A stretch of 41,420 nt of DNA from NCBI GenBank assembly GCA_021299385.1, contig JAJTGZ010000012.1, forward strand, positions 1 to 41,420, written 5' to 3'. Positions within the stretch are counted from its first letter, which is position 1. The number at the start of each line of letters is the position of its first letter. The DNA comes from Phycisphaeraceae bacterium (GTDB lineage: Bacteria; Planctomycetota; Phycisphaerae; Phycisphaerales; UBA1924). Positions 1 through 41,420 of the stretch are shown here, in pieces. The notes under the pieces are model-generated. The model was not told where the DNA came from and made no database searches. It worked only from the letters and a program-made list of their open reading frames with translations. Both the position numbers and the translations under genes were made by a program.

Positions 1-8
1 CCACGATT

Positions 9-60
9 GGGCAGGCCAAACCCTGCCCGGAACACACTTTTGCTCTCCCCAGAGAGAGCA
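9..60. repeat. two adjacent small hairpins upstream of nuoD
   Basis: Two perfect 7-bp inverted repeats lie side by side. GGGCAGG (9-15) pairs with CCTGCCC (22-28), and TGCTCTC (41-47) pairs with GAGAGCA (54-60). A short T-run at 37-40 follows the first, so it could be a weak terminator of a gene lying to the left of the window. No other feature is visible before the nuoD promoter. Confidence 0.4.
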
Positions 61-116
61 TCGTCCAGCGGGCCTTGGTGCGGAGAGTTTTTGCGGCCCG
101 TGCCCGCTGTTTTGCC

Positions 117-122
117 TAATCT
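117..122 (+). promoter_or_regulatory. -10 hexamer for leaderless nuoD
   Basis: TAATCT ends 5 nt before the ATG at 128 (spacer TGGCC). A transcript from here would begin at or next to the start codon. There is no Shine-Dalgarno motif and no convincing -35 box. The in-frame TTG at 122 overlaps this hexamer, which favours the ATG at 128. It is one of about eleven starts in the window with this arrangement. Confidence 0.5.
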
Positions 123-127
123 TGGCC

Positions 128-1417
128 ATGCCCTTCACACTCAAGCCTGCCGAGCCGTTTGATGTTGATGTCGAGTCAACGGAGTACCTCAAGAAGCACA
201 TCGACACCGGCGAGCGGTGGGTGCTGAACTTTGGGCCTCAGCACCCGGCGACGCACACGACGCTTCGGCTGGTGCTGGAACTGGACGGCGAGCGTGTGGC
301 GCGCTGCACGCCGCATATTGGGTACTTGCACTCGGGGTTTGAGAAACTTGGCGAGCACCTGGACTACAACCAGTATGTAACGATCGTTAGCCGGATGGAC
401 TATTCGGCACCGATCGTCAACGACATCGCCTGGCACGGGGCGGTGGAGAAGCTCTTTGATATCGAGATCACGCCTCGGTGCAAGGTGCTGCGGACGATCA
501 TGCTGGAGATGGGGCGCATCCAGAGCCACCTGCTGTGCGTGGCCGCGGCGGGGCTGGACCTTGGGGCGTTCACGGCGTTCCTCTATGGGTTCAACTCGCG
601 CGAGCGGATTTATGACATCATCGACTACATCAGCGGGCAGAGGTTCCACCCGGACTGGACGCGCGTCGGCGGGTTGATGCAGGACCTGCCCGACACCGGC
701 GTGTTTGTGCGGATGGTCAAGGCGTGGCTCAAGGACGACCTGGCCGGGGCGATCGACGACATGGAGGGCCTGCTCAACCGCAACCGCATCTTCATGGACC
801 GGACGATGGGCATCGGCGTATTGACCAAGCAGGAGGCGATCGCGCACTCGTGCACGGGGCCGTTTGCGCGGGCGTCGGGGGTGGTGCGCGATGTGCGGAA
901 GGATGCGCCGTTCTTGTGCTTTGCGGACAACTGGGACGGGCAGGGTGCCAAGGGCGTGCGGTTTATGGTGCCGGTGATGAACGAGGGGGACGTGTATTCG
1001 CGGTACCGCGTGCGTGTCGAGGAGATCAAGCAGTCGGCCAAGATCATCGAGCAGTTGATCGATGCGATCCCCGGCGGGCCGATCGATACGTTTGCGGACG
1101 CGAAGATGGTCAAGCCGCCCAAGAGCCAGGTGTATGGGTCGATCGAGGGTTTGATCCAGCACTTTGAGCTGATCATGAGCAACCGGGGGTGGAAGGCGCC
1201 GATCGCCGAGTGCTATTCGAGTATTGAAAGCCCGAACGGTGAGTTGGGGTACTTCATCGTGGCCGACGGGTCGCCGAGGCCGTTCCGGGTGAAGGTGCGG
1301 CCGCCGATCTTTGTAAACTATTCGACGATGGCGAAGATGACCGAGGGGCACCTGCTCAGCGACGTGGTGGGGATCATCGGGAGCGTAAACGTGATCGCGG
1401 CGGAGCTGGACCGGTAG
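128..1417 (+). CDS. nuoD: NADH-quinone oxidoreductase subunit D (NuoD)
   Basis: This is the 49-kDa subunit of respiratory complex I. It sits in the cytoplasmic arm and helps form the quinone site next to the N2 cluster. The 429-residue protein is full length and shows the family landmarks: NFGPQHPATH near the N-terminus, a GRIQSHLL segment, the TGPFARASGVVRDVRKDAPF region mid-protein, and a C-terminus ending in DVVGIIGSVNVIAAELDR, as is usual for NuoD. ATG 128 is preferred over TTG 122 because a -10-like hexamer ends 5 nt upstream of it. In most bacteria nuoD is flanked by nuoC and nuoE. Here the downstream neighbour is an unrelated convergent amidohydrolase, so at least the nuoE side of the operon is broken. 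The upstream neighbour is outside the window. Confidence 0.97.
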   Translation: MPFTLKPAEPFDVDVESTEYLKKHIDTGERWVLNFGPQHPATHTTLRLVLELDGERVARCTPHIGYLHSGFEKLGEHLDYNQYVTIVSRMDYSAPIVNDIAWHGAVEKLFDIEITPRCKVLRTIMLEMGRIQSHLLCVAAAGLDLGAFTAFLYGFNSRERIYDIIDYISGQRFHPDWTRVGGLMQDLPDTGVFVRMVKAWLKDDLAGAIDDMEGLLNRNRIFMDRTMGIGVLTKQEAIAHSCTGPFARASGVVRDVRKDAPFLCFADNWDGQGAKGVRFMVPVMNEGDVYSRYRVRVEEIKQSAKIIEQLIDAIPGGPIDTFADAKMVKPPKSQVYGSIEGLIQHFELIMSNRGWKAPIAECYSSIESPNGELGYFIVADGSPRPFRVKVRPPIFVNYSTMAKMTEGHLLSDVVGIIGSVNVIAAELDR

Positions 1418-1434
1418 GGGTAAGAGCTTTACTC

Positions 1435-1497
1435 CAGAGGCCCAGAGGACCCAGAGTAGGAATTACTCAGAGGACTGAGGAACAGAGGTTTTCAGAG
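1435..1497. repeat. CAGAGG-rich imperfect repeat after nuoD
   Basis: CAGAGG occurs at 1435, 1443, 1469 and 1483, with further CAGAG copies at about 1451 and 1493, at irregular spacing of 8-18 nt. It lies in the 269-bp convergent gap between nuoD and the amidohydrolase. That gap also holds a CTCCGC-rich stretch (about 1570-1612) and a copy of the dispersed palindrome. I see no gene in it. Confidence 0.5.
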
Positions 1498-1638
1498 TGG
1501 TTTTGGGGGGTTGGGTTTGGGGGAGACTTTGCTATGGCTTTGGCGGCCTTGGCCATGAACCATGGTAGTTACTCCGCGTCCCTCCGCTATCCTCCGCCCC
1601 CTCCGCGAACCTCTTGAATCAGGCGGTTAGCGGGGATC

Positions 1639-1674
1639 AACCCCACCCCTGCCCCTCCCCTCGGGGGAGGGGTT
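1639..1674. repeat. dispersed GC palindrome, copy A
   Basis: The 36-bp element begins AACCCCACCCCTGCCCC and ends GGGGAGGGGTT. Its 3' half forms a 9-bp stem, CCCCTCCCC (1652-1660) with GGGGAGGGG (1664-1672), around a TCG loop. It sits in the convergent gap between nuoD and the amidohydrolase. There is no T-tract, so it is not a classical intrinsic terminator. Confidence 0.85.
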
Positions 1675-1686
1675 ATCAAATAATAC

Positions 1687-3075
1687 TTAGAACTCTAGCC
1701 GGCCGGTGAGCAGTAACTCGGCGGGGGAGGTGCTAGCCATGACCTGTGCGGCGGCCGATTGTGTATTATTATAATTCTGTTTCTGCTCATCCTCGTCCCC
1801 GCACGCGACGGCGGCCAGGCCCAGGAGGGTTGCGCCCGGGGCGAGGCGGAGTTGCGATCGGCGGGCCTGGCCGAGGAGGAAGCGTTCGCCGCCGGAGGTC
1901 GCGGCAGCGAGGGCCTGTGCCGGGTCGAGGTGGTCGCGCCGGCAGAGCAGGCGGGCTTCGTCCAGGACGCTCAGGCCACGCTCGGCCAGGTCGTCGGGGG
2001 GGATGTTGATGGCCGAGTCTGTGCCCAGGGCGAGGGTGGGCAGGAGCTGGCCGTAGCGGTGCCGGCCGAGGGTTTGGGGTGCGTGGAAGTAGGCGGAGGC
2101 TCGGGGGCAGTAGGCGATCGGTGCGCTGGATTGGCGGACAAGCTCGGCGTCTTGGGCGGACATTGCGTTCAGGTGGACGAGGCCGAGTTGCGGGCAGAGC
2201 AGGCCCGCGGCGTGGAGGTGCTGCACGGGCGAGCGCCCGTGCCCGAAGGAGATGGAGGTGAGCTCGTCCCAGACGCCAACGCTCTGGAGGAGGTCGCGGA
2301 GGTTGCCGCGGGCGTGGGTGATGAGTTCTGATTCGTCGAGAGACTCGGCCAGGTGTGTGCAGATCGGCATGGGCGCGGGGCAGGTGCGTGCGTGGGCGAG
2401 GATGCCGGCATACGCGGCTAGAGCGACGCTGTAGGGCGCGTGGGGTTGCGCGCCGACGATGACCCGGCCCAGGGGTGCTGTGCCGGCGCAGGCGTGCTGC
2501 AACTGGCCGATGACGTCGCGGGTGTGGGCCAGGGCATCGGGCCAGCGGGTGCCCTGGGCGAAGAACTCGACGTAACTGACGGCGTGCAGGCCGGTCTGGG
2601 CGCAGGCGTCGCGCAGGGCGATCGTCGCGGCAGAGGAGGCTCGCCCGCCGACGGCCCCGGCGATATCGCCGATGAGCACCGTGCCACCCCGGCGGGCGAG
2701 GTCAACGCCCGCGCGCACGCTCTGGGCGATCCTCTCGGCGTCGTTCTCGCGGCCGGTGCGGACCATGTCGATCCATCCTGAGAAACCCCCGGCGGGGTCG
2801 AAGGGGCGTGGGCCCAGGTGGGTCAGGTCCAGGTGGGTGTGGGCGTTGACGAGGCCTGGGATCAGCACGCACCCCGCACGGTCGATCACCCGATCGGCCC
2901 GGCCCACCCGGCGGGCCTCGGCAACAGGCCCGACGGCGCGGATGGTCAGCCCCCCACTGTTGTCGTGTTCGAGGAGGATGCCCACGCCCCCTTGGAGGTC
3001 GAGGCCGAAGCCATCGGCAAGGGCATCGGCTTCGATGCGTGTGGTGCCGGGGGTCGGGTGGGCGTCAGGCAGCAT
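1687..3075 (-). CDS. amidohydrolase-superfamily deaminase/chlorohydrolase
   Basis: This is a metal-dependent hydrolase of the TRZ/ATZ and S-adenosylhomocysteine-deaminase type, acting in the cytoplasm. Visible motifs are the metal-binding NAHTHLDL early in the barrel, HLAES mid-protein, LVHLNAMS, and LALGTDSAIN carrying the catalytic Asp. The substrate cannot be read from sequence. Aminodeoxyfutalosine deaminase of the futalosine menaquinone route belongs to this family and is one possibility. The protein has 462 residues from ATG 3075; a TTG at 3093 would add six. Neither start has a good ribosome site. The C-terminus is unusual: after LAPGATLLGLAAVA comes a polar stretch containing GDEDEQKQNYNN, encoded by a locally AT-rich patch (about 1755-1785), before a final LLLTGRLEF. 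The gene converges with nuoD and diverges from the OmpA-like gene. Confidence 0.85.
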   Translation of the reverse strand: MLPDAHPTPGTTRIEADALADGFGLDLQGGVGILLEHDNSGGLTIRAVGPVAEARRVGRADRVIDRAGCVLIPGLVNAHTHLDLTHLGPRPFDPAGGFSGWIDMVRTGRENDAERIAQSVRAGVDLARRGGTVLIGDIAGAVGGRASSAATIALRDACAQTGLHAVSYVEFFAQGTRWPDALAHTRDVIGQLQHACAGTAPLGRVIVGAQPHAPYSVALAAYAGILAHARTCPAPMPICTHLAESLDESELITHARGNLRDLLQSVGVWDELTSISFGHGRSPVQHLHAAGLLCPQLGLVHLNAMSAQDAELVRQSSAPIAYCPRASAYFHAPQTLGRHRYGQLLPTLALGTDSAINIPPDDLAERGLSVLDEARLLCRRDHLDPAQALAAATSGGERFLLGQARRSQLRLAPGATLLGLAAVACGDEDEQKQNYNNTQSAAAQVMASTSPAELLLTGRLEF

Positions 3076-3183
3076 CTGCGCGGGTTCCGTCAAATCGGGG
3101 GTAATGGGGCAGGAGGGCGGGGGGTCGTTGGGCCGATAGAAGCCTGTTGGACGGGGCGACGGGCGGTGGGAACGTATCTATCG

Positions 3184-3211
3184 TTGCCACCGGACGCCCC
3201 CGGCGTATCTT
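3184..3211 (+). promoter_or_regulatory. sigma70-like promoter of the OmpA-like gene
   Basis: TTGCCA (3184-3189), a 16-nt spacer and TATCTT (3206-3211) form a reasonable housekeeping promoter. It lies in the divergent gap and would leave a 5' leader of about 33 nt before ATG 3251. Confidence 0.5.
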
Positions 3212-3250
3212 GGTCCTTCTTTCACCTTGCCGAACACGGACACCCTTGCC

Positions 3251-4183
3251 ATGAAGAACGTCAAAGCCTTGCGAATCGTCCCGATCCTGCTTCTTGCCGG
3301 CGCCGCCTTGGGGCTCGGTGGGTGCCAGGTGAACCGGAGCACCTACGACGAGCTGCTCAATGGGTACAACGCGCTGAAAGTCCGCAACGTCGAGTTGACC
3401 GACGAGAACAGCGGGCTGCGGGCATCGCTGGACGACCTGCGCCGGAGCGTTTCGACAGGTTCGGACGCGGCGGGTGATGCGATCGCGCTCAACAGCAAGT
3501 TGCGGATCGAGAACGAGTCTCTGCAGCGCAAACTGGCGGAGTTGGACGCGCAGCTGCAGAACCTCTCGATGCAGCCCCTTACGGTCGCGCTGGACTCGCA
3601 GACAGACTCGGCACTGTCGCAGTTGGCCAGCGCGTACCCCGGGCTGCTGACGTACGACCAGGCGCGCGGGATGCTGCGGTTTACCAGCGATGTTACGTTT
3701 GCCTCGGGCAGCTACGAGCTGAGCGAGGCGGGGCGGAACGCGGTGCGCGAGTTTGGCAGGCTGCTGCAGACGACGCCGAACGCGGCTCAATACGAGATCA
3801 TCGTCGTCGGGCACACCGACACGCAGCCGGTGACGATGCGCGAGAGCCGTCGGTTCCGCGACAACGCCGAGTTGAGCGCGTTCCGGGCGTTGTCGGTGCG
3901 GAACGATCTGGTGGCGTCGGGCGTAGAGCCGTTCCGGGTCGAGTTTGCAGGCTTTGGCGAGACGCGCCCGATGGTGCCCAACGCCGCCAACGGGAACACC
4001 CCGGCCAACCGGCGCGTAGAGGCCTTCCTGCGGAAGAACAGTTACACCGGGCTGACGGCCGACCCGGTCAAGAGCAGGTCGGCTGCCCCGGCGGCGCCCC
4101 GGTCAAACAGGAGTTCGACGCCCGGCACGACGCCCAGCCCCGCGCCCGCGCCCGCGAACAACGATATTGAGGTCTTCAAGTAA
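3251..4183 (+). CDS. OmpA-family lipoprotein with coiled coil
   Basis: This is a probable outer-membrane lipoprotein that binds peptidoglycan non-covalently. Residues 1-25 form a lipoprotein signal: a basic start, a hydrophobic core and the lipobox LGGC. A heptad-like region follows (about residues 28-110, with many LR, LDDLRR and LQRKLAEL segments), suggesting a coiled coil. The C-terminal half is an OmpA-like domain, recognisable from FASGSYELSEAGRNAVREFG, the VVGHTDTQPV motif, the LSVRNDLVASGV helix and the FAGFGETRP segment. A Pro/Ala/Ser-rich tail ends the 310-residue protein. ATG 3251 is chosen because it puts the signal peptide exactly at the N-terminus; the upstream TTG at 3227 would add eight residues. 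The gene ends just before a strong terminator. A Pal-like role is inferred, and no Tol genes are nearby. Confidence 0.88.
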   Translation: MKNVKALRIVPILLLAGAALGLGGCQVNRSTYDELLNGYNALKVRNVELTDENSGLRASLDDLRRSVSTGSDAAGDAIALNSKLRIENESLQRKLAELDAQLQNLSMQPLTVALDSQTDSALSQLASAYPGLLTYDQARGMLRFTSDVTFASGSYELSEAGRNAVREFGRLLQTTPNAAQYEIIVVGHTDTQPVTMRESRRFRDNAELSAFRALSVRNDLVASGVEPFRVEFAGFGETRPMVPNAANGNTPANRRVEAFLRKNSYTGLTADPVKSRSAAPAAPRSNRSSTPGTTPSPAPAPANNDIEVFK

Positions 4184-4214
4184 ACCGCTGGGGTCATGCG
4201 GATAGTCTTACCGA

Positions 4215-4242
4215 GGGGCACGCCAGGGCGTGCCCCTTTTTT
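4215..4242 (+). terminator. intrinsic terminator after the OmpA-like gene
   Basis: GGGGCACGC (4215-4223) pairs with GCGTGCCCC (4228-4236) in a 9-bp stem with a 4-nt loop, followed directly by six T residues (4237-4242). It is the clearest intrinsic terminator in the window. Its position rules out the upstream ATG at 4196 as the helicase start. Confidence 0.9.
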
Positions 4243-4272
4243 CATGCCCGGCTGGGCTGCACCTACGCCCAC

Positions 4273-4278
4273 TATGCT
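4273..4278 (+). promoter_or_regulatory. -10 hexamer for leaderless uvrD
   Basis: TATGCT ends 7 nt before ATG 4286, just after the preceding gene's terminator. The same hexamer precedes lysA at 5-nt spacing. No Shine-Dalgarno motif is present. Confidence 0.5.
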
Positions 4279-4285
4279 CGCGTGC

Positions 4286-6811
4286 ATGGAGGCCTACCCG
4301 ACACCAGCCTGGCTTGACGACGGAGATGATGCGCCCGAAGGGCCAGCGCCCAAGACGCCTGGGGTGGGGGTAGGGCGCACGTCGACGGGTGCGGCGGGGA
4401 AGATCGAAAAACTGTTGGCGGGCTTGACGCCCAGCCAGCGCGAGGCCGTGGAGCACATCGGCGGGCCGCTGCTGGTGCTGGCGGGGCCTGGGTCGGGCAA
4501 GACGCGTGTGATCACGCGTCGGATCGCGCACCTGATCGCGCGGGGCGTGCCCCCTTGGCAGATACTTGCCGTTACGTTCACCAACAAGGCGGCCGGGGAG
4601 ATGCGTGAGCGTGTCGGGCACCTGCTGGCCGGGGGTGGCGTGGGGAACGGGCCGACGATCTGCACCTTCCACTCGCTGTGCATCCGGCTGCTTAGGCGGT
4701 ATGTCGAGGCGTCGGGCCTGGCCGAGCAGGGGGTGCTTCGACCTGGGTTTACGGTGCTTGATAGCGACGACCAGTCCAAGTTGATCAAGTCGATCCTGGC
4801 GGAGTTGCAGTTGTCGTCGTCGAACTTCCCGCCCAGGAGCGTGCAAGAGGCGATCGGCAGCGCCAAGAACGAACTGCTCGACGCGGCTGAGTTTGCAGCC
4901 GGGGCGAGCGACTTTGTCAGCAAGCAACAGGCGCGGGTCTACTTGGCGTATCAGGCCGAGTGCCGGCGTGCGAACACCGTTGACTTTGACGATCTGCTCA
5001 TGCTCACCGCACGGATGCTCGGCCAGAGCGAGCACGTGCGGCAGGAGTGTCAACGGCGGTACCAGTGCATCCTCATCGATGAGTATCAGGACACCAACCG
5101 CGCGCAGTTGGTCATCGCGACGCTGCTGGCCGGTGGGGGCCAGGGTGCAGGTGGGCTTGCAGGTAGTAGAACGGGGCCGGATATCTGCGTCGTGGGCGAC
5201 CCGGACCAGTCGATCTATGCCTGGCGCGGGGCGGATATCACCAATATCTTGGGCTTTGAGGGGCACTACCCGGGGGCGAAGGTGATCGCGCTGGGTGAGA
5301 ACTTCCGCTCGCGTGCGCCGATCATCGCGGTGGCCGATCGGCTGATCAGGCGGAACTCGCAGCGCAAGCACAAGCCGCTGCTGAGCACGCGCGCGGGTGG
5401 CGAGCAGGTGCAGGTGGTGCTCTGCCGGGATGAGCACCACGAGGCGCGGGTGGTGGTTGACTGGCTCGGCGCACGCGTGCGCGAGGCGCAGGAGGGGGGG
5501 CGGGATGTTTCGTGGAAGGACTGCGCCGTCTTCTATCGCACCAACGCGCTCTCGCGTGTGATCGAGGACGCGATGCGTTCGTCGGCGATCCCGTATGTGA
5601 TGGTGCGGGGCACGGCGTTCTTCCAGCGGGAGGAGGTGCGCAACGCCGTGGCATATCTGAAGGCCGTGGCCAACCCGCAGGACCGCGTGAGCCTGGAGCG
5701 GATCATCAACACGCCGGCGCGGGGGATCAGCGACAAGACGTGGGACGCGGTTGCGACGGACGCGGCGATCTCGGGGCGTTCGATCGCCGAGACTCTGGAT
5801 GCGATCGAGGAAGTGCCGGGTGTGTCGCCGCGGGCGGCCGGGGCGGTGCGGAAGTTTTTGGTGCTGCTGGATGGATGGCGGAATCCGGGTGGGCAGGGTG
5901 CGGCAGGGGGCCTGATCGATGCACCCGAGCCGGGGCTTGCGCAGTTGGTGGACATGGTTCTGCGGGAGAGCGGCCTGCAGGGGCACTACGCCAAGGAGGA
6001 GGAGCGTGCGGAGAACTTGGCCGAGTTGGTCTCATCGGCGGCTGAGTATGAGCAGAAGTTGCTCGCCGGTGAGTACACGCTGACGGACGGGGAGCCGCCG
6101 GTGCAGACGGCTGAGGGCGCCAAGGTGCCGAGGATTTCGATGCTGGATCGCCTGGCGGGGTATCTTGAGCGCGTCGCGCTGGTGGCTGATACCGACGCGA
6201 TCAACCCGCGGACGGGTGCGGTTACGCTGATGACCTTGCACGCGGCCAAGGGGCTGGAATACCCGATCGTGGCGATGATCGGGCTGGAGGAGGGTTGCCT
6301 GCCACACGTGCGGGGGATGGAGTCGCCGGCATCGCTAGAGGAAGAGCGCCGGCTGTGCTTTGTGGGCATCACGCGGGCGATGGACGACCTGCTGCTGACG
6401 AGCGCGAGTTTCCGCACCATGCGGGGGATGCCAGAGCGGACGATCCCCAGCCGGTTCTTGGATGAACTGGCCGGGCCGGAGGTTGCGCGGAGCGACCAGG
6501 GGTATGCGCGGGCGGCGGGCGGGGGTTCGTTTGACGATGATGAGAGCGGCGACGATCAGGGCGTGTCGCTCGACGATCTGGACGGGCAGGGGCACTCGCA
6601 CGACGACGTGCCTGTCTATCGCCACGGAGAGCGGGGGCCTGCACAACAAGCACCGTTCCCGGCCGGGTGCGTGGTGCGGCACCCGCAGTTTGGGATGGGC
6701 GTGGTGCGGGCGATCACGCCGGGGGCGAACGCACGCGTGCAGGTAGAGTTCAAGCACGGCGGGCTGAAGACACTGGTGCTGCAATACGCCCGGCTGGAGC
6801 GGATCAAGTAA
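4286..6811 (+). CDS. UvrD/PcrA-type superfamily 1 DNA helicase
   Basis: This is an ATP-dependent 3'-5' DNA helicase of the UvrD/PcrA group, acting in nucleotide-excision and mismatch repair and in clearing protein-DNA blocks. The motifs appear in order: Walker A AGPGSGKT (Lys about 72), Walker B DEYQDTN (Asp about 265), GDPDQSIYAWRGA (motif III), LGENFRS (motif IV), TLHAAKGLEY (motif V) and EERRLCFVGITRA (motif VI). The last 60 residues, with VVRHPQFGMGVV and VEFKHGGLKTLVLQYARLERI, match the C-terminal Tudor-like domain of PcrA/UvrD. The protein has 841 residues, slightly longer than typical, with a Gly-rich insertion after Walker B (about residues 277-290) and an acidic linker before the C-terminal domain. 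ATG 4286 lies downstream of a terminator and 7 nt after a -10-like hexamer. pcrA and uvrD cannot be told apart here. Confidence 0.95.
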   Translation: MEAYPTPAWLDDGDDAPEGPAPKTPGVGVGRTSTGAAGKIEKLLAGLTPSQREAVEHIGGPLLVLAGPGSGKTRVITRRIAHLIARGVPPWQILAVTFTNKAAGEMRERVGHLLAGGGVGNGPTICTFHSLCIRLLRRYVEASGLAEQGVLRPGFTVLDSDDQSKLIKSILAELQLSSSNFPPRSVQEAIGSAKNELLDAAEFAAGASDFVSKQQARVYLAYQAECRRANTVDFDDLLMLTARMLGQSEHVRQECQRRYQCILIDEYQDTNRAQLVIATLLAGGGQGAGGLAGSRTGPDICVVGDPDQSIYAWRGADITNILGFEGHYPGAKVIALGENFRSRAPIIAVADRLIRRNSQRKHKPLLSTRAGGEQVQVVLCRDEHHEARVVVDWLGARVREAQEGGRDVSWKDCAVFYRTNALSRVIEDAMRSSAIPYVMVRGTAFFQREEVRNAVAYLKAVANPQDRVSLERIINTPARGISDKTWDAVATDAAISGRSIAETLDAIEEVPGVSPRAAGAVRKFLVLLDGWRNPGGQGAAGGLIDAPEPGLAQLVDMVLRESGLQGHYAKEEERAENLAELVSSAAEYEQKLLAGEYTLTDGEPPVQTAEGAKVPRISMLDRLAGYLERVALVADTDAINPRTGAVTLMTLHAAKGLEYPIVAMIGLEEGCLPHVRGMESPASLEEERRLCFVGITRAMDDLLLTSASFRTMRGMPERTIPSRFLDELAGPEVARSDQGYARAAGGGSFDDDESGDDQGVSLDDLDGQGHSHDDVPVYRHGERGPAQQAPFPAGCVVRHPQFGMGVVRAITPGANARVQVEFKHGGLKTLVLQYARLERIK

Positions 6812-6848
6812 GATGATTCATCTTAAATATTGTGCGTCCGAAGTGGCT

Positions 6849-6884
6849 AACCCCACCCCTGCCCATCCCCTCGGGGGAGGGGTT
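6849..6884. repeat. dispersed GC palindrome, copy B
   Basis: This copy is in the same orientation as copy A and nearly identical, with one change (A for C) in the left stem arm. It lies in the convergent gap between the helicase gene and pssA. The sequence left of it (about 6832-6848) resembles the conserved flank beside copies E and G read in reverse. Confidence 0.85.
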
Positions 6885-6937
6885 CCGCACTAGAACAATC
6901 GGCAATCCGGATTACACCAACGCAGGTGCAAACCCCA

Positions 6938-7768
6938 TTAGCCCTCGCTGCGCCCGGGGGGCTGAGCCGAGGGGTTGAGCGCACGCTTGCTCCGCGCCAC
7001 CGCCAGCGGCAAACTCAGCAGATAGCCCGTCGCCAGCACCGCCAGCGTCAGCCACGCGTCCTTGACCAGGAAGATCGCTACGACCGCGATGGCGACCATC
7101 AGCGGCGCGAGGATCGATCGGCGGACCTTGATGTGCTTGACTGAGAGCATCGGCACCGTGCTGACCATCAGCCCGGCGACCAGCGCGGTGTGGCCCAGGA
7201 CGATCCACTCGATCGCCAGTTCGGGGATCGACCACCCAGCCGACTGTTGCCAGCGCTGGGCCGTGTGGCTGAGCGAGACGAGCAGCGGGATCAGCACGAT
7301 GAACCCCGCGGCGGGTGCGGGCAAGCCCTGGAAGAACTTGCTGACCGGGGCGTTTATGGCTTTTTTGCGTGCCTGGGCGGCAAAGCGCGCCAGGCGGATA
7401 GCCGCACAAAGGGCGTAGAGGACCACGACGGCAAAGCCGAGCTGCAGGCCGGCGGGGTCGGCGCTGTGCAGGACCCAGCGGTAGAGGATGAAGGCGGGCG
7501 CGAGGCCGAAGCAGACAAAGTCGCTGATGGAGTCGAACCGCTCGCCAAATCTGCTGGTGGCGCGGAGGAGGCGTGCGAGGCGCCCGTCAAGCCCGTCGAG
7601 GACAAAGGCCAGGCCGATCATCCCGATAGCGCGCATGAGCATGTCGGTGTTCTGAAGGTCTTGACGGAACTGCATGGCAAAGAAGATGCTGGCAACGCCC
7701 GCGCAGAAGGCCCCGGCAGTCAAGAGGTTGGGGATCAACTTGCGGAGCTCGACTTCACGGTTTGGCAT
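6938..7768 (-). CDS. pssA: CDP-diacylglycerol-serine O-phosphatidyltransferase
   Basis: PssA makes phosphatidylserine from CDP-diacylglycerol and L-serine at the cytoplasmic membrane. The CDP-alcohol phosphatidyltransferase signature is complete: DGLDGRLAR followed by FGERFDSISDF, giving the D-G-AR-G-D-D metal and substrate motif. Several hydrophobic segments span the 276-residue protein, starting with LLTAGAFCAGVASIFFAM at residues 14-31, and a basic tail ends it. ATG 7768 has GGAG 6 nt upstream. The gene lies 75 bp downstream of psd on the same strand, so the two enzymes of phosphatidylethanolamine synthesis are probably co-transcribed, with pssA having its own ribosome site. Confidence 0.95.
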   Translation of the reverse strand: MPNREVELRKLIPNLLTAGAFCAGVASIFFAMQFRQDLQNTDMLMRAIGMIGLAFVLDGLDGRLARLLRATSRFGERFDSISDFVCFGLAPAFILYRWVLHSADPAGLQLGFAVVVLYALCAAIRLARFAAQARKKAINAPVSKFFQGLPAPAAGFIVLIPLLVSLSHTAQRWQQSAGWSIPELAIEWIVLGHTALVAGLMVSTVPMLSVKHIKVRRSILAPLMVAIAVVAIFLVKDAWLTLAVLATGYLLSLPLAVARSKRALNPSAQPPGRSEG

Positions 7769-7843
7769 GTTCTACTCCGCCGCTGTTCTCCAGTGGCTTG
7801 CGTTGCCGGCGTGCTCAAACCGCACGCCAACGTCGGCCGCAAC

Positions 7844-8527
7844 TTACCCAACTGCCGGGAGCGTGGCCAGCAGACTCTGACCCGCCAGCACGCGCTGGCC
7901 GGCCTTGACGCGCACCTGTGTGCCTGCGGGCATCCAGATCTCCGCACGCGAGCCGAAGCGGATAAGCCCGAAACGCTCGCCGGCCTTGACGCGCTGGCCT
8001 TCCTTGAGGTGGTTGACGATCCGCCTGGCCACAAGCCCGGCGATCTGCGCAAACGCCAGCACCCGCCCGGCATCATCGCGCATCAGCACCACGCTGCGCT
8101 CATTGAGCTCGCTGGCCTTGTCGAAACTCGCGTTGACGAACTGGCCGGGGGTGTAGACGATTTTTTCGATCGTCCCGGCGACGACCACGCGGTTGACGTG
8201 CACGTCAAAGAGGTTGAGAAAGATCGAAACCCTGGGCACGGGGCCGGGATCGGTGCCAGCCGACGCGCGCAACTCCTTAGGCAGCTCGGCCAGGTCGACG
8301 CTGATCACCTTCCCGTCAGCCGGGGAGATCACGGCAAGGGGGTCGGTCGTCTCGGGTGTGCGGACAGGGTCGCGGAAGAACCAGAACCCCCAGAAGACCA
8401 GCAGCCCAAGCACCGCACAGAGGACATACCCGGCCAGGGGCCACAAGAGCACCCCACCGACACTCACGCCGGCCGCAACCAAGACCATCGGCACCAGCAC
8501 AACCCAACCTTCAGGGGCGATCCGCAT
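7844..8527 (-). CDS. psd: phosphatidylserine decarboxylase proenzyme
   Basis: Psd decarboxylates phosphatidylserine to phosphatidylethanolamine using a pyruvoyl group made by self-cleavage. The cleavage site is visible as RFGSR, between Gly192 and Ser193, giving a beta chain of 192 and an alpha chain of 35 residues. At 227 residues it matches the short Psd form rather than the ~300-residue E. coli type. Two hydrophobic segments near the N-terminus (about residues 8-28 and 30-50) anchor it to the membrane. SIFLNLFDVHVNRVVVAGTI is a characteristic internal block. No ribosome site precedes ATG 8527; TATGAT lies 5 nt upstream, suggesting a leaderless transcript that continues into pssA. Confidence 0.95.
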   Translation of the reverse strand: MRIAPEGWVVLVPMVLVAAGVSVGGVLLWPLAGYVLCAVLGLLVFWGFWFFRDPVRTPETTDPLAVISPADGKVISVDLAELPKELRASAGTDPGPVPRVSIFLNLFDVHVNRVVVAGTIEKIVYTPGQFVNASFDKASELNERSVVLMRDDAGRVLAFAQIAGLVARRIVNHLKEGQRVKAGERFGLIRFGSRAEIWMPAGTQVRVKAGQRVLAGQSLLATLPAVG

Positions 8528-8532
8528 CGGGG

Positions 8533-8538
8533 ATCATA
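8533..8538 (-). promoter_or_regulatory. -10 hexamer for leaderless psd-pssA
   Basis: On the minus strand TATGAT ends 5 nt (CCCCG) before ATG 8527, a good match to the bacterial -10 consensus. No Shine-Dalgarno sequence is present and no -35 box is evident upstream, where heptad repeats begin. Confidence 0.55.
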
Positions 8539-8550
8539 GTGGGAGCAGGG

Positions 8551-8676
8551 GCGACGAGCGATGAGCGACGAGCGATGAGAAAAGGCTGGGACAGACGGGG
8601 CTTCTGTCTTTACTGGTCGCTCGACACTCGTCGCTCATCGCTACTTTCTCGTCGCTCATCACTCATCGCTCGTCGC
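8551..8676. repeat. inverted heptad tandem repeats
   Basis: Four consecutive 7-mers of GCGACGA/GCGATGA type (8551-8578) face about nine consecutive 7-mers of TCGTCGC/TCATCGC type (8614-8676). The outer arms (8551-8580 and 8647-8676) are reverse complements at about 27 of 30 positions, so a long stem is possible. The right end supplies the last codons and stop of the small membrane protein gene. Related heptads occur near 18155 and 20872. Confidence 0.85.
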
Positions 8677-8928
8677 TTTCCCCCGAACCCGCACGTTCTT
8701 CCGCCCGGCTTCCTCCACCACCGGCCCCGCGGCCACGGGCCGGCTGCCGGCCAACGCCCCGCGCACCGCTCGACCGACGAGCACCGCCGCCAGCAGCACC
8801 AGCGCCAATGGCACGATCACCACCAGCAACACCAGCACGGCCAGGATCACCAGTAGAAACAGCAGCACCCGGGCGAACAGTGCCCCCCCGCCGAGGCGTG
8901 CCGAGCGTGCTGAAACCAGGTCATCCAC
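8659..8928 (-). CDS. small membrane protein, unknown function
   Basis: I do not recognise this 89-residue protein. A short polar N-terminus leads into a long hydrophobic stretch (about residues 18-53, with VLLFLLVILAVLVLLVVIV) that could form one long or two short membrane helices. A basic, Ala/Gly-rich tail follows. The final residues (KATSDE) are encoded inside the heptad repeat array, so the natural C-terminus may have been altered by repeat insertion. The start is a GTG at 8928 with TATAAA 5 nt upstream on the minus strand, fitting the leaderless pattern. It lies divergently from lysS and upstream of psd. The hydrophobic pattern makes it a likely real gene, but the start is uncertain. Confidence 0.55.
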   Translation of the reverse strand: MDDLVSARSARLGGGALFARVLLFLLVILAVLVLLVVIVPLALVLLAAVLVGRAVRGALAGSRPVAAGPVVEEAGRKNVRVRGKATSDE

Positions 8929-8933
8929 ACCCT

Positions 8934-8939
8934 TTTATA
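8934..8939 (-). promoter_or_regulatory. -10-like hexamer for the small membrane protein
   Basis: TATAAA on the minus strand ends 5 nt (AGGGT) before the GTG start at 8928. The geometry matches the leaderless starts elsewhere in the window, although the last base is A rather than T. Confidence 0.35.
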
Positions 8940-8954
8940 CGCACGCAGGGCCAC

Positions 8955-8960
8955 TACCAT
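8955..8960 (+). promoter_or_regulatory. -10 hexamer for leaderless lysS
   Basis: TACCAT ends 7 nt (CGTGCCC) before ATG 8968. The same hexamer at the same spacing precedes the GAF-domain gene at 20851. It favours ATG 8968 over the GTG at 8962. Confidence 0.5.
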
Positions 8961-8967
8961 CGTGCCC

Positions 8968-10578
8968 ATGTCTTCAAGCCCACACCCTGAGCCGGTCCAT
9001 CCACTTGAGCAGCAACGCCGGGAGAATCGGCAGGGCGCCGTCGCCCTCGGCTTTGCCCCCTACGGCGTCCGCACCGATGGGCTCCTCCCCCTGGCCGAGG
9101 CCCGAAGCAAGCACGACCCCGACGCGGACAAGGCGCACAGCGAGTCGGCCGCCGCGGCCAAGGCCTCGCCGGGTGCGGCGGTCATCGACACGCGCCCGGT
9201 CGTGAAGGTCGCCGGGCGCGTTGTGCTCAGCCGGGATAACGGCAAGTTGATCTGGCTGACGCTGCGCGACCAGACCGGGGACCTGCAAGTCGCCGTCAGC
9301 CAGCGCGACGTGCCCGAGCGCGACTTTGCCCTTGCCAAGCTCACCGACCTCTCCGATATCGTCATCGCCAACGGGCGGCTGATGAAGACCAAGACCGGCG
9401 AGTTGACCGTCTGGGCCACGTCGCTTGACCTGGCCTGCAAGAGCCTGGCCCAGCCACCCGAGAAGCACGCGGGGCTGAGCGACATCGACCTGCGCTACCG
9501 CCGGCGGTACGTGGATATGTGGGTCAACCCCGAGGCGACGCGCGTGCTGGCGACGCGCTCACGCATCGTCGCCCGCCTGCGGCGCGTGCTCGATGAGCAG
9601 GGGTACCTGGAGGTCGAAACGCCGATGCTGCAGACCCTAGCCGGGGGCGCGGCGGCGCGGCCCTTTACCACGCACATGAACGCCCTGGGCATCGACCTGT
9701 TCTTGCGCATCGCCCCGGAGTTGTACCTCAAGCGATTGCTCGTCGGCGGTCTGCCGAGGGTGTATGAGATCAACCGCAACTTCCGAAACGAGGGGCTGGA
9801 CAAACAGCACAACCCCGAGTTTACGATGCTCGAGGCGTACTGCGCTTTCGGCGATGTGCAAACGGTGATGGCGTTGACCGAGGGGCTGATCCGCGAGGCG
9901 GCCCGGATGGTGGCTATCGAGCTTGAGGACGCAGTGCGCACCGGCGCCTCGGCGATGCCCGAGAACGCGTCCCCTGCCGACCTCAAACTCCCCTTCGGCG
10001 ACCTGGTCATTGACTACGGCTCGCCGTTCGCACTTGCGCCTTACCCAGACTTGTTCGAGAAGAACCTGGGGATCAAGATGACCGACACCGACGCGGTGCT
10101 GCGCACGGCCGAGGCTCGGCAGATCAAGACCAAGGGGATGGACCCGGTGCTGGTCGTCAACGAACTCTTCGAGGCCTTCGCCGAGAAGACGATCGACCCG
10201 GGGAGGCCGACGTTCATCACCGATTATCCCTCGGCGATCTCCCCCTTGACGCGCCCCAAGAGCAGCGACGCCAACCTGGCCGACCGGGCTGACTTGTTCA
10301 TAGGCGGCATGGAGATCGCCCCGCACTACACCGAACTGAACGACCCGGACGTGCAGGCGGAGAAGTTCCGCCAGCAACTCCAGAACGCCGACGCCGAGAA
10401 GGCCAAGGAGGAGAGCACCTTCCGCACCTTCGACCAGGACTTCATCGATGCGCTCAAGGTCGGCATGCCCCCGGCCGGTGGGATGGGCCTGGGGATCGAC
10501 CGCCTGGCGATGCTGCTGACAAACCAGCGCACGATCCGCGACGTGATCCTCTTCCCGCTGATGAAGCCGGAGAGGTAG
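8968..10578 (+). CDS. lysS: lysyl-tRNA synthetase, class II
   Basis: LysS charges tRNA-Lys with lysine. An N-terminal OB-fold anticodon-binding domain is visible (about residues 75-165, VAGRVVLSRDNGKLIWLTLR). The class II catalytic core follows: motif 1 around VLDEQGYLEVETPML, motif 2 RNFRNEGLDKQHNPEFTMLE, and motif 3 GLGIDRLAMLLTNQ near the C-terminus. The 536-residue protein is a little longer than the usual ~500, mainly from an Ala-rich insertion before the OB-fold (about residues 45-70). ATG 8968 is used because of the -10-like hexamer 7 nt upstream. It is apparently monocistronic: a small gene diverges upstream and a repeat-filled convergent gap follows. Confidence 0.97.
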   Translation: MSSSPHPEPVHPLEQQRRENRQGAVALGFAPYGVRTDGLLPLAEARSKHDPDADKAHSESAAAAKASPGAAVIDTRPVVKVAGRVVLSRDNGKLIWLTLRDQTGDLQVAVSQRDVPERDFALAKLTDLSDIVIANGRLMKTKTGELTVWATSLDLACKSLAQPPEKHAGLSDIDLRYRRRYVDMWVNPEATRVLATRSRIVARLRRVLDEQGYLEVETPMLQTLAGGAAARPFTTHMNALGIDLFLRIAPELYLKRLLVGGLPRVYEINRNFRNEGLDKQHNPEFTMLEAYCAFGDVQTVMALTEGLIREAARMVAIELEDAVRTGASAMPENASPADLKLPFGDLVIDYGSPFALAPYPDLFEKNLGIKMTDTDAVLRTAEARQIKTKGMDPVLVVNELFEAFAEKTIDPGRPTFITDYPSAISPLTRPKSSDANLADRADLFIGGMEIAPHYTELNDPDVQAEKFRQQLQNADAEKAKEESTFRTFDQDFIDALKVGMPPAGGMGLGIDRLAMLLTNQRTIRDVILFPLMKPER

Positions 10579-10616
10579 GAGGGGTGAGAAGAGATGCTCG
10601 CGCTTGCGATGTAGCG

Positions 10617-10652
10617 AACCCCACCCCTGCCCTTCCCCTCGGGGGAGGGGTT
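10617..10652. repeat. dispersed GC palindrome, copy C
   Basis: This copy is in the same orientation as A and B, with one change in the left stem arm. It lies after lysS in the convergent gap with the coiled-coil gene. The left flank (10600-10616, GCGCTTGCGATGTAGCG) is a diverged form of the flank beside copies E and G in reverse. Confidence 0.85.
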
Positions 10653-10700
10653 CAAGACAAGAAACATTGGCATCTGGCCAGACCACCCACAAAGTGCTGC

Positions 10701-10788
10701 TTTGCCACTATGCCACTATGCCACTTTGTCACTATGGCACTTTGCCACTTTGTCACTATGCCACTTTGTCTCTTTGTAACTCCGCCAC
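10701..10788. repeat. 8-bp tandem repeat, eleven units
   Basis: Eleven consecutive octamers stay in phase from 10701 to 10788, with consensus TWTGYCAC (TTTGCCAC and TATGCCAC are the common forms). Units decay towards the right end. It fills the convergent gap between lysS and the coiled-coil gene. A period of 8 is not a multiple of three, so it is not coding. There are no unique spacers, so it is not a CRISPR array. Confidence 0.9.
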
Positions 10789-10798
10789 TTCCCCCCAC

Positions 10799-12241
10799 TC
10801 ACCGCCCTGAGTCCCCCGGCGACACGCCAAACCGCGCCATCCGCGCCGAGACATCCTTGAGCACGCCGCCGATCTCTGCGGCCTCTGATCGGATGCGGCC
10901 GCAGGCGCGGTCGACGGCGTCTTGGAGGACCACCGGGAGGTCTTCACCCTCGCGGGCGAGCAGGATGGGGCCCCAGGGCTTGAGTTGCTCGATGAACATC
11001 CCCAGCCGATCGACAACCGAGTTGGCATCGGCGACGACGCCACGCGCTGACTCAGCGGAGGTTTCCATCTGCCGAAGTGTGGTGCTGATGCGTTCCTCGG
11101 CGCGTGCGCAGGCGGGTGCGATAGCCGCGGCTGTGGCTTTGACGATCTCGGCACGGTCGAGCAGGTGGTCGACGCGCCCGGTTGCCTCCTCGATGGCCTG
11201 GCCGAGGAGGTTGCGGACCTGCTCGCTCTGGTCCATCAGGCTCTGCACCTGTTCCGTGCACGCCTGTGCCTCGGCGTTCATCTTCTCGGTGCGCGCGCCC
11301 GCGTCGGCCAGCAGCCCTTGGGCGCGGGCAACGGCGCCATCGACAAGGTCCGCCGAGCGCTGAGCCGCGGCGAGGTCGACCTTGGGCAGTTCGCGGTTGA
11401 GTAGTTCGTTCACGCGTGCCTCCAGCTCGCGCACCTGCCCGCCCAGCCCGCCGTCGATCTGCGCGTTGATGAACGCCAGCACGCGCTCACAGGCTTGCCG
11501 TTCGTTCAACGCCAGCCGGCTCTCGGCTGAGCTGATCGCCTCCTGGACGATCTGCCGGGCCCGGCTGGTCGCGACCTCGACGGCACGCTCATACTCACCC
11601 TGCGCTTGCTGACGCGTCAACTGCGACTGCGCCTGCCCTTGTGCAAGAACAGCATCGGCCCGACGCTGCACCTCGGCGACCTTCTCGCCCACAACGCGGT
11701 CGGCCTGCTCGCGGAAGCTCGCCAGCCTCCCCTCGGCCTCCCCGGCCTGGAAGACCAGACGCTCAACCTCCACCCGGCGGGTATCGAGCATGCCCTGCAT
11801 CTCCGCCTGCGTCTGCAGCCGCAGGGCCTGCGCTTGCTCCTGGGCCTGGCGGATGATCCCCTCGGCCTGGGCGCGGGCCTCGGCAATCTTCTCGCCGGCG
11901 AAGCGGGCGAGCTCGTTGCGGAGGGTCAGCAGTTCAGTCTGGGCGGTGCTGGCAAGGGTGGACAGACGCTCGGCGTCGGTCAGGCGGGCGTCGATGCTCG
12001 CCAGTGTGCGGCCGGCGGATTCGAGCCTGGGCTGGTGCTTGGCCGCGGCCTCGCGGAGGCCGTTCTGGGCCTGCTGGGCCTCCACGGCCGCGGTCCGGAG
12101 CGCCGCCGAGCCGACCTCGGCCTCCTGGATCAACTGCCGCAGTGCCACGGCATATTCCCCGAACGCCTCACGATCGATCACGCGGGGAGAAAGAAAAACT
12201 TCTTGGATGATCGTGTCGGCCTGCTGGATCACGTCCGGCAT
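10799..12241 (-). CDS. long coiled-coil protein, unknown function
   Basis: I do not recognise a named family. The 480-residue protein has no signal peptide or membrane segment and is almost entirely alpha-helical, rich in Ala, Glu, Gln, Arg and Leu. It has long heptad-like runs (about residues 40-430), including EARAQAEGIIRQAQEQAQAL. The N-terminus (MPDVIQQADTIIQEVFLSPR) is less repetitive and may be a small folded cap. A cytoplasmic structural or division-type (DivIVA-like) role is possible but only a guess. ATG 12241 is chosen because GGAG lies 7 nt upstream and it leaves a 32-bp gap to trmD. A longer reading would overlap trmD. It occupies the place where rplS often follows trmD and is probably co-transcribed with trmD. 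Confidence 0.8.
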   Translation of the reverse strand: MPDVIQQADTIIQEVFLSPRVIDREAFGEYAVALRQLIQEAEVGSAALRTAAVEAQQAQNGLREAAAKHQPRLESAGRTLASIDARLTDAERLSTLASTAQTELLTLRNELARFAGEKIAEARAQAEGIIRQAQEQAQALRLQTQAEMQGMLDTRRVEVERLVFQAGEAEGRLASFREQADRVVGEKVAEVQRRADAVLAQGQAQSQLTRQQAQGEYERAVEVATSRARQIVQEAISSAESRLALNERQACERVLAFINAQIDGGLGGQVRELEARVNELLNRELPKVDLAAAQRSADLVDGAVARAQGLLADAGARTEKMNAEAQACTEQVQSLMDQSEQVRNLLGQAIEEATGRVDHLLDRAEIVKATAAAIAPACARAEERISTTLRQMETSAESARGVVADANSVVDRLGMFIEQLKPWGPILLAREGEDLPVVLQDAVDRACGRIRSEAAEIGGVLKDVSARMARFGVSPGDSGR

Positions 12242-12273
12242 GTTCGCGCTCCGCGCTGAGAAAGAAAACGGGT

Positions 12274-13059
12274 CTATCGGCCCAGACCCCCCCCCGGCCC
12301 CAAAAGATCGGGCCGGCGGGCCTGCGTCCGCCGAAGGCGTTGCGACAGCCGCCAGGCCGAGATCGCACGGTGGTCCCCGCTCAGGAGCACCTCGGGGACC
12401 ACCATCCCCATCCACTCGCGCGGGCGGGTGTAGTGCGGGCAGTCCAGCAGGGCAGGGCCTTGGTCGGCCGGGGCGACCCCCGGAATAGGCCCCGGCCCGG
12501 TTGAAAAACTGTCTTGCAGTGCCGAGTCTTCGTGCCCGAGCGCACCGGGCAGGACGCGCACGATCGCGTCGATCAGGACCATCGCCCCCAGTTCGCCGCC
12601 GGAGAGAATGTAGTCGCCCAGGGAGATTTCCAGGGGGGCCAGGCGCTCGACAACGCGCTCGTCGATCCCCTCATAGTGCCCGGCAATGAGCAGCAACCTG
12701 GGCTTGGCCGCCAGTTCATGGACCATCGCCTGCTTCAACGGCACGCCCTGGGGGGTCAGGAGGATGCGCGTTGCTGGGCGGGGGTCGAGTGCTTCGACGG
12801 CGTGCACGGCGTCCCAGAGGGGCTGGCACGTCATGACCATCCCCGGGCCGCCGCCGAAGGGGCGGTCGTCGGTCTTGTCGTGCCGGTTGTTGGCCCAGAC
12901 GCGGATATTGTGCGCGTGCCAGGTCGCCAGGCCGGCCCGGCGGGCCCGAGCGGGGATCGAGAGCGACAACGCGGGCCTCCCTGCCAGGTCGGCGACGCCC
13001 TCGGGCGTGTCGTCCCAGGTGAACATCTCGGGGAATGTTGTCAGGATGTCAAACCGCAT
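12274..13059 (-). CDS. trmD: tRNA (guanine-37-N1)-methyltransferase
   Basis: TrmD methylates G37 next to the anticodon using S-adenosylmethionine and prevents +1 frameshifting. The SPOUT family signature is clear: MRFDILTTFPEMF at the start, DDRPFGGGPGMVM, LLIAGHYEGIDERV, EISLGDYILSGGELGAMVLIDA at the knot, and CPHYTRPREWMG followed by VPEVLLSGDH. The 261-residue length is normal. ATG 13059 puts the conserved N-terminus first; AGGGG lies about 9 nt upstream. It follows rpsP, but the usual intervening rimM is absent, and a strong hairpin lies in the 134-bp gap. Confidence 0.97.
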   Translation of the reverse strand: MRFDILTTFPEMFTWDDTPEGVADLAGRPALSLSIPARARRAGLATWHAHNIRVWANNRHDKTDDRPFGGGPGMVMTCQPLWDAVHAVEALDPRPATRILLTPQGVPLKQAMVHELAAKPRLLLIAGHYEGIDERVVERLAPLEISLGDYILSGGELGAMVLIDAIVRVLPGALGHEDSALQDSFSTGPGPIPGVAPADQGPALLDCPHYTRPREWMGMVVPEVLLSGDHRAISAWRLSQRLRRTQARRPDLLGPGGGLGR

Positions 13060-13098
13060 GGCACACGCCCCTGGACCAACGACACCCGGCAAAACGAC

Positions 13099-13126
13099 CG
13101 CGGCGGCATCATCCGATGCCGCCGCG
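13099..13126 (-). terminator. hairpin between rpsP and trmD (terminator or attenuator)
   Basis: An 11-bp perfect inverted repeat (13099-13109 with 13116-13126, built on GCGGCGGCAT) has a 6-nt loop. In the minus-strand direction it is followed by GTCGTTTT. The short T-run makes it a moderate terminator or attenuator that could lower trmD expression relative to rpsP. Confidence 0.6.
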
Positions 13127-13193
13127 TTGAAACTCTATGCTTTGATACAAACCAGGGACAAACAGGCCCGCTGCCTGCTGCCGGCCGCGGGGC

Positions 13194-13547
13194 TTACTTC
13201 TTCTCTTCCTTCTTAGCCGAGGCCGCGATCGCGGCCTTCTTGGCCTCGTTGGCCTTCTTGGCCTCGATCCGCTTGGTCCGGCGGGCGGCGATCACGCCGG
13301 CGTCGACGAGCTCGATCTTGGCGAGCATGTTCTTGACCGTGTCGCTCGGCTGAGCGCCGACGGAGAGCCAGTACTTCAGGCGCTCGGCGTTGAGCTCGTG
13401 GGTCTTCTCCCCGGTGTTGGCCATCGGGTTGTACCACCCGAGGTTCTCGATGACCGCCCCATCGCGCTTAACGCGCGAATCGACAGCATTGATCCGGTAG
13501 AAGGGGCGGTGCGGGCGGCCCAAGCGGGCCATGCGAAGCTTGACCAT
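13194..13547 (-). CDS. rpsP: 30S ribosomal protein S16
   Basis: S16 is a primary-assembly protein of the small ribosomal subunit. [19 protein letters not shown] is the classic N-terminus, followed by the block containing [10 protein letters not shown] and [19 protein letters not shown]. The core is normal; a Lys/Ala/Glu-rich tail (about residues 88-117) extends it to 117 residues, a common S16 variation. ATG 13547 is chosen over an upstream in-frame ATG at 13601 because it matches the family start, has AAAGG 9 nt upstream, and lies 44 nt downstream of a TATAAT box. It is the first gene of a minus-strand cluster with trmD and the coiled-coil gene. Confidence 0.97.
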
Positions 13548-13590
13548 GCGAAGATACCTTTGTGATAGACGCTGTCGAAAACGGGCCTCA

Positions 13591-13619
13591 ATTATACGCA
13601 CCCAACCCGACCGTCGCCA
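13591..13619 (-). promoter_or_regulatory. rpsP promoter with perfect -10 box
   Basis: On the minus strand TGGCGA (13619-13614), a 17-nt spacer and TATAAT (13596-13591) precede rpsP. The -10 is a perfect consensus match; the -35 is weak. The expected leader is about 37 nt. The rest of the divergent gap (13620-13778) is C-rich and shows nothing further. Confidence 0.6.
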
Positions 13620-13778
13620 CCCCGCCCCCCTTCACCTCACCCACCCCCGCCGGGCGGTGGTTATGGACATCCAAGCAAATTCCAAACGCAGCCCCTTTCA
13701 CCTCCCCAGACCTCCCGGCATGCACACCCCACTGATCCCCCTGCGCCCCCGGCCCGATCAATCAGGCATGGTCTTGGC

Positions 13779-16700
13779 ATGGCCCCGGCACCCCGACCAC
13801 CCCCACCGAGCACATCACCCCGCTGCTCTGGCGTCCGAGCCAGACGGCCATCGACCGACAGGACACACACCCTGACACTCCGCAAGCGCACACTCTTGGC
13901 CCTGGCACTCCCGCTGGCACTTTTCTTTGCGGGGGTCTATGCCATGGCTTCGCTGATGCTCCTGCACAGCTACGCGGCGGTGGAAGAGCGCGACGCCCGC
14001 CAGGAGATCGCCCGGTGCACACGCGCCGTCAGCGGCGAGCTTGAGCGCCTCCGCGCACAACTGGCCGACTGGTCGGCCAGCGCAGAGCTAGCGCAGTTCG
14101 CAGACGACCCGTCACTCGGCCCGGCACGCACAGGCCTGACACCTGCGCTGGCGCGCACCCATGCGGACATCGTTGCCGTTGTTGACGTCTGGGGGACGGT
14201 CATATTCGCCTGGCACGCCAGGGGCCAGGATGGCGTGCTCGACGCGGGCATCCCGCCGCAGGTTGTGCACGCGCTCAGGCCCGGCTCGATCATGAACATG
14301 CACAGCACGCCCGGGGCTGTCCAGAGCGGGCTGCTGACCATCGACGGCCAGGTCTATGCCCTTGCCTCCGGGCCGATCGTTCCCACGCTCCACGCGCCCG
14401 AGCATGGCGCGGCGCGACCGGGCACCAACCCAGGTGGCACCCACGCGGTGGGCACGCCTGTCGTCGCACTGCCCCGCGAGAAGCACGGCGTGCTGCTGAT
14501 CGGCCGGCGCATCACCGAAGCGGGGATTGCAAAGCACCTCTCCCGGCAGGGGAGCACCATCACGCTAACGAGCATCGACCCGGCCCAGAGCAGCATAACG
14601 CTCACGCCCAGGCTCGTGCATGCGCCCGAGGAGAACCTCTCGTGGTGGGAGGATGCCTCCAGCGTGCATGTCCAGGCCCAGGGTGCCAACGCGCTGCAGA
14701 CCTCGGCGGTGCTTGGCGACGTCTTTGGCCGGCGCTCGGCGGTGCTGACACTGATGCAAGACCGCCCGACGTATGCGCAGGCCGTGCTTGCGCGCGACAC
14801 GCTGCTGTGGGCCATTGTTGCGATGGCGGCGGTCTTTGTGGCGCTGCTGATGCGCGTGTTGAGCCTGGCGGTGCTCGGGCCGGTGCAGCGCTTGGGCCAG
14901 CAGGTCATGCGCATCGGCGAGCGCGGAGACCTGGAGGCGAAGATCGAGCTCGACGGCAGCCGGGAGATCAAGAACCTGGGCCAGGAGATCAACAAACTCC
15001 TGGCCGTCGCGGCCGTGAGCAAACGGCAGGCTGAGGAAGCGCTCGCGTCCAAGAGCCAGTTCCTGGCCAACACCAGCCACGAGATCCGCACGCCCCTCAA
15101 CGGCGTTGTCGGGTCCATCGAGCTGCTGCTGCGCTCGAAGCTCGACGAGAAGCAACTCCGCCACGCGCGGATGGCCAAGTTCAGTTGCGAGGCTCTGCTG
15201 GAGTTGATCAACGACATCCTGGACCTGTCCAAGATCGAGGCCAGGGCCGTGGAGCTGGAGGTGATCGACATTGACCTGCGTGCCGTTGTCGAGGACGTTG
15301 GGCTGCTCTGCAACGCGCGGGCGGCCGAGAAAGGGCTGAGGCTGGAGACGCGCACGCACCCGTGCCTGCGCGTGCCGCTGCGAGGCGACCCGCTGCGTCT
15401 GCACCAGGTGCTTGTCAATCTTGTCTCGAACGCGACGAAGTTCACAGAGAAGGGTGCCGTGGCGATCAACGCGTCGGCCGACCGGATGGACGCCGAGAGC
15501 GTGCTGGTGCGATTCACTGTTACGGACACGGGCATGGGGATCCCGCCGCAGCGGATCGAGAGGTTGTTTAAGAGTTTCTCGCAGGTTGATGCGGGGACGA
15601 CCCGCAAGTATGGGGGGACGGGGCTGGGGCTGTCGATCTGCCGGCAGCTTGTCGAGTTGATGGGCGGGGAGATCGGGGTGACTTCCGAGCCTGGGCGTGG
15701 CTCGACGTTCTGGTTCACGGTGCCGCTGTCGCGTGCGAGCAAGAGCACCAGCACACCCGCGTTGACGAGCGACCTGCGCAGCGCGCGCATCCTGGTCGTT
15801 GCCCCCGCGGGGGCTGAGCGGGAGCGGCTTGTCGAGGCCCTCAACGCGCTGGACTTCCGCACGCGGGTGATCGGGCACCCCGAGGCCGCGCCCGAGGCCG
15901 TGGCGCAGGCGAGCGGCGAGAACAGGCCGTTCACGCTCTTGCTGGCGTGGGCGGGCTTCGGGGAGGAGGCCCTGGAGGGGATCGCCGACCTCTCTTGCAA
16001 CAGCGCGGCCATCGGCGCGACGGGCCTGATGCTGACGGGCCCACCGAGGTTGCGGGCGAGCATCGACAGCGAGCGGCTGCACAATGCGGCGTGGCTGGAG
16101 GAGCCGTTCAACCAGGGGCAACTGCTCGATGCGATCGCCGAGGGGATGATCTATGTGCGCAGCCCGCGCCGCGATGAGGAGCCGGTTGACAGCACGCCCA
16201 ACGAACCATCACATGCAGAGGCGGGTCCTGCGCACAGCGCACGCATCCTGCTGGTGGAGGACAACGAGGTCAACCAGGTCATCGCGGTGGAGTTGCTGCA
16301 GTCATCGGGTTACAACGTCGTCATCGCCAACAACGGGCAGGAGGCCGTCAAGCGGGCGCAGGAGGAGCAGTTTGACCTGGTGCTGATGGACTGCCAGATG
16401 CCGGTGCTCGATGGCTTTGAGGCGACGCGGGCCATACGCGCGCTGGAAGAGAAGGGCGTCATCCGCGAGCACCAGCCGGGCAAACTGCCGATCATCGCGT
16501 TGACGGCCAACGCCCTGGGCCACGACAAGGACCGTTGCACCGACGCGGGGATGGACGCCTTCATCACCAAACCACTCGACACTGCCGCGCTCTTTGGCAC
16601 CATCGAGCGTTTCCTGATCGAACGGGGTACATACACCGTGCAGACCAAACCAAGCCCCGCCCCCACCCCCGTTGAGGTGCCGCGGACCCAACCCCACGCA

Positions 16701-17066
16701 GAGGTGCCGATCCTCGACCGCCCGGCCCTGCTGCGCCGGTGCATGAACAGGGCGGAGCTAGCCGAGTCGATCCTGGCGAAGTTCTGCGCGGCGATCCCCA
16801 AGCACATCGCCGAGATAACCGACGCGGCGGGTGCGGGAGACCTGGCCCGGACGGCAAGTCTTGCGCACGCGCTCAAGGGAGCGACGGCGAACCTCGGTGC
16901 CGAGCGCGCTCGGCAGGCGCTGAGGCTCCTCGAAACGGCCGCCAAGGGGGGGGACGCCGAGGGCACGACGATGGCCCTGCGGGAGGCCAAGGTGCAGCTG
17001 CAAACCCTGCTGGATTCACTAGATCAGCGTCCCCATGCCCCCGGCGTAAACCGGGGTGCCGCATGA
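13779..17066 (+). CDS. hybrid sensor histidine kinase with two receivers and HPt
   Basis: This is a membrane sensor kinase of 1095 residues with an internal phosphorelay. The first membrane helix (about residues 38-64) and second (about 344-366) flank a ~280-residue periplasmic region that looks like a CHASE4-type sensor, followed by a HAMP-like linker. The dimerisation/phosphoacceptor domain has NTSHEIRTPLNG with His434. The ATPase domain has LVNLVSNATKF (N box), DTGMGIPP (G1) and GGTGLGLSI (G2). A first receiver-like domain (about 668-798) has lost its acidic pair, phospho-Asp and Lys. The second (about 820-947) is intact with Asp871 in LMDCQMP and a KPL Lys. A C-terminal HPt carries HALKGAT with His1030. 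The start is uncertain: ATG 13779 has no ribosome site, and an in-frame TTG near 13896 is an alternative. The signal sensed is unknown. Confidence 0.92.
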   Translation: MAPAPRPPPPSTSPRCSGVRARRPSTDRTHTLTLRKRTLLALALPLALFFAGVYAMASLMLLHSYAAVEERDARQEIARCTRAVSGELERLRAQLADWSASAELAQFADDPSLGPARTGLTPALARTHADIVAVVDVWGTVIFAWHARGQDGVLDAGIPPQVVHALRPGSIMNMHSTPGAVQSGLLTIDGQVYALASGPIVPTLHAPEHGAARPGTNPGGTHAVGTPVVALPREKHGVLLIGRRITEAGIAKHLSRQGSTITLTSIDPAQSSITLTPRLVHAPEENLSWWEDASSVHVQAQGANALQTSAVLGDVFGRRSAVLTLMQDRPTYAQAVLARDTLLWAIVAMAAVFVALLMRVLSLAVLGPVQRLGQQVMRIGERGDLEAKIELDGSREIKNLGQEINKLLAVAAVSKRQAEEALASKSQFLANTSHEIRTPLNGVVGSIELLLRSKLDEKQLRHARMAKFSCEALLELINDILDLSKIEARAVELEVIDIDLRAVVEDVGLLCNARAAEKGLRLETRTHPCLRVPLRGDPLRLHQVLVNLVSNATKFTEKGAVAINASADRMDAESVLVRFTVTDTGMGIPPQRIERLFKSFSQVDAGTTRKYGGTGLGLSICRQLVELMGGEIGVTSEPGRGSTFWFTVPLSRASKSTSTPALTSDLRSARILVVAPAGAERERLVEALNALDFRTRVIGHPEAAPEAVAQASGENRPFTLLLAWAGFGEEALEGIADLSCNSAAIGATGLMLTGPPRLRASIDSERLHNAAWLEEPFNQGQLLDAIAEGMIYVRSPRRDEEPVDSTPNEPSHAEAGPAHSARILLVEDNEVNQVIAVELLQSSGYNVVIANNGQEAVKRAQEEQFDLVLMDCQMPVLDGFEATRAIRALEEKGVIREHQPGKLPIIALTANALGHDKDRCTDAGMDAFITKPLDTAALFGTIERFLIERGTYTVQTKPSPAPTPVEVPRTQPHAEVPILDRPALLRRCMNRAELAESILAKFCAAIPKHIAEITDAAGAGDLARTASLAHALKGATANLGAERARQALRLLETAAKGGDAEGTTMALREAKVQLQTLLDSLDQRPHAPGVNRGAA

Positions 17067-17114
17067 GCCGATAAACCGGCAGAGGACCACCGACCCCTGC
17101 CCAGAGGCTCACGC

Positions 17115-18146
17115 ATGCACGTCATCGTCGCCGACGACTGCCAACTCTCTTGCGAACTCGTCAGCGCGGCGTTGCAGGCCGACGGGCACACCGTTTCATG
17201 CGCCGCCGACGGGATCGAGGCGTTCACGCAGCTGCAGCAGAGCCAATCGCAGGTGCTGATTTCTGACTGGGAGATGCCCAACTGCGACGGGCTGGAGCTG
17301 TGCAAAAAGGTCCGCGGGGCCAACCTGGGGCGGTATATCTACATCATCATGCTCACCAGCCGCGAGGGGACGGCGAACCTTGTCCAGGGCCTCAGCGCGG
17401 GGGCGGACGACTTCCTGAGTAAGCCGTTTGACCCCGCCGAGCTCTCGGTGCGGATGGGGGTCGCCGCACGCATCGCCGGGCTTGAGTCGCGCGACCTGAC
17501 GATCTTTGCAATGGCCCGGCTGGCCGAGAGCCGGGATCAGGAGACGGGCGCGCACCTTGAGCGCACGCGTGCATACTGCAAGCTGTTGGCCCAGCAGATG
17601 GCGACTATGCCCGGCTTCCAGAGCATCATCGACGATGAGTTCATCGCCACGATCTATGCGACAAGCCCGCTGCACGACATCGGCAAAGTTGGCGTTCCCG
17701 ACGCGGTGCTGCTCAAGCCCGGGCAGTTGACGGCTGAGGAATACCACATTATGCAGCGGCACGTGCAGATCGGCGCCGAGACGCTCGAGGCGGTGCTGCG
17801 GCAGAACTCCGCCGCACTTTATCTGCGGATGGCACGCGATATCGCCTGGGCGCACCACGAGCGTTACGACGGGACGGGTTACCCGCGGGGGCTCAAGGGC
17901 GACGCGATCCCTCTGCCCGCACGGATCATGGCGCTGGCGGATGTTTATGACGCGTTACGTTCACGGCGGGTGTATAAGGATGGCCTCACGCACGAGACGA
18001 CCAAGGCGATGATCCAGAACGCTTCGGGCACGCACTTTGACCCGCGCGTGGTGGAGGCCTTTATGGCCTGTAGTGCCGACTTCCAGGCCATCAGCCTGCA
18101 GCTCGTTGACGAGCAGCCAGCCAGAACGCTGCACGCGGCGGCATAG
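17115..18146 (+). CDS. receiver-HD-GYP cyclic-di-GMP phosphodiesterase
   Basis: This is a response regulator whose output is an HD-GYP domain, a family that hydrolyses cyclic di-GMP. The receiver (residues 1-120) has Asp7/Asp8 in VADD, phospho-Asp51 in LISDWEMP and the Lys in SKPFDP. The HD-GYP domain (about 140-335) has SPLHDIGKVGVPD (His187-Asp188), HHERYDGTGYP with Gly-Tyr-Pro at 255-257, and ALADVYDALRSRR, so the metal-binding set looks complete. The protein has 343 residues. ATG 17115 has AGAGG 7 nt upstream and lies 48 bp after the hybrid kinase, so the two are very probably co-transcribed. The kinase's HPt is the natural phosphodonor. The inferred output is lower cyclic di-GMP in response to the kinase signal. 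Confidence 0.95.
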   Translation: MHVIVADDCQLSCELVSAALQADGHTVSCAADGIEAFTQLQQSQSQVLISDWEMPNCDGLELCKKVRGANLGRYIYIIMLTSREGTANLVQGLSAGADDFLSKPFDPAELSVRMGVAARIAGLESRDLTIFAMARLAESRDQETGAHLERTRAYCKLLAQQMATMPGFQSIIDDEFIATIYATSPLHDIGKVGVPDAVLLKPGQLTAEEYHIMQRHVQIGAETLEAVLRQNSAALYLRMARDIAWAHHERYDGTGYPRGLKGDAIPLPARIMALADVYDALRSRRVYKDGLTHETTKAMIQNASGTHFDPRVVEAFMACSADFQAISLQLVDEQPARTLHAAA

Positions 18147-18154
18147 GGGTTGGA

Positions 18155-18182
18155 GTGGTCAGTGGTGAGCGACGAGATTGGC
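18155..18182. repeat. heptad tandem repeat after the HD-GYP gene
   Basis: Four consecutive 7-mers run GTGGTCA, GTGGTGA, GCGACGA, GATTGGC, starting 8 nt after the HD-GYP stop codon. The first three closely match the array at 20872 and the arms at 8551. The array ends at the stop codon of the small minus-strand ORF. Confidence 0.7.
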
Positions 18183-18183
18183 T

Positions 18184-18264
18184 TTAGCACATCGCCGCGA
18201 AGCTGAGCAGGAAGAGCACCGCGATCCTCTGCTGGTTGACCGACATGGAAAAGATACGGCTCAT
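18184..18264 (-). CDS. candidate 26-residue hydrophobic peptide
   Basis: On the minus strand an ATG at 18264 opens a 26-codon frame ending TAA. It is preceded by GAAAGGG about 6 nt upstream, a good ribosome site. The peptide has a polar start (MSRIFSMSVNQQR), then a hydrophobic run (IAVLFLLSFAAMC) ending in Cys, so it looks like a single short membrane segment. A possible promoter lies upstream (TTGGCA about 18329-18324; TCTAGT about 18305-18300). It lies between the HD-GYP gene and the exported protein at 18401 on the opposite strand. No homolog is recognised; it could be a small membrane protein or a chance frame. Confidence 0.35.
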   Translation of the reverse strand: MSRIFSMSVNQQRIAVLFLLSFAAMC

Positions 18265-18386
18265 GGGTTGCCCTTTCAGTTCTTGAGTTGTTCTGCACCA
18301 ACACTAGAACACATGAACAACCCCCGTGCCAACTGTCTGAACCCCGATTTTAGGTCGTATAACCCCGGCGATCCCTCTCCCAGGGG

Positions 18387-18392
18387 TACGAT
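18387..18392 (+). promoter_or_regulatory. -10-like hexamer before the exported protein
   Basis: TACGAT ends 8 nt before ATG 18401, near the spacing of other leaderless starts in this window. A stronger hexamer, TATAAC (18358-18363), lies further upstream and would give a ~30-nt leader. Neither has a clear -35 box. Confidence 0.35.
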
Positions 18393-18400
18393 CACGCCCC

Positions 18401-20320
18401 ATGCCCACACGCCGGCGCACCATCTTGTTGCCGACAGGCAACACCTGCCCCAGCACGCCCACACCCGCCCGGCAGAGGACCGCCGGGGGATGCACAGCGG
18501 CCCTGCTGGCCATGCTGCTGGCGCAGAGCACACTGGCGCTCGACCCCGAGCCGGCTAGACCTGCCGCTCCAGGCGAGCAACCCGCACCGGCACCGATAAC
18601 AACCACGCCCACACCCGCGCAGGCTTTGGGCGTGCTGGCACGCACCCGGCTGATGCTGACGAGTTGGGGGCAGCCGAGCGCCAGCACAAGCCCGGCACTT
18701 CAGCCCGTGCCGGGGGTAGCCGTGGTGCTGCGATTCCAGGGTCAGATCGTTGGCCGGGCCTCGTCGCTGGCCGGGGCTGGGCAGACGATTGATCCTCTGG
18801 GGGTGATCGGGCAGGCGATGAACGAGGCGGAGAATCGTTTGCCTGTGCGGGGGGACAAGCTCGATGAGGATCAGGCCCAGGCGCGGCGGTTTGCGAAACT
18901 CCGCCTGCTTGCGCCGGAGGTGACGATCTCCGTCGAGCTCGCCGGGCCGTTGACGATCCTTGAGGCACCGACATATGCGCAGGTCGAGGCCGAGGCGCCG
19001 TGGATGCTCTCGGGGTTGGCGGCCCAAATGAGTGGGCAAGCGGGTGGGCCGGGTGGTGAGCAGCCGGTCGCGGGTGTTTTTCCATCGTTCATGCAGATGG
19101 CCAACCTCGGCCCGGCCGAGGGCCTTGGGCAGGCCGTCAGCCGGGCGACAGGGCAGGCGACCTTGGCATTGCTTGAGCCTGGTGAACTGCGGAGCAAGCA
19201 CCAGGTCCGGCTCTATCGCTTTGCCGTGGTGCACGCCGTCGAGCCTTCGCCGGACGCGCCGGCCGAGGTGCTCTACCGCGGTCAACGGCTCATCGACCAG
19301 ACGCAGATCGACGACGTGCCCGCGCTGCGGGCATTTGCCGACACACTGGCCGACCAACTCTCACGCAACACCGCCCCCGGCACGCCCCCCGTCGGGATGC
19401 AGCCGATTGGCCCGTCGGCGCAGATCGAGCCGGCGACGCCCCGCCAGGCCGCGGCGATCGCGCTGGCGTTATCCAGTTACGTCGCGGTGCGCGCTGGGAA
19501 TCGTCAGGCCCCTCCCCCAGCCGAGGTGCTGGCCCGTGCCGAGCGTGCGGCGGGCATCGTCGCCGGCTGGGCCGCGGCAAGCCCTGAGATCAAAGCCGAC
19601 CCCGCCGCGTGCGCGATGCTGGCGCTCGCGCTGGGCACTGACGCGCCCGAGGAGATCAAGCTGGTGGTTGCGGGCGCGTTTATGCAAGCCACCGAGGCCA
19701 TGCCCGCGGGCTTTGCTGAGGCAGTCCCCGTCAACGCCCGCGGCTTGTTGGCCCTGGCCCAGCCGACGCCGCAACTGCGGGCCGACGCCACGCGTGCCGC
19801 GTTTGCGGGGCAGACGCCCGCGACGGTCATCGCGATGATGCCCTGGCTCGCCTGGGCCGAGCTTGGCACGCCGGGCACGATCGCGGGCACCGTCCCCGCC
19901 GCGTCGGCCCTTCGGCAGATGCGCACGCAGGTGTGGCAGAACCAGCTCGCCGCGGTCGATGCGCGGGAGGACCGGCGGGACCTTGTCGGCGGCATCCTCA
20001 TCCCAGGCTCCCGGCACCCGCTCCCCTCTTGGCAGAGCGCGCGGGCGGTGGCCGCACTTGCGACCATGATGGCCGATGACCGCCTGACGGGCAAGGACGA
20101 ACGCGGGGCGGAGATCGTCCGCCTCCTCGCCTCGGCACGGTTCCTTCGGCAGTTGCAAGTTGACCGCACGCTCGCATGGCTCGCCGAGGACCCGCAGGCA
20201 ACCCTCGGCGGCGTCCGCCCGAGCGTCTTTGACCAGCGCGTCAGCGCCGAGGCGACGAGCATGACGCTCCTGGCCGTCGTCGAACTGCTCAAGGCGATCG
20301 ATACGCTGTCGAACAAATAG
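18401..20320 (+). CDS. exported protein of unknown function
   Basis: I do not recognise this 639-residue protein. A long basic N-terminus followed by TAALLAMLLAQSTLA (about residues 28-46) looks like a signal peptide. A Pro/Ala/Thr-rich linker follows. Residues about 75-300 form a mixed alpha/beta region (GVAVVLRFQGQIVGRASS, then VTISVELAGPLTILE). The rest is helical and Ala-rich, ending with LRQLQVDRTLAWL, a GGVRPSVFDQR loop and a final SMTLLAVVELLKAI helix. That helix-GGVR-helix ending recalls alpha/alpha-toroid enzymes, but this is an impression only. No catalytic motif is obvious. ATG 18401 has no Shine-Dalgarno sequence. The gene converges with the GAF-domain gene 27 bp downstream. Confidence 0.75.
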   Translation: MPTRRRTILLPTGNTCPSTPTPARQRTAGGCTAALLAMLLAQSTLALDPEPARPAAPGEQPAPAPITTTPTPAQALGVLARTRLMLTSWGQPSASTSPALQPVPGVAVVLRFQGQIVGRASSLAGAGQTIDPLGVIGQAMNEAENRLPVRGDKLDEDQAQARRFAKLRLLAPEVTISVELAGPLTILEAPTYAQVEAEAPWMLSGLAAQMSGQAGGPGGEQPVAGVFPSFMQMANLGPAEGLGQAVSRATGQATLALLEPGELRSKHQVRLYRFAVVHAVEPSPDAPAEVLYRGQRLIDQTQIDDVPALRAFADTLADQLSRNTAPGTPPVGMQPIGPSAQIEPATPRQAAAIALALSSYVAVRAGNRQAPPPAEVLARAERAAGIVAGWAAASPEIKADPAACAMLALALGTDAPEEIKLVVAGAFMQATEAMPAGFAEAVPVNARGLLALAQPTPQLRADATRAAFAGQTPATVIAMMPWLAWAELGTPGTIAGTVPAASALRQMRTQVWQNQLAAVDAREDRRDLVGGILIPGSRHPLPSWQSARAVAALATMMADDRLTGKDERGAEIVRLLASARFLRQLQVDRTLAWLAEDPQATLGGVRPSVFDQRVSAEATSMTLLAVVELLKAIDTLSNK

Positions 20321-20347
20321 CACGCGGTGCCCGAGCGGCGCGACAGG

Positions 20348-20851
20348 TCAGACCGTTTGCACCGCCGGGCACTGGCCGTGCGACAGGCCCGCCCGGCAGA
20401 GCAGTTCGTGCAGCTGCCAAGCGTCGTGCTCGGCAAAGGCGCCCGTGTCGTAACTGTCCGCATCGAGCACCCCCGTGCAACGCCCCCAGGCATCGAGCAG
20501 CGGGACGACCACCTCGCTCCTGTCGCGCGCATCGCACGCGATATACCCGGCACCAAGGTTCGCCACGTCGGTAACAACCAGCGGCAAGCCCGAGGTGTAG
20601 CAACGCCCACACGCCCCGTGCAAACCGATCGGCGAGCAGGCGGGCTTATCCCGCCGCGGGCCAAGGACCAGCACGCCGGCGTCGGCAGGGTCGGGCAGAT
20701 AGAAGCCGATCCAAGAAATCCCCCCGGCGGTGGTGGCGCGGTTGAACGCGCCCCAGAGCGCATCGACGATGCGAGTCATGGTGGCGTGGGCGTCGGGGGT
20801 GCGCAGGTCGTCGGCGAGAAGCGCTGTATATTCGCGTGTATAGCCGCGCAT
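20348..20851 (-). CDS. msrC: GAF-domain free methionine-(R)-sulfoxide reductase
   Basis: This is a single GAF domain of the fRMsr type, a cytoplasmic enzyme that reduces free methionine-(R)-sulfoxide. The block ISWIGFYL...LVLGP matches the family, and the cysteine framework is present: Cys72 (PACSPI), Cys81 (GACG) and Cys106 (YIACD), followed by RSEVVVPL and GVLDADS. An additional Cys84 is unusual. The 167-residue length is normal. ATG 20851 starts MRGYTREYTALL and is preceded at 7 nt by TACCAT on the minus strand. Many family members have GVCG where this protein has GACG. The gene symbol rests on the cysteine pattern; a plain GAF sensor is less likely. Confidence 0.82.
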   Translation of the reverse strand: MRGYTREYTALLADDLRTPDAHATMTRIVDALWGAFNRATTAGGISWIGFYLPDPADAGVLVLGPRRDKPACSPIGLHGACGRCYTSGLPLVVTDVANLGAGYIACDARDRSEVVVPLLDAWGRCTGVLDADSYDTGAFAEHDAWQLHELLCRAGLSHGQCPAVQTV

Positions 20852-20858
20852 GAGGACA

Positions 20859-20864
20859 ATGGTA
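20859..20864 (-). promoter_or_regulatory. -10 hexamer for leaderless GAF/msrC gene
   Basis: On the minus strand TACCAT ends 7 nt (TGTCCTC) before ATG 20851, identical in hexamer and spacing to lysS. No Shine-Dalgarno motif is present. Confidence 0.5.
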
Positions 20865-20871
20865 GCGACGG

Positions 20872-20899
20872 GTGGTCGGTGATGAGCGGCAAGTAGTGG
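20872..20899. repeat. heptad tandem repeat upstream of msrC
   Basis: Four consecutive 7-mers run GTGGTCG, GTGATGA, GCGGCAA, GTAGTGG. The first three match the 18155 array with a few changes. It lies in the 100-bp gap between msrC and the end of the propeller protein gene. Confidence 0.65.
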
Positions 20900-20951
20900 G
20901 TACCGCGGCTTGGGTCTTTGTGAGGGCGGACCCGGCAGTCGCCACTGCCGC

Positions 20952-22532
20952 TTAGCACCCGGCAAAGAACCGGTTCAAGAAGACAATGATGTCATCAGCC
21001 GTCAACTGCCCATCCGACCCCGGCGACTGCCCAGGCCCGGCCACGTCGCTCGGCCCGCAGGTGGGGCGGACGAACGAGAGCACTGCGGGGTTGCTCGTCG
21101 TGTCGCCGCAGGTGTTGGTTACAACGCAGGCGTACGACCCGAGGTCCTCGGCCTGCACGTCGCTCAGGAACAGCGCGGGGGTGCCTGCTGTCGGGTTGGT
21201 CGATGTGCTGATCAACGCCCCGTCCTTGGTCCACTGGTAGTTCAATACGCCGTTGCCACCGTTGGACGAGGCTGCCACCACGAACAACGCGGTACCCGAA
21301 GGCGTCGTGGCGAGGGCGACGGGTTGCCACCGGATGCTCGGCAATTGGATACCCGGGTTGTACCGAGCGATCCGATTTGCCAGCATGTCGCCTGCGGAGA
21401 GGAAGATACCACCCACCATCACGTCCCCACCCGGCAGGACCGCAAGAGCGCGGACGCTGTCGGTGGTCCCGAATCCGAGTGCTGACCAGGCGCCCGTACT
21501 CGGGTTGTAACGGGCAATGTGGTTTGCCGACCCGCCCCCGGCGTCGGTGAAGTCCCCACCCGCGATCACGTCCCCACCCGGCAGGACCACCAGCGCGAAG
21601 ACGGAGAAGTTGGTCCCCGTGCCGAGTGCTGACCAGACGCCCGTGCTCGGCTTGCAACGCGCAATGCTGTTCGCTGCAACGCCCCCGGCGGCGGTAAACC
21701 CACCCCCCACAACCACGTCCCCACCCGGCAGGACCGCAAGGGCCCTGACGGTGCTGTTGGTCCCCGATCCGAGCGCCGACCAGACGCCCGTGCTCGGGTT
21801 GTACCGGGCGATGTAGTTTGCCAATACGCCCCCAGCGACCGTGAAGTCACCACCCACGATCACGTCTCCGCCGGGCAGGACCGCAAGGGCCCTGACGGTG
21901 CTGTTGGTACCCGTCCCGAGTGGGAACCAGACGCCCGTGCTTGGGTTATAGCGGGCGATCCGGTTCGCCGACACGCCCCCAGCAGTGGTGAAACTCCCGG
22001 CAACAATCACGTCTCCACCCGGCAGGACTGCCAGGGCGGAGATGCTGTCGTTGGTCCCCGTGCCGAGCGCTGACCAGAAGCCCGTGCTCGGGTTGAAACG
22101 GGCGATATTGTTCGCCGGTATAAGCCCGGCGGTGTCAAAGAACCCCCCAGCGATCACGGTTCCACTCGGTAGCACCGCCAGGGCCGACACGCTGCCGTTG
22201 GTCCCCGTACTAAGCGTTGACCAGACGCCCGTGCTCGGATTGTAACGGGCGGTGCCAATCGACCCCGGCACACCCCCGGCGTTGCTGAATCTTCCGCCAA
22301 CGATTACATCCCCGCCAGGCATGACCCCAAGGGCGAAAACCGTGTTGTTGGTCCCCGGCGCACCCACCCCCGACACCCACGCCGCCGGGCACTGCGCACG
22401 CACCGCGCTTGGTGCGATAAGAGCACTGACCAAAGCAAGCACAAAAGCCAACCCCTCCACCCTGCCGCGAAGCAGCGCCAGCGTGCGGGAAACGAACCGG
22501 GTGGTGCAGAACATCGTCAAACATGCGTTCAT
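20952..22532 (-). CDS. exported seven-repeat propeller protein with GC-type dockerin tail
   Basis: This secreted or surface protein has 526 residues. A signal peptide covers about residues 1-46 (FVLALVSALIAPSAVRA). Seven 49-50-residue repeats follow (about 65-393), each of the form ALAVLPGGDVIVGG, an AGG-AN-IARYNPSTG segment and W-ALGTGTN. Seven such units fit a seven-bladed beta-propeller. An Ig-like domain comes next (about 400-490, NYQWTKDGA and GSYACVVTNTCG). The last 35 residues are a dockerin-like calcium-loop tail, SDVAGPGQSPGSDGQLTADD, ending FFAGC. The same tail ends the metalloprotease at 31054. ATG 22532 has AAGAAGGTGATT upstream, nearly a full anti-Shine-Dalgarno match at 9-nt spacing. 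Binding partner and function are unknown. Confidence 0.9.
   Translation of the reverse strand: MNACLTMFCTTRFVSRTLALLRGRVEGLAFVLALVSALIAPSAVRAQCPAAWVSGVGAPGTNNTVFALGVMPGGDVIVGGRFSNAGGVPGSIGTARYNPSTGVWSTLSTGTNGSVSALAVLPSGTVIAGGFFDTAGLIPANNIARFNPSTGFWSALGTGTNDSISALAVLPGGDVIVAGSFTTAGGVSANRIARYNPSTGVWFPLGTGTNSTVRALAVLPGGDVIVGGDFTVAGGVLANYIARYNPSTGVWSALGSGTNSTVRALAVLPGGDVVVGGGFTAAGGVAANSIARCKPSTGVWSALGTGTNFSVFALVVLPGGDVIAGGDFTDAGGGSANHIARYNPSTGAWSALGFGTTDSVRALAVLPGGDVMVGGIFLSAGDMLANRIARYNPGIQLPSIRWQPVALATTPSGTALFVVAASSNGGNGVLNYQWTKDGALISTSTNPTAGTPALFLSDVQAEDLGSYACVVTNTCGDTTSNPAVLSFVRPTCGPSDVAGPGQSPGSDGQLTADDIIVFLNRFFAGC
21354..22340 (-). repeat. seven in-frame ~147-bp repeats
   Basis: These are the DNA repeats behind the propeller blades. 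Units 2-6 are each 147 bp and remain visibly similar at the DNA level (for example, CCACCCGGCAGGACCGC recurs on the plus strand). That suggests recent duplication or gene conversion within the gene. Confidence 0.85.
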
Positions 22533-22596
22533 CTGGAATCACCTTCTTATATGTGCAGCAGGCTGAAAACCCCCGGCGGGGCAAGCCTGTGGGCAG

Positions 22597-22625
22597 AGTG
22601 TACTGCACAAACCCGGTGCGAGCAA
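22597..22625 (-). promoter_or_regulatory. candidate promoter of the propeller gene
   Basis: On the minus strand TTGCTC (22625-22620), a 17-nt spacer and TACACT (22602-22597) lie about 65 nt upstream of ATG 22532. The match is modest. The rest of this gap (22626-22835) shows no gene or clear structure. Confidence 0.3.
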
Positions 22626-22835
22626 ACAAAACTGCTAGAAACTTTCGGCCCGCACACGCACAACCCTCATTAAAACTTGTTAGTTAGATTGCTGTTGGGG
22701 TTGCGTGAAGCAGCACTTGGCAAGCTGCGGACCGATAACAGAGGCCTGCGCCGCCGGGGCTCAAGCCCTGACCCCTGGCGGGCGGGATGTTGTGTGGGGA
22801 GTGGTCGATGCTGCACATGCGACGGGGGGATCGTG

Positions 22836-24179
22836 CTATTTGATAATCTTAACCGTGCTCAGCCTGTCCACGAGCAGCTCGTAGACCACGGCGACGTCAT
22901 CGCTGGCCAGGCGGACGCAGCCCATGGAGCGTTGCTGGCCGATGCTGTCGGGGTCGACGGTGCCGTGGACGCCGTAGCCTACGAACTTGCGTGTGTTGTC
23001 GTCGCTGCCGTCGAGGCCGATCCAGCGTTCGCCGATGGGGTTTGCGGGGTTATCGGCCTCGAAGACCTCGCCGGTGCGTGGGTTGACCCAGCGTGGGTTG
23101 ACGAGTTTGGAGTTGGGTCGGACGACGAAGGTGCCTTCGGGCGTGCCGTTGCTTTCGCCGAGGCCGACGCGGAAGGAGCGGATGTAGACCCAGTCGCGCT
23201 CCTGCCCATCGGGGCCGAGGTCGGCGGTGCCGCTGCCACCTGCGGGCGGGCTGCCGGCGTAGAGGTCCATGCGGTAATCGTTCTTGTGCACCACGGCGTG
23301 GATCGGCAGGCGGACGATCTTGATTTTCTGCCCGACGCGCAGTGCGTTCTCACTGGGCAGGCGGTTGATCCGCTGCAGCAGCCGCCAGTCGATGGGCAGG
23401 CCCTGCTTGCGGGTGATGCGGACGAGTGAATCGCCACTGGCGACGGTGTAGGTATCGGTGATCGCGTCTCCCGCCGAGACCGTCGGCGAGAAGAAGAGCG
23501 TCTCGTTGATCGAGGCGATCTGGGCGCGGATCTGGGCTCGCTCGGCAGGGGTTGAGCGCGGGTCCATCAACCCGGCGTTGAGTTTGGTGCGGGCCAAGAC
23601 GAGCTGGTTCTGCTGCACCAGGCGTGCCGACTCATCGAGCAGACGCTTGGCCTGGCCTTGCCCTTGGGATACCAAATCACCCAGAACTGGCGGTGCGGCG
23701 ATGGTCCCCAGGTCGGGCGGGAGCGCCGCCGAGGCGGGAGAGGTGGTTTCTTTGGGCGCCAGCGTCGGGGCGGGCTGAGGTGCGCCCGGGTTGGCTTGCG
23801 CGGTGGCGGGCGATGGCTCAAGAATCTCCAGCGGGAGGCTGGCCACCTTTGGCGCACGCGGCGGTGTCATGCTCACAACCACCGGGGCCTGCTCGGCAAC
23901 AGGGTCAGGGCGCCCGGCGGGCTTGGCAGCCGCGACCGGCTGCTGTCCGGGCGGGGAGGCGGGGACCATCCCCTCGGGCAGATAGGCCTTGGGCGCGACG
24001 GCAAGGGCCTCCTGTGCCGGGCCCTGGCGGGCGCGGTTCCAGATGATGAACCCACCCCCGGCCAGGATGCAGATAACCGCAACAACGAGAACCACCCGCC
24101 CCCCGGCTGAGGAGAGAAGGCCGGCCCCGCCGGGGGTGTGAGGTGACTGTGAGATACGTGGTCGTTGCGAGTCGAGCAT
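22836..24179 (-). CDS. membrane-anchored LysM / L,D-transpeptidase (YkuD)
   Basis: This enzyme cross-links peptidoglycan stem peptides, or attaches proteins to them, in the periplasm. Residues about 28-48 (VVLVVAVICILAGGGFIIW) form one membrane anchor after a short cytoplasmic start. A Pro/Ala-rich linker leads to a LysM domain (about 240-285, YTVASGDSLVRITRKQGLP to LRVGQKIKIVRL), then the YkuD catalytic domain (about 293-447). The active-site motif is intact: VHGTVDPDSIGQQRSMGCVRL with Cys421. The protein has 447 residues from ATG 24179; AGGGG lies about 9 nt upstream. An upstream in-frame ATG at 24239 would add 20 residues before the anchor and is less likely. With alr and lysA in the same window it supports a peptidoglycan wall in this planctomycete. 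Confidence 0.93.
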   Translation of the reverse strand: MLDSQRPRISQSPHTPGGAGLLSSAGGRVVLVVAVICILAGGGFIIWNRARQGPAQEALAVAPKAYLPEGMVPASPPGQQPVAAAKPAGRPDPVAEQAPVVVSMTPPRAPKVASLPLEILEPSPATAQANPGAPQPAPTLAPKETTSPASAALPPDLGTIAAPPVLGDLVSQGQGQAKRLLDESARLVQQNQLVLARTKLNAGLMDPRSTPAERAQIRAQIASINETLFFSPTVSAGDAITDTYTVASGDSLVRITRKQGLPIDWRLLQRINRLPSENALRVGQKIKIVRLPIHAVVHKNDYRMDLYAGSPPAGGSGTADLGPDGQERDWVYIRSFRVGLGESNGTPEGTFVVRPNSKLVNPRWVNPRTGEVFEADNPANPIGERWIGLDGSDDNTRKFVGYGVHGTVDPDSIGQQRSMGCVRLASDDVAVVYELLVDRLSTVKIIK

Positions 24180-24318
24180 GTGCAAGGCCCCTGGCTTGGG
24201 AGGGTAGCAGAGAACGGGGCAGCCCATGGCCGCCATCAACGGGGCAGATCGGCAAAGCAGGCCTGATTTGGTGAGTTTTCACCCTGGCATGCCAGGGCAC
24301 GGCGCGGGGGAGTGGGCT

Positions 24319-24825
24319 TCAGGCCCGCTGGGCTTTGGTGATGACGACGTCGGCCTCGGGCCAGTCGCCCATCGGCCCGCCGGGCGTTCGGCGTGTGCCG
24401 GTGCGGACGCCCTTGATTTTGTCGACGACCTCCGTGCCGGCAATAACCTTCCCAAACACGGCGTACCCCGCCCCGCCCGTCTGCGGGTTGGGCGTCGAGA
24501 GAAACCCATTGTCCGCGACGTTGATAAAGAACTGTGCGGTTGCCGAGTCGGGGTTGCTCAGGCGTGCCATGGCGATGGTGTAGGGCTTGTTCTTGAGCCC
24601 GTTGTCCCACTCGTTCTTGATCTGCTTTCCGGTCGGTTTTTGCTGCCCGTCGGCGGTGAAGCCACCACCCTGGATCATGAAGGTGCCGATGACGCGGTGG
24701 AAGACGGTCTGGTCGTAGTGGCCTTTGTCGAGGTACGCCAGGAAGTTGGCGACGGTGATGGGGGCTTTGGCCTCATCGAGTTCGAGGGTGATGTCGCCGA
24801 GGGTTGTTTGGAGGAGGACCTTCAT
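24319..24825 (-). CDS. cyclophilin-type peptidyl-prolyl isomerase
   Basis: This enzyme speeds cis-trans isomerisation of prolyl bonds during protein folding. The 168-residue single domain has the bacterial cyclophilin blocks: TTLGDITLELDEAKAPITVANF, FHRVIGTFMIQGGGF with the catalytic Arg, IAMAR, TAQFFINVADNGFL, and YAVFGKVIAGTEVVDKI. There is no signal peptide, so it is cytoplasmic (PpiB-like). The start is 45 bp after the stop of the TPR-peptidase gene on the same strand. No ribosome site is seen, so translation may depend on the upstream gene. The link suggests co-expression but not a defined shared job. Confidence 0.95.
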   Translation of the reverse strand: MKVLLQTTLGDITLELDEAKAPITVANFLAYLDKGHYDQTVFHRVIGTFMIQGGGFTADGQQKPTGKQIKNEWDNGLKNKPYTIAMARLSNPDSATAQFFINVADNGFLSTPNPQTGGAGYAVFGKVIAGTEVVDKIKGVRTGTRRTPGGPMGDWPEADVVITKAQRA

Positions 24826-24870
24826 GGTTGGCTCGCGGGTGTGGGTGGTGGGTTTTGTCGGCGAGGATAT

Positions 24871-27489
24871 TCAGGGGGAGGTGGATTGTTTTTCCAGCCG
24901 GGTGAGGGCCTCGAGCCTGCGCTGGTGCTGGGCCTGGTTTGGCTCAAGCTCGGCCAGGAACTCGATGTGCCCCCGTGCGGCGGGCCAATCCTTGCGGCCA
25001 ACCGCAATCGCCGCGGCCAGCTCGCGGTTGGCCGGGTTATAAGGTGCGAGCCGCACCGCGCGCTGTGCGCTCGTCCATGCCCCGGCGGAGTCTCCCTGCT
25101 TGGCGAGGATCGCGGCGATCTGTGCGGCATAGGTCGCCTCCTTGTCCTGACGCACATCCAGCCAGCGCAAATGCTCGACGGCCTTGGGGGGATCGACTTG
25201 CAGATAGAACCCGGCCAGCAGTTTGTGCGGCATCGGATCGACTGGGCGCGAGGCGGCATAGGCCTCCAGTTCCGTTGCGAGTTCCGCATCGACCCGGCCG
25301 TCTTGCAACTCAAGTTTTTGGCGGAGGGCGACTTCTGCCGCGTCTATCTCAGCAGAGGCCATCCCCCACTGCTGCAGTTGCCCGTGCGCCCACGGCTTGA
25401 AGGCCTGCATGAACCCCTCGCGCCCGGTGCCGAGCACGGCGGTGAAGGCTTCCTCCTCGCGCACGCCCTTGGCGAACTGGTCCATCAGGCGCAGGGGCGC
25501 CTCGGCGCCGAAACGCTCGACCATGAACTGGTACATCCAGTGCCCCTGCGCATACGCCAAGGCCCGGTCCTGCGGACGCTTGGGACGCGTGAAGGCGATG
25601 TTGATCTCGTTGAGATCAAAGAGGTCGTCGGTGTTGAGCGTCTGGGCCAGCAGTTGCACGGTGTTGTAGTCGCGCGGGGCCTGTTCTAAGAACACGGCCT
25701 GGGCCTCGGTGAACCAGTGCGGCAGGCGGTTGCCCGTCCGGCTCAGGCCCACGGTGTGCACATACTCATGGCGAAGGACACGCGCCCAGTCATAGGCGCC
25801 CGAGTGCCCGCGCCCATCCCGCGGCGACTCCATCGCGATCACCGGGCCCGTGCTCGCGGCGATGGTGTGAATCCGTGGCACACCGGCGATACGCACCGCG
25901 AAACTGGCGTGGTCGGGGGCCAGGTCGATGACGGTCTTGAACGGGGGCTGGTAACGCAGCGCGCCGGGCGCATCGCCGGTTATGTCGGCGTGGATGCCCT
26001 CCAGGATCGGGAGCATCTCGGCGGCCAGGCGCGCATCCAGCCCGGGCCTTGACCGGATGACAAAGTGCGCACCCTCTGTGCGCTGGTAGGTGCTCAGCAC
26101 GTTGAGCAGCTTGAGCGTGTTGCCCGCGCGCACGTTAAACGGGTCGAGTTCCACGGCCTTGGTCAGCGCTCGCAAGGCCAGCTCATCACGCCCGCTCTGC
26201 ATGCCGAGCAGGCCCAGGTCTGTTGCAGGCGCGGCCCAGAGGGGGGCAAGTGCCCAGGCGTGTTCGAGCAACCGCTCGGCCTGGGCGTACTGGCGCAGGT
26301 CCGCGAGCGTCTGCCCGGCCTGCAACGCGGCGCGTGGCTGGCCGGGGAAGCGACGCTCGTAGTCGGCGATGTGCGCATCGAGTGCCGGGAAGTCATACTC
26401 GGCGGCGATGACGCCAGCGGTGATATCCAGCAGCAGCGGCGCATCGGGCCACGCCTGCACATGCGGCACAAGCAACGCCCGCGCCTGTGCCGGGTCATCT
26501 TGCCGAAGCAAAGCGGCGGCGCGCACCACCGCACCATGCGCTGACCGCGCCGGCGCGCTGGCAACAGCAACCTCATCGGCAGACTCCAGCCCCGCGATCG
26601 TGTCCAGGCGCGAGGCGATCTCCTGCGCAGCATCAAAGTCGAACGAGAGCACCGCCATGCGCCCGGCCAGCAGATACGCCTGGGCGGATGTCGGGTTCAG
26701 GCCCGCCGCCTCGCTCACGGCCTCGCGCGCCTGGGCGAAGTTGTCCTTGTCCATGAGCAGTTGCGCCTCGGCCAGGGGGACCCTGTAATCCAAGGGGTCC
26801 AGCACCCGGGCTTGGGCGAGTTGTTGCATCAGGAAGGTGAAGTCTGCGCCCCCTTCACCCTTGGGGCCGGTCAGGCGGATCAGCGCCGCCGAGCCTTGCA
26901 CGGCCGAGACGATCTCCCCGCTGGTTGCCAGCTTCCCATCGATGAGTTGCCGGGCGAGCAACTCGGCAACCTGTGCCGCCCGCTCGCGCTGCCCGAGCAT
27001 CTCGAGCGCGCTGACAGCGAGCGCCAGCGCACGCGGCGAATCATCCTTACCGATCAACGCAATCGCATCGACTGGCTGCCCGAGTTGCACCAGCGCCTCG
27101 GCACGATCAAGTGGGTTTGCCCGCTCGTCGCGCAGGGATGCGTCGGCATAGAGGCCACGCAAAAGCGCGATCTGGGCACGGGAGGGCGTCAGGGCCAGGT
27201 CTTTGCCCATCGGCACGCCGTGCTTGATGCGCAGGGCTCGGGCCTCCTGCGGGGTGTTGAACGGCGCATCGATCACGGCCCGCGCCGCGGGGGAAAGCAT
27301 CCCAGCGATCGTGCCGGGGGAGTCGGGCTGGTCCTGAGCTTGTGGCGGGGCCACCACCGGCGGCGTGGGCGGCACCTGCCGGGCCGGCTCTTGGCCCTGG
27401 GCCGGCAAACTCCACCCACCAAGCAGCCCCAGCGCCAGCGCTCCGCCGAGGGTCTTGTGCAACCATCCCCGTCGCGTGCGCTGTGCCAT
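24871..27489 (-). CDS. exported TPR protein with gluzincin-type peptidase domain
   Basis: This is an 872-residue exported protein. A signal peptide covers about residues 1-32 (LGGALALGLLGGWSLPAQG). Much of the N-terminal ~450 residues and the C-terminal ~150 residues are helical TPR-like repeats, such as AEALVQLGQPVDAIALIG and AQAYLLAGRMAVL. Between them lies a peptidase-MA-like domain with the zinc motif HEYVH (His574, Glu575, His578) followed by LPHWFTEAQAVFLEQ, which supplies the third ligand Glu. Periplasmic proteolysis is therefore plausible; the substrate is unknown. ATG 27489 has GATACT 5 nt upstream on the minus strand, a weaker form of the leaderless pattern. The gene diverges from dut and precedes the cyclophilin gene. 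Confidence 0.85.
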   Translation of the reverse strand: MAQRTRRGWLHKTLGGALALGLLGGWSLPAQGQEPARQVPPTPPVVAPPQAQDQPDSPGTIAGMLSPAARAVIDAPFNTPQEARALRIKHGVPMGKDLALTPSRAQIALLRGLYADASLRDERANPLDRAEALVQLGQPVDAIALIGKDDSPRALALAVSALEMLGQRERAAQVAELLARQLIDGKLATSGEIVSAVQGSAALIRLTGPKGEGGADFTFLMQQLAQARVLDPLDYRVPLAEAQLLMDKDNFAQAREAVSEAAGLNPTSAQAYLLAGRMAVLSFDFDAAQEIASRLDTIAGLESADEVAVASAPARSAHGAVVRAAALLRQDDPAQARALLVPHVQAWPDAPLLLDITAGVIAAEYDFPALDAHIADYERRFPGQPRAALQAGQTLADLRQYAQAERLLEHAWALAPLWAAPATDLGLLGMQSGRDELALRALTKAVELDPFNVRAGNTLKLLNVLSTYQRTEGAHFVIRSRPGLDARLAAEMLPILEGIHADITGDAPGALRYQPPFKTVIDLAPDHASFAVRIAGVPRIHTIAASTGPVIAMESPRDGRGHSGAYDWARVLRHEYVHTVGLSRTGNRLPHWFTEAQAVFLEQAPRDYNTVQLLAQTLNTDDLFDLNEINIAFTRPKRPQDRALAYAQGHWMYQFMVERFGAEAPLRLMDQFAKGVREEEAFTAVLGTGREGFMQAFKPWAHGQLQQWGMASAEIDAAEVALRQKLELQDGRVDAELATELEAYAASRPVDPMPHKLLAGFYLQVDPPKAVEHLRWLDVRQDKEATYAAQIAAILAKQGDSAGAWTSAQRAVRLAPYNPANRELAAAIAVGRKDWPAARGHIEFLAELEPNQAQHQRRLEALTRLEKQSTSP

Positions 27490-27568
27490 GGACAAGTATC
27501 GGCACGATCCCGGTGCAGTTCGCGGCAAAGTGCGCAATCGCCCATGACCCTGCCGATCCCCGAGGGCT

Positions 27569-27574
27569 TACCCT
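27569..27574 (+). promoter_or_regulatory. -10 hexamer for leaderless dut
   Basis: TACCCT ends 5 nt (CGGCC) before ATG 27580, the same hexamer and spacing as the M20 gene at 29812. It lies inside the longer reading of dut and so argues for the shorter protein. Confidence 0.5.
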
Positions 27575-27579
27575 CGGCC

Positions 27580-28044
27580 ATGGAACACAGGCCTGGGCAG
27601 ACCATTGACGTGCGCATCAAACTCCTGAGTCCTCGGGCGACCCTCCCGGCCTATCAGAGCGCCGGTGCAGCGGGGATGGACTTGGCCGCCTGCCTGCCCG
27701 AGGGTGCGCCTGTGGTTATCCCCCAAGGGGGGATCGTGCGGGTGCCGCTGGGCTTTGCCGTGAGCTTCCCGGCGGGGTATGAACTGCAAATCCGCCCGCG
27801 CTCAGGCCTGGCCAGCAAGCACGGCATCACCATCCCCAACGCCCCCGGCACCGTCGATTCCGACTACCGCGGCGAGATGATCGTCGCACTGATCAACCTC
27901 GGGCAGCAACCCTTCACCATCGAGCACGGCATGCGCATCGCCCAGATGGTCCTGGCCCCCGTCTGCCGGGCGAGGCTGGAAATAGCCGAAAACCTTGACG
28001 AAACCGCCCGCGGCACAGGGGGATTTGGGAGCACGGGCAGGTAA
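27580..28044 (+). CDS. dut: dUTP diphosphatase
   Basis: Dut hydrolyses dUTP to dUMP and pyrophosphate, keeping uracil out of DNA and supplying thymidylate synthesis. All five motifs are present in order: SAGAAGMDLAA (I), RPRSGLASKHGI (II), TVDSDYRGEMIVALINLG (III), RIAQMVLAP (IV) and the glycine-rich RGTGGFGSTG (V) near the C-terminus. Length from ATG 27580 is 154 residues, typical of the trimeric enzyme. An ATG at 27544 would add 12 residues; the shorter start is preferred because a -10-like hexamer lies 5 nt before it. rimO starts 25 bp after the stop codon, with its own -10-like hexamer in the gap. Confidence 0.96.
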   Translation: MEHRPGQTIDVRIKLLSPRATLPAYQSAGAAGMDLAACLPEGAPVVIPQGGIVRVPLGFAVSFPAGYELQIRPRSGLASKHGITIPNAPGTVDSDYRGEMIVALINLGQQPFTIEHGMRIAQMVLAPVCRARLEIAENLDETARGTGGFGSTGR

Positions 28045-28058
28045 TCCCCGCCCACACC

Positions 28059-28064
28059 TACACT
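28059..28064 (+). promoter_or_regulatory. -10 hexamer for leaderless rimO
   Basis: TACACT ends 5 nt (TGCCC) before ATG 28070 in the short gap after dut. It suggests rimO has its own transcript start despite the close spacing. Confidence 0.45.
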
Positions 28065-28069
28065 TGCCC

Positions 28070-29722
28070 ATGCCCCGCCCCAAAGCACCCACACCCCCCG
28101 CCAGCACCGGCGACGGGATCGATACCGTCGCCTTTGTCTCCTTGGGGTGCCCCAAAAACCTTGTCGACAGCGAAAAAATGCTCGGGCTGCTGGCGCAGGA
28201 CGGCATGACCCCCGTTCAGTACGACCTGACCGAGCAGGGTGAGCAGGTCGATGCGATTGTCGTCAACACCTGCGGGTTCTTGGAGGCGAGCAAGGATGAA
28301 TCACTCCAAGTCATCCACGATGCGATCGAGAAGAAGAGCGCCGGGCAGATCAAGCGGGTGGTCGTGGCCGGGTGTTTGGTGCAACGGCACCGGGCCAAGA
28401 TGCTTGAGTGGGCGCCGGGGATAGACGCGATGGTCGGGGTCTTTGACCGCGACAAGATCGTCCAGGCCGTGCGCGGGCTGACGCCACACGCACGCCAGCA
28501 GCGCCACACCAAGGCGACCGACGCCGCCGAGCAGCCCAAGTATTGGATCAACGCCAACGCCCTCACCGCCGCGGCCGAGCGCGGCGTGCAGACCGTTGGC
28601 CTGACCGTGCAAGGCCAAGACGGCAAAGGGATCGGCTACTTCGAGGACGACTCGGCACGCCTGCGCCTGACCCCACGCCACTACGGCTACCTCCGCATCA
28701 GCGAAGGGTGCAACCAGCGGTGCACCTTCTGCACCATCCCCAGCATCCGCGGCAAGATGCGCTCCAAACCCATCGACCGCATCCTGCTCGAAGCCAAAGA
28801 ACTCATCGCCGACGGGTGCTTTGAGATCAACCTCATCGGCCAGGACACCACCAGTTATGGCCAGGACATCGGCATCGGCATGGACGAGCAGGGCCTCGGC
28901 GGGATGCCCACCATGCTCCGCACCGTCAGCAAGGCCTTCGACGAGCTTGGCGTCGCCGACGGTTGGGTGCGGCTGATGTACGCCTACCCGAGCAACTTCA
29001 CACCGCCGATGATGCGAGCCATCGCCGCTACGCCTCGCGTGCTGCGGTATATCGACATGCCCCTGCAGCACGCCAGCGACAAGATGCTCGCGTCGATGCG
29101 GCGGAACATCACCATCGCGCAGACGCGCACGCTGCTGGACCAGCTCCGCACGCTCGTGCCGGGGATTGCCCTGCGCACCACCTTCATCAGCGGCTTCCCG
29201 GGCGAGAGCGAGGATGACCACAAGCAACTGCTGGACTTCGTCGCCGAGCAGGCCTTTGAGAACCTGGGCGTCTTTGAGTATTCGATGGAGCCGGGCACCG
29301 TCGCGGGGACGATGGAGCAGGACAAGGCCCTGGCCGTGCCGGCGGAGGTCAAGGCCCGCCGGCGCAACGAGGTGATGCAACTGCAGCAGCAGATCGCGTT
29401 CCAACGCCAGGAGGCCCGCGCGGCGAAGTTCGACGAGAAGAACCCCATCGGCACGGGCCTGCGGCACGACGTGCTCATCGACGCACCCCTGCGCACCCAC
29501 GGCCGGGCAACCACCGGCGTCGGGGCAGGGGGCGGGCTGTACTCTGGCCGAACGTACGCCCAGGCCCCGCAGATCGACAGCGTTACCTTCGTGCAGAGCA
29601 AAAAACCACTCGCTCCTGGCGAGGTTGTCCGCTGCGTTATTGTCGCTGCCGACGGGTATGACTTGGTTGCCAAGCCGGCGGAGGAACTGGATAAGCGTGT
29701 GAGTCTGAAGGTGATGAGGTAA
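28070..29722 (+). CDS. rimO: ribosomal protein S12 methylthiotransferase RimO
   Basis: RimO is a radical-SAM enzyme that adds a methylthio group to an Asp of ribosomal protein S12. The N-terminal methylthiotransferase domain has its three cluster cysteines in SLGCPKN, VNTCGFLEASKDES and VAGCLVQR. The radical-SAM domain has CNQRCTFCTIP, and a C-terminal TRAM-like domain ends in VIVAADGYDLVAKP. At 550 residues it is about 100 longer than usual. Extra sequence lies between the first two domains (about residues 145-200), and a Gly-rich insertion sits in the TRAM region. SLGCPKN and the CGFLEASKDES block favour RimO over MiaB. ATG 28070 is chosen over 27995, which overlaps dut. A TACACT hexamer lies 5 nt upstream. 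Confidence 0.94.
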   Translation: MPRPKAPTPPASTGDGIDTVAFVSLGCPKNLVDSEKMLGLLAQDGMTPVQYDLTEQGEQVDAIVVNTCGFLEASKDESLQVIHDAIEKKSAGQIKRVVVAGCLVQRHRAKMLEWAPGIDAMVGVFDRDKIVQAVRGLTPHARQQRHTKATDAAEQPKYWINANALTAAAERGVQTVGLTVQGQDGKGIGYFEDDSARLRLTPRHYGYLRISEGCNQRCTFCTIPSIRGKMRSKPIDRILLEAKELIADGCFEINLIGQDTTSYGQDIGIGMDEQGLGGMPTMLRTVSKAFDELGVADGWVRLMYAYPSNFTPPMMRAIAATPRVLRYIDMPLQHASDKMLASMRRNITIAQTRTLLDQLRTLVPGIALRTTFISGFPGESEDDHKQLLDFVAEQAFENLGVFEYSMEPGTVAGTMEQDKALAVPAEVKARRRNEVMQLQQQIAFQRQEARAAKFDEKNPIGTGLRHDVLIDAPLRTHGRATTGVGAGGGLYSGRTYAQAPQIDSVTFVQSKKPLAPGEVVRCVIVAADGYDLVAKPAEELDKRVSLKVMR

Positions 29723-29763
29723 GCCAAGCAAGCACAGTGGCGCAGGCTCGCCAACCGCGCCTG

Positions 29764-29798
29764 TTGCCTATTGCCCACTCCCGATTGCCGATTTTCCC
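29764..29798. repeat. 7-bp tandem repeat before the M20 gene
   Basis: Five consecutive 7-mers run TTGCCTA, TTGCCCA, CTCCCGA, TTGCCGA, TTTTCCC. They lie between rimO and the M20 peptidase and end just before that gene's -10-like hexamer. The unit differs from the GCGACGA-type heptads. Confidence 0.7.
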
Positions 29799-29800
29799 GA

Positions 29801-29806
29801 TACCCT
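29801..29806 (+). promoter_or_regulatory. -10 hexamer for leaderless M20 gene
   Basis: TACCCT ends 5 nt (CCCTT) before ATG 29812 and follows directly on the 7-bp repeat array. The array therefore occupies the place of the -35 region. Confidence 0.45.
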
Positions 29807-29811
29807 CCCTT

Positions 29812-31005
29812 ATGCCCCCCTCCCTCGCCGCGCTTATTGCTCGCGCCCTGCCCGAGGTTGTCGCCCTCCGCCAGGACCTGCACGCGCACCCTGAGATCGC
29901 CTATCAAGAGCACCGCACAAGCAAACTCATTACACGGGAGCTCGCCGCGCTGGGCATCGCCCACGCCCCCGGCCTGGCCGGGGGCACCGGCGTTGTCGCC
30001 CACCTGCCCGCAAGCACCGACGCGGGCAACGCCCTCCCCGCCGTCGGGCTTCGTGCGGATATCGACGCGCTACCGATCGTCGAGCAGACCGGCCTGCCTT
30101 ACGCCAGCACCACGCCGGGCCAGATGCACGCCTGCGGGCACGACGGGCACACCGCAATCCTGCTGGGCGTTGCGCGCGTGCTCAAAGACCTGCCGCGCCC
30201 GCGCCCTGTTACGCTCGTCTTTCAGCCCGCCGAGGAGGGCGGCGGCGGGGGCGAACGCCTCTGCAACGAGGGGCTCCTCGACGGGGCGATCATCGGCCCA
30301 CGCATAGAAAAGATGTTCGGCCTGCACGGGTGGCCTGAACTGCCCGTCGGAACCGTCGGCAGCCGGGCCGGTGCGCTGCTGGCGAGCACCGACGAGCTCC
30401 GCGCGACCATCGTGGGCGTCGGCGCGCACGCCGCCTACCCGCACCACGGGCGCGACCCGATCCTGGCCATGAGCCAGTGCATCGTCGCGTTGCAGACACT
30501 TGTCAGCCGGGGTGTTTCGCCGACCGATTCGGTCGTGCTCTCGGTCTGCATCGTCAAGGGTGGCTCGGCATCGAACGTCATACCCGACTCGGCCACGTTC
30601 ACCGCCACGCTCCGCTGCCTTGAAGCGAGCAGCAGGAAGTTTGCCCACCAACGCGCCAGCGAGATCATCCAGGCGACTGCCAGCGCCGGCGGGTGTACCG
30701 CCGAGCTGAACTGGGAGGAGGGGTACCCGGTAACCTACAACGACCCGGCCCTGACGGCCCGCTTCTTCACCCTTGCCGACGCCTGGCTCGGCCCCGCCAA
30801 CGTTGTGCGCGTCCCCCACCCTTCGATGGGTGGTGAAGACTTTTCTTATTACGCCCAGCGCGTCCCGAGCGTCTTCTTCTGCTTGGGCCTCAAGTGCGCT
30901 GGCCAGGCGCGCACGCCGATGCTGCACCAGCCCGACTTCGACTTCAACGACCAGGCGATCCCGCTGGGCATTGAAATCTTCTGCCGGCTGGCGACCGAGG
31001 CGTAA
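29812..31005 (+). CDS. M20-family amidohydrolase/peptidase
   Basis: This is a zinc-dependent amidohydrolase of the M20 group that includes N-acyl-amino-acid amidohydrolases and hippurate hydrolases. It has LRQDLHAHPEIAYQE at the start, GLRADIDALPI, the metal motif HACGHDGHT (residues 106-114), FQPAEEGGGGGERL with the catalytic Glu, FGLHGWPELPVG, and MGGEDFSYY near the end. The dimerisation insertion lies about residues 185-300. The 397-residue length is normal and there is no signal peptide. The acyl group and amino acid cleaved cannot be deduced. ATG 29812 is used because the homologous region begins there. Convergent with the metalloprotease gene, with 48 bp between stops. Confidence 0.92.
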   Translation: MPPSLAALIARALPEVVALRQDLHAHPEIAYQEHRTSKLITRELAALGIAHAPGLAGGTGVVAHLPASTDAGNALPAVGLRADIDALPIVEQTGLPYASTTPGQMHACGHDGHTAILLGVARVLKDLPRPRPVTLVFQPAEEGGGGGERLCNEGLLDGAIIGPRIEKMFGLHGWPELPVGTVGSRAGALLASTDELRATIVGVGAHAAYPHHGRDPILAMSQCIVALQTLVSRGVSPTDSVVLSVCIVKGGSASNVIPDSATFTATLRCLEASSRKFAHQRASEIIQATASAGGCTAELNWEEGYPVTYNDPALTARFFTLADAWLGPANVVRVPHPSMGGEDFSYYAQRVPSVFFCLGLKCAGQARTPMLHQPDFDFNDQAIPLGIEIFCRLATEA

Positions 31006-31053
31006 GGACACACACCCTCAAACCGAATACCGAAGGCCCAACCCCTTGCTTTA

Positions 31054-32916
31054 CTAGCACCCCGCAAAGAACCTGTTGAGGAAGACGATGATGTCATCGG
31101 CCGTGAACTGGCCATCCGCCGTGGTGCTCTGGCCCGGCCCGGCCACGTCCGCCCGTGTGTCGCTGGCAAAGAACCAGTTGAGGAAGACGATGATGTCGTC
31201 AGCCGTAAGCGTGTTGTCGGGGCCGACCGACTGCCCGGGCCCGGCAACATCGCTCAGACCGCACGCTGGACGCGCCGCGGCAACAAGCGGCCCGCCGATG
31301 ACCGTGTTGGGACGACCCGCCTGGTTGGTCTCCACCCAATACGTCGCCGCAGCAGGCGTGCTGGCAGTGTCGGTCAGCGAGGTCCCTGTTTGCGTCGAGA
31401 TCAGCGTCGCCGACGCACGGTCGCCCGTCGCTGAGCGGTAGACGCGGTACCCGGTGTTCCCGGTAACCGCACCCCAGGTGAGCACCACAGGGCCGGCGGT
31501 GTTGCTGGACGAAAAGGCAATCGCCGAGCTTGCCTGCAAGCGCACGGTGTAGAGCTGTGTGTCGGCCAGGGAGGCCGCCGAGCGAACGCGGAACATACCA
31601 CCCCCGGCTGGGAAGAGCACGTTGGCAACAAGCTCCTCGACCCCGATAGCCGCGGTGTTCTGCACGCCATAACTCACCGAGCCGTCCACGTTGTAGACCT
31701 CCACAAGCAGATCTCCAATATTGCTTGCATTGACCGACGTGCCGCTCGGGTTGGTCGTGCAATCCCCGGTCAAATAGGTCGTTCCGACAGGCGTCGCGGC
31801 GATAGAGACCACCAGCGGCACCGTTGTGGTGAACTTGAAATAGTCCTCGTCGGTGAAGATGAGCGAATACCGCGAGGCCGATGACGCCGTCGAAACGGTG
31901 CCGAAGGTCTGCGTCGATCCGGGCGTGACGTCACCGAGCAGCGTCGCCGTCGCGGGCGTTCCGTTGGGCTCGGCAGCGTCGCCGTAGTTCTCCTGAACCG
32001 CCCGGATATCGTCCTGCTGCGGCCCGTCGAAGACGGCGGAGTAGCTCGGCTCCAGCAACATCCGGTTGCCCGAGCCCGACTGGTTCACCGGACAGGTGTG
32101 CGCGATCCCCTGCCCATGCCCCAACTCGTGCATGACGATGTTGCGCAGGAAACGGTACGTGTTGGCGCTCTGACCCCAGTTCTCCTCGAAATCCAGCACC
32201 ATGTCCCCGTTGTTGGGGTAACTGTTAAAGGCTAAGACGTTGCCGACCACATCGATCGGGCGCATCCCGATGCGGATATCACCCCTGCTGGTGGTGTTGC
32301 CACCCGTGCCCCACACGGCCCCGTCGTCCCACGGGTTGGCGCCCGATTGCACACGCACAAACGTGATCCCTGACAGCTCCGACCACCGGTCAAAGGCCGC
32401 CTGGAACTGGGCCAACCAGAGCGACCGGTTCCCACCAAACTGCGCGTCCAACCGCTCAAAGAGCCGGCTGCGCTGCGGGTCAAGCGAGCCGTCCGTCGGT
32501 GGTGGCAGCGTCGGCGAGACGCGGATCCCGTCGGGCACCAACGACCACGTAACCGTGATCGGCGTGCCGATCGGGATCCCGCTCCCGTTCGTCGCCGTGG
32601 TCGTCCACCGCCCGTTGGTCGCGCTGAGTTGATACTTGGGCAGCCCGGCACGCATCAACGCATCGACCTGTGCCAAAATCTCAGGGTTGATCGGGGCGCT
32701 GCTGTCAAAGCAGGCAACGTTCGGCTCCCCGGGCACCCACAGGTGCGCCGGGCCGTTGATCGCCTTGGCATACGTCTGCGCATCCACGCCCTCCACGCCG
32801 ACGGCATGCTGCAAGGGCACCCCCGCCTGCTGCGCCACAGGCGCACACCCGGCAACGAGCACCACGCCCGCAACACACAACGCAAGCCCGCAACGCTGCC
32901 CAACGCAACCGATCAT
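31054..32916 (-). CDS. lipoprotein metzincin (matrixin-like) with double GC-type dockerin tail
   Basis: This is a probable extracellular zinc protease of 620 residues. A lipoprotein signal (LCVAGVVLVAGC, Cys about 23) opens it. The catalytic domain has the full metzincin motif HELGHGQGIAH (His263, His267, His273), with NRMLLEP downstream as a likely Met-turn. Upstream text such as AAFDRWSELSGITFVRV is typical of matrixins. A beta-sandwich linker and a fibronectin-III-like domain (about 470-545, VVLTWGAVTGNTGYRVYR) follow. The last 69 residues are two dockerin-like calcium loops: DVAGPGQSVGPDNTLTADD, then DVAGPGQSTTADGQFTADD, ending FFAGC. ATG 32916 is chosen for its ribosome site (GGAAAGGGA) and its lipobox. 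A lipobox together with a dockerin tail is unusual. A CATAAT hexamer (33018-33013, minus strand) is a possible -10. Confidence 0.9.
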   Translation of the reverse strand: MIGCVGQRCGLALCVAGVVLVAGCAPVAQQAGVPLQHAVGVEGVDAQTYAKAINGPAHLWVPGEPNVACFDSSAPINPEILAQVDALMRAGLPKYQLSATNGRWTTTATNGSGIPIGTPITVTWSLVPDGIRVSPTLPPPTDGSLDPQRSRLFERLDAQFGGNRSLWLAQFQAAFDRWSELSGITFVRVQSGANPWDDGAVWGTGGNTTSRGDIRIGMRPIDVVGNVLAFNSYPNNGDMVLDFEENWGQSANTYRFLRNIVMHELGHGQGIAHTCPVNQSGSGNRMLLEPSYSAVFDGPQQDDIRAVQENYGDAAEPNGTPATATLLGDVTPGSTQTFGTVSTASSASRYSLIFTDEDYFKFTTTVPLVVSIAATPVGTTYLTGDCTTNPSGTSVNASNIGDLLVEVYNVDGSVSYGVQNTAAIGVEELVANVLFPAGGGMFRVRSAASLADTQLYTVRLQASSAIAFSSSNTAGPVVLTWGAVTGNTGYRVYRSATGDRASATLISTQTGTSLTDTASTPAAATYWVETNQAGRPNTVIGGPLVAAARPACGLSDVAGPGQSVGPDNTLTADDIIVFLNWFFASDTRADVAGPGQSTTADGQFTADDIIVFLNRFFAGC

Positions 32917-33175
32917 GCCTGTCCCTTTCCGCCCCGCGAACAACAGCCAGAGTGGGTAAAACGACCAAACCGGGCACGAGAATACCGCCCAGTTAACTTT
33001 GCCATACTCACGATTATGCCACGCGGTTGCACGGCTTGCCAGCAATCGACCCGCTCACCCGCAAGTTCGGCCTGTGATCGGACCCTCCACCCCACCCAAC
33101 GCCCGAAAACGCGGTAAAAGCCCGATCAATCTATCCACCTGAGCACCAGGCGCCCGGCAACCAACGGTCCCTGGC

Positions 33176-36097
33176 TTACTGCGAGGCGTAGATGTAGTTG
33201 GCGTCCAAGGCCTTGCCGATCCGCACGCTGCACTCGGTCAGGTGGGCCTTGGTATACACATCGATCCCGCCGGTGCCGATCCCGCGGTCAATCTTCCCCT
33301 TGATCTCACGCAGTTTCAGCACCGTCAGGTTCTGCACCGGGCGGTACGCGGCGGTGTAGCTCCCGTCGGGGAGCGTTAGGTCGATCAGCCGGGCCAGGTA
33401 CTCACGCTGCAGGTTCCGCCTGATGCTGCTGATGCTCGGCTTGCGCACCGTCCCGTCCCCGAGCGCATCAAGCTCGGTCCAGATCGAGGCCGAGACGACG
33501 TCGAGCAGCTCGGGCACCGTCAACGCATCGGTATCGGGGGCCTTGCGCAGCTCGTTGTCGTAGACCCTCTGCATCGTCATCGGGTTGAGCAGCATCGTCA
33601 GCACGGCTGTCTGCACGCCCAATATCCGGTCGTGCACCGGGTAGCTCGGGCTTTGGAAGATCGAGCCCATCCCGCCGGCATCGAACCACTTTTCGACAAT
33701 CATCTTTTCGAGCAGCTCGCGCGAGAGCCCGAATGCCTCCTCGTTGAAGGCGTTATCGACCACGAACTTGATCGCACGCCGTTGCGTTGCCGCGTCCACG
33801 GGTGTAACCGGCGCGGGGGCGTTGGGGTCCCCCTTCTTGAAGCGGTTGACGTCCGCGCCGCCGATGTGCATGCTGGCGATCCGCACCGCCGAGATATGCC
33901 GCCCGAGCAGCAGCTCATACGCACGCCGGCTTTTGGCCCAGCTGTCCCCGTCCTTCATCACCTTGTCGAGGATCTTCCCACGCAGGTGCTGCGTCAGCCG
34001 CATCGTGCTGTCGGCGTAGTCCAATGGGTCCTTACCAAGGTCAAACTGCGCGACCCGCGGGTCCGGACCGCCCACATCCTCATCGGTGCCAAACGCCAAC
34101 GCCGGCTCGGCCGCCCGCGCCAGCACGGGCTTGAGGTTCGGCTCCAGCGTGTACCCATACTCGACCGCCCACATGTCGTACGCGCCGATGCCGATGGGTG
34201 CATAGTCCCCCTGCACTTTCCCATCATTGAAGTTGATGTTGATGGGGGTGTAGTCCATGACGCTGGCAACGATCGGCAGCTTGCCCTTGACCTCCGGGCT
34301 GTTCATCTCCTGGATCGTCAGTGCCGTGCTCGCCTTGAAGTTGTGCCGAAGGCCCAGCGTGTGCCCGACCTCGTGGCTGATCACGTCCCGCAGCAGCGGC
34401 CCGACGAAGCTCTCCGGCAGCCCGTCAAGCAACTGCTCCTTCTTCTTCTCGTCCTTCTTCCCGTCTTTCTTGGCGTCCTTCTTCTCGTCGGCCGAGTCCG
34501 TGCCTGCGTCCTGCGCCAGTTCGAGGATGTCCGCCGCGCTCAGCCGCAAAAGGGCCATGTCCATCGACTTGCCGAGCATCGCCGCGCAGCTCATCCGCTG
34601 CCGCATCGGCAGCGCGTACCCCGTCGGGTCCAAACTCACGGCACCGAACTGCAGCGGCGCGCCCGAACGAAGGCTCAGCATCGGCAGCGCATCGTTCATC
34701 CCCGCACGCTGGCGCACATCCTCCGCATACGCCTTCTCGGCCTGCTCACGCATGAGCGTCCGCTGGCGGATGATCCCGTCCCGGTCGCTCGGCTCGGCCA
34801 GGCGCACACGCGGGTCCCACTGCGGGTTCTTGTCCAGCCAGCCCACCACCTCCGCCGGGTACCCCATCATCGCCACCTCGGGCAGCAGCTGCTGGTAACT
34901 GCGGTACCACCCGCGCAAAAACCCGTCGTCCATCACAACATCGGCATCAAGAATCTGCCCCGTCTCAGGGTGTACGCGCGATGGCCCGATGGCAAAGCCA
35001 AGGTCGCTGGTCGACCAGCGGATGAAGTTGTAGCGCACGTCCTCGGGGTCTTTTTCCATGTGCGACCCGGACGCCGCGTCCTGCTGATAGACCTCGATGG
35101 CGTCAACGATCCCGATCTTCTCGAACGCCTCGTTCCACGCCAGCACGCCGTCGCGCACCCACCGGCGGTACTGCACGGGCACCGTCTCCTCGATATAAAA
35201 CACAATCGGCTGCTTGGGCGGGCTGAGCTGCAACTTCGGGTCGCGCTTCTGGATGTGCCAGCGGTTGATGTACCGCACCCACTGCGTGTCCTTGTCTTGG
35301 CGCGAGGTATCGCGGAAGCCCGTCGTAAAATACCCCACACGCTGGTCGGCCTCACGCGGCACATACCCCGTGCCGGCCGGGATCAGCGAGATCGAGTAGT
35401 GGATCGTTACCAGCCGGCCGTCGCGGTTGGGCAACTCATAAGCGATCTCGACGTTCTGCGGGAAGGCCTTGGCCTTGGCCAGGCGCGCCAGCTCCCGGTT
35501 CGCCCCGGCCACCTGGCCGCCAAAGAGCTTGTCGGCACGCCCGACCAGCAGCGCCGTCGCGTCGATCACAGGCCCACCGCCCGGACCGATCGCCACGATC
35601 GGCACATCGACGATCACACGGTCGGTGTACAACTTCTCCTCGCTCCGCTTGTTCTCGGCATCCCCGGTGCTCTTGGTGTCGGTGTTCACCTCCAGCAGCG
35701 CCAAACGCTTGTCAAACCTCTTCCAGTAGCCGTAGACATCCCCGACCTGAATCCCCGTATTCGGCACGCCCCCCGCGAATGTCGTCCCGATAAAGATCCG
35801 CTGACGATCAAAGTCCCTGGGCAACTCGGCCAGCAGCCTGGCGTCCTTGTCGCGCTTGTAAAGCGTGTACATCGTCGGCGCATCGGGTGAACCGACCCGC
35901 TCGGTCCCCTTGCTGGCGTCCTTAAACTCGGGGAACTCCGGCGGCTCCTTCGCCGGCGATGCCGACGGAACCGCCGCGGCCGGGGGCACCGGGGCACCAT
36001 CTTGCCCCAACGCTGGCCCGATCATCCACGCCGAGAGCACCAGCACACTCGTCAGTTGCACAAGGGTCAAACGCATCAAGCCGGCGCGCAGGGTCAT
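33176..36097 (-). CDS. large exported zinc metalloprotease (DUF5117/DUF4953 type)
   Basis: This exported protein has 973 residues. A signal peptide covers about residues 1-33 (LVQLTSVLVLSAWMIGPALG). It has the organisation of the large bacterial proteases described by the DUF5117 and DUF4953 domains: a beta-rich N-terminal half (YTLYKRDKDARLLAELP), then a metzincin catalytic domain with HEVGHTLGLRH (His575, His579, His585) and the Met-turn VASVMDYTP. A Lys/Asp-rich insertion (ADEKKDAKKDGKKDEKKK) lies just before the zinc motif. The C-terminal ~300 residues are helical. ATG 36097 has GGAG 6 nt upstream; ATGs at 36127 and 36145 are in frame but lack a ribosome site. It lies upstream of the other metzincin on the same strand, 259 bp apart. 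Substrates are unknown. Confidence 0.88.
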   Translation of the reverse strand: MTLRAGLMRLTLVQLTSVLVLSAWMIGPALGQDGAPVPPAAAVPSASPAKEPPEFPEFKDASKGTERVGSPDAPTMYTLYKRDKDARLLAELPRDFDRQRIFIGTTFAGGVPNTGIQVGDVYGYWKRFDKRLALLEVNTDTKSTGDAENKRSEEKLYTDRVIVDVPIVAIGPGGGPVIDATALLVGRADKLFGGQVAGANRELARLAKAKAFPQNVEIAYELPNRDGRLVTIHYSISLIPAGTGYVPREADQRVGYFTTGFRDTSRQDKDTQWVRYINRWHIQKRDPKLQLSPPKQPIVFYIEETVPVQYRRWVRDGVLAWNEAFEKIGIVDAIEVYQQDAASGSHMEKDPEDVRYNFIRWSTSDLGFAIGPSRVHPETGQILDADVVMDDGFLRGWYRSYQQLLPEVAMMGYPAEVVGWLDKNPQWDPRVRLAEPSDRDGIIRQRTLMREQAEKAYAEDVRQRAGMNDALPMLSLRSGAPLQFGAVSLDPTGYALPMRQRMSCAAMLGKSMDMALLRLSAADILELAQDAGTDSADEKKDAKKDGKKDEKKKEQLLDGLPESFVGPLLRDVISHEVGHTLGLRHNFKASTALTIQEMNSPEVKGKLPIVASVMDYTPININFNDGKVQGDYAPIGIGAYDMWAVEYGYTLEPNLKPVLARAAEPALAFGTDEDVGGPDPRVAQFDLGKDPLDYADSTMRLTQHLRGKILDKVMKDGDSWAKSRRAYELLLGRHISAVRIASMHIGGADVNRFKKGDPNAPAPVTPVDAATQRRAIKFVVDNAFNEEAFGLSRELLEKMIVEKWFDAGGMGSIFQSPSYPVHDRILGVQTAVLTMLLNPMTMQRVYDNELRKAPDTDALTVPELLDVVSASIWTELDALGDGTVRKPSISSIRRNLQREYLARLIDLTLPDGSYTAAYRPVQNLTVLKLREIKGKIDRGIGTGGIDVYTKAHLTECSVRIGKALDANYIYASQ

Positions 36098-36179
36098 CGG
36101 TTGCTCCGAAAAAAGTGTTCTCCGCATAGTGCAATCGGCAAGCACACGCCGGCGCGTGCAGATTTACAGCGATCGAATA

Positions 36180-36214
36180 AACCACTCCCCCGAGCGGAGG
36201 GGCAGGGGTGGGGT
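36180..36214. repeat. dispersed GC palindrome, copy D (diverged)
   Basis: This copy is in the opposite orientation to A-C. The left stem is damaged (ACCACTCCCCCGAGCGG), while GGAGGGGCAGGGGTGGGGTTT is intact. It lies between alr and the large protease, which run in the same direction, so it is the one copy not between convergent genes or at a 3' end facing the window edge. Confidence 0.8.
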
Positions 36215-36248
36215 TTCCACTCAAGCCCTCAACGAAGATCTCTCCCAC

Positions 36249-37622
36249 TCACGCCCCGGCCACGTTCAGACGCTCGGCACCCGCACGCCCAGACGCATCC
36301 TCCTCAACCTCAACTTCACCCTCCCCGCTGTCAACCTCACTGGCAACATACACCCGCTCGAGCTGCGGGCTAATCCGGCACAACATCTCGTGCGTGATCG
36401 TCTCGGCCAGCGCCGCCAACAACGGCAAATGGTTCGGCGCTTCCTTGTCCGTTCCGATGATCTCTACCTCACAGCCCGGCAGAGCCAAGTGCGCAGGCAC
36501 ATCCGTTACATCCACCGTGATCTGGTCCATGCTCACACGCCCAACCACCGGCGCAAACACCCCCGGCACCCCACGCTCGGGCCGCTCATCAAGCCCCGCG
36601 ATCGTCCTGGGCCTCTCCCAACCAAGCCCCGTCAAACGCACATACCCACGGTTGCCCAGCGCCCTGGGGTACCCGTCGGCATACCCCACCGGCACCACCG
36701 CGATCCGCGTCGGGCGCGGGGCGACAAACGTCCGGTCATACCCAACGGGCCACCCTGCGGGTATCTCGTGCGTGTGCACCACCCGGCTCAGCCACCGCAC
36801 CGCCGGCTGCAGGCTAGCCGCCGCCGAGGTGAACTCGGGCACATCCTCACCAGCAAAGGCCTCAGGCCCATACCCCAGCAGCCCCTGCCCGACCCGCAGC
36901 ATTGTCCCGTGCAGCCCGTGCCAGCGCAGCGTTGCGCAGGTGTTGGCCAGGTGGACAACCACGGGCGCATCGCCACGCTCGCTGGCCAGCCGGGCGTGCT
37001 GGTTGAGCGCGGGCCTGATCTGCTCGATCCACGCCCTAAACAGGTGCGCCTGTTCGCGCGTGAAGATCGCGTCGCAGCCCGGGCTGGACAGGTGCGTCAT
37101 CACCCCCGCCAGCCGCAGGCGAGAGGATGTAATCACGTGCTCGACGAGCCTGGCCGCCTCTTCGGGCAGAACGCCGCCGCGGGTCATCCCCACGTCCACC
37201 TGCACGTGCACGGGCAGCTGCATGCCCAGCCGGCCCGCCAGCTCACCGAGCGCCTCAGCCTGCTGCATCGAGTGCAGCGAGAAGTGCAACCGATCCCTCG
37301 CGGCCAAGCGGTACAACTGGTCGTTTCGGTCAAAGCTGAACGTGGGCATCAGCAGCAACACCGGCGTCTTGATCGGCACATCCGCCAGCGCCCGAGCCTC
37401 CGCCGGGCAATAGACCGCCAGCATGTCGATATCGCTGGCCGCCAACCTCTTGGCCAAGCGCACGGCTCCCATCCCATAGCCATCCTGCTTAATCACCCCG
37501 CAAAAACGCAGATTCACCGCGCTAACACCCGCCAGCCGGGCACCCTGACGGGCGCACGCCCGCAACGCCGAGAGGTTCCGGTCCACCGCCGCCAGATCAA
37601 TCTCAACCCTGCTCGTGTGCAA
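36249..37622 (-). CDS. alr: alanine racemase
   Basis: Alr interconverts L- and D-alanine, providing D-Ala for peptidoglycan. The PLP lysine is in GVIKQDGYGMG (Lys45), a divergent form of the usual VVKANAYGHG. The second catalytic base is likely Tyr295 in PVGYDRTF, followed by VVPVGYADGYPR and VGRVSMDQITVDVT, which are typical of the C-terminal beta domain. At 457 residues it is longer than the usual ~370, partly from an acidic tail (GEGEVEVEEDASGRAG). The start is a TTG at 37622 with GGAG 7 nt upstream; the family N-terminus (VEIDLAAVDRNLSAL) begins at residue 6. The gene diverges from lysA, so two cell-wall/amino-acid genes share a 146-bp control region. Confidence 0.93.
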   Translation of the reverse strand: MHTSRVEIDLAAVDRNLSALRACARQGARLAGVSAVNLRFCGVIKQDGYGMGAVRLAKRLAASDIDMLAVYCPAEARALADVPIKTPVLLLMPTFSFDRNDQLYRLAARDRLHFSLHSMQQAEALGELAGRLGMQLPVHVQVDVGMTRGGVLPEEAARLVEHVITSSRLRLAGVMTHLSSPGCDAIFTREQAHLFRAWIEQIRPALNQHARLASERGDAPVVVHLANTCATLRWHGLHGTMLRVGQGLLGYGPEAFAGEDVPEFTSAAASLQPAVRWLSRVVHTHEIPAGWPVGYDRTFVAPRPTRIAVVPVGYADGYPRALGNRGYVRLTGLGWERPRTIAGLDERPERGVPGVFAPVVGRVSMDQITVDVTDVPAHLALPGCEVEIIGTDKEAPNHLPLLAALAETITHEMLCRISPQLERVYVASEVDSGEGEVEVEEDASGRAGAERLNVAGA

Positions 37623-37757
37623 AGAACGACTCCGTCAAATAGGTACCAACGCCCCCGGCTGGGCAACAGACCCTGCCCGAGGTTTCCGCCGCTGGACGCC
37701 CAAAGGGTATCGGCACTTTCCACCCCCAGCCCCCAGGATCGATTCCCCCGCACGCGG

Positions 37758-37763
37758 TATGCT
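37758..37763 (+). promoter_or_regulatory. -10 hexamer for leaderless lysA
   Basis: TATGCT ends 5 nt (CGGGC) before ATG 37769. It is the same hexamer as at the helicase gene. No Shine-Dalgarno motif is present. Confidence 0.5.
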
Positions 37764-37768
37764 CGGGC

Positions 37769-39136
37769 ATGGATTACTTCGCCTATACCCTCGGCTGCCT
37801 GCACTGCGAGGGCGTTGACCTCGCCCACGTCGCCCAAGCCGTCGGCACCCCCACCTACGTCTACTCCCACGCCACCCTCAAACTCCACGCCGAGCGCATC
37901 ACAGAGGCCTTCGCCGAGCTCAAGCCCCTGATCTGCTTTGCCGTCAAGTGCTCCCCGAATATCCACGTCCTCCGCACCCTGGCCGACTGCGGCCTGGGGA
38001 TGGACGTCGTCTCAGGGGGTGAACTTGCACGCGCCCTGGCCGCGGGCGTGCACCCGAGCAAGATCGTCTTCGCAGGCGTCGGCAAGACCGACGAAGAGAT
38101 CCGCTCCGCCCTGGCCGTCCCACACCCCGACGGCACCACCGCACCCATCGCCCTCTTCAATGTCGAGAGCCAGCCCGAACTCCAAGCCCTGCAATCCCAC
38201 GCCGCCAACCTCGGCGTGCAGGCACGCTGCGCTCTCCGCGTCAACCCAGGCGTCAAAGCCGGCGGGCACGAATACATCGTAACCGCCACCAGCCAGAGCA
38301 AGTTCGGCGTCGGCCTCGAACACGCACGCGCCCTCCTGGCACGCTTTGGAAACAACCCCCACGCCCCCATCGTCGGCCTGCACATGCACCTGGGCAGTTC
38401 GATCCTTACACCCCAGCCGTATGCAGAAGCCCTCCGCCGGGTGCTTGCGCTCATCGACCACGCCGCCGAGAGTGGCCTGACGATCCAGAGCCTCGACCTC
38501 GGCGGGGGCTTCGGTGCCGACTACCAGACGGGCGATGCGCCCGCTGCCGTCGAGTACGCCCGCGTCATCGTCCCGATGCTGCGCGACCGCGTTGCCCGCG
38601 GCCTGAAGATCATCCTCGAGCCCGGCCGGACCATCGCCGCCAACGCCGGGGTGCTGCTCACGCGGGTCCTTTACGTCAAGCAGGGCCACGCCGAGGGGGA
38701 AGACAAGAAGTTCATCATCTGCGACGCCGGGATGCAGACGCTGCTGCGCCCAAGCCTCTACGGGGCGTTCCACTTCATCTGGCCTACTAGCGTCGTGCCG
38801 GGCCAAGAGCCAACCCGCCGCGACGAAAACCTAAACCTTCCAGGCCTCGAACTGGCCGACGTCGTCGGCCCCGTCTGCGAGAGTGGCGACTTCCTGGCCA
38901 AGGGCCGCGCGCTCCCGCCCGTCGCACGCGGCGACCTCCTAGCCGTCTTCACCGCCGGCGCCTACGGCATCAGCATGGCCTCCCGCTACAACAGCCACCC
39001 ACTCCCCGCCGAGGTCCTCGTGCACGGCAACGACTTCCAACTCATCCGCCGACGCGAGACCATCGCCGAGCTCCTCGAACACGAACTCAACGCAAACCCC
39101 TCCCACGAGGGGACCGGCAAGGGTGGCGACATGTGA
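37769..39136 (+). CDS. lysA: diaminopimelate decarboxylase
   Basis: LysA decarboxylates meso-diaminopimelate to L-lysine, the last step of the DAP pathway. The PLP lysine is Lys60 in CFAVKCSPN. Other family blocks are GLGMDVVSGGEL, GLHMHLGSS, DLGGGFGADY, ILEPGRTIAANAG, CDAGMQTLLRPSLYGAFH, VCESGDFLAKGR with the substrate-binding Cys-Glu, and AGAYGISMASRYNS. The protein has 455 residues. The C-terminal residues after LLEHELNA (NPSHEGTGKGGDM) are encoded by a decayed copy of the dispersed palindrome, so the native end of the protein was probably shorter or different. ATG 37769 lies 5 nt after a TATGCT hexamer. Downstream is an intact repeat copy and a convergent gene. Confidence 0.96.
   Translation: MDYFAYTLGCLHCEGVDLAHVAQAVGTPTYVYSHATLKLHAERITEAFAELKPLICFAVKCSPNIHVLRTLADCGLGMDVVSGGELARALAAGVHPSKIVFAGVGKTDEEIRSALAVPHPDGTTAPIALFNVESQPELQALQSHAANLGVQARCALRVNPGVKAGGHEYIVTATSQSKFGVGLEHARALLARFGNNPHAPIVGLHMHLGSSILTPQPYAEALRRVLALIDHAAESGLTIQSLDLGGGFGADYQTGDAPAAVEYARVIVPMLRDRVARGLKIILEPGRTIAANAGVLLTRVLYVKQGHAEGEDKKFIICDAGMQTLLRPSLYGAFHFIWPTSVVPGQEPTRRDENLNLPGLELADVVGPVCESGDFLAKGRALPPVARGDLLAVFTAGAYGISMASRYNSHPLPAEVLVHGNDFQLIRRRETIAELLEHELNANPSHEGTGKGGDM
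39095..39130. repeat. decayed palindrome copy inside the end of lysA
   Basis: The coding sequence from 39095 (AACCCCTCCCACGAGGGGA) to 39130 aligns with the element with about five mismatches over 34 positions. An intact copy starts only six bases further on, in the same orientation, so the two form a direct repeat across the lysA stop codon. Confidence 0.8.
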
Positions 39137-39186
39137 ACCCCTCACCCGAGGGGAGGGGCAGGGGTGGGGTGAGCGACTTCGTTCGC
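39136..39186. repeat. dispersed GC palindrome, copy E with conserved flank
   Basis: The core (39136-39170) is followed by GAGCGACTTCGTTCGC (39171-39186), which closely matches the flank of copy G (CGCCACTTCGTTCGC). The full unit is therefore at least 50 bp. It lies in the convergent gap between lysA and the TPR-like gene. Confidence 0.85.
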
Positions 39187-39209
39187 AAGTGATCCCGTAG
39201 TCAACGATA

Positions 39210-40403
39210 CTACTCACCCAAACTCCGGCGCAACGCCTGTGCCGTCGGCGAGTTGGGTGCGATCTGGATCGCCCGGCGCGTCCACATGTCTGCCTCTGCA
39301 CGCCGGCCCACCGCTGCTGCGGCCCTGGAAGCGTGAAAGCAGACCATCGCCGCTCGGCTTTGCGAGGCTTCTGTAAACGCCCCCGCCGTCGGGTCCACGC
39401 GCTGGTTCGGCGGCGCATCAGGGCCGATGTCCCGCCAGACACGTTCTGCCGTCGCCAGTGCGTTCTCCGGCTGGTTCAACTTCAAATAGGCCTGAACCAA
39501 CTCAAACCCTATTAGAGCCGTCGACGCCGATGGGACCACATTCGGGTCTTGCATCACCCCTTCCAACAGAGCCACCGCCTCGGCAGGCGTCCCGGCAGCT
39601 GCCGCGTGCGACAACGCGTTGGCCCGATCGAACGTCAATACCGGCCCATTGTGGTGCTCGGCCACCTTCAGGAACAACGGCCTCGCCTCGTCCAAACGCC
39701 CCGCACGCTGGAGGGCATAGGCCTGGTTTCCCACTGTACCAATCATCCCAGCGGGGCCAACCACATCGGCAAAGCGCCGGATGTAGACCTCTCGCATCTG
39801 TATCGACTCTTCCGCACGGCCCCCGATATTCAGCCGGAGCATCGCCGACCAGATGATCGGCAGCCCCACCTCCGAAGGGACCGGTGCTTCTACCAAACGG
39901 TTCGCCTCAGCTACAACACGATCGGTCAGGTCCCGTCGGCGTGAATCAGCCTCGGGCGTGAACTGGTCCAGCAGGCGCAGCGCATCCAATCGTTCTTCCG
40001 GCGGGCAATGCTCGCAGTCTGCTACAGGCAGAAGGATCGACCATGCCGCATCCCAATACCCTGTACTGATCGCCATATACCCGAGCTCCCGGCGAAAACC
40101 CGCCGATCCCTCCGGGTCCATCCCAACCATCGCAGCCGCCAGACGCTCCCACCAACTCGCCCGCTCACTCGGCGGTAGCGCGTTTATCAGTGTCAACAAG
40201 ACAGTCCGGTCTGCATACGGGTCTATCGACGCGGCCAACAGCATCGACATCGCCTCATCGGCCGACGCTGGCACAGCCCGTGCAGCAGGAACCGACGGCA
40301 CGGCCCGCTTGGGTGGCAGACCCATCGTCCACACGCCCCACACCATCACGCACGCAACAACCACAACGCCCAGAACCAGACCGAGCCGTTTGGATGGCAT
40401 CAT
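39210..40403 (-). CDS. membrane-anchored TPR-like protein, unknown function
   Basis: I do not recognise a named family. The 397-residue protein has one N-terminal hydrophobic segment (about residues 6-26, LGLVLGVVVVACVMVWGVW), acting as a signal anchor or uncleaved signal. Helical repeats resembling TPR units follow, such as NQAYALQRAGRLDEARPLFLKV and FELVQAYLKLNQPENALATAE. The final repeat contains ASRAAAAVGRRAEADMWTRRAI. A short Cys pair (DCEHCPPEE) sits in the first third. No catalytic motif is seen, so a scaffolding role in the periplasm is the plainest reading. ATG 40403 (or the adjacent ATG 40400) has GGAG 8 nt upstream. It converges with lysA and diverges from the next gene. Confidence 0.8.
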   Translation of the reverse strand: MMPSKRLGLVLGVVVVACVMVWGVWTMGLPPKRAVPSVPAARAVPASADEAMSMLLAASIDPYADRTVLLTLINALPPSERASWWERLAAAMVGMDPEGSAGFRRELGYMAISTGYWDAAWSILLPVADCEHCPPEERLDALRLLDQFTPEADSRRRDLTDRVVAEANRLVEAPVPSEVGLPIIWSAMLRLNIGGRAEESIQMREVYIRRFADVVGPAGMIGTVGNQAYALQRAGRLDEARPLFLKVAEHHNGPVLTFDRANALSHAAAAGTPAEAVALLEGVMQDPNVVPSASTALIGFELVQAYLKLNQPENALATAERVWRDIGPDAPPNQRVDPTAGAFTEASQSRAAMVCFHASRAAAAVGRRAEADMWTRRAIQIAPNSPTAQALRRSLGE

Positions 40404-40434
40404 GTGTCTTCTCCACAGCACCCGCGGGTAATCA

Positions 40435-41322
40435 TTGGCTCAACCCAACCTCGGTATCTGTAAGTGTAATGCGCAGGCGACTGTCCTGAAAGAGAATCTT
40501 AGAAAGACCCTCCCCCCCAACTATCATCCACTCAACTTGCCCTCCCGCACGACCCCACCCCGCTCCCACCCCCCAGACCTCCTCCTCTGCGAGCAGTGCG
40601 GCTACCCAATCCAACCACCCAGCCTACCCGCCCACCAACCCATCTGCCCCGAATGTGGCAAGCCCACCGCCGAGAGCCTCCCCGACCGACGCACCGGCAC
40701 CCCACTGACCCCACACGCAACCTGGTCCGCCTCGGCGTGGGCACTGCTGCGCACCCCAAACGCCGTCTACGCCCGCGTGGCCATCGACACCAAAGCCTCC
40801 GGCAGGTTCCACATGCGAACGATGCTCATGACTTTGCTCGCTCTCGCATCCGCGTGTGCGTTCCTTCTCGTCCTCGTCTATTGGCGTGAACTCGTGTGGT
40901 GGCGGACCAACGCAATGATGGACTATCGGCTGGTCATCCGCCAAGTGATCGTCTGGTGTGTGTCCATGGGCGCCGGATATCCAGTCTTCCTTGGCCTGGC
41001 CGCAATCGAACGCCTCGGCCTGCGCACCATCAGCCGCGCCCACGGCTACCGCATCACCCCCACCATCGCAAGGGTCATCACCGACTACGCCAGCATCGGC
41101 TGGCTCATTGGCTCGGCGCTGCTCGTGCTGAGTCTGCTCACCTGGTTCGCCCCACCCCTTTACCGCGAGAAGGGCCTAACCCCCCCGCTGCTCCTCCGCT
41201 CAGAGGTGGTCCTCTGGTACCCCGTCGCCGCGATCCTCATTGGCCTGCTGGTCTTTGAGACCCTCGCCTACATCGGCCTGCAACGCTGCAAGTTCGCCAA
41301 CACGCCACGCACAACTCAGTAA
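40435..41322 (+). CDS. zinc-ribbon multi-pass membrane protein, unknown function
   Basis: This is a planctomycete-style hypothetical protein. A zinc ribbon is visible as CEQCGYPI and CPECGKP (about residues 52-55 and 71-74). Four hydrophobic segments follow: LMTLLALASACAFLLVLVYW, VIVWCVSMGAGYPVFLGL, IGWLIGSALLVLSLLTWF and VAAILIGLLVFETLAYIGL. The ribbon would lie in the cytoplasm. The start is uncertain: no in-frame ATG precedes the ribbon, the frame opens at TTG 40435, and a TTG at 40537 is an alternative that would start just before the ribbon. The stop codon overlaps the first base pairs of repeat copy F. Function cannot be assigned. Confidence 0.7.
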   Translation: MAQPNLGICKCNAQATVLKENLRKTLPPNYHPLNLPSRTTPPRSHPPDLLLCEQCGYPIQPPSLPAHQPICPECGKPTAESLPDRRTGTPLTPHATWSASAWALLRTPNAVYARVAIDTKASGRFHMRTMLMTLLALASACAFLLVLVYWRELVWWRTNAMMDYRLVIRQVIVWCVSMGAGYPVFLGLAAIERLGLRTISRAHGYRITPTIARVITDYASIGWLIGSALLVLSLLTWFAPPLYREKGLTPPLLLRSEVVLWYPVAAILIGLLVFETLAYIGLQRCKFANTPRTTQ

Positions 41323-41354
41323 CCCCTCCCCCCGAGCCGAGGGGCAGCGGTGTG
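41321..41354. repeat. dispersed GC palindrome, copy F (diverged)
   Basis: This copy starts within the stop codon of the zinc-ribbon gene (TAA then CCCCTCCC) and carries several changes in the right half (GCAGCGGTGTGG for GCAGGGGTGGGG). It is in the same orientation as E and G. Confidence 0.75.
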
Positions 41355-41369
41355 GCTCTATCTCTTCTG

Positions 41370-41420
41370 AACCCCTCCCCCGAGGGGAGGGGCAGGGGTG
41401 GGGTTCGCCACTTCGTTCGC
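41370..41420. repeat. dispersed GC palindrome, copy G with conserved flank
   Basis: This is an intact core (41370-41405) with the flank CGCCACTTCGTTCGC running to the window edge. It is directly repeated with copy F 49 bp away. Confidence 0.85.

Follow-up and report, generated by a model that had tools for sequence, protein, structure and literature searches.

Dockerins are known mainly as one half of a cohesin pair, and the loop of a type I dockerin is a 12-residue F-hand with ligands at positions 1, 3, 5, 7, 9, and 12. C-terminal signals of the sortase type (PEP-CTERM, GlyGly-CTERM) consist of a motif, a transmembrane helix, and a basic cluster. A total of 223 dockerin ORFs was reported for R. 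flavefaciens FD-1 (PMC5301203). In the R. flavefaciens ScaA dockerin, as described in PMC5934362, the module ends are tied together by a stacking clasp of Trp-651 with Pro-727, a 12-residue insert is found in one calcium loop only, and the cohesin partner is known. Cohesin and dockerin proteins have also been reported in the Phycisphaerae family Nemodlikiaceae, for which a 'planctosome' with dockerin-bearing peptidases and a non-cellulosomal role was proposed, resting, as outlined there, on cohesin-bearing anchor and adaptor proteins (PMC6461901).

The window, a 41,420-nt stretch of contig JAJTGZ010000012.1 from a Phycisphaeraceae bacterium, comes from the same class and likewise encodes a dockerin-bearing peptidase, although no cohesin-bearing protein was found by searches of this genome (see below). 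Two of its proteins carry a GC-type dockerin tail. The features are as follows, where D1 and D12 (D12' in the second repeat) denote the first and last loop Asp:

20952..22532, minus strand: Delta-60/Kelch-type beta-propeller protein with an Ig-like domain, a signal-like N-terminus, and a one-repeat GC-type dockerin end, 526 aa (ORF, Pfam, NCBIfam)
20955..21059, minus strand: one-repeat (half) GC-type dockerin, Cys492 (D1-4) to terminal Cys526 (D12+12) (sequence; NF041540)
21057..21059, minus strand: N-side Cys codon of the propeller domain (sequence)
31054..32916, minus strand: lipoprotein M10 (matrixin-like) metzincin, 620 aa from ATG 32916 (ORF; Peptidase_M10)
32845..32859, minus strand: lipobox LVAGC, aa 20-24 of the metzincin (sequence, read by eye)
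31981..32412, minus strand: M10 catalytic domain (Peptidase_M10, 46.6 bits, aa 169-312)
32098-32130, minus strand: zinc motif HELGHGQGIAH of the metzincin (sequence)
31057..31263, minus strand: two-repeat GC-type dockerin of the metzincin, Cys552 to Cys620 (NF041540, 68.7 bits, aa 554-620; AlphaFold model)
31261..31263, minus strand: N-side Cys codon (D1-4) of the metzincin tail (sequence)
31150..31251, minus strand: metzincin repeat 1, 19-residue loop (D556 to D574) and helix (sequence)
31057..31149, minus strand: metzincin repeat 2, 19-residue loop (D590 to D608), helix, and terminal Gly-Cys (sequence)
31057..31059, minus strand: terminal Cys codon (D12'+12) of the metzincin tail (sequence)

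Outside the tails the two secreted-type proteins have different domains, in agreement with an earlier note on this DNA that had called them unrelated; the propeller matched DUF5122/Rax2/Kelch and Ig_2 of Pfam, and TIGR02608 with 39.7 bits, below that model's cut-off of 76.5. The propeller and metzincin ORFs end in ...CGPSDVAGPGQSPGSDGQLTADDIIVFLNRFFAGC and ...CGLSDVAGPGQSVGPDNTLTADDIIVFLNWFFASDTRADVAGPGQSTTADGQFTADDIIVFLNRFFAGC, in which 16 of the last 17 residues are identical and the first is L or F. The DNA is also alike, with 44 of 51 positions the same over the last 17 codons (five synonymous codon differences) and 75 of 96 over 32 codons (nine synonymous differences). This likeness is not due to chance, because the NCBIfam model NF041540 ("dockerin_GC") matches both proteins, with one repeat in the propeller and two in the metzincin. 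The shared tail, its doubling in the metzincin, and the similarity of the DNA, all noticed earlier, were thus borne out. In a protein scan the metzincin scored 68.6 bits and the propeller 27.0 bits, just below the cut-off of 29, with aa 495-526 matched and about half of the model skipped. A six-frame search placed both above the cut-off, the propeller match (32.3 bits, model positions 1-39) extending past its stop codon. The tail domain begins with a conserved Cys that was absent from the earlier list of features.

The metzincin lipobox, also recognized earlier, is present if translation starts at ATG 32916, which lies 43 codons downstream of the start of the longest ORF; no lipobox was found in the first 60 residues of the propeller. 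The proposal that both ends would be tethered holds for this metzincin, but the metzincin looks exceptional: of 271 proteins whose N-terminus could be read, 2 were assigned a lipobox and 28 showed no signal, under crude, home-made signal-peptide rules and in a set that excluded the metzincin, whose locus copy was cut.

Collection of the motif across the genome, as the note had advised, gave 49 NF041540 places in the six-frame search, 45 of them above the cut-off. All 34 scanned proteins of the genome matched NF041540 (all had been picked by this family, and several are cut at a locus edge), and their Pfam and NCBIfam domains indicate that the tail-bearing proteins are otherwise unrelated to one another. 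The module is not commonly internal; among 384 ORFs from the fetched loci, 374 have it ending 14 residues or less from the C-terminus, a count that retains copies from overlapping loci. It was found in 81 of 81 genomes searched in the family (78 above the cut-off), with 4 to 222 first-look candidates per genome, to be set beside the 223 ORFs of R. flavefaciens FD-1 (PMC5301203). A literature search by the names GC-type dockerin and NF041540 returned no paper and, within that search, no printed account of a cysteine clasp or of helix dialects was found.

Like the type I dockerin (PF00404), the module is a C-terminal pair of loop-helix repeats whose loops start and finish with Asp, and it is found on many different proteins; it differs in its 19-24-residue loops, in the Cys pair at its two ends, and in that no cohesin was found. 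Neither window protein matched PF00404 at E values up to 1, and only three places elsewhere in this genome did. The calcium-type loops of the window proteins are non-classical, spanning 19 residues from first to last Asp instead of 12. The 12-residue F-hand was not seen among this genome's domains, where the first loop has 19-20 residues in 38 of 39 cases, the remaining one being misregistered. Loops of 19-24 residues occur in this genome and in several genera, and the relatives G172, G002, and G270 have a 12-residue first loop. Compared with what its name stresses, the GC end, the NF041540 family here couples that Cys to an N-side Cys and falls into helix dialects and loop lengths that differ by genus.

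The 75-residue AlphaFold model of the metzincin tail (mean pLDDT 94.4) shows a pair of long helices, at residues 27-38 and 61-73. Foldseek gave no PDB match at E 0.001 or better; VIA-align gave weak similarities to 4fl4_G, a C. thermocellum dockerin (Z 2.9 over 52 residues), and to 5k39_B (Z 2.3), within a comparison of just nine chains supplied by Foldseek, in which absence from the list carries no meaning. The window-type profile matched no solved structure. Cellulosomal dockerins of known structure were matched by a relative with 12-residue loops (E from 8e-6 to 1e-3), though for another query of this kind the top matches were other EF-hand proteins. The fold alignment (A2; 73 relatives from 98 candidate tails) was limited to both-Cys tails of similar length, and its Cys are invariant by construction.

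The N-side Cys lies 3-4 residues ahead of the first loop and the C-side Cys lies 12 residues after the last loop Asp. Among 342 domains from 32 genomes, 288 carried both, 12 the first only, 17 the second only (29 with one Cys in all), and 25 neither. The 313 concordant domains exceeded the within-genome shuffles (mean 285, maximum 301), none of 20,000 reaching 313, and the CMH chi-square for the coupling was 55. Of 238 pairings of an N-side with a C-side residue that varied enough to be scored, Cys-Cys came out strongest, with z 7.4 against a median |z| of 0.73 and a 95th percentile of 2.08; the N-side Cys also showed weaker associations with helix positions +7 (z 4.2), +8 (z 2.7), and +4 (z 2.3). 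Domains with neither Cys were found in 20 of 188 protein clusters; the 174 single-state clusters comprised 149 with both, 7 with the first only, 5 with the second only, and 13 with neither (p 4e-11). Since the neither-Cys state is partly inherited, as in one protein common to G000, PN19, and G325, the independent events number fewer than 25. An earlier table of 269 domains from fewer loci gave the same picture.

These counts derive from 428 candidate ORFs, of which 86 were left out (36 were duplicates, 21 had one repeat or were incomplete, 18 lay away from the C-terminus, 10 lacked the first loop Asp, and 1 had no context); because the choice of loci relied on NF041540 or on peptides of the window type, modules lacking Cys are possibly under-sampled, and 17 of the 32 genomes contribute fewer than five domains each. 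Misregistration affects at least two of the discordant 29 (L026, L191), which would otherwise be concordant; they are counted here as discordant. One-repeat tails, of which this genome has two more copies (L042, L045) in the state of the propeller, retained both Cys in all seven cases from five genomes, two of these in doubtful frames. Ten of the 16 one-repeat candidates were left out, as contig-edge or shifted frames or degenerate two-repeat modules; among them, L213 lacks both Cys and L142 has a Trp at the Cys place, as its end.

From the fixed terminal Gly-Cys the earlier note had suggested a signal for processing or attachment. Two observations favor a role of this kind, with a membrane enzyme acting on the tail to sort it, process it, or attach it covalently: 33 of the 35 Cys-bearing tails of this genome end in the Cys, and the genome encodes an exosortase-like protein, at 102 bits slightly short of the cut-off of 105.55. 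Over all tails, however, the Cys is final in just 156 of 305 and in 0 of 12 in G426, and it is followed by one to four residues in 149 of 305. Its spacing is set from the loop (D12'+12 in 268 of 305 tails), not from the C-terminal end, and it is coupled with the N-side Cys and lost with it. The tail itself, made of two helices and acidic loops, bears neither the transmembrane segment nor the basic cluster or end of sortase-type signals. Such a signal is therefore very improbable, and most likely the terminal Cys locks the module together with the second Cys and is not a mark for cutting or anchoring. In 280 of 300 domains the nearest N-side Cys occupies D1-3 or D1-4. VKOR, Thioredoxin_4, and DSBA are the usual catalysts of exported disulfides, and these families were absent from eight of eight genomes of the family, with control genomes positive, which counts against a disulfide clasp. 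The same absence favors an alternative, in which the Cys pair binds a metal or else joins one dockerin covalently to another or to the receptor; so does the retention of both Cys in one-repeat tails, where by the presumed geometry a single loop and helix could not join them. We regard this alternative as doubtful, in that two thiols per module are too few for the usual zinc site unless it is a dimer, and the spacing suits the end-to-end clasp described for a two-repeat dockerin, where the ScaA clasp residues, counted from Asp-653 and Asp-712, fall at D1-2 and D12'+15, near the Cys positions (PMC5934362). A disulfide-type clasp between the two module ends would parallel ScaA, which also has an insertion in a calcium loop, with a Cys-Cys pair in place of Trp-Pro stacking and, as that report describes it, with the ScaA insert confined to one loop (PMC5934362). 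Even-Cys parity lent disulfides no support, the remainder of both-Cys proteins showing no even-Cys bias (85 of 164). In favor of the clasp, 45 of 209 both-Cys proteins have no further Cys in the mature chain, as delimited by crude, home-made signal-peptide rules.

The helices differ sharply between genomes. In 15 genomes with at least five domains, each represented by a sample and not by the entire genome, helix identity was 0.72 within and 0.32 between genomes. Homologous proteins across genera or dialects were no more alike in their helices (0.295 in 142 non-independent pairs from 103 proteins) than the background (0.299; a small difference, Wilcoxon p 0.03), and unrelated tails of one genome reached 0.737. 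The helices track the genome, not the protein, pointing to a possible single receptor per genome, and each lineage has its own version of the module. In G498, 12- and 24-residue loops accompany the same ADDFF helices, with an identity of 0.70 between the two kinds and 0.71 within the genome.

Tail likeness within a genome might instead reflect DNA copying of one tail over others, with no selection by a receptor. Codon identity at identical residues exceeded the expectation from codon usage in nine of nine genomes tested, for instance 0.714 against 0.557 in this genome and 0.75 against 0.60 in PN19. In G498, however, codon identity is only slightly above expectation (0.662 against 0.634) at 77% residue identity, and there the loops vary while the helices stay alike; much synonymous variation is scrambled with the residues kept, and the window pair itself differs synonymously at 5 of its last 17 codons, making copying alone quite unlikely. 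The earlier note had also suggested a search for a cohesin-like partner. An ordinary cohesin-dockerin system, with a cohesin too diverged for the profiles or located in the unassembled part of the genome, would accord with the Nemodlikiaceae report (PMC6461901). Within the order, 16 of 201 genomes contain cohesin domains (13 above the cut-off), mostly beside dockerin-like repeats in the chains examined. As a tail partner in this genome, however, cohesin was rejected: PF00963 had no match at E values up to 1, and neither of two purpose-built profiles (A3, A5) found one in an assembly that is 95% complete and from which a cohesin gene could be missing. In 12 module-rich genomes the better cohesin profile gave two matches only (E 0.56 and 0.58), and the module occurs in all 81 family genomes searched against five with a cohesin match. 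We judge such a system unlikely.

The favored and, in our assessment, probable explanation is a dockerin-like docking module at the C-terminus, closed by a Cys pair, that gathers unrelated exported proteins on one genus-specific receptor, in this genome not a recognizable cohesin. The two helices, each following a loop predicted to bind calcium, would form the binding face, and the Cys before the first loop and that 12 residues past the last loop Asp would hold the module ends together. The module would thereby collect dozens of unrelated exported proteins on one receptor outside the membrane, putatively at the cell surface; searches recovered no candidate receptor and no recognizable cohesin in this genome, and the receptor may vary between genera. 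A wider version is possible, with a chance well short of even: the family would display dozens of exported proteins per genome (perhaps up to about 200, from first-look candidates) on one receptor of a new kind, tags and receptor would co-evolve into genus dialects, with the tail of each protein changing with its host genome, and one-repeat forms of this Cys-clasped dockerin would be covalent pairs of half-dockerins.

With the two Cys coupled, a family name that had no explanation now yields a structural prediction open to test, and a pair of tails from genera whose helices differ could serve directly as baits for the receptor. With the module in every genome of the family searched and cohesin in so few, a concrete question is raised as to what holds the surface proteins of the Phycisphaerales.

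Both proteins of interest were found to terminate in repeats of the GC-type dockerin (NCBIfam NF041540, cut-off 29 bits), with one repeat in the propeller protein and two in the metzincin, in agreement with the earlier note, which had proposed a common tail that is doubled in one of them. The tail DNA is as visibly alike as that note had described, with 44 of 51 positions identical over the last 17 codons, and with five synonymous codon differences. The tail is a real module, already known and named. The M10 metzincin is also one of four peptidase-like genes in about 11 kb of the window.

20952-22532, minus strand: beta-propeller protein of delta-60/Kelch-like type that also has an Ig-like domain; N-terminus signal-like
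31054-32916, minus strand (best reading, from an ATG at 32916): lipoprotein containing a zinc protease domain of matrixin type, motif HELGHGQGIAH (the M10 metzincin)
24871-27537: Peptidase_MA with TPR repeats
29737-31005: M20 peptidase
33176-36145: DUF4953/DUF5117 metzincin

Collecting the proteins of the genome that bear the tail, a check suggested earlier, gave 49 NF041540 matches at E values up to 1, of which 45 exceed the cut-off. Domain scans of 34 of these proteins, selected by NF041540 and including the window pair, revealed a mixture of other domains: Ig domains, propellers, an esterase, the M10 protease, a peptidyl-arginine-deiminase-like protein, and sugar and PQQ dehydrogenase-like proteins. 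In one protein (L001, G000:C79, 890-1348), two overlapping PF00404 dockerin matches (45.7 and 26.3 bits) directly abut the GC-type dockerin and seem to be additional dockerin repeats. The module ends no more than 14 residues before the C-terminus in 374 of the 384 ORFs of the fetched loci. It is present in all 81 sampled genomes and all 74 genera of the family (above cut-off in 78 of the 81). First-look candidates number from 4 to 222 in a genome, and at most 64 of them were scored; some genomes have few matches (for instance one in G595 and two in G533). In a sample of 392 genomes of the phylum, 37 matched at E 0.001 or better, and 23 of these exceeded the cut-off. Ten of the 37 belong to the family, eight to the remaining order, ten to the remaining class and nine lie beyond it, the latter with one weak match apiece.

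The sequence of the module varies from genome to genome. The loop of the window's own genome spans 19-20 residues (D-V-A-G-P-G-Q-S-x-x-P-D-G-x-F-T-A-D-D); it has 12 residues in the relatives G172, G002 and G270, and mostly 24 in G441, and both loop kinds occur side by side in G498 and G572. Over 11 helix positions in 15 genomes, mean identity was 0.72 within and 0.32 between genomes. Representative helices are ADDIIVFLNRF (own genome), IFDFLAFQNAF (G002), FFDVLAFLDAF (G384), NGDFTAFFAAF (G325) and AADFFFYLDLF (G441). Close relatives share a dialect, at 0.70-0.75 identity for the own genome and its closest named relatives, Prado162 and Phycisphaerales bacterium PN19_bin_20, and 0.80 for G002 and G172. 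In G498, the short-loop and long-loop modules have ADDFF helices in common.

These dialects follow the genome rather than the protein. Across 142 homologous protein pairs whose members come from genomes with different dialects, with a median body identity of 40%, tail-helix identity was 0.295, no higher than the 0.299 for arbitrary protein pairs from the two genomes (Wilcoxon p 0.03), whereas unrelated proteins within one genome reached 0.737. In 136 pairs, the tail of the first protein resembled other tails of its genome more closely than the tail of its homologue; metzincin homologues in G426, G498 and G278 likewise bear the tails of their respective genomes. Copying of tail DNA contributes to this likeness, since codon identity exceeded expectation in all nine genomes tested (0.714 versus 0.557 in the own genome). 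In G498, however, the codon excess is small (0.662 versus 0.634), though its residue uniformity nearly equals that of the own genome (0.77 versus 0.83). Selection for a common, putative partner is the simpler reading.

The module is bounded by one Cys before its first loop and one after its last. Both Cys are present in 288 of 342 distinct two-repeat C-terminal modules, drawn from 32 genomes; 12 have the N-side Cys alone, 17 the C-side Cys alone, and 25 have neither. The 313 concordant modules exceed the number obtained by shuffling the C-side Cys within genomes (mean 285, maximum 301; 313 reached in none of 20,000 trials), and Cys-Cys is the strongest of 238 N-side/C-side residue-type pairings (z 7.4; next, Cys-Gly, 4.9). 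Cys-less modules are spread over 20 of 188 protein clusters, a distribution that implies more than one event behind the double absence, although some of the cases are inherited across genera. One homologous protein has a Cys-less module in the own genome (L036, no Pfam match), PN19 (L144) and G325 (L195), despite the different helix dialect of G325. In another tail (L043, G000:C71), the N-side Cys is absent, a Cys occurs in the inter-repeat linker and the C-side Cys is shifted from 12 to 14 residues past the last loop Asp, as if a pairing partner had been relocated.

The terminal Gly-Cys had been suggested to be a processing or attachment signal, a reading that these data do not favor. The C-side Cys is coupled to the N-side Cys; it ends the protein in 156 of 305 tails but lies 12 residues past the last loop Asp in 268, and in 280 of 300 cases the closest N-side Cys is three or four residues ahead of the first loop Asp. 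Such spacing and coupling would be expected of two touching residues rather than of a signal recognised at the extreme end. In the R. flavefaciens ScaA dockerin, as described in PMC5934362, Trp-651 and Pro-727 clasp both ends; the residue numbers in that source place them 2 ahead of the first and 15 past the last loop Asp.

A disulfide between the two Cys is favored by the 45 of 209 both-Cys proteins whose crudely delimited mature chain holds no further Cys, so that the two could pair solely with one another or with a partner protein. Against it, searches for VKOR, Thioredoxin_4 and DSBA matched control genomes but none of the eight family genomes searched (G000, G541, G002, G172, G384, G441, G498 and G325), and in both-Cys proteins the other Cys are not biased towards even numbers (85/164). 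The same eight genomes nevertheless export many Cys-containing proteins. Given these two negative results, the pair may involve oxidation outside the cell without a dedicated catalyst, a metal site, or a link joining two modules. One-repeat tails bear on the last: all seven have both Cys (the window propeller copy, L042 and L045 in the own genome; L251 in PN19, L181 in G002, L171 in G172 and L257 in G572), although L045, split over two frames, and L251, a frame of only 87 residues, are doubtful. Ten more candidates, including L213 with neither Cys, were excluded because they lie in edge or shifted frames or are degenerate two-repeat modules. From EF-hand geometry, a single loop and helix would be unable to bring its own ends together, and one-repeat tails are for this reason expected to form covalent dimers, the boldest and least tested part of the proposal. 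Several propeller copies at L042 (G000:C88:52200-58500) and L045 (G000:C67:7500-9000) have tails that are damaged or shortened; one shows a partial deletion between repeats, and others are split over frames.

Searches of the own genome for a cohesin-like partner, with PF00963, with a profile built from seven planctomycete cohesins and with an enlarged one, detected none. The seven-cohesin profile (E 0.01 or better) found cohesins in 5 of 81 family genomes, and PF00963 in 16 of 201 genomes of the order. A serious competing reading is that a cohesin exists but was missed by sequence or is encoded in the absent 5% of the assembly. Most cohesin chains examined bear dockerin-like repeats too and recall the adaptor of the 'planctosome' as described in PMC6461901; signal-bearing proteins that join a cohesin-like domain to such repeats (L223, L225, L080-L084 and L086) occur in a minority of the order's genomes. 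An exosortase-like protein (L222, G000:C39:10296-11018) scored 102 bits, compared with a cut-off of 105.55.

To a module that already had a name, the present analysis adds three points: its 'GC' forms one side of a coupled cysteine pair; its dialects are genus-wide and common to unrelated proteins; and every genome sampled in the family has it, whereas cohesins are rare.
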